From: a virus
DNA: 51,966 nucleotides
IMG/VR virus record: IMGVR_UViG_3300031746_000028
Coordinates: 1-51,966 of that record
Reading direction: 5' to 3' (one strand)
The notes below the pieces were generated by a model. That model had not been told where the DNA came from. It did no database searches and saw only the letters and a program-made list of their open reading frames with translations. Each line of letters begins with the position of its first letter. Positions within the stretch are counted from its first letter, which is position 1. The position numbers were made by a program, and so were the translations under genes. Positions 1 through 51,966 of the stretch are shown piece by piece.

Positions 1-206
1 CCCTGAACCTCCATGGCTGCGTGGGTCTGACCGCCCTTCCCGAGGGCCTGACGGTCGGAGGCTACCTGTGCCTCGATGGCTGCGTGGGTCTGACCGCCCT
101 TCCCGAGGACCTGACGGTCGGAGGCTCCCTGAACCTCCATGGCTGCGTGGGTCTGACCGCCCATTCCCGAGGGCCTGACGGTCGGAGGAGACGTGTGCCT
201 GCCTGA
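1..206 (+). CDS. 3' end of the leucine-rich-repeat protein (continues from 51291-51966)
   Basis: These bases read as LRR units of the type LTALPEGLTVGG-x-L-x-L-x-GCVG in the frame whose first full codon starts at base 3. Bases 61-186 are identical to 51841-51966, so this is the downstream end of the gene that begins at 51291. In the last unit (about 157-186) an extra A (gcccattcccg where the other units have gcccttcccg) shifts the frame, giving ...LTAHSRGPDGRRRRVPA and a stop at 204-206. Without the extra base the LRR frame would run a little further and stop at 229-231. Bases 1-60 differ at a few positions from 51781-51840, so repeat number and order at the genome junction are uncertain. No function beyond protein-protein or ligand binding can be inferred. 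Confidence 0.7.
   Translation, partial: LNLHGCVGLTALPEGLTVGGYLCLDGCVGLTALPEDLTVGGSLNLHGCVGLTAHSRGPDGRRRRVPA
61..186. repeat. Terminal direct repeat, left copy (right copy 51841-51966)
   Basis: The 126 bases are identical to the last 126 bases of the window, and base 60 (g) differs from base 51840 (t). Either the sequence is a circular or circularly permuted genome closed by an assembler overlap, or it has short true terminal repeats. Because the repeat lies inside a 60-bp tandem array, the overlap could also be array homology. The coding logic supports circular joining: the open frame at 51966 continues correctly at 187. Confidence 0.8.
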
Positions 207-379
207 ACAGCTGCAATGCCGGATGAAATAGTCTCTCGCCGCAGCGCACATTGAGACGATGAGCTTTGCCGCCGGGCGGTCCACGATGTGTCTCGGTCCT
301 CGACTCGGCACGGGAAACCAACGATCTGCACAGGTTGGATGGTGGACCAGTCGGCCCGGCGGCGCTGTTTTCGGGGAGC

Positions 380-505
380 ATGGGCCTATGGACACTGACA
401 GCGATGGTTGAACGCCTGGTGGGGGAGATCGTCAGAGGAGCCCATCAACTGCTGCAAAGCGCCATAGCCGATGGGGAGCAGCAGCGACTGCAGTTCGCAT
501 CGTAG
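380..505 (+). CDS. Possible small protein, 41 aa, unknown function
   Basis: An ATG at 380 opens a 41-codon frame whose second half (MVERLVGEIVRGAHQLLQSA) looks like an amphipathic helix. A weak purine-rich stretch (ggggagc) precedes it closely. There is no recognisable family and the codon pattern is too short to judge. It could equally be chance in a GC-rich genome. Confidence 0.3.
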   Translation: MGLWTLTAMVERLVGEIVRGAHQLLQSAIADGEQQRLQFAS

Positions 506-532
506 CAGCGATCGCGTGATGCACCAACCCAC

Positions 533-577
533 GGGGTCCGGGCGGGAGCAGCAGATGTCAACCAACGCCCGGACCCC
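533..577 (+). promoter_or_regulatory. Perfect 12-bp stem hairpin just before the RBS at 578
   Basis: GGGGTCCGGGCG (533-544) is exactly complemented by CGCCCGGACCCC (566-577) with a 21-base loop. The second arm abuts the Shine-Dalgarno sequence aggaga (578-583) of the ORF starting at 589. There is no T-run, so it is not a classical intrinsic terminator. A role in translation control, mRNA stability or processing is inferred. Confidence 0.6.
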
Positions 578-588
578 AGGAGATACCC

Positions 589-741
589 ATGAGCACGATG
601 CCCGCGGCCGTAACCACGCTGCGTCAGACCGTCAAGCTCTTGGCCAAGCCAGGGGACTCTGGCCGGGTCATCACTCAGCGCAAGCGCCGACAGGCCGAGC
701 TCTTCCAGCGGCGCCTCCGCGAGCGGGGGGTGCTGCGGTGA
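589..741 (+). CDS. Small basic protein, 50 aa, unknown
   Basis: ATG at 589 follows a good Shine-Dalgarno (aggaga, 578-583). The 50-residue product is rich in Arg, Lys and Gln (for example QRKRRQAELFQRRLRERG near its end) and looks helical. Its stop overlaps the next gene as GTGA (738-741), so the two are probably translationally coupled. No family recognised. It may bind nucleic acid, judging only from charge. Confidence 0.65.
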   Translation: MSTMPAAVTTLRQTVKLLAKPGDSGRVITQRKRRQAELFQRRLRERGVLR

Positions 742-1199
742 GCAAGCCCGCCAGCCGCAACAGCCGCGCCAAGAGCGTCGAGCGCAAGGTCCAGCAGTAC
801 CTCTGGCCCGGCTCCCGCTTCGCCGGCGGCGCCCACCGTCCGGCCCTGGAGCACGAGGATCTCCGCGGCGAGGACCGCGACGGCCGTGAACTGTGGGGTG
901 AGGTGAAGAACTGGACGCCGGACCTGGTGCAGAATGGCGGCGGGGTTTGGGCGGTGCTGGCCAGGGCCTACGGGCAGTGCTGGGATGCCATTCTGAGGGC
1001 TCCTAATGGACCGACGAGTGACGAGCCGCGCCCATTCGCGGTCCTGTGGCCGGTGGGCTCCGTCAAGGAGACGCAGCGCCTGGTCATGTACTGCTTCCCG
1101 GTGGTGGGGCTGGCGATAGTGACGCTGGCGGAGTTCAAGCGGCAAGTCGTAGGAGGGCCGACATTCAGCGAGGAGGGTGAGACCGATGACAGCGACTGA
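738..1199 (+). CDS. Putative PD-(D/E)XK-type nuclease (resolvase-like), 153 aa
   Basis: GTG start at 738 overlaps the upstream stop. The N-terminus is basic (SKPASRNSRAKSVERKV) and is followed by residues resembling small phage Holliday-junction-resolvase or PD-(D/E)XK proteins: an early ERKV helix, a G-rich segment with acidic residues (EDLRGEDRDG, about 40-50) and an E-V-K strand (LWGEVKNW, about 53-60) that would supply the catalytic Glu and Lys. It sits at the head of a module with a second PD-(D/E)XK nuclease, an SbcC-like ATPase and a SNF2 helicase, which fits a role in recombination intermediates. Assignment rests on the motif pattern only; a longer upstream start in the same frame is possible but lacks an RBS. 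Confidence 0.5.
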   Translation: MSKPASRNSRAKSVERKVQQYLWPGSRFAGGAHRPALEHEDLRGEDRDGRELWGEVKNWTPDLVQNGGGVWAVLARAYGQCWDAILRAPNGPTSDEPRPFAVLWPVGSVKETQRLVMYCFPVVGLAIVTLAEFKRQVVGGPTFSEEGETDDSD

Positions 1200-1518
1200 C
1201 TTGCGGATGATCCTGAACCCTGACGAGCAGGTGCGCGGAGGGGCCGTCGCAGGGGTGAATCCCATCGGCGGCTACCTTGACCTGGAACTGACTAACGACG
1301 TGGCTAACGTGCAGATCACGGGGACCCTGCGGCACCACGGCCCGGAGCTGGTCAGGCTGCTGGATGACATGTCAATGTCACTGCACCTCGCTCTGGCTCG
1401 GGACTGCCTGAACTGCCGGGAGCAGGCCTGGGAAGAGCGCTTCCAGCGGGACTGCGCGAAGCTCGTCAGCGAGTGCGAGCTGGCCGTGGATATGCGAATC
1501 GAGGCGCGCGTCGGATGA
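1186..1518 (+). CDS. Conserved-looking phage protein of unknown function, 110 aa
   Basis: ATG at 1186 is preceded by gaggagggtg (about 1170-1179) and overlaps the end of the upstream gene; a GTG at 1177 is the alternative start. The product has a beta-rich N-terminal half (GGYLDLELTNDVANVQITG) and a helical C-terminal half with two Cys (ARDCLNC). Its stop overlaps the next ATG (ATGA, 1515-1518). No family recognised; position suggests an accessory role in the nuclease operon. Confidence 0.6.
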   Translation: MTATDLRMILNPDEQVRGGAVAGVNPIGGYLDLELTNDVANVQITGTLRHHGPELVRLLDDMSMSLHLALARDCLNCREQAWEERFQRDCAKLVSECELAVDMRIEARVG

Positions 1519-2336
1519 GTGCCGCCGCCGAGTTCACGACCGCTGACGTGGACCTCGACGCCATGGCCGAGGGGCTCCTGCATACCTACCACGAGAGCAG
1601 TCCCTGCCTCGGGCCGTCGAAGATCAACGCCTACCTGTCCTGCCCGCGCAAGTACGAGTACCAGTACATCGAGAAGGTGCGCCGCCCCAGGCCAGCCGCC
1701 GCGACCGTGGGCTCGGTAGTCCATGCCGTCGTCGAGCACAGCCACCGGGCCCACTGGTCGCCGGCGAACACCGAAGACGCCGCCGAGCTGCTGACGGCGC
1801 TGTGGAACGCCGTCAAGGCGGAGACCGAAGACCCCCACGACTACGAAGCCGACAAGGCCATGCGCGACGCCCGCGACATCTGGCTGCCCTGGTACCTGAT
1901 CTGGTGCCGGGGCACCGTGGACATCGCCGTGGAGGAGACCTGGAAGCTGCCAGTGGCCGGCTCCGGCCTCGTGCTGCAGGGGACCATCGACCGCATCTAC
2001 CTGCAGCACGGCATGACCGTCGTGTCGGACATCAAGACCGGGAAGCGCATCCCGTCCGGGCTGAGCCTGGCCAATGACCTGCAGCTCACGCTGTACTCGT
2101 GGGCGGCGCGACAGATGGGCCTGGAGGAGGACACCCTGGAGATCGTGGCCATGCGCAGCCAGGGATCGGTGATGACGACGCGGACGGACAGCTACATCGC
2201 GGCGGTGCTGGAGCAGACGGTGTTGCCGGTGCATGAGCAGATCATGGCCGGGCGGTTCCCTGCGAACGTGAACAGCCAGTTCGGGTGCAGTTGGTGCAGC
2301 TATCACACCCTCTGCCCGGTGGGCAGAGGCAGTTAG
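1515..2336 (+). CDS. RecB/Cas4-like PD-(D/E)XK exonuclease with Cys cluster, 273 aa
   Basis: The protein matches the RecB/Cas4-type nuclease pattern. Near residue 30-45 is SKINAYLSCPRKYEYQY, the usual N-terminal helix with a Cys. The core has the catalytic Asp in GTIDRIYL (about 155-162) and the D-x-K strand SDIKTGKR (about 169-176). A QLTLYSWAA helix follows, then a C-terminal CSWCSYHTLCPVG (about 256-268). One N-terminal and three C-terminal Cys are the arrangement that binds a 4Fe-4S cluster in Cas4/AddB-type enzymes. It should act as a DNA exonuclease in phage recombination. ATGA overlap upstream and 12 bases before the next gene indicate a single operon. Confidence 0.85.
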   Translation: MSAAAEFTTADVDLDAMAEGLLHTYHESSPCLGPSKINAYLSCPRKYEYQYIEKVRRPRPAAATVGSVVHAVVEHSHRAHWSPANTEDAAELLTALWNAVKAETEDPHDYEADKAMRDARDIWLPWYLIWCRGTVDIAVEETWKLPVAGSGLVLQGTIDRIYLQHGMTVVSDIKTGKRIPSGLSLANDLQLTLYSWAARQMGLEEDTLEIVAMRSQGSVMTTRTDSYIAAVLEQTVLPVHEQIMAGRFPANVNSQFGCSWCSYHTLCPVGRGS

Positions 2337-2348
2337 GGAGGGTATGAC

Positions 2349-3488
2349 ATGCCGATCAGAGGGTTCCTCAGACAGCGCCTGCCGCGGCTCGGGAAGATCC
2401 ACCTCGGCGAGCGGGTCATCTCAGCGAAGACCGGGAACGAGTACCCCAATGACCTGTTCCACTTCCGCGTCCCCGAGGAGGTCGCCGCCGTCTACGGCGA
2501 GACGCCGGCCTCCCTGGACATCATGGTCCCCACGCCGCGGATCGAGGAGTGGTTCCCGTTGAGCCTCAAGCGCTACCAGGGCGAGAACAAGCTGACCTGC
2601 CGCGGTGACGGCGAGTTGGCCCACTGCTACAACGAGGAGGCCGGCGGCTGGCTGGAGCAGCCGTGCCTCTACAAAGAGTGCGAGTTCTGGCTGGCCAAGA
2701 AGTGCGCCGAGATCGGGACGCTGATGATCGTGCTCCCCGAAGTGAACATGAACGGGGGCATCTACCAGATCGACACCAAGAGTTGGTACGGCATCAACGC
2801 CGTCTACAGCGCCTTCGAGGCATTCCTCAACCTGGTGGTGAGCGTCACCGGGGAACCCCGCGTGGTGACCGGCGCCGTCTTCAAGTTGACCCGCGAGCTG
2901 CAGACCCTCCAGGTGCAGGAGGGTGGCAAGCGGATGACGCGGGAGAAGTACATCCTGAACCTGCGGCCCCCGGCGCTCACGATCACCGACCTGATGGACC
3001 TGGCCGCGAAGTACCGCGGGGCCCCGGCGTCCGGGATGCTTATGCCGAAGGCGGAGGCCGACGACGGGGAGCAGGTGACCGACGCGGAGTTCTCGGAGGT
3101 CGAACTGCCCGACCCCGAGGAGGATCCGCCGGCCGACCTGGTTCCCAATGGCGCGCCGGTCGGGCCGGACCTCGGCCAGAAGGCAGCTTGGGCCGCCCTG
3201 ATCGCCCAGGTGCAGGGGATGGGCAAGGAGACCGCCGCGGTCACGAAGAGCGTGCTCAGCATCATCGGCGCGAAGGACGCCAAGGAGTTCGGCGACCTGG
3301 CCGGTGAGACGGAAGCCGCGGCGGCGCTGGACCAACTGGCCAGCATGTGCAAGGCATGGCAGGAGCAGGGAAATGGCCAGGGAGTTCAGGCGCCGGCGGC
3401 GACGGGCAATGGCGAGCCCGCCCCAGCGGCACAGCCGACACCGGCCGCCGCGAAGAAGAAGGCCGCGAACCGGAATCTCCAGATATGA
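2349..3488 (+). CDS. Gp3-like (recombination directionality factor family) protein, 379 aa
   Basis: The N-terminal 230 residues resemble the phiC31 Gp3-like family: a GKIHLGE-like start, a Cys-bearing central part (LTCRGDGELAHCY, QPCLYKECEFW, KKCAEIG), then IYQIDTKSWYGI and a C-terminal strand-rich part. The last 130 residues are acidic and Ala/Pro-rich (EEDPPADLVPNGAPVG), ending in a short Lys-rich tail. Family members include integrase directionality factors, but many sit in recombination modules of phages without integrase, as here. No integrase is visible in this genome, so a general DNA-binding or recombination role is more likely. ATG at 2349 follows an agggagg Shine-Dalgarno. Confidence 0.65.
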   Translation: MPIRGFLRQRLPRLGKIHLGERVISAKTGNEYPNDLFHFRVPEEVAAVYGETPASLDIMVPTPRIEEWFPLSLKRYQGENKLTCRGDGELAHCYNEEAGGWLEQPCLYKECEFWLAKKCAEIGTLMIVLPEVNMNGGIYQIDTKSWYGINAVYSAFEAFLNLVVSVTGEPRVVTGAVFKLTRELQTLQVQEGGKRMTREKYILNLRPPALTITDLMDLAAKYRGAPASGMLMPKAEADDGEQVTDAEFSEVELPDPEEDPPADLVPNGAPVGPDLGQKAAWAALIAQVQGMGKETAAVTKSVLSIIGAKDAKEFGDLAGETEAAAALDQLASMCKAWQEQGNGQGVQAPAATGNGEPAPAAQPTPAAAKKKAANRNLQI

Positions 3489-3498
3489 GGTGGTCAGC

Positions 3499-4038
3499 GT
3501 GGTAGCCGAAACGGTTCAGCATCAGCAGACCGCCGAGTACGTGACGCGGACGGGTTGGCGCCTGTCAGACGACATTGCCAACCAGGTCGGTCAGTTTGCC
3601 GACAAGCTCGCTGCTCGGATTGGCCGACGGCCGGAGCCGTCGGAGTTGGTGACCGCAGCGAAGTCTGTGAGGTCACCAATCCACGACCTATTCGAGTGGG
3701 ACGATGCAAAGGCGGGGCACGCATTCCGGCTCTCCAGGGCGAAGCAACTGCTCGCCTCGTATCGGCTGAAAGGGAGCGACATTCCGTTCAACATGGTGCT
3801 CGATCCGTTGCCCTCTGAGACTTGGGGGGAGGATGGCAACAGCATCCGAAGGGTCACGCTGACGCAGGTCTTCTCCGATGACGAACTTGCACATCGGGCT
3901 AAGCTGACGGTCTTCCGGCGGGTCTACTTCTACCGATCCCAACTGGTCGAGTTTGCCGACGGGGACCCGATGATTGACGCAGTGGTGAAGGCGCTGGACA
4001 GGTGCGAAGAGGCATTCGACAAGATGCGCACGGTCTGA
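3499..4038 (+). CDS. Phage protein with SPxHDxFEWDDxKA motif, 179 aa, unknown function
   Basis: The product contains SPIHDLFEWDDAKAGHAFRL at about residue 57-76, a segment I recognise from a widespread phage family of unknown function usually encoded next to recombination or replication genes. It is helical at the N-terminus (SDDIANQVGQFADKLA). GTG at 3499 is chosen because aggtgg (3488-3493) stands a correct distance upstream; GTG at 3490 is possible. Base composition is less GC-rich than its neighbours, hinting at a different origin. Confidence 0.7.
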   Translation: MVAETVQHQQTAEYVTRTGWRLSDDIANQVGQFADKLAARIGRRPEPSELVTAAKSVRSPIHDLFEWDDAKAGHAFRLSRAKQLLASYRLKGSDIPFNMVLDPLPSETWGEDGNSIRRVTLTQVFSDDELAHRAKLTVFRRVYFYRSQLVEFADGDPMIDAVVKALDRCEEAFDKMRTV

Positions 4039-4054
4039 TCAGTAGGAGGGTGAC

Positions 4055-6031
4055 ATGCTCAAGACGCTCGCAGTCAGGAACGTGCGGGGGGTCGTCTCGG
4101 CGGACGTCGCGCTTAGTGAACAGGTGACGCTGATCGTCGGACAGATGGGCGCCGGGAAGACCAGCATCGCCGCGGGCGTTGAGTACGCCCTGACCGGCAA
4201 CTGCGCCTGGACGGCCGCCGACGGCAAGGGCTTCGCCGGCCTGCTGCGTAACGGCTCCGCCGGCGCCGCCATCGAGGTCGAGACGGAGTTCGGCTCCGTC
4301 CTGCGCACCATCAGCGCCAAGCAGGCCTCGCTGGCCGTCGGCGACCGCAGTGGAAAGGAGGCGCAGGCGGTGCTGGACGCGGCCCTGCCGGCGCGCGACA
4401 TCCTGGCCGCCATGCTCCGCTCCGATGGTCTCACCGGCCTGCCGGCGAAGGGCCAGCAGGACCTGCTCTTTCAACTCGCCGGCGGTGAGGTCAACGGGCA
4501 ATGGTTCGCCGAGCGCCTAACGGCCGACGAGGCCGCGGCGGTCGAGATCCAGCTCTCCACCCGCCTGCGGGGCAGCGCCCTGGCCGACCACCTCTACGAT
4601 GCCGCCTATGCCATGCGCACCGAGGCCAACCGGACACTGAAGACGGCGCAGGCGCAACTGCAGGCAGCCAACGACGCCGGGTCTCCTGCCCACGGCAACT
4701 CCACCCGGATCGGCAACGACCTCAACGCCGCCCGGACGGAGTTGGCCACCGTCACCGAGCGCCTGGGCGGAGCCCGCGCCACCATCGCCGCGCACGAACG
4801 CGCGACCCAGCGGGTCAACGCGACCGAGGCGACGCTGGGCGAGCGCCGCAAGCAGGTCGAGACCCTGGGCGAGCAGCCCGAGGTCATGGGCCGCGAGGAG
4901 TTGCTGGCGCTGTTGGATGAACTGGCGACCAAAGAGGAAGCAACGGCCAGCCACAAGGAGCAGCACGACCAGGCGCGCGCCGAGCGGGACGCCCTCTGTA
5001 AGCAGGTGGCCAGCTTCAAGGCCCTGTCGGGCTGCGTCCTGTCCGGCGTTGACTGTCCCCTGAGCAGCGCCGATCGGGAGAAGGCCGTCGCCGCTGCGGA
5101 CAAGCAGGTGAAGCGGCTCACCGAGCAGATGGCCGCGGCGGAAACCGAACGGGAGCAGACTGACACTGAGGCCGACGCCCTGCGGGTGCGATGTCAGGCA
5201 GTGGGTGACGCCCAGGTGAAGTTCGAGCACTGGCAGGAGCGGCAGACGCTGCTGACGGCCAGCGTGGCCGACGCCGAGCAGGCCGCCGCCGCGGCGCTGG
5301 TTGACTACCAGGACTGCGGCACCGTCTCCCTGGCCGACCTGGAGCACAAGTCTGAGACGGTCAAGGGCCGGATCACGTCGATGGAACTGGACCTGCGGAC
5401 GGCCCAGGGCGCGGAGCAGGCGGCCGGTCGGCGGGCCGCACTGGAGAGTGACGTGGCTGCGGCCACGCAGCGCGCCGACCTGCTCGACTCCCTGGTGAAG
5501 AAGCTCAGCCCCGACGGGCTCCCCGCCCAGGCCATGCGCGAAACGGTCGGCGCCGTCCTCGCCGGCATCAACGAGGTACTCGCCGAGGTCTCCGAGTTCG
5601 TCCTCCATGCCGAGCCGGGCAAGGAGTTCAGCCTCCTGGTGGACACGCCGAAAGGCCGGGTGCTGGTGGCCGGGCTCAGCGAGGGCGAGACGCTGCTCTT
5701 CGGCGCCGCTGTCCAGGTGGCCCTGGCGAGGCTAACAGGCTTCGGCTTCATCATCGTGGACCGCACCAACGTGCTCGACGGCGAGCACCGCCGGGCCCTG
5801 GTGGGGATGCTGCTGGACAGCGGCGTCCAGGCCCTCGTGCTGGCGACGCCGAGCAACGGGAGTCGGCCGGTGGCGGAGGGGCTGAGCGTGTACGAGCTGG
5901 TGGATGGGAAGGCGGTCGCGGTGGGCGAGGAGGCGGAGGGCGATGCAGATACTGGACAGGGTCACCGGCAGAGTAATCTGGGAGGGGCTGCGCGGGACGA
6001 GGAGGCGAGGCATGATGGCAACGCTGACTGA
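4055..6031 (+). CDS. SbcC/Rad50-like SMC-type ATPase, 658 aa
   Basis: The protein has the plan of SMC/Rad50 ATPases: Walker A GQMGAGKTS (about 29-37), a long central region rich in Ala, Glu and Gln predicted as antiparallel coiled coil (about 190-480), a hook-like pair of Cys in GCVLSGVDCP (about 326-335), then an ABC signature-like LSEGE (about 540) and Walker B IIVDRTNVLD (about 564). It should bind DNA and drive end processing with a partner nuclease; the RecB-like protein upstream is a candidate, since no SbcD-type calcineurin nuclease is visible. ATG at 4055 follows aggagggtg. Its 3' end overlaps the next gene. Confidence 0.88.
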   Translation: MLKTLAVRNVRGVVSADVALSEQVTLIVGQMGAGKTSIAAGVEYALTGNCAWTAADGKGFAGLLRNGSAGAAIEVETEFGSVLRTISAKQASLAVGDRSGKEAQAVLDAALPARDILAAMLRSDGLTGLPAKGQQDLLFQLAGGEVNGQWFAERLTADEAAAVEIQLSTRLRGSALADHLYDAAYAMRTEANRTLKTAQAQLQAANDAGSPAHGNSTRIGNDLNAARTELATVTERLGGARATIAAHERATQRVNATEATLGERRKQVETLGEQPEVMGREELLALLDELATKEEATASHKEQHDQARAERDALCKQVASFKALSGCVLSGVDCPLSSADREKAVAAADKQVKRLTEQMAAAETEREQTDTEADALRVRCQAVGDAQVKFEHWQERQTLLTASVADAEQAAAAALVDYQDCGTVSLADLEHKSETVKGRITSMELDLRTAQGAEQAAGRRAALESDVAAATQRADLLDSLVKKLSPDGLPAQAMRETVGAVLAGINEVLAEVSEFVLHAEPGKEFSLLVDTPKGRVLVAGLSEGETLLFGAAVQVALARLTGFGFIIVDRTNVLDGEHRRALVGMLLDSGVQALVLATPSNGSRPVAEGLSVYELVDGKAVAVGEEAEGDADTGQGHRQSNLGGAARDEEARHDGNAD

Positions 6032-6332
6032 GGAACTCCGGGAGAGGCTCAAGTATTGGTCCTACTCGGAAGCGAAGTGGATCATCGAGATGGTCGCCTC
6101 CCTCGAAGCCGAGGTCGCCCGGCTCCAGGCCCTCGTGATTACACAGGGGCAGCACAGCCTCGCGGACACCCCCGAGGCCCTGCCCGCTGACCCGGAGCCC
6201 GTGAAGCCGGTGACCACCTGCAGGTGCGGATACATGAGACGCATCTCAGATGAGCATCGGCCAGGGAACTATCGCTGGCAAAGCGACCGGCACCCCCGCC
6301 TGGCGGACGCGGGCGAGGAGGTGACAGCGTGA
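6012..6332 (+). CDS. Small helical protein with CRCG motif, 106 aa, unknown
   Basis: ATG at 6012 (MMATLTEELRERLKYW) is preceded by ggaggcgagg (6001-6010). A longer form from ATG at 5943 (MQILDRVTGR...) is also possible. The N-terminal half is a Glu/Leu-rich helix with heptad-like spacing (VASLEAEVARLQALV); the C-terminal part carries TTCRCGYMRR, a possible half zinc knuckle. It overlaps the ATPase gene by 20 bases and the next gene by GTGA. Function unknown. Confidence 0.55.
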   Translation: MMATLTEELRERLKYWSYSEAKWIIEMVASLEAEVARLQALVITQGQHSLADTPEALPADPEPVKPVTTCRCGYMRRISDEHRPGNYRWQSDRHPRLADAGEEVTA

Positions 6333-6622
6333 GCCTCCTGTGGGTGACGCGGTTCGTGCCCGGAGAGAAGCAGGCGGTGCCCATGCTCGGCCGGCACCTC
6401 GGCTTCCGCTGGCGGGATGGCCTCGTGATCACCACCGCCTGCGGCCTGGAGTTGGTGAACTCGGCGAACGGCGACCCGGCGCTGCGCGAGTGGGCGGACA
6501 GCGACCTCCTGGTGGCGGTGAACCCGCCGGAGATGACGCTCTGCCCGGAGTGCCGGGAGCTGACGGTGCTGCAGGTGGATGACCTGTACGGGCAGTGGCT
6601 GCGAGGGGAGCCCCGCCGATGA
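6329..6622 (+). CDS. Small protein with CPEC motif, 97 aa, unknown
   Basis: GTG start at 6329 overlaps the upstream stop and its own stop overlaps the helicase ATG (6619). The product has a beta-rich first half and a C-terminal TLCPECRELTVLQVDDL segment; with a Cys at about residue 39 this could bind zinc. No recognised family. Tight coupling to the SNF2 helicase suggests an accessory to it. Confidence 0.6.
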   Translation: MSLLWVTRFVPGEKQAVPMLGRHLGFRWRDGLVITTACGLELVNSANGDPALREWADSDLLVAVNPPEMTLCPECRELTVLQVDDLYGQWLRGEPRR

Positions 6623-8055
6623 CCGCCACCTGTGCAAAACCTGCTTATGATATAAGCACCGAACCGACACCCCTCTGGGCGCACCAGGCCGCCGCCGTCG
6701 AGCAACTCGCACCCCTCGGCTCCGGGATGCTGGCCATGGACATGGGGACCGGGAAAACGCGCTCTGCCCTGGAGCTGATCCGCCGGTGGCAGTGCAAGCG
6801 CGTCCTGATACTCTGCCCGAAGTCCGTCATCCGCGTCTGGCCGGCCGAGTTCCGGAAGCACCTGCCCGGAGAAGTCTGGTCCACCCTGCCGCTCGATGGC
6901 GGAACTGTGGCCGGCCGCGCCGCTGACATCCTGACCTACGCGGCAATGGCCCAGTGCGACGGCACACCACTCGCCGTGGTGCTGAACTACGACGTGGTGG
7001 CCAGGCCCCCGCTCGCCGCGAAGGACGGCGCCCGGGGGGCCCTGGCGTCCGTGGACTGGGACTGTCTGGTGCTCGACGAAGCCCATCGCGTCAAGGCCGT
7101 GAACGGACAGGCCTCGAAGGCCGTTGCCCAGCTCGCCGCCCGCATCCCGCACCGCCTCGCCCTCACCGGCACCCCCATGCCTCACTCGCCTCTGGACATC
7201 TACGCCCAGTTCCGGGCCATCGAGCCGAGGGTCTTCGGCTACCGCTTCGCCGCCTTCAAGGACCGCTACGCCGTCACCAAGGCCCGGCGCCTGAGGACCG
7301 GCCGCGAGTACAAGAAAATCGTCTCCTACCAGCACCTCGACGAGTTGCAGGCCAAGCTGGCGCCGCGCACTTTCCGCGTCAGCAGCGATGACGTGCTCGA
7401 CCTCCCGGAGACCGTGGACGAGAACCGCTACGTGCTCCTTGAGCCCAAGGCCCAGCGTGTCTACCGGGACCTGGAGAAGCATCTGGTGGCGCGGATCGGC
7501 GAGGGTGTGGTCACTGCGGCGAACGCTCTCGCCGGGCTCATCAGGCTGGCGCAGGTCTGCAACGGCTTCGCCCCCGACGTGGCCAGCGGCGAGCAGATAC
7601 AGGTCGGCCACGAGAAGGACGAGGCCCTTGGCGAACTACTCGCCGACCTGTCCCAGGATGAACCTGTCGTCGCCTTCGGACGATTCCACCACGACCTGGA
7701 CAGCATTGAGCTTGTTGCTGCGGGCCAGAACCGGACCTGCTCTGAGCTGTCCGGCCGGTGCAACGAGCTGGCCGCCTGGCAGGCCGGGGAGACCAACGTC
7801 CTCGCCGTCCAGCTCAAGGCGGGAGGCCTCGGCGTTGACCTGACCAGGGCGAGGGTCCAGGTCTACTTCGCACTAGACTACTCCCTGGGCGACTACCTGC
7901 AGACGCGCAAGCGCATCCACCGGCCGGGCCAGACGCGATCGGTGACCTACATCCACCTGCTCGCCGCGGGGACCGTGGACGAAGACGTGATGGCGGCCCT
8001 GGCCAAGCGCCAGGAGGTCGTCGGCGCCGTCGTCGAGGGGCTGAAGAGGCGATGA
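6619..8055 (+). CDS. SNF2-family DEAH-box helicase/translocase, 478 aa
   Basis: All main superfamily 2 motifs are visible: motif I MDMGTGKT (about 40-47), motif Ia-like ILCPKSVI, motif II VLDEAHR (about 150-156), motif III LTGTPM (about 181-186), and in the second RecA-like domain the loop QLKAGGLGVDLT and motif VI RIHRPGQTR (about 431-439). The R-I-H-R-x-G-Q form is typical of SNF2 enzymes. Phage members are usually short, as here, lacking extra domains. A role in replication fork or branch remodelling is inferred from the family and the operon. ATG at 6619 overlaps the upstream stop. Confidence 0.92.
   Translation: MTATCAKPAYDISTEPTPLWAHQAAAVEQLAPLGSGMLAMDMGTGKTRSALELIRRWQCKRVLILCPKSVIRVWPAEFRKHLPGEVWSTLPLDGGTVAGRAADILTYAAMAQCDGTPLAVVLNYDVVARPPLAAKDGARGALASVDWDCLVLDEAHRVKAVNGQASKAVAQLAARIPHRLALTGTPMPHSPLDIYAQFRAIEPRVFGYRFAAFKDRYAVTKARRLRTGREYKKIVSYQHLDELQAKLAPRTFRVSSDDVLDLPETVDENRYVLLEPKAQRVYRDLEKHLVARIGEGVVTAANALAGLIRLAQVCNGFAPDVASGEQIQVGHEKDEALGELLADLSQDEPVVAFGRFHHDLDSIELVAAGQNRTCSELSGRCNELAAWQAGETNVLAVQLKAGGLGVDLTRARVQVYFALDYSLGDYLQTRKRIHRPGQTRSVTYIHLLAAGTVDEDVMAALAKRQEVVGAVVEGLKRR
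6642..6658. promoter_or_regulatory. 17-bp AT-rich palindrome inside the helicase 5' end
   Basis: TGCTTAT (6642-6648) and ATAAGCA (6652-6658) are perfect inverted arms around gat, in a region that is otherwise very GC-rich. The half-sites resemble those of the palindrome over the -10 box at 50061-50077 (TGCCTAT/ATAGGCA), so it could be a secondary site for the same regulator. The spacing differs by two bases, which argues against it. Confidence 0.35.
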
Positions 8056-8076
8056 CCATGACAAGGAGGGTGCCCC

Positions 8077-8286
8077 ATGGCCGCTAAGACCTGCCCGCTC
8101 AGGATGATCGCCGGCATCGTCAGCCAGATGGCAGAGCACGGCGAGTATGACACGAGCATCATGCGTTGCCTTGAGGATGATTGCGCCTGGTGGAGAGCCT
8201 GGGACTATACCGGGCAGGTTGGTTCCCGGTGTCAGGGCGGAGAGTGTGCCATGATCTCGATAGCGACCCTGGACGTAGGGCGATGA
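8077..8286 (+). CDS. Small Cys-rich phage protein, 69 aa, probable zinc binder
   Basis: ATG at 8077 follows aaggagggtg. The protein has CPLR near the start, then MRCLEDDCAWW and later CQGGECAM. This Cys spacing with CAWW is seen in many short phage proteins adjacent to recombination genes and suggests one zinc site. Function unknown. Its stop overlaps the next ATG (8283). Confidence 0.65.
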   Translation: MAAKTCPLRMIAGIVSQMAEHGEYDTSIMRCLEDDCAWWRAWDYTGQVGSRCQGGECAMISIATLDVGR

Positions 8287-8480
8287 CTGACTACGACTTC
8301 GAGGGCCGCGCCTATCTGTCCTATCCCGACCGCCTGGTCATCCTCGCGTTCGGGAAGCATGTTGGCACCGCCCTCCCTGATGTTCCCACCCACTACCTCA
8401 AGTGGATGCTCGACCAGGACTTCCCCAAAGACCTCGGCACTGCCGTCGCCGAGGAACTGAAAGCCAGAGGTGAGATGTGA
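8283..8480 (+). CDS. DUF3820-like small protein, 65 aa
   Basis: The product reads ...VILAFGKHVGTALPDVPTHY LKWML..., which matches the short FGKHxGxxLxDVPxxYLxWLL pattern of the DUF3820/ExoX-C-terminal-like family. In phages this motif often accompanies exonuclease or recombination genes, and a DNA-related role is inferred. ATG at 8283 overlaps the upstream stop, and the downstream gene starts within the stop (TGATG at 8478-8482). Confidence 0.7.
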   Translation: MTDYDFEGRAYLSYPDRLVILAFGKHVGTALPDVPTHYLKWMLDQDFPKDLGTAVAEELKARGEM

Positions 8481-9019
8481 TGGCCAAGCGCGTGACCTGG
8501 AAAGAGCCCAAGTCGAAGATCTTCACCCAGACGTTGAAGGATGACCTGCTCGCCGAGATCGGCGAAGAGTTGATCGAAGCCCGCTTCGCCAACCTCAAGG
8601 ACGCGAAGATCGACTACCTGATGAAGACCCGCCGGAACGAAGCCACCGACAAGACCGTCGAGCCCCGCGTCGGGGAGGCCATGGGCAGCGCCAAGGCAGC
8701 GTCGGCACTCGACCGGATGCTGCACCACTGGGACTTCCGCCTCCTCGTCAGCGGCAACTGGTGGGCGAAGCTCAATGCGCAGCAACGCCGGGCCCTGCTC
8801 TTCCACCAGCTCTGCCACTGCTTCATGGCCGAGGGGAAGCCCCGCCTACAGCGCCACGAGTTCGACGGGTTCCTGTCCGAGCTGCGGCACTTCGGGCCCT
8901 GGGCCAGCCCCCTGAAGGAAGCCCAGGCGGCGCTCCTACAGCAGTCCCTAGAGTTCGCTGAGGAGGCGGACGGAGAGAAGCCAGCGGTTGAGCCGGAGCC
9001 CGCAACGCTCGGCGTGTAG
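8480..9019 (+). CDS. Phage metallopeptidase-like protein with HQxxH in place of HExxH, 179 aa
   Basis: The segment DFRLLVSGNWWAKLNAQQRR followed by ALLFHQLCHCF and later HEFDGFLSELRHFGPW fits the putative phage metallopeptidase family, in which the motif is usually HELxH. Here codons at about 8803-8817 encode H-Q-L-C-H: the second residue is CAG (Gln), so the catalytic Glu is absent while both zinc-binding His remain. The protein may be an inactive, zinc-binding derivative. It lies at the end of the recombination operon. Confidence 0.75.
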   Translation: MAKRVTWKEPKSKIFTQTLKDDLLAEIGEELIEARFANLKDAKIDYLMKTRRNEATDKTVEPRVGEAMGSAKAASALDRMLHHWDFRLLVSGNWWAKLNAQQRRALLFHQLCHCFMAEGKPRLQRHEFDGFLSELRHFGPWASPLKEAQAALLQQSLEFAEEADGEKPAVEPEPATLGV

Positions 9020-9027
9020 CTGTCATC

Positions 9028-9042
9028 ACACCAGGATGGTGT
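9028..9042 (+). promoter_or_regulatory. Small hairpin that exposes the AGGA of the initiator RBS in its loop
   Basis: ACACCA (9028-9033) pairs with TGGTGT (9037-9042), leaving gga as loop, and the Shine-Dalgarno-like agga (9033-9036) lies at the loop 10 bases before the ATG at 9046. It could tune translation of the replication initiator. The stem is only six pairs. Confidence 0.35.
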
Positions 9043-9045
9043 TTC

Positions 9046-10080
9046 ATGCCGAAGGGCGATGCTCGGAAGCTGCACGCCAGCCTCGAAGACGGCCACCTCA
9101 AGCTGTCCAACCTCTTGGTGGAGGCGCTCTGCTGCGCACCCCTAAGCTCCACTGAGATCGCCGTCTTCTTGTTCGTGGTGAGACGCACCTATGGCTGGGC
9201 CAGCCCCAAGGACAAGCGCAGCGGGCGTCTCGACGTGATGACCGCCGCCGAGATCGCCATGGGAACCGGACGGCCGCGGCGCACCGTCGAGAAGGCACTC
9301 ACCAACCTGGTGCGACTGCACGTCATCCTGATGATCGAGACAGTACCAGGGGTGATCGGCCGCCCGCGCGCCTACGGGCCGAACCCGGACGTGGCTTCTT
9401 GGGGACATACCCGCGAGTGGTTCGACTTTCACGGCAATCTGCGGGAGGCGCATGAGCGAGGTGTATACTACCCGCAAACGCGCAGTCACACTACACCATT
9501 GCGGGTAATGTCACTACCCGAAAACGACGGTGACATTACGCCAGACAGAGTAATGTCACTACCCGAAAACGACGGTGACATTACCCGCGAACGCGTATTG
9601 TCAACACCCGTAGCTCAGGGTAATGACACTACGCGAAAGAGTGTCAACGAACAGCCCCTGAACCCAAGAGTCCCAACGCCTCCCCTACCTCCTAGAGCCA
9701 TTGACGTAGACAGCCATCCTTTGACGTCCCACAAGACAAAAGGCCTAGAGCCATTGACGTCGGGACAGCCACACGGCGACGCCGCGCGCGAGGGTGGCGA
9801 AAGCCTGCCGGCCGCTGGCACGGCTGACGGGCCTGCGCTTGCGCTGGTAGGTCAACGGCCAGAGGCCGGGCCCGGCACGGCTGACGACCACGACACCCCG
9901 CAGCCCGGAGAGATCCTCGCCGAGTTCCTCACCAGGCGCGGAGCCGTCGTCCCCACATTCGACACCGTCCCCGGGCCGAACACCAACCCCATGTACCTGC
10001 GGCCTGACGGCACCCTGAAGTCGCAGGAAGAGTTGCTCGCCGACCTCGAAGCAGCCGCCGCCCAGGAGCAGGCCCCGTGA
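9046..10080 (+). CDS. Replication initiator, phage O-like, 344 aa
   Basis: The N-terminal 110 residues form a winged-helix-like domain (LSNLLVEALCCAPLSSTEIAV, RRTYGW, GRPRRTVEKALTNLVRL), matching the N-terminal domain of lambda O-like initiators. This domain binds iterons in the origin. The middle (about 150-200) is a repetitive linker encoded by the iteron cluster, with RVMSLPENDGDIT twice. The C-terminal 140 residues are disordered, rich in Pro, Gly and Asp. No helicase or loader gene homologous to DnaB/DnaC is apparent, apart from the SNF2 helicase, so host machinery is probably recruited. ATG at 9046 is the only good start. Confidence 0.8.
   Translation: MPKGDARKLHASLEDGHLKLSNLLVEALCCAPLSSTEIAVFLFVVRRTYGWASPKDKRSGRLDVMTAAEIAMGTGRPRRTVEKALTNLVRLHVILMIETVPGVIGRPRAYGPNPDVASWGHTREWFDFHGNLREAHERGVYYPQTRSHTTPLRVMSLPENDGDITPDRVMSLPENDGDITRERVLSTPVAQGNDTTRKSVNEQPLNPRVPTPPLPPRAIDVDSHPLTSHKTKGLEPLTSGQPHGDAAREGGESLPAAGTADGPALALVGQRPEAGPGTADDHDTPQPGEILAEFLTRRGAVVPTFDTVPGPNTNPMYLRPDGTLKSQEELLADLEAAAAQEQAP
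9466..9640. other. Putative replication origin: iterons and palindromes inside the O-like gene
   Basis: Two 45-bp tandem units contain identical inverted repeats: GTAATGTCAC (9505-9514) facing GTGACATTAC (9530-9539), and again at 9550-9559 facing 9575-9584. Each unit also carries tacccg, and related bits (tacccgc near 9469, gggtaatgacactac near 9619) flank them. This interrupts an otherwise GC-rich gene with a lower-GC stretch. Lambdoid phages place their origin as iterons within gene O, and the same arrangement is seen here. Confidence 0.7.
9691..9771 (+). repeat. Second direct-repeat pair within the initiator gene
   Basis: cctagagccattgacgt occurs at 9691-9707 and 9744-9760, each followed a few bases later by acagcca, and a third ttgacgt lies at 9721. 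The repeats follow the iteron cluster and may be part of the origin, either as additional initiator sites or as a duplex-unwinding flank. Confidence 0.55.
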
Positions 10081-10328
10081 CCACCGACACCCGCACCCCG
10101 GCCCAGGAGCGCGCCCACATGCTCGCCTCCGCCAGGGGCGCCGTCCGCGACCTCCTGGAGAACCCGGTGTTCATGGTTCCCGCCACCGGCGCCCATGACT
10201 GGTACCGCATCGGCCAGATCGTCGCCGCCAGCTACAGGCATCCGCTCGCCGGCCAAGCCGTCGCCGAGATCAGCCAACGGCTCGGGCTGGCACGCTGGGT
10301 AGACCCGCGGGAGGGGGTCCGACAGTGA
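10077..10328 (+). CDS. Unknown protein, 83 aa
   Basis: GTG start at 10077 overlaps the initiator stop, and its own stop overlaps the GTG at 10325. The product is mainly helical (ERAHMLASARGAVRDLLENP, AVAEISQRLGLARW). Position directly behind the initiator could suggest a replication accessory, but no motif supports a specific role. Confidence 0.6.
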   Translation: MTTDTRTPAQERAHMLASARGAVRDLLENPVFMVPATGAHDWYRIGQIVAASYRHPLAGQAVAEISQRLGLARWVDPREGVRQ

Positions 10329-10474
10329 CCGGCCCGCTGGGTGGCGCGAAGTGGCGCGTGGACCAGGGCGACGCCCTGGAGCTGGTGCGCGGGCTCCCCG
10401 AGGGCTGCGTCAACTGCGTGGTCACGTCGCCATACTTGACACCGATACCGCAATATGGTGTCATGGTCCCATGA
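10325..10474 (+). pseudogene. Truncated 5' fragment of a beta-class DNA methyltransferase (copy 1)
   Basis: The 49 residues read AKWRVDQGDALELVRGLPEG CVNCVVTSPY and then lose similarity. This is the start of a beta-class (motif IV first) amino-methyltransferase, closely resembling the intact-looking copy at 11039. The homology ends right at motif IV (TSPPY), where a Pro codon is missing and the sequence turns into the upstream region of an HNH endonuclease gene (starting ttgaca at 10436). The fragment stops at 10472-10474, overlapping the HNH start. It is too short to be an enzyme. Confidence 0.8.
10438..10462 (+). promoter_or_regulatory. Hairpin upstream of the first HNH gene
   Basis: gacacc (10438-10443) pairs with ggtgtc (10457-10462), extended by ata/tat with one bulge, directly before the HNH start at 10471. 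A TTGACA (10436-10441) overlaps the first arm but no well-placed -10 box follows. It may limit read-through into the endonuclease or be an operator. Confidence 0.4.
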
Positions 10475-11046
10475 GCACCAACACCGGACGGTTCAAGCCT
10501 GGGCAGCACTGGCGCAAGCCGAGGGAGCACTGGCAGCGTGACTGGCTGGAGCATGAGTATGTCGTAAAGGGCCGCAGCGCGGCGGAGATCGCGGACCAGC
10601 AGGGTATCACTGAGAACGCGATCTTCTACTGGCTGGACAAGCTCGGTATCCCGAGACGCACTATCTCTGAGGCCCGGCAGGTGAAGTCGTGGGGACTATC
10701 CGGCTCGGACAACGGGATGCACGGCAAGCGCGGTGCGGTGTGCCCGAACTGGCGCGGGGGCATCACTCCAGCCCGGCAGTCCTGCTACTCACATACTGAC
10801 TGGGCAACCCTGATCGAAGTGGTCTGGTCCAGGGACGGGGGGCGCTGCCAGCGGTGCCGGTGTACTGCCGCCAGCCGACGCCGGATGCACATTCACCATC
10901 TGATACCCTTCGAGCAGTGTTCAGACGCCCAGCGGATAGACGCCGAAGTCTGCCTGCTACTGTGCTCCAAGTGCCACGGGTGGGTTCACAGCAAGCAGAA
11001 CGCCGGCCGGGACTTCTTCATGGAGGGAGGTGCCACCGATGTTTGA
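10471..11046 (+). CDS. HNH homing-type endonuclease 1, 191 aa
   Basis: The N-terminal part (about 20-75) is a DNA-binding region of the type found in free-standing homing endonucleases (EYVVKGRSAAEIADQQGITE, LDKLGIPRR), followed by the NWRGGI signature (about 91-96). The catalytic part has two CxxC-type pairs, CQRCRC (about 126-131) and CSKCHGW (about 171-177), around HIHHLIPF (about 139-146). The gene sits exactly at the motif IV codons of a methyltransferase fragment, and a second 5' methyltransferase copy begins within its last codons (11039). A TTGACA at 10436 and the hairpin 10438-10462 lie in its upstream region. Confidence 0.85.
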   Translation: MSTNTGRFKPGQHWRKPREHWQRDWLEHEYVVKGRSAAEIADQQGITENAIFYWLDKLGIPRRTISEARQVKSWGLSGSDNGMHGKRGAVCPNWRGGITPARQSCYSHTDWATLIEVVWSRDGGRCQRCRCTAASRRRMHIHHLIPFEQCSDAQRIDAEVCLLLCSKCHGWVHSKQNAGRDFFMEGGATDV

Positions 11047-12024
11047 CCCTCTCGACGGAGCGAGGTTCAAGGTGATTGAGGCGGACTGTTTGACGGCGCT
11101 GCGCGAACTACCAGACGGTTGCGTGAACTGCGTCGTAACCAGCCCGCCTTACTGAAGTAGTGGGGATTGAGGGACTATGGCACCGGGACCTGGGAGGGCG
11201 GAGAAGAGGACTGTGACCACAAGCAGGAGACCCGCCACCAGGCACAGGGAAAGACGAGTTCCCGGCAGGGTCGCTCCAACGTGGAGGCGCAGCGATCAGA
11301 GAACTTCCGAGGCGCCTGCGGCAAGTGCGGGGCCGTCCGCGTTGACCAGCAGATGGGCCTGGAGCCGACGCTCGAAGCCTACGCGGCGGGCATGGTCGCG
11401 GTCTTCGAGGAAGTCAGGCGAGTGCTGAGGCCCGATGGGACCTGCTGGGTGAATCTCGGCGACAGTTACGCCTGCGCCGCGAACGGGCGGGCAGCGAAGA
11501 ACATCGTGAACGACGACCGCGCCTTCAGGGACAAGCCCTTCGCAACTGCCGTAGGTGGCCTCAAGCCGAAGGACCTGGTAGGGATGCCGTGGCGCGTCGC
11601 CCTCGCCCTCCAGGCCGCCGGCTGGTGGCTGCGCAGCGACATTGTGTGGGCAAAGCCGAACCCGATGCCGGAGAGCATCACCGACCGCCCGACGCGGAGC
11701 CACGAGTACCTGTTCCTGCTGACGAAGAGCGCGAGGTACTGGTACGACGCTGACGCGGTGCGGGAGCCTGCCGCGACCCAAGTGGTCAAGATGCCTGATG
11801 GTTGGGATACCGGGCAGGGTGGTCATGGATCCATGCATCGTGACGGGCGCGAGAAGGGCCAGCCGAATGCCACCGTGACCTCGGGCCGCAATCTGCGCTC
11901 AGTTTGGCAGATCGCGACCGCCCCCTTCCCTGACGCCCACTTCGCCACGTTCCCGCCGAAGCTCGTGGAGCCCTGCGTCCGCGCGGGCTGCCCTTCTGTC
12001 GTTTGCTCGAAGTGTGGTTCGCCC

Positions 12025-12052
12025 TTGACAATCGCCGTAGATGGTGTATACT
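12025..12052 (+). promoter_or_regulatory. Sigma70-type promoter of HNH gene 2
   Basis: TTGACA (12025-12030) and TATACT (12047-12052) are separated by 16 bases, and the HNH ATG follows at 12059. The near-consensus -10 and -35 inside a methyltransferase gene suggest the endonuclease brought or evolved its own promoter. Only seven bases lie between -10 and ATG, so the transcript would be nearly leaderless, or the initiation codon is used differently. Confidence 0.6.
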
Positions 12053-12058
12053 CGTTGC

Positions 12059-12613
12059 ATGGAAACCACAAAGCCCCCAAGCAGAATACCGTACAAGAGG
12101 AACTGCGACGTGTGCGGCCGGTACTACGAGGGCAGGGGGCAGATGGCCTGCAGCCTCAGGTGCTCGAATGTCCTGGCCGGGGCCAAGAGACGCAAGCCGG
12201 AGCAGCCGTGCGAACACTGTGGGAAGATGTTCAAGCAACGGAACCGCGCGAGGTTCTGCAGCCAGAGATGCTCGACGATGTACGCGATAGGACACGGCAC
12301 CCACAATGTCTTTGCATGGGCGGGGACGGAAAAGCACCCTCCGAACTACAAGGGCGGGAAGTCGGACGACAAGGGGTATGTGAGAATCTACGCTCCCAAT
12401 CACTACCCAGGCCAGAAGACCAACTACATCATGGAACACCGCCTTGTGATGGAGAAGACCCTCGGACGCCAGCTGACGAGGAAGGAGTTTGTCCACCATC
12501 GCAACGGGATCAAGAACGACAACCGGCCCGAGAATCTCGAACTGGTAGCCCGCAACCCCCACGCCGGAGAGGTGACGTGCCCCCATTGCCAGGGGACGTT
12601 CTTCCTCAGATGA
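12059..12613 (+). CDS. HNH_3-type homing endonuclease 2, nested in the methyltransferase gene, 184 aa
   Basis: The N-terminal half has zinc-ribbon-like pairs: CDVCGRYYEG with C...C downstream (MACSLRCSN), and CEHCGKMFKQRNRARFCSQRC. The C-terminal half is the HNH_3 core: GYVRIYAPNHYPG, MEHRLVMEKTLGR, EFVHHRNGIKNDNRPENLEL. A final CPHC pair ends the protein. The gene is read +1 relative to the methyltransferase frame, which remains open throughout. ATG 12059 is favoured; ATG 12041 would add six residues upstream but overlaps the -10 region. Free-standing HNH endonucleases of this family insert next to or into conserved phage genes. Confidence 0.88.
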   Translation: METTKPPSRIPYKRNCDVCGRYYEGRGQMACSLRCSNVLAGAKRRKPEQPCEHCGKMFKQRNRARFCSQRCSTMYAIGHGTHNVFAWAGTEKHPPNYKGGKSDDKGYVRIYAPNHYPGQKTNYIMEHRLVMEKTLGRQLTRKEFVHHRNGIKNDNRPENLELVARNPHAGEVTCPHCQGTFFLR

Positions 12614-12832
12614 GCCCCTGCTGTTCTGCGCCCACCGTCCCCGGCCTCGTGTTCGACCCCTTCTGCGGTTCGGGCACGACGTTGGCGGTGGCATTGGCTG
12701 AGGGGCGCCGGGCGCTGGGGTTTGAACTCAACCCCGAGTACGTGCAGATGGCTGAGCAGAGGGCGCGGAAGGCCGAGCGTGAGTACCAGCCCCCGCTGTT
12801 TGCGGGGCCACCCCATGAAGGCAGGTACCGCC

Positions 12833-13258
12833 ATGAAGAAGAACCAGCCAGCTAACACCACCGTCGAGGAGAAGGAGGACCAGCTACGCAAGCTCGGCTT
12901 CATCCACGTTCCGCCACACGCCCTACGGTCTGCCCACGGCCGACAGGGGAAGTACCTCTACGTCAGTGGTGCGCAGGGTGTGCCTAAGCGCCTATACTTC
13001 TCGCGTGAGTTGGCTCGCGAAGCCGGGCTGGAGGTAGGCTCCTATGTGGACGTCTTCCAGAGCGGGCACCAGTTGGCCATCGTCGCTGGATCCGGGGAAG
13101 TCGTCGTGACCAAGATAGGTACAAGTGTGACCCTGTCCTGCTCCCGGCTGCTGGAAGAACTTGGCCTCGCGGTCGGCGACCGGCTCACGGCCGCGGTCAA
13201 GGACGGCGTGATCTTCACGGTGGCGCGATCCGCAGCCGAGAAGGCGAGTGCCCGATGA
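12833..13258 (+). CDS. AbrB/SpoVT-like fold protein, tandem domain, 141 aa, putative
   Basis: Two halves show the same pattern: a helix with LAREAGLEVGSYVDVFQSG then LAIVAG, and CSRLLEELGLAVGDRLTAAVK then VIFTVA. The G-L-x-V-G-D/S-x-V-x-V pattern followed by a strand recalls AbrB-type swapped-hairpin DNA-binding domains. The N-terminal 45 residues are charged and end with HGRQGKYLYVSG. ATG at 12833 is used; ATG at 12815 adds six residues. It overlaps the end of the methyltransferase frame by 23 bases, and its stop overlaps the next gene (ATGA). Confidence 0.5.
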   Translation: MKKNQPANTTVEEKEDQLRKLGFIHVPPHALRSAHGRQGKYLYVSGAQGVPKRLYFSRELAREAGLEVGSYVDVFQSGHQLAIVAGSGEVVVTKIGTSVTLSCSRLLEELGLAVGDRLTAAVKDGVIFTVARSAAEKASAR

Positions 13259-13800
13259 CCACGCTCCTCCTGCTCACCACACTGACCAGCCCGGGCACCG
13301 ACACCGCCGTCCACCAGGAGCGTGTCGCGAAGTGCCGGGCCATCTGGCAGGCGTCCGCTCCGTGGAGCTACTCACCGGAGTTGGCCGAGTTCTTCGTGAC
13401 CGAGCATGAGCGGCAATGCGTCGGGGATCAGTGGTGGTGGAGCCTCTGCAATGCGCGGTACGCCAGTGGCCTCAACCCACGCATGAGCTGTCGCGGCGGC
13501 GGCATGTGGTCGCGTGGGCTCATGGACTGCACACAGTTGAACCGACCGCGCAGTGCCTTCCGGGACCTGGGGACGGCGAACCTGTTCGACGCCCGGGTGA
13601 GCATCCGTAACCACTGCTTTGAGGCCGGAGACTATCACCGTTGGACTGGACGCGAGGGTTGGTCACTCCTGCGCATGGTTTTCCTGCCGCGCAGTCCAGA
13701 CGGTCGGCGGGCCAGGGCCGAGGTGCCGAAGTGGCGGCGAGTCGAACGGCAACACCAGCGGTACCTACAGAGCTGGTACCAGAAACGAGGAAGCCGATGA
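13255..13800 (+). CDS. Lytic-transglycosylase-like or unknown protein, 181 aa
   Basis: The start MTTLLLLTTLTS is hydrophobic and could be a weak signal. The central part reads WWWSLCNARYASGLNPRMSC, then GLMDCTQL and NLFDARVSIRNHC, loosely like the ES-x-F-x-P...GLMQL...LFDPxxNI pattern of goose-lysozyme/SLT enzymes, but the usual catalytic Glu position holds Ala-Arg-Tyr-Ala-Ser, so enzymatic activity is doubtful. Six Cys suggest disulfides or an extracytoplasmic location. The C-terminus is very basic. Called only tentatively. Confidence 0.4.
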   Translation: MTTLLLLTTLTSPGTDTAVHQERVAKCRAIWQASAPWSYSPELAEFFVTEHERQCVGDQWWWSLCNARYASGLNPRMSCRGGGMWSRGLMDCTQLNRPRSAFRDLGTANLFDARVSIRNHCFEAGDYHRWTGREGWSLLRMVFLPRSPDGRRARAEVPKWRRVERQHQRYLQSWYQKRGSR

Positions 13801-13870
13801 GCGCCACCGTGCAGTCAGTTCGCGAGGTGACCGCCCCGCCGTCGTCATCCCGGCCACGAAGGGGCGCGTC

Positions 13871-14059
13871 ATGATGTTCCGGCCGCGCCTCGATCAGTGG
13901 GCAGTGAGCATGACTGTCTCCTGGGACCCGACGCGCTTGACGATGGACCAGTTGCGGACAGTGGTTGACGACTGCGGGCGGCGGGTGGGGATACTGGACT
14001 TCCGGCCCGAGCACAAGGTGCCATTCGGGCGCTTTGTCGTGACGCACTGGGAGGCTTAG
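13871..14059 (+). CDS. C-terminal remnant of a widespread phage protein family, 62 aa
   Basis: The product MMFRPRLDQWAVSMTVSWD... RRVGILDFRPEHKVPFGRFV matches the last part of a roughly 200-residue phage protein family whose C-terminus reads xxRPRxxxWxxxxxIxxD...GxxVGLLDFRPxxKGPFGRFxV. The frame remains open upstream with family-like sequence (AVVIPATKGRV) but lacks a start codon there, so the N-terminal two thirds are missing. A 25-codon ORF (13797-13874) overlaps this segment in another frame and couples it to the preceding gene. The gene may be decayed or expressed as a small protein. Confidence 0.5.
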   Translation: MMFRPRLDQWAVSMTVSWDPTRLTMDQLRTVVDDCGRRVGILDFRPEHKVPFGRFVVTHWEA

Positions 14060-14060
14060 A

Positions 14061-14135
14061 GGCTGGGCTGGGCTCGGCCTGGCCAGGCCGGGCACGGCGA
14101 GGCAAGGCGGGGCGAGGCGAGGCAAAGCAGGGCGA
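14061..14135 (+). repeat. GGCNN pentamer tandem repeat, 15 units
   Basis: From 14061 to 14135 the sequence falls into 15 consecutive five-base units of which 14 start with GGC and one with AGC, while the next two bases vary freely (TG, TG, TC, CT, CA, CG, AC, GA, AA, GG, GA, GA, AA, AG, GA). It lies between the stop at 14057-14059 and the gene at 14180 and is not coding in a convincing way. Period five is close to half a helical turn. Confidence 0.75.
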
Positions 14136-14179
14136 CGCACCGCTCGCAGTCGCAGCACCATCCGCACCAGGAGGCCAGC

Positions 14180-14539
14180 ATGGACCAGGCGCCCCACGAG
14201 CGCACTCAAGTCTACATCGTCCACCAGGACGGGACTAGCTACCGCCTCCGCTCCCACGAGGTGCGCGATTTTGCGGTCTATTGTTCCCTTGCCGAACGCG
14301 ACCTCCTGCCACAGACCGACAAGGGTGGCGCCAGCGAGTATGTGAGCTCGGCGGATCGCGTGGCCTGCCTCAAAAGCCACGCTCTCCGGGGCACGGAATG
14401 CGCTTGGACGCGTCGGCAGGAGACGATGGTGCTGGAGGAGTGGGAGGCGGACTGGGTGCGGCAGTTGCGGTCGGATCGGGAGCGGGCCTTCGCCCTCCTC
14501 CGTGAACTGGGCCTTGACAAGCCCCGCGCACCGGGTTAG
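14180..14539 (+). CDS. Unknown protein, 119 aa
   Basis: ATG at 14180 follows a strong Shine-Dalgarno (aggagg, 14169-14174). The product begins with a beta-rich half (QVYIVHQDGTSYRLRSHEV) and ends in a helical, charged half (EEWEADWVRQLRSDRERAFA LLRELG). No family recognised. The promoter at 14514 overlaps its 3' end. Confidence 0.6.
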   Translation: MDQAPHERTQVYIVHQDGTSYRLRSHEVRDFAVYCSLAERDLLPQTDKGGASEYVSSADRVACLKSHALRGTECAWTRRQETMVLEEWEADWVRQLRSDRERAFALLRELGLDKPRAPG

Positions 14540-14542
14540 TAT
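14514..14542 (+). promoter_or_regulatory. Sigma70-type promoter
   Basis: TTGACA (14514-14519), a 17-base spacer and TAGTAT (14537-14542) form a near-consensus promoter at the end of the preceding gene. Transcription would start near 14549 and run at once into two hairpins (see 14549-14615), then toward the ParB/methyltransferase and packaging genes. Confidence 0.7.
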
Positions 14543-14548
14543 CTGGAC

Positions 14549-14615
14549 CAATACGAAACACAGCGTCGTGTTTGCACACCGGCCGTCCTGACACCAGGGC
14601 GGCCGTTTCCCTTTC
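14549..14615 (+). ncRNA. Putative short RNA or attenuator: promoter-proximal double hairpin
   Basis: Directly after the promoter, AAACAC (14556-14561) pairs with GTGTTT (14568-14573), and GGCCGtCCT (14581-14589) pairs with AGGgCGGCC (14596-14604) with one internal mismatch, followed by gtttccctttcc. The second hairpin looks like an intrinsic terminator with a weak T-run. The transcript would be about 65 bases. It could be a stand-alone small RNA or an attenuator controlling the late operon. There is no ORF in it. Confidence 0.5.
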
Positions 14616-14626
14616 CGGGGCCGGGC

Positions 14627-14839
14627 ATGTCTGCTCACGCAGCAGCACCTACCGCCGTCTCTCACACCCACTCTGCCATCACTGGCCACAACCGTCGCCG
14701 CCCCGGGCCCCGCCCGGCCCCGGAGCTACACCCGCTGATCGTGCTGGGCATGAGCCCCCGGCAACGGATCGAAGCGGCCTGCGCCGGCATGACATTCGCT
14801 GCCTGGGCAAGGCTCATGCGGGAGAGGCCGGGGCGGTGA
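14627..14839 (+). CDS. Small unknown protein, 70 aa
   Basis: ATG at 14627 opens a frame of 70 residues. The first 30 are His/Thr/Ala-rich and low in structure, while the end (MSPRQRIEAACAGMTFAAWARLM) is a clear helix pair. The stop overlaps the ParB start as GTGA (14836-14839), supporting real translation. No RBS is obvious. An internal ATG in the same frame (near 14750) might be the true start. Confidence 0.5.
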   Translation: MSAHAAAPTAVSHTHSAITGHNRRRPGPRPAPELHPLIVLGMSPRQRIEAACAGMTFAAWARLMRERPGR

Positions 14840-15459
14840 GGAAGACGCCAGTGGCGAAGAAGACGGCGGAGCAACCGGCACCGGCACCGGCGCTGACGCT
14901 GGACAAGCTCTTCCCGGTCCAGTGGTACAACCTCACCGACCTGAAGGGCCATCCCGACAACCCGCGCCAGCATAGCGACGAGAACGTGGCCGAACTCCAG
15001 GCCAGCCTGGACGAAGACGACTGGCTGCAGAACGTGGTGGTCTCTTCGGACGGGTTCCTGCTCGGCGGGCATGGCATCTGTATGGCGGCGACGAAGCTCG
15101 GGATGACACGGGTGCCGGGGCGCGCCTACCCGCTGCCCCATGACCACCCGAAGAGCCTCAAGGTCATGGTCAAGCTGAACACGCTGGGGATGCCCCGCAA
15201 GGACGATCCGACCACGCCGCAGGACGACCAGGATATTCTCACGGGGCTACTGCGGAGCATCGCGGCGGAGAGTGAGCGCGGCTTGCAGGGGACCGGCATC
15301 ACCGAGGCGGCGCTTGAGGACATGCTCGCGGAGTTGGCGGCGCAGCATCCGCCCACGGGGTTCGTGCCTCCCGAGTTCCGCGAGTACGACGAGAATATTG
15401 ACCTGAGTAACGTCAAGCGGGCGACCTGCCCTGAGTGTGGCCATGAGTTTCCAGTGTGA
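14836..15459 (+). CDS. ParB/Srx-like nuclease-domain protein, 207 aa
   Basis: The region WYNLTDLKGHPDNPRQHSDE (about 35-55), with NVAELQASLDEDDWLQNVVV and the GFLLGGHGICMAATKLGM helix, is the ParB N-terminal domain. The usual GHGR box appears as GGHGI, so the nucleotide-binding residues are partly changed. The C-terminus ends with TCPECGHEFPV, one half of a zinc ribbon. Such proteins commonly precede methyltransferases in phages and may guide or regulate DNA modification. GTG at 14836 is the likely start; sequence upstream in this frame is unlike protein. Confidence 0.8.
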   Translation: MRKTPVAKKTAEQPAPAPALTLDKLFPVQWYNLTDLKGHPDNPRQHSDENVAELQASLDEDDWLQNVVVSSDGFLLGGHGICMAATKLGMTRVPGRAYPLPHDHPKSLKVMVKLNTLGMPRKDDPTTPQDDQDILTGLLRSIAAESERGLQGTGITEAALEDMLAELAAQHPPTGFVPPEFREYDENIDLSNVKRATCPECGHEFPV

Positions 15460-16843
15460 CGGGGGCTGGCCACCGTTCCCAAAACCGCAAGCGAAACCGA
15501 TGACGGTCAGAGAAGCGTGGCAGGGCTTGCCGGACTTTGACAAGAGGCCGCTGGCGTTGTCGCCGCTCTTCAGCGCGTACTGGAGACGGGCGAAACCTGG
15601 AGACATTCTCGGGGGGCACTTCTCTTCGAGCAAGTTACACTGGGATCGGCCAGCGCCGACTATGCAGAAGTCAGAGACGAACGGCGGTCTGTACCACCCT
15701 GAAGAATGCCGAAGGTTACACGTCACTGAGATGGTGCGGTTGGGGTCCTTTGCAGACGGGTTTAGGTTCGCAGTCCCGGACCATCAAGCATTCCGGCAGG
15801 TTGGGAACGCAGTGCCTCCGGGTCTCATGCGTGGGATTGCCGAGGTAGTGAGAGACCACATCCTCATGGTCGACCAGTTCACCTACATTTCGACCTTCGC
15901 GGGCTGCGGCGGCTCCTCCCTCGGCTACAAGTGGGCCGGCGGCAAGGGTCTCCTGGCCATCGAGTTTGACGCCAACGCCGCCGCCACCTACCGGGCGAAC
16001 TTCGAGACGCCGGTCCTGGAGCGAGACATCTGCACGGTGACCGCCGCCGAGGTCCTCAAGCTGACGGGCCTGCGGGTCGGCGAACTTGACGTGCTGGATG
16101 GGTCGCCACCCTGCCAGGGCTTCTCGACTGCCGGCAAGCGCCAGATACATGACCCGCGTAACAGCCTCTTCCGGGAGTTCGTCCGGCTCATCGAGGGTTT
16201 GCAACCGAAGGTCTTCGTGATGGAGAACGTGAGCGGCCTCGTGAAGGGCAAGATGAAGTATGTCTTTGCGGAGATCATGCGCTGTCTCAAGGCCACCGGC
16301 TATGCCGTCCGTTGCAAGCTGCTGAACGCGATGTACTTCAACGTCCCGCAGTCACGGGAACGGCTCATCTGGATCGGGGTCCGGGCGGACATCGGGCGGG
16401 GGCCGGAGTTTCCGAAGGCGCAGGGGAAGCCGACTGGGTTTGCATTAGAGCAAGCCGGCGATGGCCCTTGGTGGCTGAACAAAGAACAGGTGGCTCAGAG
16501 GATCGAACACCGCAGTAGGCAAGAGGCTCGAGGTCATGGATGGGGGCATGTCTTCTATGATGGGGAAGGGCCATGTCCGACAGTGCCCAAAAACGGGTTC
16601 TGTTCGGCATCCCCCATACTTGTGAAGCAGTCTGGTGGATGGCGGCACTTAGTGTTGGGTGAGTTGAAGAGTGCCGGTTCCTATCCTTCTTCGTGGGCAT
16701 TCGTCGGTACTTGGCAGAATGCTTACCAGCGCATCGGCAACAGCGTCCCGCCGCGCTTCATGCAGGCCATCGCCGAGACCATCCGGGATGCCATCATCCT
16801 CCCGGCCAGGGCAGCCCGGCACCCCGTACCCGGAGCGAGTTGA
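15443..16843 (+). CDS. C5-cytosine DNA methyltransferase with an extra methyltransferase C-terminal half fused in front, 466 aa
   Basis: Residues about 1-143 look like the C-terminal half of a C5 methyltransferase: MTVREAWQGLPD, LHWDRPAPT, motif IX-like RRLHVTEMVRLGSFADGF (about 89-106) and motif X QVGNAVPP (about 118-125). Then a full enzyme starts: motif I TFAGCGGSSLG (about 150), motif IV DGSPPCQGFST with the catalytic Cys (about 224), motif VI MENVSG (about 259), motif VIII QSRERLIWIG (about 301) and motif X RIGNSVPP (about 430). The true motif IX of the second part is weak. Both C-terminal regions are visibly less GC-rich than the catalytic core. It modifies cytosine at C5, presumably to evade restriction. 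Start ATG 15443 overlaps the ParB gene; GTG 15437 is possible. Confidence 0.85.
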   Translation: MSFQCDGGWPPFPKPQAKPMTVREAWQGLPDFDKRPLALSPLFSAYWRRAKPGDILGGHFSSSKLHWDRPAPTMQKSETNGGLYHPEECRRLHVTEMVRLGSFADGFRFAVPDHQAFRQVGNAVPPGLMRGIAEVVRDHILMVDQFTYISTFAGCGGSSLGYKWAGGKGLLAIEFDANAAATYRANFETPVLERDICTVTAAEVLKLTGLRVGELDVLDGSPPCQGFSTAGKRQIHDPRNSLFREFVRLIEGLQPKVFVMENVSGLVKGKMKYVFAEIMRCLKATGYAVRCKLLNAMYFNVPQSRERLIWIGVRADIGRGPEFPKAQGKPTGFALEQAGDGPWWLNKEQVAQRIEHRSRQEARGHGWGHVFYDGEGPCPTVPKNGFCSASPILVKQSGGWRHLVLGELKSAGSYPSSWAFVGTWQNAYQRIGNSVPPRFMQAIAETIRDAIILPARAARHPVPGAS

Positions 16844-16850
16844 GTGACCT

Positions 16851-17468
16851 ATGGCGGCGCGGAAGAGCCCGGCCAAGGGCGAGGAACCGCCCCAGGCGCT
16901 CCGGGCTTTCGAGGACTACTACGGCATGGGCGAGGGGCGTTCCCTGCCTAAGTTGGCGAGACAGTACAGGGCAAGCGCAGAGGCAGTGCCAACCAAGCAG
17001 GCGACGAGGCTCAAGCTGTGGTCGGCCGCTCACAAGTGGCAGCAGCGCGTCAAGGATCGCGACCAGCAGGCCTCCCAGGCCCGAGCCAAGCAGGTGGCCG
17101 AACGGGCCATGAAGTTCCGCGAGCGCGTCCTGGTGGGCATCGAGGTGGACGTGAACCGCTACCTCCAGGCGTTGCAGAACCGGGGCTCCGAGGGCATCAT
17201 GGCGGAAGACGCGGCCAGCCTGGAGAGGCTCGTCGTGCTCTTCTTCAAGCTCGCCGAGCAGCCGTTGACGGACAAGCAGCAGGTCGAGCATAGCGGGCCG
17301 GGCGGCGGGCCTCTCCAGACGGAGAACAAGCACAGTGGCAGCCTCGCTCTCAGCGCCAGCGCCGAGGTCCTTGGAATACTGGCAGCAGCAGGTGCGCTCG
17401 AACCCGCGGCTGCAGGAGCTGCTGACCCCGAAGCTGACGACGTGGATACCGCACCAGCCGCACCCTAA
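16851..17468 (+). CDS. Terminase small subunit, 205 aa
   Basis: The protein has a basic N-terminus, a helix-turn-helix-like part (FEDYYGMGEGRSLPKLARQYRAS kind of segment, about 24-46, then EAVPTKQATRLKLWSAAHKW), and a long coiled-coil helix rich in Gln/Ala/Arg (RVKDRDQQASQARAKQVAER). This layout and the position immediately before the large subunit identify it as the DNA-recognition subunit of the packaging motor. The C-terminal 40 residues are low-complexity Ala/Pro/Glu and overlap the large subunit gene by 134 bases. Confidence 0.75.
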   Translation: MAARKSPAKGEEPPQALRAFEDYYGMGEGRSLPKLARQYRASAEAVPTKQATRLKLWSAAHKWQQRVKDRDQQASQARAKQVAERAMKFRERVLVGIEVDVNRYLQALQNRGSEGIMAEDAASLERLVVLFFKLAEQPLTDKQQVEHSGPGGGPLQTENKHSGSLALSASAEVLGILAAAGALEPAAAGAADPEADDVDTAPAAP

Positions 17469-18675
17469 GCAGACGGCGTTCCTGTGGCTCCCGCACCGCG
17501 AGGCTTTCTACGGCGGCGCGGCCGGCGGTGGTAAGTCGGACGCCCTGCTCATGGCGGCGCTGCAGTACGTGGACGTGCCCGGCTACGCGGCCATTCTGTT
17601 CCGGCGCACCTTCACAGATTTGATGCTGCCCGACGCGATCATGGACCGCTCGCAGCAGTGGCTGTTGGGCACCAAGGCCCACTGGTCGCAGCAGAATAAG
17701 CAGTGGACGTTCCCCTCCGGGGCGACGCTGACGTTCGCCTACTTGGACACGGAGCGTGACAAGTACCGCTACCAGTCGGCGCAGTTCCAGTTCATCGGCT
17801 TCGACGAGCTGACGCAGTTCCCGGAGACGCAGTATCTGTACCTGTTCTCCCGGCTGCGGCGCCTTGACCAGCATCAGGTGCCGCTGCGAATGCGGGCGGC
17901 CAGCAACCCCGGCGGCATCGGCCATGAGTGGGTCAAGCAGCGGTTCATCATCGAGGGGCGGACGCAGGGCCGGGTGTTCATCGCGGCCAGCCTGAGCGAC
18001 AACCCGAGCCTCGACCAGGAAGAGTACCGCCAGAGCCTCGCCGAGCTTGACCCGCACACACGGGCCCAACTCCTCGAAGGCGACTGGGACAGCATCGCGG
18101 GCAACCTGTTCCGGCGCGAGTGGTTCGAGATCGTGGACGCGGCACCGGCCGACTGCCGCTGGGTGCGTTACTGGGATCGGGCGGCGACGGAGGCCAAGCC
18201 CGGGCGCGACCCTGACTACACCGTCGGCGTGCTGATGGGTCGGAGCAAGGACGGCATCTTCTACGTACAGGATGTACAGCGGGTGCGGGCGACCCCCCGC
18301 GGCGTGGAAAGCCTTGTGGTGGCGACGGCCGAGGTGGACACGAGGCGCGTGCCGATCTGGATGGAGCAGGAGCCCGGTAGCAGCGGCGTGGACACCATTG
18401 ACACCTACACCCGGCGCGCCCTCTCGGGCTTCGAGTTCCGGGGCGACAAGGTGACCGGCTCCAAGGAGACGCGGGCGCGGCCCCTCTCCTCGCAGGCGGA
18501 GGCCGGCAACGTCAAGCTGGTGCGGGGCCCGTGGATCGGTGACTTTCTGAACGAACTGGCGGCGTACACCGGGGACGCCGACAACCATGCCCACGATGAC
18601 CAGGTAGACGCGGCCAGCGGGGCATTCAACAAGCTCCATGAGCGGCCCGGCATGATCCCCCGAGGACGAGCATGA
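17335..18675 (+). CDS. terL: Terminase large subunit, 446 aa
   Basis: The ATPase domain has Walker A YGGAAGGGKSD (about 58-68) and Walker B FQFIGFDELTQF (about 150-161), preceded by PHPKQTAFLWLPHREA, the adenine-binding Q motif. The C-terminal RNase-H-like nuclease shows RYWDRAATEAKPGRDPDYTV (about 277-296) with the first metal-binding Asp, and HDDQVDA near residue 420. Length is typical. It translocates DNA into the prohead and cuts it. GTG at 17335 lies well inside the small subunit gene; TTG near 17370 is the next possible start. The stop overlaps the portal ATG. Confidence 0.95.
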   Translation: MAASLSAPAPRSLEYWQQQVRSNPRLQELLTPKLTTWIPHQPHPKQTAFLWLPHREAFYGGAAGGGKSDALLMAALQYVDVPGYAAILFRRTFTDLMLPDAIMDRSQQWLLGTKAHWSQQNKQWTFPSGATLTFAYLDTERDKYRYQSAQFQFIGFDELTQFPETQYLYLFSRLRRLDQHQVPLRMRAASNPGGIGHEWVKQRFIIEGRTQGRVFIAASLSDNPSLDQEEYRQSLAELDPHTRAQLLEGDWDSIAGNLFRREWFEIVDAAPADCRWVRYWDRAATEAKPGRDPDYTVGVLMGRSKDGIFYVQDVQRVRATPRGVESLVVATAEVDTRRVPIWMEQEPGSSGVDTIDTYTRRALSGFEFRGDKVTGSKETRARPLSSQAEAGNVKLVRGPWIGDFLNELAAYTGDADNHAHDDQVDAASGAFNKLHERPGMIPRGRA

Positions 18676-20249
18676 GTGTTCTCTCCACGGTCGGCAACTG
18701 GTTCGGGCAGGCTGCCTCCTGGCTGGGCATCACCGGACAACGAGTGAGTGCTACCATGCTGACGGCGATGACGGGCAACAACCCGAAGCCCGAGTGGCCG
18801 CCCCTGGCCGACCGCCCGCGGCTGATTGCTTACCACAACGGCAGAATGCTGTACCGGGGCGAGCACGCCGCGCACCTGGACAAGCGCGACAGTGCTCAGA
18901 AGACCGCGCACCCCTACGTGGCGGTCAACCTCTGCGGGGCGTTGACGGACCTCGTGACCGGGCGGCTTTTCGGGCAGCCATTCACGGCCACGGTGCCGGA
19001 GGAGCTGGCCGGCACGCAGGACTTCATCTACGAACTGATGGAGCACAACTACCTGGAGAACGCCTGCCTCGTGGCAGCCGCCGGTGCCAGCTACCGCGGC
19101 GACGCCTGCTTCAAGGTGCGCTACGACGAGGGCCAGCGCCGGGTCGTCGTGGAGACGTTCTCGCCCTCCTGCTTCTTCCCCGAGATGCACCCCCTGGACG
19201 CCACCCGCATGGTCGCCGCGAACCTCGACCAAGTGCTCCTGCGCAAGGCGGATGACCCGTATCTTTGGCGGGAGCGGCATGAGCCCGGCGTGGTGCGCAA
19301 CCAACTCTTCCGCCTGGACAAGGACCAGCAGACTGGCGTCTACCATTTCGACCCGGCGACTGACGAGGTGGACCTGAATACCATCGAGGCGCTGGCGGAC
19401 TTGCCGCCGGAGATGGGGACGGGCGTGGACGCTCTCCTCGTGGTGCATGTCGCCAACCGCCCGCCGGTCGAGGGGCAGTTCTTCGGCCAGTCGGACTATG
19501 ACGAGGCGCTGGTCTCGCTGCAGGCGGAGGCCAACAGCCGGGAGACGCAGCGGGCGGCGGTGCTGAGCAAGCACGTTGACCCGACTATGACCGGCCCGAT
19601 GGTGCCGGATGCGTTCAAGGACGGCGCCGGCAACGTGAAGCTGGAGGGCATGAAGTACCTGGAGGTGGGGCCCGGCCAGCAGGAGCCGAAGTACGTCGTG
19701 TGGGATCCGCAACTGCCCGCCGTGGAGAACCAGCTCAAGGACCTGAAGGTGGCCTTCGCGGTCAACGCGGGCGTGGAGATGACGGCCCTGGTCCCGCAGG
19801 AAGGTGGCGCTGGGCCGGTGTCGGGGAGGGCGCTGCGGCTGTCACAGATGAAGACGCAGACGACCGTGGCGCTCAAGCAGCGCGCCTGGGGGCCGGGGCT
19901 GCAGCGGCTGCTGTCGGTGGCGACGAAGCTGGCGGCGGCGGTCGGGCCGGGGGCGCTGGACTGGAAGCCGGCGGAGGGCAGCCTTGTGGCGGTCGGCCCG
20001 GAGGACATCACGGTCACGTTCTCCGATGGCCTGCCGCAGGACCGCATGGAGGACGTGGAGGAGCAGACCGCCATGGTGGCCGCCGGGCTACAGACGCCGA
20101 AGCGGGCCATGATGGCGCTGCATGGGGTGTCGAGCGAAGAGGCGGACGCGATGCTCGAGGAGATGGGGGCGGCGAAGCAGGCGATGGCGCCGCCGGCGCC
20201 GGGCGGGTCGTCGCTCTTCCGGGCGATTGTGCCGCAGGAGGCTGAGTGA
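18672..20249 (+). CDS. Portal protein, 525 aa
   Basis: ATG overlaps the terL stop. Sequence features fit SPP1/HK97-type portals: a helical N-terminus, NLCGALTDLVTGRLFGQPFT, a beta-rich clip/wing (YRGDACFKVRYDEGQRRVVVETF), a long central helix region (NSRETQRAAVLSKHVDPTM) and a C-terminal Ala/Met-rich crown (EEADAMLEEMGAAKQAMAPP). It forms the dodecameric ring at the packaging vertex. Its place between terminase and minor capsid genes is standard. Confidence 0.9.
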   Translation: MSVLSTVGNWFGQAASWLGITGQRVSATMLTAMTGNNPKPEWPPLADRPRLIAYHNGRMLYRGEHAAHLDKRDSAQKTAHPYVAVNLCGALTDLVTGRLFGQPFTATVPEELAGTQDFIYELMEHNYLENACLVAAAGASYRGDACFKVRYDEGQRRVVVETFSPSCFFPEMHPLDATRMVAANLDQVLLRKADDPYLWRERHEPGVVRNQLFRLDKDQQTGVYHFDPATDEVDLNTIEALADLPPEMGTGVDALLVVHVANRPPVEGQFFGQSDYDEALVSLQAEANSRETQRAAVLSKHVDPTMTGPMVPDAFKDGAGNVKLEGMKYLEVGPGQQEPKYVVWDPQLPAVENQLKDLKVAFAVNAGVEMTALVPQEGGAGPVSGRALRLSQMKTQTTVALKQRAWGPGLQRLLSVATKLAAAVGPGALDWKPAEGSLVAVGPEDITVTFSDGLPQDRMEDVEEQTAMVAAGLQTPKRAMMALHGVSSEEADAMLEEMGAAKQAMAPPAPGGSSLFRAIVPQEAE

Positions 20250-20251
20250 CC

Positions 20252-20659
20252 ATGCTGAGCGATCTGCTTCTGCGGCGTTGGTGTATGACGGTGACCGAAC
20301 TGGCTCTGTGGAAATACCGGGTTGCCAACGTGGGAGACTGGTATGGGGTGCCCGTATATGCCTGGCACATTCGGCACCAGCTTGCCTACCGGGCGGTGTG
20401 GGTCTACCCCGGCGATTGGGAGGGGCGCTGCCGGGCATGGCCCTTCCGAGCAGGACAGGTGGCCTGGGCACTGCGCTGTGTGGTGGCTGCAGAAAGCTGG
20501 TTCTTCGGAGGGTGGTACTACCGCGCGTTCGTCGCTGTTGCGGACTGGGCTGGCCTGTCATACCGCGAAACAGAGGCCCGGTACTGGTCGGAGGCATGGC
20601 GGCTACTCGCCCGCCACATCGGCCTGAAGCTCACCGGGCGGCGAGGGTTGGCTGACTGA
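20252..20659 (+). CDS. Trp-rich protein of unknown function, 135 aa
   Basis: ATG at 20252 follows gcaggagg; GTG at 20246 overlaps the portal stop. The product is unusually rich in Trp, Tyr and Arg (WYGVPVYAWHIRHQLAYRAV, WSEAWRLLARHI), and is unlike other head proteins. Its stop abuts the minor capsid start (20659). It is probably an accessory head or entry protein, or a moron. No family recognised. Confidence 0.55.
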   Translation: MLSDLLLRRWCMTVTELALWKYRVANVGDWYGVPVYAWHIRHQLAYRAVWVYPGDWEGRCRAWPFRAGQVAWALRCVVAAESWFFGGWYYRAFVAVADWAGLSYRETEARYWSEAWRLLARHIGLKLTGRRGLAD

Positions 20660-21468
20660 TGGCCGCGGCCCTGCGCCCGTACAGCCGCTCCGAACTGCTG
20701 GAGATCGCCGACCAGCTCGGCGGCGTCTACCGCGACGGCGAGGCGCGCATCCTGCGCCTCCTCGGCCAGGGCAGCATCAGCGAGTGGAAACGGGACTACC
20801 TGAACAAGCAGCTCAAGCAGATCGAGACCATCCTGCACGGGCTGGAGGGGGCATCACGGGACTGGGCTGAGACGCACGTGCCGACGGTGTACCTCCACAA
20901 CCTGCGGATCGCCGACCAGGCCCTCGGGTCGAGTATGGGCATGACCGCCATTCACCAGGACGCCATGAGCAGCATCGCCCAGACGCTCGTGCAGGACCTG
21001 GACCACGTGACCGGCGGGGTGGGCCGGGCGGTGCGCGACGTGTACCGGCAGGCGACGCTGGGCAACATCCAGGCGGGGCTGACCGGGGGCGAGACGCGGC
21101 GGCAGGTCAGCAAGGGGATCGTCGCCGACCTGCAGGAGAAGGGCGTGACGGGGTTCACCGACAAGGCCGGCCGCGAGTGGGCCATGAGCGACTACGCCGA
21201 GATGGTGGCGCGGACCACGACGCGGGAGGCCTCCTGGCAGGGCACGGCGAACCGGATGCTCGAGGCTGGTGAGGACCTGCTGCAGATCAGCAGCCACGCC
21301 CGGAGCTGCGAGTTGTGCGAGCCCTGGCAGGGCGTCGTGGTGAGCATGAGCGGTGAGACGGCGGGTTACCCGACGCTGAGCCAGGCGCAGGGCGAAGGGT
21401 TTGGCCACCCTAACTGTGTGCATGATCTGTTGCCGTACGTGCCGGAGGCGGCTATACTGGGGGAGTAG
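20659..21468 (+). CDS. Phage minor capsid protein (head morphogenesis, min_cap2-like), 269 aa
   Basis: The C-terminal part carries the signature of phage minor capsid protein 2/MuF-type proteins: SHARSCELCEPWQG (about 213-226), SGETAGYPTLSQA and FGHPNCVHDLLPYV (about 250-263), with two Cys of a CxxC pair plus NC/H residues that probably bind metal. The N-terminal 190 residues are helical (NKQLKQIETILHGLEG, DAMSSIAQTLVQDLDHVTG). It lies next to the portal and before the scaffold as usual. Its last codons (PEAAILGE and stop) lie within the repeat that is copied at 22311. Confidence 0.88.
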   Translation: MAAALRPYSRSELLEIADQLGGVYRDGEARILRLLGQGSISEWKRDYLNKQLKQIETILHGLEGASRDWAETHVPTVYLHNLRIADQALGSSMGMTAIHQDAMSSIAQTLVQDLDHVTGGVGRAVRDVYRQATLGNIQAGLTGGETRRQVSKGIVADLQEKGVTGFTDKAGREWAMSDYAEMVARTTTREASWQGTANRMLEAGEDLLQISSHARSCELCEPWQGVVVSMSGETAGYPTLSQAQGEGFGHPNCVHDLLPYVPEAAILGE

Positions 21469-21535
21469 ACAGAGCCTTGGCGGGAGGGTGGGTTCACTCA
21501 CCCTGTCCCACCTGACCGCCAGAAACAGGGTGAGC
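21447..21535 (+). repeat. Cassette leader repeat R1, copy a
   Basis: These 89 bases recur at 22311-22399 with one mismatch (t at 21513, c at 22377). The repeat starts inside the last codons of the minor capsid gene and runs up to the start codon of the next ORF. It includes an inverted repeat (ggtgggttcactcacc) and the sequence gaccgccagaaacagggtgagc. The last part appears a third time at 22738-22770. Confidence 0.9.
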
Positions 21536-22267
21536 ATGATGGCAGAAAGCGGTACGGACGGAGAGAGATGGGGATTAGACGGAGACAGTGCGTACGATGA
21601 CACTCTCCAGCACATAGAAGTCGCTGGCGGCATCATGGAGTACCTCGAAGCAATGCGCATGGGGGATTGTCGAGACTGGCGCGAAGGGTGGAAGACGGCA
21701 ATAGCAGAGTCATTGCAACACTACCTGAAGCAGCAGGTCGAGACGGAGTATGCTGACCTGCTCCCAAAGACGATGTCCTGCGAGTGCTTCTACGTACCAT
21801 CCGATGCAATGCTGATACCCGGCATTCTGAGGAAGGGGCATGTCTGGGATGGCCAAGACTGGATAGCTGTCCAACAGATCGCTTTCGTGGACGAGCCAGT
21901 CGAAGGTCTTTGGGACCCAGCACAACCCGACAACTGCCAGGGTTGTGGAATGGACCTCCTCAGCTACCCGACGCCTCATGGTCCCATTAGGGCGAAGCTT
22001 GCGGACATTGCGGAGCCGGGGGGTTGCGACAAAGACAGCACACCCCAACAGCTCCAGGTCATGATGACGTGTCCGAAGTGCGGCCAAGTCGATACCATGA
22101 CCATCAGGTCAGACCGGGTAGTGTGCAACTTCGTTGAGAGTACGTGCGTCTGCGGGAATGTCAGTTACTGGCGCGTGACATACGAGTGGGCACCTGAGAA
22201 CAAGTGGTTTCCTATAGGTGCAACGGTAGCCATTGATGAGGAGTTTGCTCGAAGTCTGATCGAGTAG
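21536..22267 (+). CDS. Cassette ORF A: unknown zinc-ribbon-containing protein, 243 aa
   Basis: ATG at 21536 (MMAESGTDGERW) is directly at the end of leader R1a. The first 90 residues are acidic and helical (GGIMEYLEAMRMGDCRDW). The C-terminal half has CQGCG (about 135), MTCPKCGQVDTM (about 178) and STCVCGNVSYW (about 202), so one or two zinc-ribbon-like sites are likely. No recognised family. Composition is clearly less GC-rich than the flanking head genes, suggesting acquisition. It is not a typical head gene and interrupts the usual minor capsid-to-scaffold order. Confidence 0.65.
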   Translation: MMAESGTDGERWGLDGDSAYDDTLQHIEVAGGIMEYLEAMRMGDCRDWREGWKTAIAESLQHYLKQQVETEYADLLPKTMSCECFYVPSDAMLIPGILRKGHVWDGQDWIAVQQIAFVDEPVEGLWDPAQPDNCQGCGMDLLSYPTPHGPIRAKLADIAEPGGCDKDSTPQQLQVMMTCPKCGQVDTMTIRSDRVVCNFVESTCVCGNVSYWRVTYEWAPENKWFPIGATVAIDEEFARSLIE

Positions 22268-22280
22268 CATCGCACCTATC

Positions 22281-22317
22281 CACGGGCACCCCGAGCCGTC
22301 CTCTTCCGAGGGCGGCT
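22281..22317 (+). terminator. Cassette hairpin R2, copy a
   Basis: AGCCGtCCTC facing GAGGgCGGCT gives a strong stem-loop with ttcc loop. The 37 bases recur at 23086-23122 with three differences that all keep the stem or fall in the loop. No long T-run follows. It may be a transcript-processing or weak termination element. Its last bases (ggcggct) are also the first bases of the next R1 copy. Confidence 0.7.
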
Positions 22318-22399
22318 ATACTGGGGGAGTAGACAGAGCCTTGGCGGGAGGGTGGGTTCACTCACCCTGTCCCACCCGACCGCCAGAAACAGGGTGAGC
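22311..22399 (+). repeat. Cassette leader repeat R1, copy b
   Basis: 88 of 89 bases match 21447-21535, including the codons for the last residues of the minor capsid protein and its stop. Since that gene is not otherwise present here, the copy arose by duplication. It joins hairpin R2a through the shared bases ggcggct. Confidence 0.9.
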
Positions 22400-22402
22400 G
22401 AG

Positions 22403-23065
22403 ATGTCAGAGATGTGCTGCGAGCTGTATTGTCCGCGCTGCAAGTTCGGCTTTCGGTGGGTAGAGGGACATTTGGAATATCATATGGACGACGGTCTCGG
22501 CGGGGTTGCACGCATTCGCAGACCCAGCCCGCCAGAGCTGGAGGATGCGGCGCTGGCAGATTCCACTGCGCCGACGCCAGGGGTCAGTATTCGTAGCGGG
22601 TCTACGCTAACCGAACTCGTCCCGCAGGTACTGGCCGATGCACAGGAGTGGTTCGAGAAGATGCAACGCGAAGACGTGAAGGCGGCGATCCGCGAACAGA
22701 TCGCCGCAGAGCGACTTGCGGCGGACGCCCAGGCGGAGACCGCCAGAAACAGCGTGAGCATGATGGCAGAGCAGAGAGAGCGGTGGTGGAATGCAGAGCA
22801 TGGGATTCGCCATGCGCCTCCCATGGTGATTCCGCTTGCCCCCCTCGGGAAGAATGTGGCCGCGGGCGTGTTTGCGGGCGGGGTACGTCTTCTGAGGAGG
22901 ATCGAGCGGCCCCACATCCAGGTTGAGAAGGGCATGGTTTTCGTGACCGATATGGAGAACGGTGAAATGATCACGACGTTCGGCAAAAGGGGGTGGGATG
23001 AGCATGTGAAGATAGGGCAGGAAGCAGAACGTCTCAGCAATAAGTTGGCGGCAACCGAGGCGTAG
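22403..23065 (+). CDS. Cassette ORF B: mosaic protein with capsid-like and scaffold-like pieces, 220 aa
   Basis: ATG at 22403 follows leader R1b. Residues 1-14 have a Cys-rich start (MSEMCCELYCPRCK). Residues about 69-85 (TLTELVPQVLADAQEWF) match the N-terminus of the major capsid protein (TLTELVPQILGEAQMWF), also in DNA (22607-22657 against 23978-24028). Residues about 108-114 (DAQAETA) match the scaffold (22722-22746 against 23496-23520), and they switch at gaccgccag into a third copy of the leader end and start (SVSMMAEQRERW; 22738-22770). The last 100 residues, from MMAEQRERW, are unlike anything else here. Whether the chain is functional is unknown. It seems intact as one ORF. Confidence 0.6.
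   Translation: MSEMCCELYCPRCKFGFRWVEGHLEYHMDDGLGGVARIRRPSPPELEDAALADSTAPTPGVSIRSGSTLTELVPQVLADAQEWFEKMQREDVKAAIREQIAAERLAADAQAETARNSVSMMAEQRERWWNAEHGIRHAPPMVIPLAPLGKNVAAGVFAGGVRLLRRIERPHIQVEKGMVFVTDMENGEMITTFGKRGWDEHVKIGQEAERLSNKLAATEA
22738..22770 (+). repeat. Third, internal copy of the R1 leader end with start codons
   Basis: 33 bases match 21514-21546 with one difference (c for g at 22753). This copy lies in frame inside ORF B and includes the ATGATG that starts ORF A, so residues from 22761 on may be a third cassette ORF (MMAEQRERWWNAEHGIRH..., about 101 aa) captured by fusion. Confidence 0.85.
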
Positions 23066-23085
23066 CAACTAAGGCCACATCCCGA

Positions 23086-23122
23086 CACGGGCACACCGAG
23101 CCGACCTCTTCTGAGGGCGGCT
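23086..23122 (+). terminator. Cassette hairpin R2, copy b, before the scaffold gene
   Basis: GAGCCGaCCTC facing GAGGgCGGCTC forms a stable stem. 34 of 37 bases match copy a. A second small hairpin (ggacgc/gcgtcc, about 23138-23153) follows before the scaffold RBS. It may modulate transcription between the minor head and scaffold/capsid genes. Confidence 0.7.
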
Positions 23123-23191
23123 CTTCCGATTCCACGAGGACGCTTGGGCGTCCTTCACGCCGACGGGCGGCAAAAACGGAGGCCGAGCACC

Positions 23192-23938
23192 ATGTCAGAG
23201 AAGCCGATTGCAGACGGACAGAGCACCACCCCGCCCGCTGGTGATGGCCAGGCCAGCGGTCTGGGCGCAGACAACGCGGCGGGAGGCACTGGGGCCGGTG
23301 TCGCGGGGCAGTTCACCCAGGCGGACATGGACAAGGTCGTGACGGACCGCCTCGCGCGGGAGAAGCGCAGCCTCGAAGCGGCGCACGCGAAGACGCTGGC
23401 AGAGCGCGATGCCGAGCTGCAGAAGTACCGCGACGCCGAGGCGGCGCAACAGGCCGCCGCGATGAGCGAGCTGGAGAAGGCCCAGAAGGTCGCGTCGGAC
23501 GCCCAGGCGGAGACTGCCAGGCTGCAGACCCAGGTGGCCGACGCCAACATCCAGACGCTCCGGGCAAACCTGCTCGCGGTCGAGGCCCCGGACCTGCCGT
23601 CGGAGTTTCGGGTGCAGGTGACGGGGGCCGACGAGGAGGCCATCAAGGCGAGCATCGCGGAGGCGCGGATGAAGTACCAGGAGCGGCAGAAGGCGTGGCT
23701 GGCTGACGTGGCCTCGCTGACGCCGGAGCAGCTCGTGGCGAAGTACGGCGAGGAGGCCCGCCCGCTGGCGGAACGCCTGTCGGGGAAGGTGCTGAGCATC
23801 GGCAGCCCGACGGCGGCGACGCCGGGGCAGCCGCCCCTGGCCGGAGAATGGGACCCCAACAAACCCGCGACCCAGACCACGGCGAACTGGCGCAAGGAAC
23901 GCGAGCGCCAGGGCGTCGGTCGGGTCACCATCGGGTAA
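23192..23938 (+). CDS. Capsid scaffolding protein, 248 aa
   Basis: ATG at 23192 follows acggagg. After a Gly/Ala-rich start comes FTQADMDKVVTDRLAREKRS (about 47-66), the conserved beginning of phage scaffold proteins, and a long coiled coil (AERDAELQKYRDAEAAQQAA, KAQKVASDAQAETARLQTQV). The C-terminal part is disordered and ends in WRKERERQGVG. It should template procapsid assembly and precedes the major capsid gene by 15 bases. Confidence 0.88.
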   Translation: MSEKPIADGQSTTPPAGDGQASGLGADNAAGGTGAGVAGQFTQADMDKVVTDRLAREKRSLEAAHAKTLAERDAELQKYRDAEAAQQAAAMSELEKAQKVASDAQAETARLQTQVADANIQTLRANLLAVEAPDLPSEFRVQVTGADEEAIKASIAEARMKYQERQKAWLADVASLTPEQLVAKYGEEARPLAERLSGKVLSIGSPTAATPGQPPLAGEWDPNKPATQTTANWRKERERQGVGRVTIG

Positions 23939-23953
23939 CAGGAGTGAGTAGAG

Positions 23954-24838
23954 ATGGCTGGCACCACCACCACCACACTGACCGAACTCGTCCCGCAGAT
24001 TCTGGGCGAGGCGCAGATGTGGTTTGTTGACAAGTCGTTGTTCATGCCGAAGACCGGCATCGCGGAGCAGTTCCTGCAGTGGCGGGACCTGCGCGACTCG
24101 CCCGGGCTGACCGCCACCTTCCCGAAGTACACCGCTGTGACCATGGGTGACGGGACGGAGGGGACGGACTACTCCAGCATCTCCGTGCTGGACACCAGTG
24201 GTCCGGGCTCGGTGACCGCCGCGGAGAAGGTCATCAACGTGCTCATCAGTGACCTGGCCGTGGACTCCGTTCAGGGCGGGCCGGGGCAGCTCATCGCGGA
24301 CTGCGGTAGGGCTATCGGTACCGCCGCGGCCACGAAGTTCGACGGCGATGTCATGGCCCTGTTCGCCTCGCTGACCGCCGCGATTACCGGCAGCTTCGCG
24401 ACCACGACTCCCGTCACCCAGGCGAAGTTCCGCCGGGCTATCTCTGGCCTGGAGAGCGTGCCGGTGCCGGGGCCGTACGCCGCGTTTTTCCACCCGAACG
24501 GCTGGGAGGACTTCCTGGCAGAGTCGACCACCCCGCTGCTGAACGCCGCCGCATCGGATGCCATCGCCAGGGAGATTTGGAAGAGCGACTTCGCCGCGAA
24601 CATCCTCGGCGTGAACTGCTTCAAGCACTCGAAGGTGCCGGCCGCGACGACCGTAGACTGGGTGGGAGGCTTCATGTCGTCCTACGCCATCGGCTGCGTG
24701 TGGAAGGGCGACCTCAAGATCGAACCCCAGCGTGACGCCACCCTCCGGGGTACGGAGTTCGTCGGCGTGATGAAGTACGGCGTGGGCGTCATTGACGCGA
24801 CGGCCGGGTACATCATGCTCCACGACTACCGCGTGTAG
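23954..24838 (+). CDS. Major capsid protein (HK97 fold), 294 aa
   Basis: ATG at 23954 with ggagtgag upstream. The start MAGTTTTTLTELVPQILGEA and the downstream MWFVDKSLFMPK, GTEGTDYSSI, AEKVINVLISDLAVDS and AAATKFDGDVMALFA segments are typical of P22-like/HK97-fold capsid proteins of about 300 residues. A helix and loop region (FRRAISGLESVPVPGPYAAF FHP...) corresponds to the P/A domains. It is the shell protein. A strong hairpin follows at 24861. Confidence 0.9.
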   Translation: MAGTTTTTLTELVPQILGEAQMWFVDKSLFMPKTGIAEQFLQWRDLRDSPGLTATFPKYTAVTMGDGTEGTDYSSISVLDTSGPGSVTAAEKVINVLISDLAVDSVQGGPGQLIADCGRAIGTAAATKFDGDVMALFASLTAAITGSFATTTPVTQAKFRRAISGLESVPVPGPYAAFFHPNGWEDFLAESTTPLLNAAASDAIAREIWKSDFAANILGVNCFKHSKVPAATTVDWVGGFMSSYAIGCVWKGDLKIEPQRDATLRGTEFVGVMKYGVGVIDATAGYIMLHDYRV

Positions 24839-24860
24839 CGCGGGGACCGCGACAAACAGT

Positions 24861-24877
24861 GAGGTTCAGAGAACCTC
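24861..24877 (+). terminator. Hairpin after the major capsid gene
   Basis: GAGGTTC (24861-24867) pairs perfectly with GAACCTC (24871-24877) around aga. No T-run follows, so it may protect the capsid mRNA 3' end or partly terminate to keep capsid expression above that of downstream genes. Confidence 0.55.
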
Positions 24878-24931
24878 CGGGCGGGGCTGGTGGCGACACC
24901 GGCCTCGCCCGCTCTACAAGGAGGCAGTGAC

Positions 24932-25156
24932 ATGCCGCAACTGTTCCGCAAGATGAATGCTACGGATGGCGAGCCGGAGACCTGGTTCCGCTTCTACTAC
25001 CCGGTGGGGTCGGACATCAAGGCGGTCTGTGCCGCGAACGGGTGGGCCGACCAGATGCCCGCCGGGGTGCTGGTGCTAGACGAGAAGGGTGTCGTAATCC
25101 AGGAGGGGCCGGTCGCCGCTCCTGAGGCGGAGAAGCCAGCGAAGGAGGCCAAGTAG
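24932..25156 (+). CDS. Small head-region protein, 74 aa
   Basis: ATG at 24932 follows aaggaggcag. The protein reads MPQLFRKMNATDGEPETWFR, then VGSDIKAVCAANGWADQMPA, with an acidic/Lys tail. Such short proteins are common between capsid and connector genes. No specific role seen. Confidence 0.65.
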   Translation: MPQLFRKMNATDGEPETWFRFYYPVGSDIKAVCAANGWADQMPAGVLVLDEKGVVIQEGPVAAPEAEKPAKEAK

Positions 25157-25157
25157 G

Positions 25158-25577
25158 ATGACCGAGAATGAGCCCCTGATTGCCATGCGCTACATCGGGG
25201 TCATGGACGCTCATGCGGCACCCGAGGTGAACGTGTTCCTGGCTCCCTGTGACTGTCTCATCGTCGGTGTCTGGCTGGTGGACGGCACCGCCAAGACTGG
25301 CCATGCCGACAACAAGGGCACCTACGTAGCCTACAACAAGACCACAGGCGCCGGCGCGGTCGTCGTGGCCAGCCGCGTCACCGACACCCCGACGACTGAC
25401 AACATCGTGGCGAACGTCGGCTGGCCGCTGGACCTGAGCACGACTCTCTCGGCGCTGAACATGTCTCAGGGCCAGGTGCTGTCGTTCAAGGCCACGGAGG
25501 CGGGCACGGCCGCCAGCGGCGACCTCGTGACTGCCCTGGTGGGCGTGGCCTACGTGCCCGGCAAGGGCCGCGTGTAA
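25158..25577 (+). CDS. Putative capsid decoration or head accessory protein, 139 aa
   Basis: The product is beta-rich (EVNVFLAPCDCLIVGVWLVD, GAGAVVVASRVTDTP, QVLSFKATEAGTAASGDLVT) with few charges, like small trimeric decoration or head-fibre proteins encoded directly after capsid genes. The assignment is from position and composition only. ATG at 25158 is one base after the previous stop. Confidence 0.5.
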   Translation: MTENEPLIAMRYIGVMDAHAAPEVNVFLAPCDCLIVGVWLVDGTAKTGHADNKGTYVAYNKTTGAGAVVVASRVTDTPTTDNIVANVGWPLDLSTTLSALNMSQGQVLSFKATEAGTAASGDLVTALVGVAYVPGKGRV

Positions 25578-25601
25578 GCGACCGCGGAAGGACGGACTGA
25601 G

Positions 25602-26180
25602 ATGGCCAGTCTGATTGTCTGCACGCCCGGCGGCAAGGACGACAACTGCTACGTGACCGCCGTGCAGGCCACGGCGTACTTCGCCAACACCCTGCGGGCG
25701 CAGTCATGGGACGCCCGGGTGGTCACCCTGCAGCCCCAGTCATGGGACGCCCTGGCGGTCACCCTGCGGGAGCAGGCACTCATTCAGGCGACGCAGGACC
25801 TTGAGGCTCTGGGCGGGGCGCGGCTGAACGTGCGTAGCCCCGCTCGGAGTCGTTTCGCGGGATTCCCATACAACTGTGACCTGGACGTGCAGGCGCTGCA
25901 CTTCCCGCGCATCACGGACGTGGACCATGACGGCGTGACGAAGCTGGTCCCGCAGGACATCAAGGCGGCAGTCTGTGAGCAGGCGGCCTGGCTGCTCGCG
26001 AAGCTGTCGGGCCCCGATCTCGTTGATCGCGACGCCCTGCAGGCAGCGGGGGTGACGAACATCAGTGTGGATGGGATCAGTGAGAGCTATGGCCCGCGCA
26101 CCGTACCGGCCGGCATCTGCCCGGCGGCCTGGACGCGCGTGCAGCCATTCCTGCGCGGCGGCTGGTCGGGGACGGTGTAG
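25602..26180 (+). CDS. Head-tail connector/adaptor protein (DnaT-like family), 192 aa
   Basis: The layout matches the adaptor family annotated as DnaT-like: an N-terminal DNCYVTAVQATAYFANTL, a helix with EQALIQATQDLEALGGARL, a beta segment LHFPRI, then VPQDIKAAVCEQAAWLL and a C-terminal VDGISESY. It probably docks on the portal. A 36-bp tandem duplication (25701-25731 and 25737-25767) inserts a second QSWDAxxVTL unit in a surface segment. Confidence 0.7.
   Translation: MASLIVCTPGGKDDNCYVTAVQATAYFANTLRAQSWDARVVTLQPQSWDALAVTLREQALIQATQDLEALGGARLNVRSPARSRFAGFPYNCDLDVQALHFPRITDVDHDGVTKLVPQDIKAAVCEQAAWLLAKLSGPDLVDRDALQAAGVTNISVDGISESYGPRTVPAGICPAAWTRVQPFLRGGWSGTV
25701..25767 (+). repeat. 36-bp in-frame tandem duplication in the connector gene
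   Basis: cagtcatgggacgccc...ggtcaccctgc appears at 25701-25731 and 25737-25767, 29 of 31 bases alike, period 36. It adds 12 codons in frame and looks recent. Confidence 0.85.
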
Positions 26181-26183
26181 CCG

Positions 26184-26789
26184 ATGCTGACCATCAGCGT
26201 TGACAGCCACGAGGTGCGGGCGGCGATCGGGCGGCTGGCGGATGTTAGCAGCCACGTGGCGCGTGACCTGAAGCCTGTGCTGGTCAAGCAGGTGCGGGCG
26301 ACGCTGGCGGCGGCGAAGGCCCAGACGCCCCGCGACGAGGGCACGCTGCTGCGGTCGGGGAGCTACGAGGTCGGCGCGCAGGGCCCCCGGGCGCTGTGGG
26401 CTCAGGTGAGCTTCGGCGGCCAGGCATCGCAGTATGCCCAGGCCCAGCATGAGACTGACAGCTACACGCACACCCGAGCGGAGTGGGCGGCGAAGTACGG
26501 CTACCGGGTGTCAAGCAGCCTCAAGACGAAGCGCGAACAGGTTCACGCGAAGCGCCGGATGCGGATACTCACGGCCAAGGTGACGACGGGTGGGGTCATC
26601 ACCATGCGCCGCAAGCTGACACGGAAGTTCCGGAACGTCAAGGGCCACAAGGGCGGGCGGGCTCACTTTCTCCACGGCAAGCCCTGGTCGGCCTGGAACC
26701 CCCAGCGGGAAGCGGCCCTGACGCAGGCGGTTGCCACAGAAGCCGTGCGCTTGTACGAAGCAGCCCTGAGCAAGGGCCTCGGAGACTGA
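26184..26789 (+). CDS. HK97 gp10-like head-tail/neck protein, 201 aa
   Basis: The segment KAQTPRDEGTLLRSGSYEVG (about 45-64) followed by WAQVSFGGQASQYAQAQHE is the hallmark of HK97 gp10-like tail-completion proteins (TPxDTGxLRxS...xFxxxYAxxqHe). The C-terminal 90 residues are longer than usual and very basic, with RRKLTRKFRNVKGHKGGRAH. It acts at the head-tail junction. Confidence 0.8.
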   Translation: MLTISVDSHEVRAAIGRLADVSSHVARDLKPVLVKQVRATLAAAKAQTPRDEGTLLRSGSYEVGAQGPRALWAQVSFGGQASQYAQAQHETDSYTHTRAEWAAKYGYRVSSSLKTKREQVHAKRRMRILTAKVTTGGVITMRRKLTRKFRNVKGHKGGRAHFLHGKPWSAWNPQREAALTQAVATEAVRLYEAALSKGLGD

Positions 26790-26790
26790 C

Positions 26791-27129
26791 ATGGACGGTC
26801 TCTACAACGCCACCGCCCGCATCATCAAGCCGATCTCGACCCCCACCGGCCCGGAAGACCTGGAGCGCCAGCACGACCGTGACGAGCTGCGGCCGACGCT
26901 GCGCTGCAGCCTGCGACAGATGACGCGCAAGCAAGAGGCAACGGTTCTGGGTGACCTCGCCACGGCGGCCTATGTGTGCCGCCTGCGAACGGCGGAGGTG
27001 ATCTCCGTCGGCTGGCAACTGAGCATCCTGCAGGACGGGGACCGGGAGTGGGTGACGTACTACGTGCGTGAGGCCCGGCGCGCGGGTCTCGGGGCGGCCT
27101 GGAACCTGCTGGTGGAGAAGGAGGCATAG
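26791..27129 (+). CDS. Head-closure/connector protein, 112 aa
   Basis: A short, beta-rich protein (LYNATARIIKPISTPTGPED, AAYVCRLRTAEVISVGWQLS) in the position of head-completion proteins of the SPP1 gp16 type. Order (adaptor, gp10-like, this, tail terminator) could vary between phages. Family assignment is from gene order. Confidence 0.55.
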   Translation: MDGLYNATARIIKPISTPTGPEDLERQHDRDELRPTLRCSLRQMTRKQEATVLGDLATAAYVCRLRTAEVISVGWQLSILQDGDREWVTYYVREARRAGLGAAWNLLVEKEA

Positions 27130-27132
27130 GGC

Positions 27133-27747
27133 ATGGCCATTGACTTCGTCCACACTGAGCAACTGGTGGATGCGGTGCTGGCGGTGCTGACCGCGCACCT
27201 GCCCGCCGGGTGGCTGCCCTCAACGGCAAGGGCGAGCGAGGTGGCCCTGAAGGTCCTCGATCATGGGGACTATGCGGACTACCCGGAGGCGGACAGCCTG
27301 CTCAAGGATTGCCCGGCCATCATCATTCGGGGGTTGGGGACGGAGCCGACGGACGCCGGCATTGGCGGGCTACTGGTCAGCTCGGAGCGCCTGCGGCTGG
27401 TGCACGTGCGGATGTTCGAGCAGTGCCGCGATGCCGAGGGGAAGATCGAGCTGAACATGACGCGGGCGCGGGAACGCTACGCCAAGATCATCGGCAAGGC
27501 GATGTTCACGGACCCCAAGCGGCGGCTGGCGGTGATCGGCGGCGGTGGGGTGCGCACGGAGGTCAGCCTCGCCAGCACGGACACCGCCGGGGCGCAGCTT
27601 GGGGAGCACCGCTTCCTCGGCTGGGACCTGGGCCAGGACGGGCCGACCCGGACCGAGGACGTGGCGACCATCCGGCAGATGAGCCAGCGAGTCTGGGCCA
27701 TCGCTTGCGACATGGTAGTGGACGTGAGTACGGGCGGGCAGGGGTAG
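27133..27747 (+). CDS. Tail terminator-like protein, 204 aa
   Basis: The protein has an alpha/beta plan (HTEQLVDAVLAVLTAHLPAG, CPAIIIRGLGTEP, LRLVHVRMFEQCR, KIIGKAMFTDPKRRLAVIGG), consistent with the tail terminator located just before the tail-tube gene. It would cap the tail tube and join it to the neck. Assignment by position and fold-like pattern. Confidence 0.6.
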   Translation: MAIDFVHTEQLVDAVLAVLTAHLPAGWLPSTARASEVALKVLDHGDYADYPEADSLLKDCPAIIIRGLGTEPTDAGIGGLLVSSERLRLVHVRMFEQCRDAEGKIELNMTRARERYAKIIGKAMFTDPKRRLAVIGGGGVRTEVSLASTDTAGAQLGEHRFLGWDLGQDGPTRTEDVATIRQMSQRVWAIACDMVVDVSTGGQG

Positions 27748-27777
27748 TCGGCAGATCCGCGAGAGAGGAGCACACAG

Positions 27778-27939
27778 ATGCGACACGAGAAGGAAGAACA
27801 GGTCTCCGCTCCGGCGGGGCCGTATGTGGCAGGGCCGACCCCCGACGAGGCTAGGGAGCGGCACCAGATCAAGGCGACGCCCAAGCCCCAGGGCAATGCC
27901 CCAGAACCCCAGCAGGAGGCGGTGAGCCCCGATGAGTAA
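27778..27939 (+). CDS. Small charged Pro-rich protein, 53 aa
   Basis: ATG at 27778 follows agagaggag. The sequence is disordered (PAGPYVAGPTPDEARERHQI, PKPQGNAPEPQQEAV). Its stop overlaps the tail tube ATG by 8 bases. Small proteins at this place are frequent in siphophages. Function unknown. Confidence 0.6.
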   Translation: MRHEKEEQVSAPAGPYVAGPTPDEARERHQIKATPKPQGNAPEPQQEAVSPDE

Positions 27940-28795
27940 CGTCTTCACCGGACAGGTGCAGGGCATCAGCAAGATCGCCACCGGCACGCCGGCGGCGTTC
28001 TGCCGGGCCATTAGCGGCGGCGACTTTGCCATTGACCCCAACAACACGATTTTCAACGGCATCGGCGGTCAGGTGGTGGCCCGCAAGGGCGCCAATGCCA
28101 TCACCCTCTCTTTTACCTGCGGGGGGGTGGACAAGGCGGACCTGGCACTGTGGTTCCCCGTGACCGCTGTCGTGCAGGTGGCGAGCTTCCCCGACTTCCT
28201 GATCGAGGTGGACGACGGTACCAACGGCCAGGAGTGGGTACTGACCGGCGGGCAGCCGTCGTCGGCGAAGGTCTCGTGCGCCGGCGGCCTGGGCAGTGAG
28301 GTGCAGTATACCCTGGGCATGAGCTTCAAGCTGGCGACGGAGCAGGCGGTGGGCACGAAGGTGCCGGTGTACAACTCGTTGCTTGGCCACACGAACAACA
28401 ACATCGGTGTGACCTACGGCGGCGCCGCGGCCGGCACGCTGAGCTTCGACCTCAGCAACGACCTGGGCGCCGAGTTCCACAATCCCATGGACGCCAAGAC
28501 CGCCGGGGTGCAGCACGTCGTGGACGGGGTGTACATCACGAAGAATGACGTGAAGTTCTCGGCGGTTCTGAGCAACGTACTCAAGGGGACGGCGATGGAC
28601 GTGGACACGTGGACGCCGGAGGCCGTCGTGATCGCCATGCTGAACGGGACGGCTGGGCAGAACATCACCGCGACGCTGAGCAACATGGTGCCGGGCGCCT
28701 GGGGGATGCCGGTGGAGGCGCAGGGCCGGATCGGCTTCAAGCACGAGTGGATCCCGGGTCCGGGGACGGCGTTCAACCGCGTGGTGCTGACGTAG
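27932..28795 (+). CDS. Major tail (tube) protein, 287 aa
   Basis: A 287-residue, beta-rich protein with Gly/Ala/Val-rich strands (GQVVARKGANAITLSFTCGG, VQVASFPDFLIEVDDGTNGQ, TLSFDLSNDLGAEFH) located between the tail terminator and the tail chaperone, the standard place of the tube protein. Two paired hairpins follow its stop (28800-28836), as often seen for abundantly expressed tube genes. Confidence 0.78.
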   Translation: MSNVFTGQVQGISKIATGTPAAFCRAISGGDFAIDPNNTIFNGIGGQVVARKGANAITLSFTCGGVDKADLALWFPVTAVVQVASFPDFLIEVDDGTNGQEWVLTGGQPSSAKVSCAGGLGSEVQYTLGMSFKLATEQAVGTKVPVYNSLLGHTNNNIGVTYGGAAAGTLSFDLSNDLGAEFHNPMDAKTAGVQHVVDGVYITKNDVKFSAVLSNVLKGTAMDVDTWTPEAVVIAMLNGTAGQNITATLSNMVPGAWGMPVEAQGRIGFKHEWIPGPGTAFNRVVLT

Positions 28796-28799
28796 ACTG

Positions 28800-28836
28800 G
28801 AGCTGCCTGAGGCAGCTCGGAGTTGCGGAGCAACTC
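28800..28836 (+). terminator. Two consecutive perfect hairpins after the tail tube gene
   Basis: GAGCTGCC/GGCAGCTC (28800-28818, loop tga) and GAGTTGC/GCAACTC (28820-28836, loop gga) stand back to back, one base apart. No T-run follows, so full termination is unlikely. They may stabilise the upstream mRNA or reduce read-through into the chaperone and tape-measure genes. Confidence 0.65.
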
Positions 28837-28853
28837 AGGGAGGGTGACGAGAG

Positions 28854-29288
28854 ATGCCATTCTGTCCGGTGCAAGTGATCGTGGAATACGAGGGCGCGAC
28901 GTTCGCCTTCGTGAAGAACGACGAAGCGCAGGCCGGCCTCGACAAGGCCTTCGTGGAGCGCGACGGCGGGGCGATTGCCCTGGCGCTGCGTGACTACTTC
29001 GACAAGTCGGTTGTCTCTTGGGAGGGCGTTGTGGATGCTGACGGCAACGCCCTCCCCTGCAACCCCGAGACGAAGGCCGCGTGGATCGTGGCCTTCAAGT
29101 CGGCGGTCGTTGACGCCTACATGGACAAGCTCAAGGAGCTGGTGATGGGAAAAGTCGAGCCGCCCGAGCCGCCTTCGCCTGGTTCGTCACCAGAGACGAC
29201 GGCGGATGGGCGGAGCCTTACGACAGCGCCTGCGAGCGATACGCCCGCGCCAACCCCGGAGGCGGGCGAAGCCTCCCCGACTGCATAG
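28854..29288 (+). CDS. Tail assembly chaperone, short form (G-like), 144 aa
   Basis: ATG at 28854 follows agggagggtgacgag. The first 100 residues are a compact helical domain (YFDKSVVSWEGVVDADGNAL, KAAWIVAFKSAVVDAYMDKL KELVMGK). In the zero frame a Pro/Ser/Thr-rich tail follows (EPPEPPSPGSSPETTADG). The position between tube and tape measure, together with the slippery site at 29147, identifies it as the G-like chaperone that coats the tape measure during tail assembly. Confidence 0.85.
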   Translation: MPFCPVQVIVEYEGATFAFVKNDEAQAGLDKAFVERDGGAIALALRDYFDKSVVSWEGVVDADGNALPCNPETKAAWIVAFKSAVVDAYMDKLKELVMGKVEPPEPPSPGSSPETTADGRSLTTAPASDTPAPTPEAGEASPTA

Positions 29289-29437
29289 CCCTGCCGGTGC
29301 TGGCGCAGATGCTGAGCATGAACGTCGTTGAGATCAAGACCCTGAGCGCCGAGGAACTCTTCGCTTGTGTGGGCTGTGCCGAGGGGAAGGGTCTCGCGGA
29401 GTGGGCCAACCTGCACCCGCGCGGGAAGACGGGATAG
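28854..29437 (+). CDS. Tail assembly chaperone, -1 frameshift product (GT-like), about 194 aa
   Basis: A -1 slip on GGGAAAA (29147-29153) changes the frame after codon 100 and gives SRAARAAFAWFVTRDDGG, WAEPYDSACERYARANPGGG, a conserved-looking T domain (CIALPVLAQMLSMNVVEIKT LSAEELFACVGCAE is split here for length) and a stop at 29435-29437, four bases before the tape-measure ATG. The -1 frame has no start of its own there and better protein character than the zero-frame tail. This mirrors lambda gpG/gpGT. Confidence 0.85.
29147..29153 (+). promoter_or_regulatory. Programmed -1 frameshift slippery sequence
   Basis: The heptamer G GGA AAA (ATG GGA AAA in the zero frame) fits X XXY YYZ. The bases just after are GC-rich (gtcgagccgcccgagccgcc) and could form structure. 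Confidence 0.85.
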
Positions 29438-29440
29438 ACC

Positions 29441-31537
29441 ATGCCGGAAGTCAAACTCGACATCCTGGTCGGTGCCATAGACAAGGCGCGGCCTGTGTTG
29501 ATGGTCATGGAGTCGAAGATCGACGCCATGGCGAAGCGGACCCAGGACTTTCAGGACCGCTGGGGCGGCGTCATGGGGGTGGCAGATGCTGTGGGCTCGA
29601 AGATGATGGTGGCAGGCGGCATCATCGTTGGCACGCTGACAGCAGCAGGACTCGCCGCTGGCCACACAGGAGCCGAGCTGGAGAACATGCACCTGCGGAC
29701 CGGGGTTTCGGTCGAGATGCTGTCTACATTGGGGTCTGTTGCGAAGCGGACTGGGGCAGAGCTGGGGGATGTCGAGTTGGGTCTGAGGTTCGTCTCTCGC
29801 AATGCCTACATGGCGGCCCAAGGCAATGATGAGGCGGTCAAGAAGTTCCAGTCATTAGGGATCGAGCTAAGGGACACGAAAGGTAATCTCAAGTCTACTG
29901 CCGACCTCTTTCTGGAGGTGTCGAATGTCATCCGCAACGCCGCGCCCGGCGAACGCCAAGGGATAGCCATGAGCATCCTGGGCAGGGGTGGCGCGGCGCT
30001 CATTCCGATGATGATCGAAGCCAAAGGCTCCCTTACTGACATCATCGCCGAGGCGGAACGTCTCGGGACCGCCTTCAGTGGCAAGGATGCTGACGCGGCC
30101 AAGGCGTTTGAGGATAGCCTGCTGAAGCTGCAGGGAGCGGCGAAGCGGGCATTTCTAGAGATGGGGATGAAAGCCGTTCCGACGTTGAGCAAACTGGTAG
30201 AACTCCTGATGGGTGCGACGCAGGCAGTCAGGAAGTTCGCCGTCGAACATCCGACCCTGGCAAAGTACACAGTGCTGGTCGGCGGCGGGCTGGGCCTGAT
30301 CGCCTTGGGTCTCGGGAAGACGATGACCTTTCTATCCGGGGCGATCCAGGGTTGGGAATCCCTCTCGGCAGCGATGGCCAAGAATGCCGTTGCTGCGCAG
30401 GCAACGGCGGCGGCCAATGCCGAGGCAGGGGCAGCGGCAGCGGCGGGAGGGGCGGGAGCTAACGCCGGGGCCCGGGTGGTGGGGGCGAGCGGCATCATTC
30501 CGATTGCTGGAGCGACAGCGGCGGTAATAGGCATTTTGGCGATGCTGGGCATCTCAGCGGGGGCCATAGCTGAGGTGAAACGCACGAAGAAGAGCGCCGA
30601 GGAGAATACAGCCGATCTTGACAAGCGCGGCCTCGCTCCTGGTAGTTCGGAGCGCCGTGGTGCTCGAATGCAGTGGGCTCGTGAGAACGCGGAGAGTACC
30701 GGGGGCATCAGTGGCATCGCGAAGCGCATGGCTTACGCGAAGCTATTGAGGGACCCTGCTAACGCTGCAGCGGTGGCGGCGGCAGACAAGGCCGATGAGC
30801 AAGCGAAGGCCTCGGATGAAAAGGCTCAGAAGGCTGCAACGGACTGGAATGCCTGGTCCGGCACACAGGACAAGGTCGCTCAGTCCTGGTCGAACTACTA
30901 CCGGGAACAGGCCGCCCTTGTCTCGGACGCGACGGCAGAGTCAGCCATCGGCGTCCAGGCCGCCGAGAAGGCTTACGAATTGGCGACGCAGCGGGCCGCC
31001 GCCTTGGCCGGGGTAGCCGACCAGGAGGACGCGGCGGCCAAGGCCGAGCAGGCGAAGGCGGAGGCTTGGATCGGCTTGCTGGAAGCCCAGAAGGCGGCGG
31101 CGGAGAAGCAGACGAGGGCCGCCGAGGAGCAGAAGAAGACACTCCTGGAGCAGGCGAAGCAGTTGGCCACGAACGTCGGTGACCAGTGGTCGGCGTGGTA
31201 TGACCGCCTGCGGGCCGGGGCGGGCAGCACCGAGGAGAAGGGGCGCATTGACATGGCCCAAAGGTGGACGGAGTACGACCTGGCCATGCAGGAGTCGTCA
31301 CAGCTACAGCAGAGCGGCGGGTCTCAGCAAGACATCTTCGCCGCGAACATGAAGGCGTACCGGGCGCAGACCGGCTGGCTGGAGGCGAAGCAGAGCCTGG
31401 AGATCAAGTTCTCCGCCTCCGGGGATGGGCTGCGCCTGCTCACCTCGTCGCCGGAGGTGCGGCAGGCCATCGTGATGGGAGTACGGGGCGCCCTCGGGCA
31501 GCAAGGCAACTATGTGGGGGCCTACGGGACGCAGTGA
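29441..31537 (+). CDS. Tape measure protein, 698 aa
   Basis: The longest gene of the tail module, following the chaperone. Residues 1-45 start with KLDILVGAIDKARPVLMVME and coiled coil; hydrophobic segments appear near 55-75 (MMVAGGIIVGTLTAAGLAAG), 275-295 and 350-378 (IIPIAGATAAVIGILAMLG). The region 85-260 resembles the phage tail tape-measure core (GRGGAALIPMMIEAKGSL). The last 250 residues are an Ala/Lys/Glu-rich coiled coil. Tail length scales with this protein, so a tail of about 100 nm is expected. Confidence 0.88.
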   Translation: MPEVKLDILVGAIDKARPVLMVMESKIDAMAKRTQDFQDRWGGVMGVADAVGSKMMVAGGIIVGTLTAAGLAAGHTGAELENMHLRTGVSVEMLSTLGSVAKRTGAELGDVELGLRFVSRNAYMAAQGNDEAVKKFQSLGIELRDTKGNLKSTADLFLEVSNVIRNAAPGERQGIAMSILGRGGAALIPMMIEAKGSLTDIIAEAERLGTAFSGKDADAAKAFEDSLLKLQGAAKRAFLEMGMKAVPTLSKLVELLMGATQAVRKFAVEHPTLAKYTVLVGGGLGLIALGLGKTMTFLSGAIQGWESLSAAMAKNAVAAQATAAANAEAGAAAAAGGAGANAGARVVGASGIIPIAGATAAVIGILAMLGISAGAIAEVKRTKKSAEENTADLDKRGLAPGSSERRGARMQWARENAESTGGISGIAKRMAYAKLLRDPANAAAVAAADKADEQAKASDEKAQKAATDWNAWSGTQDKVAQSWSNYYREQAALVSDATAESAIGVQAAEKAYELATQRAAALAGVADQEDAAAKAEQAKAEAWIGLLEAQKAAAEKQTRAAEEQKKTLLEQAKQLATNVGDQWSAWYDRLRAGAGSTEEKGRIDMAQRWTEYDLAMQESSQLQQSGGSQQDIFAANMKAYRAQTGWLEAKQSLEIKFSASGDGLRLLTSSPEVRQAIVMGVRGALGQQGNYVGAYGTQ

Positions 31538-31643
31538 GGCGGCCACAGGGAGGCGTGCTGCCCGTGCGGGGAGCCGAGGTGAGGGGGTAGGTCTACGGGG
31601 GCCGAACCAGGGGCTTAGAGAAGCCTACAGCCGGGAGGGTGCA

Positions 31644-32630
31644 GTGGCCGAGGAGTGGGGACCTTACGCGAAGATCCCGGGGCAGCCGGACCTCAGCACC
31701 ACCTGGGGCTTCGATCTAGCGCTGCTGGACCTCCCGGCACTGGTGAACACGGAGGTCGGCGTCCACTACTGCACCGCCGGCTGCACCATGATACTGTGGG
31801 CGATCAGCAACGAGGTCACCGGGGCCAGTGCCCGCGCCACCTGGCCCGCCGCCGCCCAGGCCGCCTACAACGCCTGGCTGGCGATCCTGGACCCGGGCCG
31901 GCACCCACTCTACACGACGGGGTATGTCTACCGGGCGGAGGCGAAGTTCTACACCGGGGCGGGGATGAACCGCGATTGGGAGTTCATGTGTTCGGGGCTG
32001 GAGGGACACCAGGGGGGAGGGTATCCACCTCCTCCGCCAACGCAGACCTGGGTGGGACCTACTGAGTGGATACTCGCCGGCGATTTTGGTCTCACGAACG
32101 TCATCGTCAAGGGCCGGGTGGGAGCCGACAGTCAGGAGACGCGCAGCAGCATCCGCAATTGGACGGACCGCTATGCCCAGTACATGCTCTTCGCAGATGG
32201 CGAGACAGGCATCACCGCAACCATCGGCACCGCCTCGGTCAGCGAAGCATATGTCTTCGGCGAAGGGACCGAGGAGGGTAGCGTCATCATCGGTGGTGAG
32301 GCCGGGTCACTGTCCACCAGCATCTACTATGGCAGCGCCCCGACGCTGAACCACAGCTACGGGGAGATTCAGGGCCTGCACGTCAGCGAAGTCGCAGGCG
32401 TCATGGTGCCGCTGGCGACGTGCAATGCTTGGTACCATAGCGGGGTCTGGACCTTCGCCAGCAGCGACCCGGGCAGTAGCACCTGGCGGTACTTCGGGGA
32501 TGGCGGCGCCATCAAGCTGCACCGGATCGGTGGGAGCAGCGGGGCGATGACCGGGCAGGCGGAATGCCAGATCGTCGGGCCGGTAGCATGGGCGCAGAAC
32601 CCGGCGCGGTTCGGGATCGGGGCGACATAG
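31644..32630 (+). CDS. Tail protein (distal-tail-like or minor tail), 328 aa
   Basis: GTG at 31644 follows gggagggt. The protein is beta-rich with many Trp, Tyr and Gly (TTWGFDLALLDLPALVNTEV, YIYRAE-like strand, WEFMCSGLEGHQ) and a Pro-run linker PPPPPTQTW. The second half (FGLTNVIVKGRVGADSQETR, GEIQGLHVSEVAGVMV) looks like beta-sandwich repeats. It directly follows the tape measure, where the distal tail protein normally lies. Exact role unresolved. Confidence 0.55.
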   Translation: MAEEWGPYAKIPGQPDLSTTWGFDLALLDLPALVNTEVGVHYCTAGCTMILWAISNEVTGASARATWPAAAQAAYNAWLAILDPGRHPLYTTGYVYRAEAKFYTGAGMNRDWEFMCSGLEGHQGGGYPPPPPTQTWVGPTEWILAGDFGLTNVIVKGRVGADSQETRSSIRNWTDRYAQYMLFADGETGITATIGTASVSEAYVFGEGTEEGSVIIGGEAGSLSTSIYYGSAPTLNHSYGEIQGLHVSEVAGVMVPLATCNAWYHSGVWTFASSDPGSSTWRYFGDGGAIKLHRIGGSSGAMTGQAECQIVGPVAWAQNPARFGIGAT

Positions 32631-32633
32631 GAG

Positions 32634-34667
32634 ATGCCGGATGCTTTTCCGCTGGCCGATGACTGGGCCGCCGACGGAGGCCTGCGGCTCTACAGCACGG
32701 AGACCGTCAAGGCTCCGGTCTGGCTGGGGCCCGGAACGTCGCCGTGGTACGTCGCGGCGATGTGGTACTACCCCGGCGACGTGGCCAACCGCATCAAGAC
32801 CGGCGAGTACGAGTTTCTCGGCAACGAGGTGCTGGGCGGGACGGTTGACCCGGCCTGGCTGGCCGCGAACCACGAAGACCAGTCCAGCGGGGAGCAGAAC
32901 AACTCGCGGTGCCTCGCGGCGCTCAACAGCATTGCGGTGCCGCTGGACACGGGCGACCCGTACTGGGGCCCCGCAGTCACGCTGGCTTGGGCGGCTAAGA
33001 TCGTGGACAGCGACGCCACCCGGCAGAGCAGTTGGGCAGCAGTCGCGGGCGTCACGGTGGACGGCGGGCACAACGGCTGGTGGACGGCCGGCGCTGGCGG
33101 GGGCAGCATCACCAGGGCGCTGCAGACGCGGTACTTCGTGCGCTGCAACTACGTGCAGGGCCACGTCCCCGAGGGTGGCTGGTGGAACGGCGACTTCGTT
33201 CTCTGGCTGAAGGCCAACGCCATCCCGGACCTTGACGACCTCCCGGCGGCGGTGACGGCCTGCCCCACCGAGGACGTGACGAACTACGACAACAGCGGCT
33301 TCCTGGTGGCGGCCTTCAGCGAGTGGCCGGAAGCCGCCGAGGGGCTGGCGGTTGACCTCACCATCGGCTACTCGACGGTGGACGTGGACGATCCCTGCTA
33401 CACCTGCGCCACGCACCGCTACATGGCCCCGGACGGCGAGTGGACCTACACCCGGACGCAGCGCACCTTCAGCTTCCCCGGCGTCCTGGCGGCCGATGGC
33501 ACGGTGACCTGGGACCTCGGTTACCTGACCCGCAGCAACACGATCAGCCTGCAGCATGTGGACAGCCTGAGGGTGGCGCTGCCGGCGGCGGCCGGGCTCT
33601 ACAAGCTGACCAGCATCACGCTCGTTCGAGACCCTGAGGCTAGCAGCGGCGACGCCCTGAGCTCGCAGGCGGCCATCGCGCCGTGGAAGTTCCTGGCGGA
33701 CTTCTGCGGCTTCGGGTCCACCGTGGACGGCGTGACGCACCGAAACCTGCCCTACGGTTATGAGCAGTTTGATGTTGGCGAACGGGGCATGAAGCAGACA
33801 CAGTTCGTGCAGCATTGCCCGGAGAGTCCGCTGACGGATGACCCCACGGCGGCCAAGGCGCTGAGCCGTCTGGTCAACGAACTGAACTGGCAGGAGCAGC
33901 ATACCGCGACCTACGAGACAGCGGCGGTAGACGCCGCGACGCTGGACGCGGACAGCCACCGCCTCGGCGGCCTGTTCTGGTGGGATGCTGACCGGGGGAC
34001 CGGCGACAACCTGACGGGCGACGCGGCAATCTGTGTGCGGCGCATCCGGGGCATCTCTGGCATCCCGTTCGTGCCGCTCACGGTCAACGCCTACTGGACG
34101 GGATCGGGCCGGGCGCACGGGCTGGAACTCAGCGGGACGGACCGAGTGCGCGGAGATGGCACAAGCAGCGACGATCCCGACGCCGGCGCTCACCAGGTCG
34201 AGCGGCGGGAGGCAGGCACTACAGGCGCCTGGGAAGCCTGCGGGAGCTACACGGCGGATGAGCATGGGCGCTGGCGGACGCCGCCACTGCCGGAGGCCTT
34301 CTATGAGTACCGGGTGCGGTCGGCGGGGCTCGGGGCTATCACGACGCGGGAGTACACGCTCGGCGTGGTGTCCTGGGGGTACCGCCGCAACCCCCACATG
34401 CAGCGCGGCCTCGGCGGCCTGATCTTTCGGGTCTACCAGGACGGCTCTGGCGCTACCGGGGACATTCTCGGCGACTGGTGTGACGCGGGCCCGCCCGGGA
34501 CCTGGACGCCCTTCCCGACGGGGCCGCTGGCCGGGGCCTATCGCAACCCGTTCATCGGCGAGGAAGACTGCGGTTGGCTGCTGGTCTCGGCGTGGAACAC
34601 GGTGACCGGGGACACGGACTTCGCACGGAGTAAGGACCGGGGACACACCTGGGCGGCGGTGACCTGA
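32634..34667 (+). CDS. Large minor tail protein, 677 aa
   Basis: The protein is Trp/Tyr/Asp-rich and beta-rich throughout (PVWLGPGTSPWYVAAMWYYP, GWWTAGAGGGSITRALQTRY, VDVDDPCYTCATHRYMAPDG). From about residue 500 there is an Ig/FN3-like segment (VNAYWTGSGRAHGLELSGTD, ERREAGTTGAWEACGSYTAD). It probably forms part of the baseplate or tail tip. No enzymatic motif is clear. ATG at 32634 follows ggcgacatagg. Confidence 0.55.
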   Translation: MPDAFPLADDWAADGGLRLYSTETVKAPVWLGPGTSPWYVAAMWYYPGDVANRIKTGEYEFLGNEVLGGTVDPAWLAANHEDQSSGEQNNSRCLAALNSIAVPLDTGDPYWGPAVTLAWAAKIVDSDATRQSSWAAVAGVTVDGGHNGWWTAGAGGGSITRALQTRYFVRCNYVQGHVPEGGWWNGDFVLWLKANAIPDLDDLPAAVTACPTEDVTNYDNSGFLVAAFSEWPEAAEGLAVDLTIGYSTVDVDDPCYTCATHRYMAPDGEWTYTRTQRTFSFPGVLAADGTVTWDLGYLTRSNTISLQHVDSLRVALPAAAGLYKLTSITLVRDPEASSGDALSSQAAIAPWKFLADFCGFGSTVDGVTHRNLPYGYEQFDVGERGMKQTQFVQHCPESPLTDDPTAAKALSRLVNELNWQEQHTATYETAAVDAATLDADSHRLGGLFWWDADRGTGDNLTGDAAICVRRIRGISGIPFVPLTVNAYWTGSGRAHGLELSGTDRVRGDGTSSDDPDAGAHQVERREAGTTGAWEACGSYTADEHGRWRTPPLPEAFYEYRVRSAGLGAITTREYTLGVVSWGYRRNPHMQRGLGGLIFRVYQDGSGATGDILGDWCDAGPPGTWTPFPTGPLAGAYRNPFIGEEDCGWLLVSAWNTVTGDTDFARSKDRGHTWAAVT

Positions 34668-34981
34668 TGGCCCAACTCGGCGCCGGGCTGGAGAACGGCG
34701 GCACCTGTACGGCGCACGGGGTTGTCTACCAGACCGGATGGGATGCCAACAAGGTGTACTTCTGCGCCTCGTCACGCGCCGACCTCGAGCGTGAGCTGTT
34801 GGACGGTACGAACTACCTGCTGGAGGTCTGCAGCTACACGCCGGGGGAGGGGGATGGCCCGCCGCGGTCGTGGCCGGAGAAGCCTGATGACGGTAGAACG
34901 CTGGTGATCGTGGACGACGGCAGCGGGGACATCCTGGAGTACGTGTGCCGCAACTACCTGAGCAGTTTCGCGGCGGTATAG
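34667..34981 (+). CDS. Small tail-region protein, 104 aa
   Basis: ATG overlaps the upstream stop (TGATG). Beta-rich with four Cys (GTCTAHGVVYQTGWDANKVYF, CAS, EVCSYTPGEG, YVCRNYL), possibly paired as disulfides or metal ligands. Encoded between two large tail proteins, so it is probably structural. Confidence 0.6.
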   Translation: MAQLGAGLENGGTCTAHGVVYQTGWDANKVYFCASSRADLERELLDGTNYLLEVCSYTPGEGDGPPRSWPEKPDDGRTLVIVDDGSGDILEYVCRNYLSSFAAV

Positions 34982-34984
34982 GAC

Positions 34985-37276
34985 ATGGCCACACTCATCC
35001 GCCCGCAAGGCAAGCTCACCTACCGCGACCCCGCCAAAGACGGGGTCGTAACGGTTCTGGGCCTCTCCCGTGACTGGCGCCCGACCGACAACTGGGAGCT
35101 GCGCGGCGCCGAACTCATCGGGCCCCTGAACTGCATCTCCCCGATGGGCGACTTCCGGCCGACGAACATGGTGTGGGGGGCCGGGAACTGGGGCATAGAC
35201 AACACCTACAACCAGGCAGTGCGGGACGTGACCTTCTCGGGCAGCCCGACGTTCGGGGGAGCGGAGTTCTACGATGGCAGCGTGTACGCCGCCGGGACGC
35301 CGCTGACCACCTGTTTGGCTCACCTGATTACCGACCCCGCCGTTCACACACCCACCTACCTCTGGCAGCCGAACGTGGTGATGCAGATCATCAGCCACAC
35401 GCCGCCACCGGGGCAGGGTGCCATCCCGCAGGTCAGCCTCGGTGTGGCCTGCAAGCTCAAGGTCAGCGGCACCACCCCGAACTTCTACCTGGACGACGCC
35501 GACGGCACCTGGACGGATGGCCGGGCGAACCTCGTCATCCCCCTCGGCAGCGAGCTGTACAAGAACCCGGTCTTTCACGCGGTGGTTGGCATCGGCGGGG
35601 GCGATGTCTTCACGACGGGCTGGATCTTCGGCGTCTCCAGCGACTGCCGGTCAGCGGACCAGGGGCCCAGCCGGGAGGCCTGGGTGCTGGAGTACCTGGA
35701 GGACACGGCCCGCTATCCCGGCGGGCACATCCTGATCCGCAACAGCAACAACTGGCAGAGCTGGTGGCACATCTATCATCCGGCCCTGCGGCTGCAGGCG
35801 GGCTTCATGTCGCTGGGTCTGGCGGGCTGCCAGATCGGCGTCAACGTCTCGAAGGTGCTCTACTCGGACTCGGACTCGACCGATAGCACCTGCTGGCCGC
35901 GTGACTACCGGCTCATCCCGGGCGCGGCCTGGGAACCGGCTGTCACCTATGGCGTGGTGAAGTCGCAGGCGCAGTGGTTCAGCAGCACCGGCTGGGCGGT
36001 GACCGCAGCGGGGGGCGCGGCCCCTGGCTACCGCCCGGTAGTGACCTTCTCCCCCGGCGAGGGCAGCACGGAGGACCGGCCCGTGTTGTGGCTCGCCACC
36101 GAGGACCATGCGCCAACCATCGCCGTCCCCCCCGGGTTGCCGGCCGATGACACGACTGAAGGCGACGGGCTGCTGCGGGAGATCACCCTCACCATGGACA
36201 GCACCTGGAAGCGCACCCAGGCGACGGCGGAGTTCTACGGAGCGAAGGACGGCGGGGAGATCTACCCGGGCTGGAAAGAGCGCGGGCAGGTCGTCGTGAA
36301 CATGGGCTGGGACGCGGCGGCGGGCGCGGGCTTCGCCGCCGCGGACCTGGCGACGCTGTACATCATGCCCGGCGGCATCGAGCGGTGGCGCGACGGGGCC
36401 GAGGGCCAGGGGACACCCCGCCTGCGGGTGCAGCTCGGGGACTTCATCGCCGCGCGGATGGCGAACACCTGCCTACTGGACTTCCGGCAGGCAGCCGGGC
36501 AGACCGCGACCGCCTGGTTCCATGCCTTCGGCCATCGGCTCGGGCTGCCGGACAGTCTCATCGAAGTGCAGGCGGACATGGCCGGCATCGAGATCACGCT
36601 CAACGAGATACCGGGGCTGCCGGCCCTGGAGGCGCAGGACGGCGAGGACCCGGCAGCCCATGCCGACGCCGTGTGTGCGGTGATGGGCTGGCGGTGGGGC
36701 TGGGATGAGAAGCTCTTCCTGGACGCCGGGCGGCAGACCTACCAGCCCGGCGTGAGCACAATCAGCTTCGCCCTGAACTATGACACGCTGACCTCCGAGG
36801 ATGTCGTGCGTCGCATAGAGCGGACGCGCGAGGGGGCCCGGTGGCGCAACTGCTACAAGGGCATGTACGGCCATGGCGACCAGCGCCAAGCGACCTACCA
36901 CGTGCCTGACGAGACAGCGCGGGCGGCGGTCGGCGGGGACTACTGGGCCTTCCTCGACGAGCCGGATGCAACCACCTCGGCCGCGGTGCTGAAGCGGTTC
37001 AACGAGTTGCACTCGAAGTGGCTGGAAGCGTTGCTCTGGACCGGGCCGATGCGCACGGGCCTGACGCCGGACATGTTCGTGAACATTGCCGACTTGCCGA
37101 ACCTCGGCCTGGTGACGGGGGCCGTCTACCAGATCGTCGAGCACACCCTCCGCGGCGACAGCCACGTCAACGAGGCGACGAGCCACATCAAGGCCGTGCT
37201 GGTATACCTGCCGGGGACGCGGTTGGCGGGCCCCATGGGCGGCGCGGGAATGGGCAGCAGAGGTCTCGGAGGATAG
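34985..37276 (+). CDS. Large tail-tip/baseplate-like protein, 763 aa
   Basis: A large beta-rich protein: N-terminal LTYRDPAKDGVVTVLGLSRD, jelly-roll-like middle (YLDDADGTWTDGRANLVIPL), then from about 390 a domain with EITLTMDSTWKRTQATAEFY and LYIMPGGIERWRDG, and AVCAVMGWRWGWDEKLFLDA near 560. The C-terminal domain (IERTREGARWRNCYKGMYGH) and its position resemble tail-associated hub proteins, but no peptidase or lyase motif is evident. Confidence 0.55.
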   Translation: MATLIRPQGKLTYRDPAKDGVVTVLGLSRDWRPTDNWELRGAELIGPLNCISPMGDFRPTNMVWGAGNWGIDNTYNQAVRDVTFSGSPTFGGAEFYDGSVYAAGTPLTTCLAHLITDPAVHTPTYLWQPNVVMQIISHTPPPGQGAIPQVSLGVACKLKVSGTTPNFYLDDADGTWTDGRANLVIPLGSELYKNPVFHAVVGIGGGDVFTTGWIFGVSSDCRSADQGPSREAWVLEYLEDTARYPGGHILIRNSNNWQSWWHIYHPALRLQAGFMSLGLAGCQIGVNVSKVLYSDSDSTDSTCWPRDYRLIPGAAWEPAVTYGVVKSQAQWFSSTGWAVTAAGGAAPGYRPVVTFSPGEGSTEDRPVLWLATEDHAPTIAVPPGLPADDTTEGDGLLREITLTMDSTWKRTQATAEFYGAKDGGEIYPGWKERGQVVVNMGWDAAAGAGFAAADLATLYIMPGGIERWRDGAEGQGTPRLRVQLGDFIAARMANTCLLDFRQAAGQTATAWFHAFGHRLGLPDSLIEVQADMAGIEITLNEIPGLPALEAQDGEDPAAHADAVCAVMGWRWGWDEKLFLDAGRQTYQPGVSTISFALNYDTLTSEDVVRRIERTREGARWRNCYKGMYGHGDQRQATYHVPDETARAAVGGDYWAFLDEPDATTSAAVLKRFNELHSKWLEALLWTGPMRTGLTPDMFVNIADLPNLGLVTGAVYQIVEHTLRGDSHVNEATSHIKAVLVYLPGTRLAGPMGGAGMGSRGLGG

Positions 37277-37277
37277 C

Positions 37278-38096
37278 ATGGCAACGACCTTCTACACGCT
37301 GAAGAACTGGGCGGAGACGACCGTAGCAGTGGCGGTCAACGGCAGTGCCACGGAGATCACGGTCACATCGGCTGCTGCCCTGCAGGCGGCCGTCGGCTAT
37401 GCGCAGCTCTGGAATGAGACGACCTACCCCGACCCGGTAGACGACCCCGGGCGCGAGGTCGTGCGCATCGACTCCGTGCTTGGCAACGTGCTCACCGTGA
37501 CGCGCGGGCAATGCGGCACCTCCGGCGCAGCCCATGCGGTCGGGGATGTCATCAAGTGCGTGTGGCTGGCGGAGAATGCCACGCAGATGCAGACGGCTAT
37601 CAATGCCCGCGTGCAGAAGGCCCCGGATGCTTCCGCCGACAACGAGATTCAGGGGGTCGCCGTGGGCGTGGTGACGCTGGCCCTGAAGGCCTTCGCGGCC
37701 CAGACGGCGGCGCTGCTGGCGGTGAAGGACAGCGCCGGGGCCGCCCTGCTGACGGTCGAGGCGGACGGCGACGTGGTGTTGGCCGATGGCAAGACCATCT
37801 CCGGGGGCTCGACGACAGGCACCAAGATCGGCACTGTCGCCACGCAGAAGCTGGCGCTCTTTGGAGTGACGCCGGTAGTGCAACCGGCCGGCGCCGGCCA
37901 GGCTACGGTGACGATGGGCAATGCGAACGGGGAGATCGCGGGCCTGACCTTCTCGGCGACGCCGACGCAGGCGGAGTGTAATGCTCTCCGTGACAAGTGT
38001 GAAGAACTGGCTGACGACGTGCGGGCCGTGCTGGTCTTGGTCCACGCGCTGCGCACCGCCGGGGTAGACCTGGGCAGCATCAAGGGCGCTGCCTAA
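37278..38096 (+). CDS. Tail fibre-like protein, 272 aa
   Basis: ATG at 37278 overlaps nothing and follows ggaggatagc. The N-terminal half has ITVTSAAALQAAVGYAQLWN and VVRIDSVLGNVLTVTRGQCG, common at the start of fibre-type proteins. The segment GGSTTGTKIGTVATQKLALF GVTPVVQ (about 175-202) is a widely conserved fibre/tip motif. The C-terminal part is a helix (CNALRDKCEELADDVRAVLV), probably trimerising. Confidence 0.7.
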   Translation: MATTFYTLKNWAETTVAVAVNGSATEITVTSAAALQAAVGYAQLWNETTYPDPVDDPGREVVRIDSVLGNVLTVTRGQCGTSGAAHAVGDVIKCVWLAENATQMQTAINARVQKAPDASADNEIQGVAVGVVTLALKAFAAQTAALLAVKDSAGAALLTVEADGDVVLADGKTISGGSTTGTKIGTVATQKLALFGVTPVVQPAGAGQATVTMGNANGEIAGLTFSATPTQAECNALRDKCEELADDVRAVLVLVHALRTAGVDLGSIKGAA

Positions 38097-38204
38097 GGGG
38101 CCGCGCTAGACAGACTGAGTTGGGAGGCCGGGCATGACATGACCTCGCGGTACCTGGCCGGGATCGGGAACTGACCGGAAGCGTCACACAGCTCAAGGAG
38201 GCCC

Positions 38205-38594
38205 ATGATGGCCAGCGCGATCTACCCTGCCTTTGCGACCGCCGCCTACACCAAGAAGATCGATTGGGTGAATGACTCCGTCAGCGGCTACCTGATGGAC
38301 ACCGCGGACTACACCTACAGTGCCGCGCACACGGTGCTTGCTGACCTGACTGTGGCGGGCCGTGAGGAGGTCGTGGCCCTCACAGGTAAGTCGGTCACCG
38401 CTGGCGTGCTTGATGGTGGAAACTCGACCTGGCCAACGGCGACCGGCGATGGCATCGAGGCGATTGTCGTCGTTGACACCACGTACGACTGTCTCGGCCT
38501 CTACTATGATCTCGGCGCCACCACGCTGCTGAACGGCGGGGACATCGTGGCGACGTGGGCGGGGGCGCCGAACTACATGGCCAAGATGTACTAG
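38205..38594 (+). CDS. Structural-type protein, 129 aa
   Basis: ATG at 38205 follows aaggaggccc. The protein (KKIDWVNDSVSGYLMDTADY, TVLADLTVAGREEVVALTGK, GIEAIVVVDTTYDCLGLYYD) is beta-rich and resembles small virion proteins near tail fibres in many phages. Function unknown. The 108-base gap before it holds only an 11-codon ORF (from about 38139) and no clear signal. Confidence 0.65.
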   Translation: MMASAIYPAFATAAYTKKIDWVNDSVSGYLMDTADYTYSAAHTVLADLTVAGREEVVALTGKSVTAGVLDGGNSTWPTATGDGIEAIVVVDTTYDCLGLYYDLGATTLLNGGDIVATWAGAPNYMAKMY

Positions 38595-38624
38595 AGCGGC
38601 CCAGCCGCTAGAAGGAGGAAGAGC

Positions 38625-39035
38625 ATGCCCATTGATGGCGTCTGCGACCGCATGGAGAAGCGCTGTCTCATCAACAGCATGTACGCGCGGCTCGCGCAGC
38701 TCGCGAACAGCATTGAATTGTGGCGCCGCGAGGGCGAGACAGAGAAGATGGCGGCGGCGGCGGCCTACCGGCAGTTGCTCATTGAGAAGTCGGATGTGCT
38801 TTGCGCCGGACTGAGCATCAGCCAGGAGACGGGGTTCTACATGGTGACCGAGCCGCTACTCGCGGCGAGCGACGAGACCTGGACGGTGGCGCACGAGTGG
38901 ATGACCGACAGCCACCCGGAGTTCCACGCGGCGCGGTACCCGAAGCCGCCGAAGGTCGCTAACCCGGAGGCGCCGACGCAGGTGCTGGCCCCGGCGAGCA
39001 TCGTGGCCGACAGCGCGGTCGGGGAGACGGCGTAG
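38625..39035 (+). CDS. Tail-region protein with a C-terminal LAPASIVADSAVG unit, 136 aa
   Basis: ATG at 38625 follows aaggaggaag. The first 100 residues are helical (CLINSMYARLAQLANSIELW, AAAAYRQLLIEKSDVL). The C-terminal tail TQVLAPASIVADSAVGETA resembles one of the roughly 20-residue repeats in the protein at 39956, suggesting a shared modular linker or attachment piece. Confidence 0.6.
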   Translation: MPIDGVCDRMEKRCLINSMYARLAQLANSIELWRREGETEKMAAAAAYRQLLIEKSDVLCAGLSISQETGFYMVTEPLLAASDETWTVAHEWMTDSHPEFHAARYPKPPKVANPEAPTQVLAPASIVADSAVGETA

Positions 39036-39058
39036 CAGAGCAGCAGAGGAGGCAGACC

Positions 39059-39331
39059 ATGGCCTGGATACCGACGATCACGATGCCGACCGCCGTCGAG
39101 ACGGAGCCGAAGACCTACACCGTCTCAGTGGCGGCAACATTGACGCAAGGGGCCGAGACGAAGAACCGTGCCTTCTCGCAGTCCATCTCGGACACATCAC
39201 AGGCGGCGCGGAATGAGCTGGCGATAGCGATAGCCGGGCAGATCACGACCTGGCGACTGTCGGAGGATCGCATCACTGGCTTCGCCGCCGCCCTGGCGGC
39301 GCTGAAGACGAACATCGAGGGGAGGCTGTAA
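39059..39331 (+). CDS. Small tail-region protein, 90 aa
   Basis: ATG at 39059 follows gaggaggcag. Helix-rich with many Thr/Ala (VSVAATLTQGAETKNRAFSQ, NELAIAIAGQITTWRLSEDR). It is closely spaced between structural genes. No family recognised. Confidence 0.55.
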   Translation: MAWIPTITMPTAVETEPKTYTVSVAATLTQGAETKNRAFSQSISDTSQAARNELAIAIAGQITTWRLSEDRITGFAAALAALKTNIEGRL

Positions 39332-39940
39332 GTGGCTGACTACACACAGGCCCAGTCTGAACTACTCGCCCACCAGGAACTGACCCATCCGGGCAGCATC
39401 ATCGGCACGCCAGTGGACGTGCGTACCTGGTTGCAGGGCATGGTCCACATCTGGCAGGCGAACATCGAGACCACTGCCAACCTCGCCGCGGGGCTCGACT
39501 TCATCGAGGTTCAGGGGTCGCCCAACTCATCAGGGAACCTCTGGCAGACCCTGGCCAGTTTTGCTGCCAGCACGACGGCGGCGACCGACACCGCCTTCGA
39601 CGCCAACGAGGCCATCGGTCAGACGGTGCTCTCGGTGGCCACAACTGCGGGCAAGACCACAGGGGCCCTGATCTACCTCAAGGACGCAACCTCCGTAGCC
39701 ACCTCGGAGTGGAGCCGGGTCGTGTCCGTGGTGACCGATGACACGGTGACAGTCACCGATGGCATTGAGGTGGCCAAGGTCGCTACCGATGACCACATGT
39801 TCACGCAGGCCTCCCGGTGGGCGTGTTACGTTGACCTGGGGGGCATCGAGCGCCTGCGCGTTGTCGTTCACCACCAGGGCGCGACGGGTTCCGACTGGCG
39901 CGTCTACACCGTCCTGGAAGCCGTCACCGACTTCGAGTAG
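39332..39940 (+). CDS. Tail-region protein, 202 aa
   Basis: GTG at 39332 follows gaggggaggctgta. The protein starts with an Asp/Tyr/Gln helix (DYTQAQSELLAHQELTHPGS) and continues in beta-rich parts (ETTANLAAGLDFIEVQGSPN, LGGIERLRVVVHHQGATGSD, WRVYTVLEAVTDFE). The end resembles a receptor-side or tail-fibre assembly module. Not assigned further. Confidence 0.55.
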   Translation: MADYTQAQSELLAHQELTHPGSIIGTPVDVRTWLQGMVHIWQANIETTANLAAGLDFIEVQGSPNSSGNLWQTLASFAASTTAATDTAFDANEAIGQTVLSVATTAGKTTGALIYLKDATSVATSEWSRVVSVVTDDTVTVTDGIEVAKVATDDHMFTQASRWACYVDLGGIERLRVVVHHQGATGSDWRVYTVLEAVTDFE

Positions 39941-39955
39941 GAGCAGAGCCGAACC

Positions 39956-41557
39956 GTGAACGTCCTCTGGCTGCCAGCAGGCTCCAAGGTGCCGCTCGGG
40001 ATGCGCCGCCACTGGGCGGCGTACCTGCCGGCCTTGCCGGACCCGTTCGGCGCCTGGGAGCTGAACGAGGGCTCGGGGTCGCTGGTCAACGATAGCAGCG
40101 GCAAGGGCAACACGGGGACGCTGACGAACATGGACCCGGCGACGGACTGGGTGCCGACGCCGAGGGGCGTGGGGCTGGACTTCGACGGCAGCAATGACTA
40201 CATAAATGTTGGCCCTTGCCGCCAGACGTTGACCGCGCTCAGCGTCTGGTCCTATCTGGATACGACCGTTGGTGGCGGGGCCGGAGTCAACGCTATCTTT
40301 GCAAACAGCACTTCGGGCGCCAGCGGATTCCGGCTGGCCATCTACCAGAACAAACTCCGATGGTCCATAGACAGTGCGGCTGGGACAGCAGAAGTCTGGA
40401 ATTCGAGTAATACTCTAACCGGTTGGCACAGCATCATAGGGGCGATGAACGCCGCGACCGATGCGGGTGGATTGTACGTTGACGGTATGCCCGTGGGTTT
40501 CGCCGTTACCGCTGGCACATCAACATCTGCAATATCCGCCATAAACACAACCATTGGAGCAGAGACAGGGGGGGCGGCAAACCGTTTCTCGGGTGCGATC
40601 GGTTTTTTGCACTTCTGGGATGACATCCTCCTCACCGCGTCCCAGGTGGCCGCGCTGGAGGGGCCGGTGCCCATCTGGCAGAGGCAGCGGTACTACCAGA
40701 TCGGGGGGGCGCTCCAGTACCTGACGCCCGGCAGCGTGGTCGCCGCGTCAGCCCTCGGGTCGCCGTCTCTGGGTCTCGGGGCCGTCACGCTCACACCCGC
40801 CAGTAACGTCGCTGCCAGCGCCGTAGGCGCGCCGACGGTGACCCCTGGGGCGGTAGGGCTAACGCCCGCAAGCGTCGCGGCAGACAGCGCCCTGGGCACG
40901 CCCACCGTCACTCCCGGCAGCCTCGGCATCACGCCAAGCAGCATCGTTGGAGCGAGTACGCCGGGCACGCCGACCATCACATCCGGCAGCAAGTCACTCT
41001 CGCCGGCCAGCCTCACTGCCTCCTCGGGCGTTGGCATCCCGACGATCTCCGAGGGTGCCCTGGCGCTCCTGGTCAACAGCATCATTGCGCAGACGGCGCT
41101 GGGTATGCCGCTGATAACCGCCTCGGGGTCCCTCCTCACGGATGTGGCCTACCCGCTGGCGGCGACCTTCGGGGCCCGGCAGGAGCTCGCCGCGACGGCA
41201 GTTGTGAGGCTCGATAGCTGGAGCGAGGATGGGACAACGCTGGGCCTGTTGGTCCCGCTGCCCGCCTGGGTGGAGACGGACCTGCGCTTCAGAGTGAGGA
41301 TTGATGACATCCTCGGCGCCGCCGTGGACCTGACAAAGTTCAGATTGCGGTCGCTGATCGAGGACCCGGAGGATGGCATCGCGGTCGGTGAGTTCAGGCT
41401 GACCGTGGAGAATATCAACACGCTACTCTTCGAGTGGGATGCGACCGGGGCTGAGGCCGGACGGGCCTATGTGTTTGACCTGCGCGCCAAAGATCGCGGG
41501 GGCATTCGCAGTCGGCCGGTGCATGGGACCATCGTGATGCTGCCGGTGGTGACGTAG
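39956..41557 (+). CDS. LamG-like domain tail/receptor-binding protein with PAS-repeats, 533 aa
   Basis: GTG start at 39956 after aggagcag. Residues about 25-235 form a concanavalin A/LamG-like domain (GAWELNEGSGSLVNDSSGKG, GVGLDFDGSNDYINVG, GGLYVDGMPVGFAVTAG, FLHFWDDILLTASQVA). Residues about 258-390 are six to seven repeats of about 20 aa such as LTPASVAADSALGTPTVTPG. The last 105 residues (PLPAWVETDLRFRVRIDDIL ..., RSLIEDPEDGIAVGEF, TIVMLPVVT) recur as a separate gene at 44914. It is probably a tail-surface adhesin that binds a saccharide receptor. Confidence 0.75.
   Translation: MNVLWLPAGSKVPLGMRRHWAAYLPALPDPFGAWELNEGSGSLVNDSSGKGNTGTLTNMDPATDWVPTPRGVGLDFDGSNDYINVGPCRQTLTALSVWSYLDTTVGGGAGVNAIFANSTSGASGFRLAIYQNKLRWSIDSAAGTAEVWNSSNTLTGWHSIIGAMNAATDAGGLYVDGMPVGFAVTAGTSTSAISAINTTIGAETGGAANRFSGAIGFLHFWDDILLTASQVAALEGPVPIWQRQRYYQIGGALQYLTPGSVVAASALGSPSLGLGAVTLTPASNVAASAVGAPTVTPGAVGLTPASVAADSALGTPTVTPGSLGITPSSIVGASTPGTPTITSGSKSLSPASLTASSGVGIPTISEGALALLVNSIIAQTALGMPLITASGSLLTDVAYPLAATFGARQELAATAVVRLDSWSEDGTTLGLLVPLPAWVETDLRFRVRIDDILGAAVDLTKFRLRSLIEDPEDGIAVGEFRLTVENINTLLFEWDATGAEAGRAYVFDLRAKDRGGIRSRPVHGTIVMLPVVT
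40744..41130 (+). repeat. About 60-bp in-frame repeats coding LTPAS...TVTPG units
   Basis: Six to seven diverged units of about 20 codons follow one another in the LamG-type protein. The most conserved residues are PAS near the start and GxPTxTxG near the end. Third positions vary, so the repeats are old and kept at the protein level. Confidence 0.75.
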
Positions 41558-41600
41558 TCGCGATCATTGAGGCATCGTCGGACTGAAGGGCAGGGCAACC

Positions 41601-44600
41601 GTGCGCAACCAGTTCCTATGGGTCAACAAGCCGGGGTTCCATTACCACAACGCCAGCCCCGGCAACCTGAGCATCGTCCACGGCAGCAAGGGGACAGTGG
41701 CCTTCTGGTTCTGCCCGGCGAGGGAATCGGGCTACGGAACCATCTGGGAGGCGCGGGCCGCCAACAACGACCTGTGGTATCTGTGGATCGACGGCGGTGG
41801 ATACCTCGTGCTCGGCGTCTACAATGGCAGCACCCGGCGCGAGGTAACGTCTCCCGCTCCGCTGAGTACTAGCAGGTGGGATCTGGTAGTGGCGAGCTGG
41901 GACTTCACGCCGACGGATGGGGTCGGGATCATCACCTTGCGTTGTGGCGATCAAGCGGCGCAGACCCGCAGCGACGCCTGCGCGCCGCGTCAAGAGGCGA
42001 CGCGGATGACAGTTGGCCCACGCACCACGGACACCGCCTATATCAAGGCTGTCTTTGACAACCTGGCCATCTGGAATGGCGTGATGACCGCGGACGAGTT
42101 CACCGCGGCGCGAGGGGATGCGTCGTACTTCCTGGGCCAGACCTATGCGCGGCGGCGGTTGCCCCAGCCAGAGGATGTGGCCGATGCCTCGGCCCTGACC
42201 TTCCTGGCCACGTGGGACGGGTCCTATGATGCCGTGATCGGCGGCGACAAGACAGCGCAGTGGGATGTGACCGCGCCGAACTACGACCAGTTCTGCCGGC
42301 TGTCGGACAGCAGTCCGGGCCCGCCGCTGCGTCACCAGTTCTTTTTCGGCATGCCCCGCCATGACAACACGCCGGATGATCGGGTGCCCTTGCCCGCGGT
42401 GTTGACACTCATCAGCGCCTCGGGCAATGACCAGTACACCACCTGTGACAATGTCACCGAGTGCTCGCGGGTCAAGGTCACACAGATGAAAAACGGCCTC
42501 TACGAGGGGCAGGGTTATCATTGGCTGCGTCCGTGGCTGACACGTCCCGGGGCGGGCCGCAACAATGACATGTGGCGGCCGCTGACCTTTGAGTTGCAGG
42601 TGCATGTGCCGACCGGCATCGAGCCGATCAATCCGAACCGGCAGGAGGTGGCCCTGGGCCCCTTCATCTGGTATACCTGGAAGCTCTCCGGGAACTGGAA
42701 CGGCTCCTGGGGTCCCGGACGAATGGGCAAGGTGGTAGCCGATGCCGGCAACAGCACGACGCAGATCAAGACCGACATCACCGGCGACGGGGACGATTAC
42801 TGGAACGGGACCTGGCTGACCTTCCGCAGCGGCGCCGGACTCGGTTACCGGCTACAGGTGCTGGACTACACCAGCACCAGCGGCATCTTCACCGTGAGTG
42901 GGGCGCTGCCGGAGATCCCGGCGGCGAACGACCGCCTGTTGGTAGACGCTCGGTCATGGCTGGCGGCGACGCCGGAGTGGAATGGCGCTGTAGACATGAA
43001 CAACACCATCGAGGCCTGGCTCTCAGAGAGTTGGACCGGCGACCCCTACGGTGGGGGAGACGACATCACGGACTATGTCTGGACGAAACTGGAGGCCATC
43101 TGCGGCCACGACACCACCCAACTGGTGCGGTATAACCGGGGCCGCACGGTAGTCATGCCCTGGCTCTATGGCGTCGGCGGGTCCCCTGATGGCTGGAAGT
43201 TCTGCTTTGGTCGCCGCATGGGTTCCAACCCGGCGACCTTCAACGCTGAAATCTGGGTGGAGAGTCTGACGATCCGCGGCGGCGGGGCTTACGACACGCT
43301 CGACCCCAACCCGACGCCCTTCACACGACCGGCGCAGATCAACGACTGCTTCATGGCCGAGCACCACTGTCACGAGGTCACCGACAGCGGCGCCATCGTG
43401 GCCAAGCCCGTCCACAGCAATCGGGCCTGGCGGGTGGCGGGTCTCAGCCGCGGCTTTGCGACGATGACGAAGTACGCCAGTTGGGCCGAAGTTCAGGCCT
43501 CCTTCAATGCCACCGGCACTTGGCGTCATACGGGTAAGCCGATCTACCCAGTCGCGCCGAGGAGCGAAGAGGATACCATCATCATGCTGGTCCAGGGCAC
43601 CAGCGCGGGGGGCGTGGCGGCCTATGGGTACTGCCGCGGAATCTGGGATGCGGTGAATGAACGGCTCACCTGGGTGGACGAAACGCCACCGGCGGGCAAG
43701 GTCAACCCCTTCCTGGCCCAATCCGATCTGACACCCGAGCTGGAACGGGACATCCCCTGGGGGGCGGATTATCCGCCCGGCCTGATCGCCGTCCTGGGCC
43801 TCCCGGACGGCACCTGGGTTCTGACCTATAACGGCAACACAGACAACCCTGATCACTACGTCACCCGCGCGCTGTTTGCCGCTGATCGTTGGAGCTTCAG
43901 CCACGCCGCAAGCTGGTGGCGAGACAATCCCCTGCCGATGGGACTGCATGGCGTGGACCCGCCGGGGGCCTGGGGCAATGCCGGGTTCGTCGGCAATCGC
44001 GATTGCGAGTGGCAGTTCTGCTTCGATCCTGTGACGCGGATTCCAGACCGCCGCTACTTCGGTGGCGGTCGCCTCAAGTCCAATGTGCCACAACTGGGCG
44101 GCAGCACCGACTATCTGGCCAACCCGATCCGGCACATGGGGGGCATGGTGAGCGGTGACTTCCGAGGTTTCCGCGTCTTGCCCCACGGCGAACAAGTCCA
44201 GCCCCTCGCCTCCGCCCAGACCGGCGGCGGTATGCACTTTGCGCATGGCGCGGATGTACTCCTGCATCTCACCCCTTACGGCGGAGAAGGCGGCACTCGC
44301 TTGCGCGTCTCCGATGATCACGAGCACTGGCAGGAGCCGGTCTATACCTGGATCGCCGCGGCCTTACCCTACTGTCCGCCGTTCCACCTCGGCGAGCGAA
44401 CGATCTACTATATCGGCGACGGCGACCACGCCGGCGCGCTGAACCAGGTCGTGATGGACCGCGACCGCGAGACCTACTATGCGTTGAGCACCGGCCAAGT
44501 CGCCGGGGAACTGCTGACACCCGTCCTGGTCAAGCCCCTGGAGGGTTGGGCGGAGTTGGTGGTGAACGCGGCGCAGAACGCCGGAGCGCTGGCGGTGGAG

Positions 44601-44894
44601 ATCCTGGACCCGAGCACCGACACACCGCTGACGGGCTTTGCTATGGCCGACATGGATACCCTGGCCGACGGGGTGTGTAGCGAGGTGACCTGGGGCGGGC
44701 AGCAGCTCGAAGATCTGGTGGTCGGGGCCATCCGCCTGCGTTTCATCTTCTCGCGGCCCGGTAGCGGCGATGATAGCCCGGTGCTCTACGCCTGGTACGC
44801 CGAGGGCCATAGATCGTTCTCACTGAGCCCCTGGCCACCCGTGCCGACGGATGTGGTCTATCCGCTGGTGGCGAGTTTCGTCAGCCAACTGTAG
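41601..44894 (+). CDS. Giant tail-spike/adhesin-like protein with LamG-like N-terminus, 1097 aa
   Basis: GTG at 41601. Residues about 25-170 form a second concanavalin A-like domain (LSIVHGSKGTVAFWFCPARE, WYLWIDGGGYLVLGVYNGST, VFDNLAIWNGVMTADEFTAA). The long remainder is beta-rich with Trp and Asp and repeated blade-like patterns (GRTVVMPWLYGVGGSPDGWK, IIMLVQGTSAGGVAAYGYCR), reminiscent of beta-propeller (sialidase/BNR-like) proteins. The last residues (TDVVYPLVASFVSQL) match a linker of the 533-aa protein (TDVAYPLAATF). It is the likely main host-binding or surface-degrading protein. Confidence 0.65.
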   Translation: MRNQFLWVNKPGFHYHNASPGNLSIVHGSKGTVAFWFCPARESGYGTIWEARAANNDLWYLWIDGGGYLVLGVYNGSTRREVTSPAPLSTSRWDLVVASWDFTPTDGVGIITLRCGDQAAQTRSDACAPRQEATRMTVGPRTTDTAYIKAVFDNLAIWNGVMTADEFTAARGDASYFLGQTYARRRLPQPEDVADASALTFLATWDGSYDAVIGGDKTAQWDVTAPNYDQFCRLSDSSPGPPLRHQFFFGMPRHDNTPDDRVPLPAVLTLISASGNDQYTTCDNVTECSRVKVTQMKNGLYEGQGYHWLRPWLTRPGAGRNNDMWRPLTFELQVHVPTGIEPINPNRQEVALGPFIWYTWKLSGNWNGSWGPGRMGKVVADAGNSTTQIKTDITGDGDDYWNGTWLTFRSGAGLGYRLQVLDYTSTSGIFTVSGALPEIPAANDRLLVDARSWLAATPEWNGAVDMNNTIEAWLSESWTGDPYGGGDDITDYVWTKLEAICGHDTTQLVRYNRGRTVVMPWLYGVGGSPDGWKFCFGRRMGSNPATFNAEIWVESLTIRGGGAYDTLDPNPTPFTRPAQINDCFMAEHHCHEVTDSGAIVAKPVHSNRAWRVAGLSRGFATMTKYASWAEVQASFNATGTWRHTGKPIYPVAPRSEEDTIIMLVQGTSAGGVAAYGYCRGIWDAVNERLTWVDETPPAGKVNPFLAQSDLTPELERDIPWGADYPPGLIAVLGLPDGTWVLTYNGNTDNPDHYVTRALFAADRWSFSHAASWWRDNPLPMGLHGVDPPGAWGNAGFVGNRDCEWQFCFDPVTRIPDRRYFGGGRLKSNVPQLGGSTDYLANPIRHMGGMVSGDFRGFRVLPHGEQVQPLASAQTGGGMHFAHGADVLLHLTPYGGEGGTRLRVSDDHEHWQEPVYTWIAAALPYCPPFHLGERTIYYIGDGDHAGALNQVVMDRDRETYYALSTGQVAGELLTPVLVKPLEGWAELVVNAAQNAGALAVEILDPSTDTPLTGFAMADMDTLADGVCSEVTWGGQQLEDLVVGAIRLRFIFSRPGSGDDSPVLYAWYAEGHRSFSLSPWPPVPTDVVYPLVASFVSQL

Positions 44895-44913
44895 GAGAGG
44901 CAGTGATGCGCCC

Positions 44914-45243
44914 ATGAGCGATCCGGGCCTGTTGGTCGCGCTGCCCGCCTGGGTGGAGACGGACCTGCGCTTCACCGTGAAGATAAATGACATCCTCGGC
45001 GCTGCCGTGGACCTGTCAGGGCTGACCCTGAAGTCGTTGATCGAGGACCCGGAGGATGGCGTCTCGGTGGGTGAGTTCACATTGACCGTCCAGACCCCGA
45101 CGAACATACTGCTCTTCGAGTGGGACGCCGCCGGGGCGGAGGCGGGGCGGGTTTACGTCTGGGATCTCAAGGCTACCGATGGTGATGGCATTCGCAGCCG
45201 GCCGGCGCACGGGACCATCGCGATGCTGCCGGTGGTGACGTAG
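44914..45243 (+). CDS. Stand-alone copy of the C-terminal tail module, 109 aa
   Basis: The protein LLVALPAWVETDLRFTVKIN, DLSGLTLKSLIEDPEDGVSV, LLFEWDAAGAEAGRVYVWDL, ending IAMLPVVT, is a close copy of the C-terminal 105 residues of the 533-aa protein. DNA at 44925-45243 aligns to 41243-41557. The start MSDPG follows gtaggagaggcag. It probably forms an Ig-like beta-sandwich that caps or attaches the tail adhesins. Confidence 0.75.
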   Translation: MSDPGLLVALPAWVETDLRFTVKINDILGAAVDLSGLTLKSLIEDPEDGVSVGEFTLTVQTPTNILLFEWDAAGAEAGRVYVWDLKATDGDGIRSRPAHGTIAMLPVVT

Positions 45244-45315
45244 CCGTGGTGGACAGTGTCTGGCGACGAGCGACCTGACGGACACCAGCAGGCTGACGTA
45301 GGATCGGAGACCATC

Positions 45316-45591
45316 ATGCGGGCGACGCCAGCGAAGAACGGCAACGGGTGGCTGAAGTGGGCGGGCATCATCATCACCATCGCCCTCCTCGTGGGTGGCT
45401 TTGTCATGTGGTGCGGCAGCCTGACTGCCCACATTGCTACGGTGGATATTCACCACTCGACGCAGCAACTCAATGACAATTTCGTATTGCAGAAGGAGTA
45501 CGCACAGGATCGCACAGACCTGAAGGACGCGCTGGTAGAAATCAAGAGCGACCTCAAGGACCTCAAGCGAATGCACATGGAGCAGAGGTGA
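45316..45591 (+). CDS. Membrane-anchored coiled-coil protein, 91 aa (lysis-region)
   Basis: ATG at 45316. One transmembrane segment (WLKWAGIIITIALLVGGFVM, about 12-31) is followed by a periplasmic or cytoplasmic helical coiled coil (DRTDLKDALVEIKSDLKDLK). Short proteins with this plan precede the holin in many phages and may be antiholin-like, a pinholin partner or a spanin-like subunit. Its stop overlaps the next gene. Confidence 0.6.
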   Translation: MRATPAKNGNGWLKWAGIIITIALLVGGFVMWCGSLTAHIATVDIHHSTQQLNDNFVLQKEYAQDRTDLKDALVEIKSDLKDLKRMHMEQR

Positions 45592-45926
45592 ATGACATGG
45601 AGACGCAGACCATCCTCGTGAACGCGGTGATTGGCGTGGTGCTGACCATCGTAGCCAAGTTCCACCCGACGTTTGCCGCGAGCCCGAAGTTCCTGAAGGT
45701 GCTGACGGTGGCCGTGGGCTGTCTCATCCCGGTGCTGGTCCTGAGCAAGGGCCACCTGACCGGCGAGCAGTGGCAGGGCGTCCTATGGGCGACGCTGGCA
45801 GCACTGGGCGGGTACCGGGCCTATGAGACGCTGAAGGACGATGTGACCGGGAAGACGGGCGTGGTTCGCGAGTGTCTGGTCAAGGCTGCTGAGGATGCTG
45901 CACCGCAGGCGGGTGACATCGGATGA
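45588..45926 (+). CDS. Putative holin, 112 aa
   Basis: GTG at 45588 or ATG at 45597. Two hydrophobic segments are visible: ILVNAVIGVVLTIVAKF and FLKVLTVAVGCLIPVLVLS, with a third weaker one (QGVLWATLAALGGYRAYE), and a charged C-terminus. The size and position before a secreted peptidase fit a class I/II holin that makes membrane holes at the end of infection. Overlaps the next ATG by four bases. Confidence 0.6.
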   Translation: MNDMETQTILVNAVIGVVLTIVAKFHPTFAASPKFLKVLTVAVGCLIPVLVLSKGHLTGEQWQGVLWATLAALGGYRAYETLKDDVTGKTGVVRECLVKAAEDAAPQAGDIG

Positions 45927-47389
45927 AACCTACCCCCTACGCTAGCCGCGCCGTACCCGCCTGGGGCCTCCTCGTCGCCCTGGTGGCATCCTCCTGCCTC
46001 CTGACCCCCGTCGTCGCGCAGGATCGAGGTCTCCTTGACCAGCCGGTCTTCCCCAAAAACCCCACCCCCGTACTTAGGGTCCGCGCCGTCACTCAGGAGG
46101 GGGTGAGCCGGACGCTCCCGGGGGTGCCTGAGTACCTGTGGTGGAATGGGTGCTCACCGACCGCCGCCGGCATGGTCATCGGTTGGTGGGACGCCCAGGC
46201 GGGGTGTACCGACCTGTTCGCGGGCTCGGCCGCGACCTGGTGGGGCGCTGGCGATGGCACCACTGGCACCAAACGGATGGTCGCCAGCAAGGAGCACATT
46301 GCCGCTGGTAAAGCCTTGGGGTTGACCTACGGCTCTTATGAAAACCACGTGGCCAACTGCCTGGCGGACTTCATCCTGACGCGGAATGGCGGCACCTACC
46401 GGAGCTACATTGGCCCCGGGTTGGTCAGCTACTGCTCCTGGCTGGACCCGAGCAACCCCGCCAAAGGTAGTTACCTCGCCACCGCGATCACGCGGCGTAC
46501 TACCGATGGTTGGGACTACGCCCAGTTCTGTGCGGAGATTGACGCCGGGCGACCCGTGCATCTGGGTCTGGTGAATGGCAGCGGTATCGGCCATTCGGTA
46601 ACGGCCATCGGTTACGACAACACCAACGGTAAGCAGAACTACCTCTGCCTAACGACTTGGGGTGGTTGGGGCCTGCGCTCCTGGCCTTGGGCCGGAGAGA
46701 CTGAGAGCGGCTATCGCTTCGTCATCTACGCGGGTTCTTACCTCACGGTGACGCCCAAGGTCACGAATCACCCGCCAACGGCTCCGACCACGCTCAGTAT
46801 CGCGCCCCCCAATCCGATCACCACGGACAACCTTATCGCCACGGCTGCCGGGAGTACCGACCCCGATGGCGACCTCATCAGTTACGAGTATGAGTGGGCT
46901 CGCAGCACCGATGGTGGTAGTAATTGGGGCGGTTGGGGTTGGTCGGGAGCGACCTTGGCCCACACCAACACAACCCGCGGTGAGCAATGGCGGGTCCGGG
47001 CGCGAGCGGGTGACGGGAAGGACACCGGTGCCTGGGCAGCCAGTGCATCGGTCATCATCGCCAATGCGCCGCCCACCATCCCCTCGTCCGTGGTCATTAC
47101 CCCGAGCCCGCGAGCATTGGACAACCAGAATCTGTTAGCGCAGGCCACGGGGAGTATGGACCCGGATGGGGACCGCCTATACTATGTCTACCAATGGTGG
47201 TTGAGCGCGGATGGCGGGGTGACGTGGACGGCGCAGGGGCAATTCTTCAGCACCATGACTGGTAATGTCTTCAAGGCTCACACCCTGACCACGGTCGGCC
47301 AACGGTGGAAGATCCGCGCGGCGGCAGTTGATTGGTATGGACGGGCTCAGGGTTCTAGCCTGGACAGCGCGGTGGTGGAGATCATCTGA
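45923..47389 (+). CDS. Secreted C39-like (papain-like) cysteine peptidase with two Ig-like repeats; possible lysin, 488 aa
   Basis: Residues 1-32 are a Sec signal peptide (AVPAWGLLVALVASSCLLTP, cleavage after VVA-Q). The catalytic region has EYLWWNGCSPTAAGMVIGWW (Cys at about 76) and GIGHSVTAIGYDN (His at about 222), with YLCLTTWGGWGLR after it, as in C39-like peptidases. Residues about 285-378 and 382-486 are two similar Ig/FN3-like domains (TDPDGDLISYEYEWARSTDG and MDPDGDRLYYVYQWWLSADG). A signal peptide is unusual for an endolysin and implies Sec export. It could cleave cell-wall peptides or surface proteins. Confidence 0.7.
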   Translation: MKPTPYASRAVPAWGLLVALVASSCLLTPVVAQDRGLLDQPVFPKNPTPVLRVRAVTQEGVSRTLPGVPEYLWWNGCSPTAAGMVIGWWDAQAGCTDLFAGSAATWWGAGDGTTGTKRMVASKEHIAAGKALGLTYGSYENHVANCLADFILTRNGGTYRSYIGPGLVSYCSWLDPSNPAKGSYLATAITRRTTDGWDYAQFCAEIDAGRPVHLGLVNGSGIGHSVTAIGYDNTNGKQNYLCLTTWGGWGLRSWPWAGETESGYRFVIYAGSYLTVTPKVTNHPPTAPTTLSIAPPNPITTDNLIATAAGSTDPDGDLISYEYEWARSTDGGSNWGGWGWSGATLAHTNTTRGEQWRVRARAGDGKDTGAWAASASVIIANAPPTIPSSVVITPSPRALDNQNLLAQATGSMDPDGDRLYYVYQWWLSADGGVTWTAQGQFFSTMTGNVFKAHTLTTVGQRWKIRAAAVDWYGRAQGSSLDSAVVEII

Positions 47390-47446
47390 CGGTGGCCGTT
47401 CGGCAGGTGCAGCGGGCTGTGGCCTGCATCACGGAGGTGAAGAGTA

Positions 47447-47818
47447 ATGCGACCCACCTACTCTAGCCACACCGTCGCGTCCTGGGCCATCCTCGTCGCG
47501 GCGCTGGCCATTGTCGCGCAACCTGTCGTCGCCTTTGAGGTCCCGCCCCTCTCGCTGTCCGCCGTCCAGGGCATCGGCGCGGGAGCGCTCACCGGCACCG
47601 GACTCTCGCTGCCGCTTGGGCAGTGGGTCAAGCTCAGCAATGTGGACCCGTTTCTCGACCTCGGGGTACGGCTTGAGGAGGGCATCCATGTCAGAGGTTG
47701 GTATGGTGGCCTGAGCGGGAGCCTCGCGGGGACGGTGCCACTGCTGGGGAAGACGAGGCAGGGTCTCGGGTACAGTGCGCCGGGGGGCTGGTTGCTGTAC
47801 GCGGCGCTGGAGTTCTGA
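47447..47818 (+). CDS. Small secreted protein, 123 aa
   Basis: ATG at 47447 follows acggaggtg. A hydrophobic N-terminus (ASWAILVAALAIVAQPVVAF) looks like a signal peptide. The rest is Gly/Leu-rich with beta strands (VRLEEGIHVRGWYGGLSGSL, GLGYSAPGGWLLYAALEF), ending in a Phe like outer-membrane strands. It may be a small envelope protein or spanin-like factor. No family recognised. Confidence 0.55.
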   Translation: MRPTYSSHTVASWAILVAALAIVAQPVVAFEVPPLSLSAVQGIGAGALTGTGLSLPLGQWVKLSNVDPFLDLGVRLEEGIHVRGWYGGLSGSLAGTVPLLGKTRQGLGYSAPGGWLLYAALEF

Positions 47819-47820
47819 GC

Positions 47821-48204
47821 ATGGGCGAGAAGCGCCACGTCCTCGCCCGCCTGGCCTACTGGCAACACCGCCTCGGCATCCAGCCCTGGCGCGTGACCGT
47901 CAACGCTGTCGCGGGCCCGCACATCCGCCAGAGTGACGAGGAGACCACGCTCTGCCGGATCGAGCGCAATCCCGATGACCTGTCGGCGGTGCTGCACGTC
48001 GCCCTGGGCCGGGCGCCCGACGAACTGGACAATGACATCTGCCACGAGTGCCTGCACTTGCTGCTGGGGGAGACCAACACCCTGGTGCAGATGCTCGCCG
48101 GGAGGCTGGGTGGCGAGGCCCGGATGCTGGCGCAGGACCAGTGGCGCAATGTGGAGGAGCGCCTGGTCTCGATGCTGCAACGGGCACTGACGCCTGACGC
48201 CTGA
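47821..48204 (+). CDS. Zinc metallopeptidase-like protein (HECLH), 127 aa
   Basis: The protein has LDNDICHECLHLLLGE, a canonical HExxH zinc motif at about residue 73-77, within a small alpha/beta domain (QHRLGIQPWRVTVNAVAGPH, LCRIERNPDDLSAVLHVALG). Short HExxH proteins of this kind occur in phage lysis or early regions, where they are annotated as putative metallopeptidases. The C-terminus ends in a 7-bp tandem repeat. ATG at 47821 overlaps the upstream stop region. Confidence 0.7.
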   Translation: MGEKRHVLARLAYWQHRLGIQPWRVTVNAVAGPHIRQSDEETTLCRIERNPDDLSAVLHVALGRAPDELDNDICHECLHLLLGETNTLVQMLAGRLGGEARMLAQDQWRNVEERLVSMLQRALTPDA

Positions 48205-48237
48205 CGCCTGACGCCTGACACCTGACGTCTGACGCCT
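48188..48237 (+). repeat. TGACGCC heptamer tandem repeat
   Basis: From 48188 the unit TGACGCC repeats seven times with two variants (TGACACC, TGACGTC) and overlaps the last codons of the HExxH gene. The 7-bp period is not a multiple of three, so length changes would alter the protein end. Confidence 0.85.
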
Positions 48238-48341
48238 GATCTACACTGTGCGGGTCGCCATGCCCGCGCTCCCTGGAGCTGGTCGCTTGCCGGCACCGGC
48301 TCTGCTTGGCCCCCGTCCCGGGCGCGTCGCATTCCGACCCT

Positions 48342-48370
48342 CCCCGCCCGGGGCGGGGGCGCTCTTTCCC
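48342..48370 (+). terminator. GC-rich palindrome, probable terminator of the late operon
   Basis: CCCCGCCC (48342-48349) faces GGGCGGGG (48351-48358) followed by gcgctctttccc. The pairing would be a seven-pair stem with a minimal loop. It lies after the last lysis gene and before a strong promoter, where a terminator is expected. Confidence 0.5.
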
Positions 48371-48434
48371 ATTCCCCCTTCCCCGACATCCGCCGACCTC
48401 CCCAAAATAGTTTAGAAATAAGTCGCCTACCCCC

Positions 48435-48463
48435 TTGACAAGCTAAAACTAACGATATATAAT
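48435..48463 (+). promoter_or_regulatory. Perfect consensus sigma70 promoter
   Basis: TTGACA (48435-48440), exactly 17 bases, then TATAAT (48458-48463), within an AT-rich island in a GC-rich genome. It should drive the small genes from 48496 on. A perfect consensus suggests a strong early promoter recognised by host polymerase. Confidence 0.88.
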
Positions 48464-48495
48464 AAACCCACAAGCAGACAGCAGGGAGGCACAAG

Positions 48496-48762
48496 ATGAC
48501 GCAGCAGACCACAACGGAAAAGGACAAATGCCGCGAGGCGTTTGTCTGGGTCAAGACACAGGGCCAGAAGCCCGCCATGGAGGTCGCCCTGGTCGAGACT
48601 GCAAGCGCCTGGTGGTCGGCCGGATGGGATGCTGCCGTTGAAGCCGATGCCTGCACCGAATTGACCTGGGATGATGCGCCGGCAGACATGGAGCAGCAGG
48701 TTGCCGAGTGGTGGGTGGCCGGTTACAATGCCGAAGTGCAGAACCGCCGCGATGACAACTGA
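48496..48762 (+). CDS. Small acidic protein, first gene of the early-type operon, 88 aa
   Basis: ATG at 48496 follows cagggaggcac. The sequence (KCREAFVWVKTQGQKPAMEV, TASAWWSAGWDAAVEADACT, MEQQVAEWWVAGYNAEVQ) contains two WW segments and many acidic residues and looks like a compact helical protein. It is the first product of the strong promoter, consistent with host takeover or anti-defence roles, but no evidence identifies which. Confidence 0.65.
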   Translation: MTQQTTTEKDKCREAFVWVKTQGQKPAMEVALVETASAWWSAGWDAAVEADACTELTWDDAPADMEQQVAEWWVAGYNAEVQNRRDDN

Positions 48763-48801
48763 CCACCGAGGGGCGCGGATCCTCCGCGCGGGAGGCAGAC
48801 C

Positions 48802-49026
48802 ATGACCACCGAGAAACGCCACGTCAGCGAGAGCCCGCTCTTCTGGGTTGACGAGGATGCCCGGGTGCTCTGCTACGAGTGCACCAGGGCCCGCGATGCC
48901 TCGCTGGCTGCATGCCCGGAAACTTACGCCATGCTGCGATCAACCATGAGCGTCAACGACGGCCCTGAGCCGATGATCGCCGATTGCGGCCACGTCGTTC
49001 TCGTCGAGGGGTGCACCAATGACTGA
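48802..49026 (+). CDS. Small Cys/His protein, 74 aa
   Basis: ATG at 48802 follows gggaggcag. It contains VLCYECTRAR, ACPETY and IADCGHVVLVEGC, a pattern that could bind one zinc. The stop overlaps the next gene by eight bases. Unknown function. Confidence 0.6.
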   Translation: MTTEKRHVSESPLFWVDEDARVLCYECTRARDASLAACPETYAMLRSTMSVNDGPEPMIADCGHVVLVEGCTND

Positions 49027-49219
49027 ACCCCGCCGACCGGGCCGCCCCCGCACCCGCCCGCTCAGTGAACTGCAACAAGTCAACGTCCGCCTGCCACGAG
49101 AGACCGCCGCTGCGCTGGACGCCGAGCAGGAGCGTACCGGGCAGTACCGCTGGGAGCTGGTAGACGCGGCGCTGCGGCGGTACCTGAAGCTGGGGAAGAG
49201 GAGTGATGGACGATACTAA
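49019..49219 (+). CDS. Ribbon-helix-helix (CopG-like) regulator, 66 aa
   Basis: The N-terminus RRPGRPRTRP is an AT-hook-like basic tail. QQVNVRLPRETAAALDAEQE followed by YRWELVDAALRRYLKL fits a ribbon-helix-helix DNA-binding fold (strand VNVRLP, helix ETAAALDAE, helix ELVDAALRRYL). It should be a dimeric repressor of the local early genes. It ends 20 bases before the convergent minus-strand gene. Confidence 0.7.
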   Translation: MTEPRRPGRPRTRPLSELQQVNVRLPRETAAALDAEQERTGQYRWELVDAALRRYLKLGKRSDGRY

Positions 49220-49239
49220 GACCTTCACGCTTCCGCGAG

Positions 49240-49716
49240 CTAGGCGCCCAGCCGGTACACGCCGCTGACCCGGCCGGACACGGCGCTCCAGCGCGTGATC
49301 TTCGTGCCCGGAGCCGACGGGTAGCCGCGGGTGCTGGAGGTGTTCTCGGCGATGAGCTCTCGCCCGTCTCCGTAGTACTCCCCCAGGTAGATGGCAATGT
49401 GACCGGGATCGCCGGGGAACCCGATGACATCGCCGGGCTGACGGTCCTGCTTGCCCACCTTGTAGGGCTCCAGCTTTTCCAGCGTGACACACGCTCGGGC
49501 GGCGCCGAAGCGCCATCCGAATGCCGGCAGATCGAGAGCCGTCTCGTACACCTGTCGCACGAAGCGATTGCAGTAGCCCTTCTCCTCCAGGTTGAAGGCC
49601 TGGGCAGCCGCTCCCTTGCCTAGCTTGACGGACTGCTTCCCGGCGATCCGGGCCTCGACGGCCTCGATGGCCCGCTTGACGGCCTTCGCGATCTGGGCCT
49701 GACTGTATAGGCTCAT
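49240..49716 (-). CDS. NlpC/P60-like cysteine peptidase (candidate endolysin), 158 aa
   Basis: The only convincing minus-strand gene. Start ATG (complement of 49714-49716) follows ggagaggt. Residues: Cys49 in GYCNRFVRQVYETA, His106 in GDVIGFPGDPGHIAIYLG, and Asn125 in AENTSSTRGY form the Cys-His-polar triad of NlpC/P60 enzymes, which cleave peptide bonds in the cell-wall stem. No signal peptide is visible, so export would depend on a holin. It is far from the holin candidate and oppositely oriented, implying independent regulation. A frame extension to 49806 has no RBS. Confidence 0.8.
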   Translation of the reverse strand: MSLYSQAQIAKAVKRAIEAVEARIAGKQSVKLGKGAAAQAFNLEEKGYCNRFVRQVYETALDLPAFGWRFGAARACVTLEKLEPYKVGKQDRQPGDVIGFPGDPGHIAIYLGEYYGDGRELIAENTSSTRGYPSAPGTKITRWSAVSGRVSGVYRLGA

Positions 49717-49877
49717 CGTTAGCACCTCTCCCCAGCGCATCCGACTGCGTCGGTACTCCCCTGGGGGGTTCGCCACGACCGGGTGGCACTCCTGCAGGGG
49801 AGCCACTGTTGACTACCACCCTGGAGTTGGAGTTGGTTGGCCCGCGCCTATGAGCAGGCGCACCGACCCCGCGAGCA

Positions 49878-49925
49878 GCGGGCGTGAACGGTAGTTTGAG
49901 TGGCCGAAGGGCTGTTCACGCCCGC
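49878..49925. repeat. Perfect 12-bp inverted repeat with 24-base loop
   Basis: GCGGGCGTGAAC (49878-49889) is exactly complementary to GTTCACGCCCGC (49914-49925). It may be a bidirectional terminator, a structured leader or a protein-binding cruciform. It has no T-run on either side. Confidence 0.75.
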
Positions 49926-50037
49926 CAGTGGATCGTGCTTGCTGAGAGATCGGCCACGTCTGGCACGATGGCCTCCAGCCCGGAACCCATGCTCCCATGC
50001 TACCACATTCCGGCAGTGTCTTGAAAAGAGTTTCAGA

Positions 50038-50077
50038 TTTCGCTTGACACGCGAAACCTGGTGCCTATAATAGGCAC
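50038..50077 (+). promoter_or_regulatory. Repressor promoter with two overlapping palindromic operators
   Basis: TTGACA (50044-50049), a 16-base spacer and TATAAT (50066-50071) make a near-perfect promoter. TTTCGC (50038-50043) and GCGAAA (50051-50056) flank the -35 as an inverted repeat, and GTGCCTAT-A-ATAGGCAC (50061-50077) is a perfect 17-bp palindrome over the -10. Binding of the XRE protein just downstream to either would block its own transcription, so autoregulation is inferred. Confidence 0.75.
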
Positions 50078-50098
50078 GCAAGGAGCAAGCAACGAAAC

Positions 50099-50332
50099 AT
50101 GGAATGCCTAATGACTGCCGAGAAACTCAGAGAGCTACGCACCGCCGCCGACGTTGACCAGCGTGACTTGGCCGCCCGGGTGGGCATCCCCGGCCCGCGC
50201 CTCTGCGAGATGGAGACCGGCAAGCGCCCGATCACCGAGGTTGAGTCGCTGCGCCTGCAAGCGGCCCTGCTGGAGATGGTGCAGGAGCGGAACGCGGCCT
50301 TCGATGCGGCGCGGAAGGGTGTGGCCTCGTGA
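50099..50332 (+). CDS. XRE-family (Cro/CI-like) repressor, 77 aa
   Basis: Helix-turn-helix pattern: TAEKLRELRTAADVDQRDLA, ARVGIPGPRLCEMETGKRPI (recognition helix GPRLCEME). This single-domain plan without a cleavage or dimerisation domain is Cro-like. ATG at 50099 is 12 bases after aaggagc; ATG at 50111 is an alternative. It probably binds the palindromes at 50038-50077. Confidence 0.8.
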   Translation: MECLMTAEKLRELRTAADVDQRDLAARVGIPGPRLCEMETGKRPITEVESLRLQAALLEMVQERNAAFDAARKGVAS

Positions 50333-50676
50333 GCCCGCTTCTGGATGGGGTTGGCATCAGCAGTGAGACAGCCACCAAGCAGGAGACGCTCCGGTACATC
50401 CTGGGCGTACACTTGCGGATCACCACTGGCCTTCTGAAGAAGTCGTGGGCAGAACCAGTTTACCACTACTTTGACCTGACCGCAGGCCCCGGCGACTGCT
50501 CCCAACTGGGCGCTCAGTACACCGGGCCTGGCAGCCCGTTGATCTTCCTCGAAGAGGCGGCAAAGCTCGGGGTGGACTACCGCGCGGTCTGTTTCGAGCA
50601 GGAGGAGTGCTCGGCCAAGCGCCTGTACTTCAAGCCGAATCTGACGGTGCGGCCGAGGGAGTACCCCGAATGGTAA
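50329..50676 (+). CDS. N-terminal fragment of a SAM-methyltransferase-like/TcmP-like protein, 115 aa
   Basis: GTG overlaps the repressor stop. YHYFDLTAGPGDCSQLG (about 45-61) resembles motif I (DLxAGPG) of the phage TcmP-like proteins and SPLIFLEEAAKLGVDYRAVC FEQE follows as in that family. Full-length members are two to three times longer. Here the chain ends at EYPEW, so it lacks the catalytic C-terminal part. It may be a truncated remnant or a minimal domain. Confidence 0.5.
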   Translation: MSPLLDGVGISSETATKQETLRYILGVHLRITTGLLKKSWAEPVYHYFDLTAGPGDCSQLGAQYTGPGSPLIFLEEAAKLGVDYRAVCFEQEECSAKRLYFKPNLTVRPREYPEW

Positions 50677-50852
50677 AGACCACTTTGGCGGACGGGGAGA
50701 ATGCCGTGGCTACTCCCACCACGGAGCGGGCCGAAAACCCACTCCCCGCCCGCCTCCCACATCGCTTCAGCGCCGCTACCCTGGCCAACGTGGCCGACGT
50801 GCTGGCCGCCAACCTGCTGGCCGAACGCGAACGCGAGAGGGGCCATGACTGA
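50670..50852 (+). CDS. Small unknown protein, 60 aa
   Basis: ATG at 50670 overlaps the upstream stop. The C-terminal half is a helix (ATLANVADVLAANLLAERER). Its stop overlaps the start of the next gene. Function unknown. Confidence 0.55.
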   Translation: MVKTTLADGENAVATPTTERAENPLPARLPHRFSAATLANVADVLAANLLAERERERGHD

Positions 50853-51010
50853 TGCCGACCTGGGCCTGGGTGACCATCGGTTGTGCGGTCATCGGCGGCG
50901 GGGGCTATGCGCTGTGGGACTGGTGGCTGCTGCGGCAGGAGCGGAGACGGCGCGACGAGGCGGGGCGGCGGAGGGCGCTTGACCGCCACCAGAACGGGAG
51001 CGAGCGATGA
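50852..51010 (+). CDS. Tiny membrane protein, tandem copy 1, 52 aa
   Basis: MPTWAWVTIGCAVIGGGGYA LWDWWL starts with a hydrophobic segment and continues in a basic helix (RRRRDEAGRRRALDRHQ). One transmembrane helix with a charged C-terminal tail is predicted. The first 10 residues are identical to those of the next gene, which overlaps by four bases. Confidence 0.6.
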   Translation: MPTWAWVTIGCAVIGGGGYALWDWWLLRQERRRRDEAGRRRALDRHQNGSER

Positions 51011-51165
51011 TGCCGACCTGGGCCTGGGTGACCATCGGCTGCATCTGGTTCGGAGTGACCTTCATGGTCTACGCCTGCTGTCGGGTCGGGGGCGACGCTG
51101 ACCGCCGGCGCGACAATGCCGCGATCCAGCGGAGCATTGAGCAGCACGAGAACGGGGGCGTGTGA
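51007..51165 (+). CDS. Tiny membrane protein, tandem copy 2, 52 aa
   Basis: MMPTWAWVTIGCIWFGVTFM VYACC is one hydrophobic helix followed by a charged tail (DADRRRDNAAIQRSIEQHEN). DNA of the start (about 30 bases from 51009) is nearly identical to that at 50852, so the genes arose by duplication. The tails differ. Confidence 0.6.
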   Translation: MMPTWAWVTIGCIWFGVTFMVYACCRVGGDADRRRDNAAIQRSIEQHENGGV

Positions 51166-51167
51166 GC

Positions 51168-51251
51168 ATGGCCCTGAACGGTTCGGACATCCTGTGCATG
51201 GTCTTCGTGGTGTGGGCGACGTGGCGGGTGTGGACGTGGGCGCACGAGTAG
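51168..51251 (+). CDS. Tiny membrane peptide, 27 aa
   Basis: ATG at 51168 opens MALNGSDILCMVFVVWATWR VWTWAHE and stop. It is one hydrophobic Trp-rich helix, following two similar tiny membrane genes in the same orientation. Could be a small membrane toxin or pore-like peptide, or chance; the RBS is weak (gtgtgag). Confidence 0.4.
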   Translation: MALNGSDILCMVFVVWATWRVWTWAHE

Positions 51252-51290
51252 CAGACGGTAGCCCCACCGACGGGGCGGGAGGCGAGAGAC

Positions 51291-51966
51291 ATGTGTCAGT
51301 TCCTGTCATTCGTGACCAGATGGAAAGAGGGTAATGGTCTGCAGGTGTACGCGGCCCCGTCGCTGAGAGGGCATGGTGAGGCAGTGTCCACCTGGGGTCT
51401 ACAGAAACACGATGTGTTCAAGTTCGCGTGGGAAACGGAGGGTGAAGACAATCTGGTCCTCTCCCATGAGCAGACACCGACGCCCGACGCCGAGCGGGTA
51501 CGATTGGAGGTCCTGCGTCTCTGGCCGCAGCGGTCGGACCTTGTGATGTACCTGATTGGCAAGCTGTTGGATGCCGGGAAATTAGGAGGAGACCTGAACC
51601 TCCATGGCTGCGTGGGTCTGACCGCCCTTCCCGAGGGCCTGACGGTCGGAGGCTCCCTGTGCCTCCATGGCTGCGTGGGTCTGACCGCCCTTCCCGAGGG
51701 CCTGACGGTCGGAGGAGACCTGTGCCTCGATGGCTGCGTGGGTCTGACCGCCCTTCCCGAGGGCCTGACGGTCGGAGGAGACCTGTTCCTCTATGGCTGC
51801 GTGGGTCTGACCGCCCTTCCCGAGGGCCTGACGGTCGGATGCTACCTGTGCCTCGATGGCTGCGTGGGTCTGACCGCCCTTCCCGAGGACCTGACGGTCG
51901 GAGGCTCCCTGAACCTCCATGGCTGCGTGGGTCTGACCGCCCATTCCCGAGGGCCTGACGGTCGGA
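51291..51966 (+). CDS. Leucine-rich-repeat protein with variable beta-strand positions; runs across the genome junction
   Basis: ATG at 51291 follows ggaggcgagag. Residues 1-100 form a non-repeat domain (MCQFLSFVTRWKEGNGLQVY, DVFKFAWETEGEDNLVLSHE, SDLVMYLIGKLLDAGKL), a plan I associate with phage proteins whose N-terminus precedes repeat arrays. Six 20-residue LRR units follow (GG-x-L-x-L-x-GCVGLTALPEGLTV). With the 1-206 segment the gene codes about 231 aa. Variable positions are D/S/Y, N/C/F and H/D/Y; a single extra base in the last unit ends the LRR frame early. Likely a binding protein; whether virion or cytosolic is unknown. Confidence 0.7.
   Translation, partial: MCQFLSFVTRWKEGNGLQVYAAPSLRGHGEAVSTWGLQKHDVFKFAWETEGEDNLVLSHEQTPTPDAERVRLEVLRLWPQRSDLVMYLIGKLLDAGKLGGDLNLHGCVGLTALPEGLTVGGSLCLHGCVGLTALPEGLTVGGDLCLDGCVGLTALPEGLTVGGDLFLYGCVGLTALPEGLTVGCYLCLDGCVGLTALPEDLTVGGSLNLHGCVGLTAHSRGPDGR
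51596..51966 (+). repeat. 60-bp tandem repeats (LRR array)
   Basis: Units of 60 bases from about 51596 to the end match one another almost completely in DNA, including third positions. Differences cluster at three codons per unit (tcc/gac/tac, aac/tgc/ttc, cat/gat/tat) plus isolated changes. Uniform third bases point to recent expansion or conversion. Confidence 0.9.

Follow-up and report, generated by a model that had tools for sequence, protein, structure and literature searches.

An accessory-gene slot in the head operon of an uncultured phage and the traces of its assembly

Introduction

The gain of accessory genes between essential genes is still called mysterious, and no common sequences have been found around such regions (PMC4378225). 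Several described systems resemble the locus analysed here. In Mu-like Pseudomonas phages, variable small genes, among them anti-CRISPR genes, occupy a fixed site among the head genes (PMC4704812; for the RGPs, PMC4378225); as here, these regions combine a low GC content and a conserved upstream sequence with mix-and-match content. Island3, a mycobacteriophage of cluster I, carries at genes 67/68, when compared with Brujita, an orphan gene bracketed by the duplicated 3' end of the upstream gene, a layout that was attributed to recombination between phages (PMC3029335) and that recurs at our locus. Morons are extra DNA of foreign composition between genes that are adjacent in a relative (PMC3029335, PMC4378225). 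The SAS/ESAS of cluster K mycobacteriophages are repeated blocks with an inverted repeat just 5' of the starts of unrelated genes (PMC3203893), the position in which a repeated leader is also found here. Of these, the Mu-like phage slot and the Island3 duplication appear to be the closest precedents. We describe a locus in the head operon of an uncultured phage for which the name accessory-gene slot fits best, and in which a record of the assembly has been preserved.

Results

The window analysed covers one IMG/VR virus record in full (51,966 bases); the record represents an uncultured tailed phage of bacteria with a high GC content (66%). The slot lies in the head operon between the minor capsid protein 2 and scaffold genes (Table 1), its left border being the 3' end of the former and its right border the leader of the latter (GACGCTTGGGCGTCCTTCACGCC), which contains a hairpin, R2. 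As the terminase relatives found in genomes fall in metagenome bins of Chloroflexota and PVC, the host may belong to one of these groups, which is a weak hint. A member of the Gp3-like recombination-directionality-factor family (PF18897; 2349-3488) might hint at a temperate phage. Arrays of a 63-bp tandem repeat occupy both ends of the record (8-200 and 51585-51966), the first and last 185 nt of which are 98% identical, probably reflecting terminal redundancy or a circular join; gp192 contains a 36-bp in-frame tandem repeat (25688-25759).

Table 1. Features of the head gene run and of the slot, with positions in the window.
Feature	Position	Strand	Remarks
Terminase small subunit gene	start 16851		Head gene run
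Terminase large subunit (terL) gene	start 17335		Head gene run
Portal gene	start 18672		Head gene run
Orphan ORF orf137	start 20246		Between portal and minor capsid protein 2 genes
Minor capsid protein 2 gene	20659..21468	+	PF06152, E=2e-35; PHROG minor head protein; 98% aa identity to L052
Promoter-like site (putative)	21430..21458	+	TTGCCG-17-TATACT; inside minor capsid gene end, at R1a
R1 copy a (R1a)	21447..21535	+	Last minor-capsid codons and stop, non-coding leader, SD-like GGGTGA before ATG
ORF A	21536..22267	+	243 aa; start 21536 or 21539; CxxC motifs like zinc ribbon
R2 copy a (R2a), hairpin	22281..22317	+	25-nt stem-loop identical to R2 of L052
Junction J1	22311..22317	+	GGCGGCT (7 nt); joins R2a to minor-capsid 3' end/R1b
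R1 copy b (R1b)	22311..22399	+	88/89 to copy a
ORF B	22403..22759	+	119 aa to ATG of third leader; Cys-rich own N-terminus, MCP scrap, scaffold scrap
MCP 5'-end scrap	22604..22653	+	50 nt, 82% to 23975-24024; MCP frame kept
Scaffold gene scrap	22718..22746	+	29/29 to L052 allele, 27/29 to own 23492-23520
Third, truncated leader copy	22738..22770	+	33 nt, 32/33 (97%) to R1a, including start codons
Junction J2	22738..22746	+	GACCGCCAG (9 nt); common to scaffold gene (L052 allele) and R1 leader
ORF C	22760..23065	+	101 aa; in frame with ORF B; CAI 0.482
R2 copy b (R2b), hairpin of scaffold leader	23086..23122	+	Slot right border; same position L052 1859-1883
Scaffold protein gene	23192..23938	+	PHROG head scaffolding, E=1e-10
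Major capsid protein (MCP) gene	23954..24838	+	PHROG major head protein, E=4e-13; PF25209

An earlier note on this DNA had described two ORFs bracketed by near-identical leaders (R1) and hairpins (R2), and sequence comparison bears this out. The R1 copies differ by one mismatch and their likeness extends to 105 nt at 94% identity (21442-21546 vs 22306-22410), and those of R2 agree at 34 of 37 positions (3 mismatches). Searched across the window, a 23-nt R1 probe and the R2 pattern gave exactly 2 matches each, with 0 expected in shuffled sequence, which excludes repeats by chance. Also as described before, R1b includes the final minor-capsid codons and their stop (GGCGGCTATACTGGGGGAGTAG), and R1 and R2 share the microhomology GGCGGCT at their junction. 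A third leader copy sits inside the second ORF, directly 5' of an in-frame ATG, so that each of the three copies directly precedes an ATG. Aligning the starts of ORFs A, B and C gives a single block, GTGAGCNNNATGKCAGA; after them, the annotated start in the genome that resembles each most closely is that of the scaffold gene (17-19/28). Beyond these three copies R1 was found neither elsewhere in the 52 kb nor in the other loci that were compared, and its core had no match in IMG/VR. The differences between R1a and R1b (1/89) and between R2a and R2b (3/37) are too few to date or order events.

R2 folds far better than its shuffles (z of -4.0 and -3.4), but since it has no T run, it is not a standard terminator, and no terminator-like site was found on the + strand in the region. 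R1 was considered as a structured RNA and rejected, as it folds like its shuffles (z about 0) and has no match in Rfam. The promoter-like site at R1a is the sole sigma70-like match on both strands of 16800-29500 (12.7 kb; 0.8 expected); R1b retains the -10 hexamer but lacks a -35-like hexamer, and the relative L052, introduced below, reads TATACC at the -10 position. A promoter in R1a is suggestive only, and any role of R1 in translation is putative.

To find relatives, 2.9 million IMG/VR viral contigs were scanned for portal, minor capsid and scaffold; an MCP scan was added. A single close relative was obtained, L052 (IMGVR_UViG_3300032164_000646; 4,012 bp); a portal scan of genome contigs gave no further ones. 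A portal alignment of Paenibacillus, Bacillus and Terrisporobacter phages was discarded as scan query, being too divergent. Relatives by terL, which have the terminase in common with the phage, are uninformative on the slot because their head genes differ from those of the window, bar weak minor-capsid matches in two of them (L005, L058). Portal and minor capsid protein of L052 are 97-98% identical to those of the window and its scaffold protein 87%, and the left flank is 96-98% identical. The L052 slot, however, has one 49-aa ORF as its sole occupant, almost directly 3' of the minor capsid gene; R2 is present once, and R1 and ORFs A, B and C are all absent. No family was found for the 49-aa protein, which has one weak match, in phage 201phi2-1.

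As L052 shares the flanks and has another occupant, slot content varies between relatives, and on this one comparison the slot appears to hold different cargo in different phages with its borders kept. The view in the earlier note of a head-operon cargo site with varying content and kept ends is thereby upheld, and the search for R1 and R2 in related phages that it had recommended recovered R2 next to a different ORF, but not R1. R2 is native to the leader of the scaffold gene, because L052 has it once and without R1, and R1 is tied to the cargo; the two had been taken for matched cassette ends, a view we do not share. A donor of A or B/C was found in no relative (n = 1), L052 carrying neither cargo.

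Window and L052 are perfectly identical over the 115 nt that lead up to the left break and over the 98 nt that follow the right break, with more diverged stretches adjoining. Mismatches are clustered (dispersion 3.3 vs 0.94 in permutations, p<0.0002), also at third codon positions (p=0.005), and one stretch of 500 bp contains no difference at all; this is the pattern expected if relatives exchange DNA often. Two further differences between the records lie outside the slot. In 23813-25157 (L052 2574-3894), MCP, the scaffold C-terminus and the next small gene have been replaced as one block, the MCPs being 29% identical at the amino acid level against 87-98% for portal, minor capsid, most of scaffold and gp139, a pattern consistent with joint exchange of the coat protein and the scaffold part that would contact it. 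In the gap between portal and minor capsid genes, the window has a 403-bp insertion relative to L052 (20242-20644), a second cargo site, which carries orf137.

ORFs B and C form one open frame of 220 codons. The two ORFs noted earlier are thus two open frames, but because the third leader copy directly precedes an in-frame ATG, the second may be two, giving three cargo ORFs. ORF A (GC 0.559, the lowest; CAI 0.451), the front of B (B1) and C have a CAI of 0.45-0.48, the lowest of 31 segments, and a GC content of 0.56-0.60, as opposed to a CAI of 0.74-0.81 for terL, portal, minor capsid, scaffold and MCP, and to a GC content of 0.69-0.71 with a CAI of 0.76-0.81 for the neighbours; this foreign codon usage suggests that A, the front part of B, and C were recently acquired. 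No usable homologues of A or B/C were found in IMG/VR scans, by phage tblastn, or in Pfam, PHROGs, PADLOC and NCBIfam. A single weak match of ORF A in 294 genomes of one class, to a frame with stops, was discarded, and the N-terminal coding likeness of A and C past the start block was not significant (p=0.35). The motifs CQGC, CPKC and then CVC of ORF A resemble a zinc ribbon, and a weak match to an Elf1-like family (E=0.07) is only a lead; they weakly suggest a protein that is probably metal-binding and possibly nucleic-acid-binding. Predicted structures of A and B/C (pLDDT 34 and 59, pTM 0.28 and 0.24) were too poor to judge their folds. Most likely, the cargo consists of late-expressed accessory proteins that are dispensable for head assembly.

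ORF B is chimeric and combines pieces from the leader, the MCP gene and the scaffold gene. Its MCP scrap (TLTELVPQVLADAQEWF, vs TLTELVPQILGEAQMWF in the MCP) has an ungapped score of 32, whereas 134 control segments taken from this genome reach at most 17. The scaffold scrap (29 nt, DAQAETA) keeps the scaffold reading frame; its score is 25 with the window's own gene, where controls reach at most 23, and a full 29 with the allele of L052. That the bracketed ORFs lack visible similarity, as the earlier note stated, holds for the comparison with each other, but B has these pieces in common with the downstream head genes. The scaffold scrap passes into the third leader exactly at GACCGCCAG, a sequence present in both parents. 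Both J1 and J2 link downstream to upstream sequence, in the sense of unequal crossovers; overlaps of seven and nine nucleotides can arise by chance at some junctions.

Cassettes of integron type are not apparent. The attC core GTTRRRY is absent from the cassette ends, 22270-22325 containing no GTT, and no integron integrase was found among the main ORFs scanned against PHROGs. The slot also shows no HNH or IS pattern, in line with the earlier note.

Discussion

We consider it probable, with moderate confidence, that this accessory-gene slot was assembled by unequal, microhomology-joined recombination between co-infecting relatives, with exchange inside conserved borders. Relatives would carry different small genes between their minor capsid and scaffold genes. 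During co-infection, the slot end of one (R2, with GGCGGCT) would be joined to the slot start of the other (minor-capsid end, with GGCGGCT), and this unequal joining would set cargo A next to cargo B/C as a tandem, with a second leader left behind. Before that, one or more events of this type would have joined a scaffold fragment via GACCGCCAG to the leader before ORF C, and an MCP fragment would have come to lie upstream of the scaffold fragment in cargo B/C. As the common start block GTGAGCNNNATGKCAGA was retained, the cargo would stay translatable from the head-operon transcript, perhaps also from a weak promoter in R1a. We infer the order of these events and the expression of the cargo, as well as the intermolecular rather than intramolecular nature of the joining; the latter is favoured because the scaffold scrap and R2a match the L052 alleles better than the window's own, with small counts of 2 sites each. 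The phage encodes a Cas4/AddB-type exonuclease and an SbcC-like protein, and no annealing protein was identified in it. Phage recombinases have been shown by experiment to drive this kind of shuffling; illegitimate joining has been argued to be rarer than homology-driven exchange, which counts against the proposed mechanism (PMC3945230). Nor does the mechanism fully account for the common start block of the three cargo ORFs, which the L052 occupant lacks.

The near-identity of R1a and R1b (88/89) and the GGCGGCT junction would also follow from a duplication in cis, in which an R1-ORF-R2 unit was tandemly duplicated through GGCGGCT and one ORF then replaced, or the ends kept alike by gene conversion. 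The earlier note had proposed such a duplication with subsequent replacement. One unequal crossover, however, yields the same layout in one step, and duplication in cis, besides needing the extra replacement, leaves two observations unaccounted for: the better match of the scaffold scrap to L052 (29/29 vs 27/29), and an R2a closer to L052 than to R2b. We regard it as unlikely. An artefact, with two strain variants (A; B/C) merged into one contig, has to be considered for any metagenome assembly with an 89-bp repeat, yet the R2a-R1b joint should exist in the reads because its 7-nt overlap is too short for an ordinary k-mer assembly to invent, and the third leader and the scraps sit in non-repeated sequence; this source of the layout is very improbable.

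R1 could instead be a functional leader that is used repeatedly, acting as a regulatory block at gene starts and perhaps containing a promoter; its copying before each acquired gene would have been selected for, so that the slot grows by leader-gene units. The three copies directly before ATGs, the aligned starts of A, B and C with the scaffold start next best, and the only promoter-like match in 12.7 kb at R1a are all consistent with this. In opposition stand the confinement of R1 to the slot of this genome and its absence from L052, its folding no better than shuffles, and the missing -35-like hexamer of copy b, and we judge the idea improbable. Similarly doubtful, in our estimate, is that R1 would act as a portable gene-capture end, its start block amid short scaffold and minor-capsid sequences allowing repeated uptake of coding DNA and immediate translation, including that of new chimeric genes made from capsid-gene scraps; if true, this would make the slot a site of new-gene birth.

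Returning to recombination between co-infecting relatives and to the described systems, the likeness to the anti-CRISPR slot of Mu-like phages is one of position and variability: different genes occupy the same position in relatives, here in L052 alone. The phage family is unrelated, no Aca-type HTH regulator was found in A, B or C by family search, and an anti-CRISPR role of the cargo is without support. Whereas no common flanking target was recognised for RGPs (PMC4378225), junction overlaps and gene scraps are visible here. The duplicated upstream-gene end of Island3 has its counterpart in the minor capsid 3' end and stop within R1b, but Island3 has one repeat of about 60 bp, in contrast to the leader copies, two microhomology junctions and chimeric ORF in the head operon of this phage. 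As a separate observation, the 3' end of gp533 occurs twice (41242-41560 vs 44925-45246; 80% nt identity, 75% aa identity over 105 aa), with the duplicate lying beyond gp1097 (41601-44894), a gene whose own C-terminus also resembles gp533. The phage has here another, older case of a gene bracketed by a duplicated 3' end.

As in morons, the extra DNA separates genes that in L052 have only another small ORF between them, and its composition is unlike that of its neighbours. Classical moron membership fails on the terminator, R2 being native and without a T run, and the cargo's own promoter is only putative, with one match against 0.8 expected and at R1a only. The three R1 copies lie within a few nucleotides of start codons like SAS/ESAS, but SAS/ESAS are many and spread across the right genome half before non-structural genes, whereas R1 is confined to the slot.

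The slot took in foreign genes more than once, and the locus represents phage mosaicism and moron acquisition of the ordinary kind, the record of which can be read with unusual ease. Such gene shuffling is known in outline, but a record this clear is seldom left: the joints keep microhomology overlaps and duplicated ends, together with recognisable pieces of neighbouring genes that match a sister allele. With its chimeric ORF and readable joints the locus is worth specialist attention. It offers a concrete, testable series of joins by which a head operon may gain accessory genes, among them a double insertion in tandem, and marks where relatives may carry small accessory genes, for example for anti-defence.
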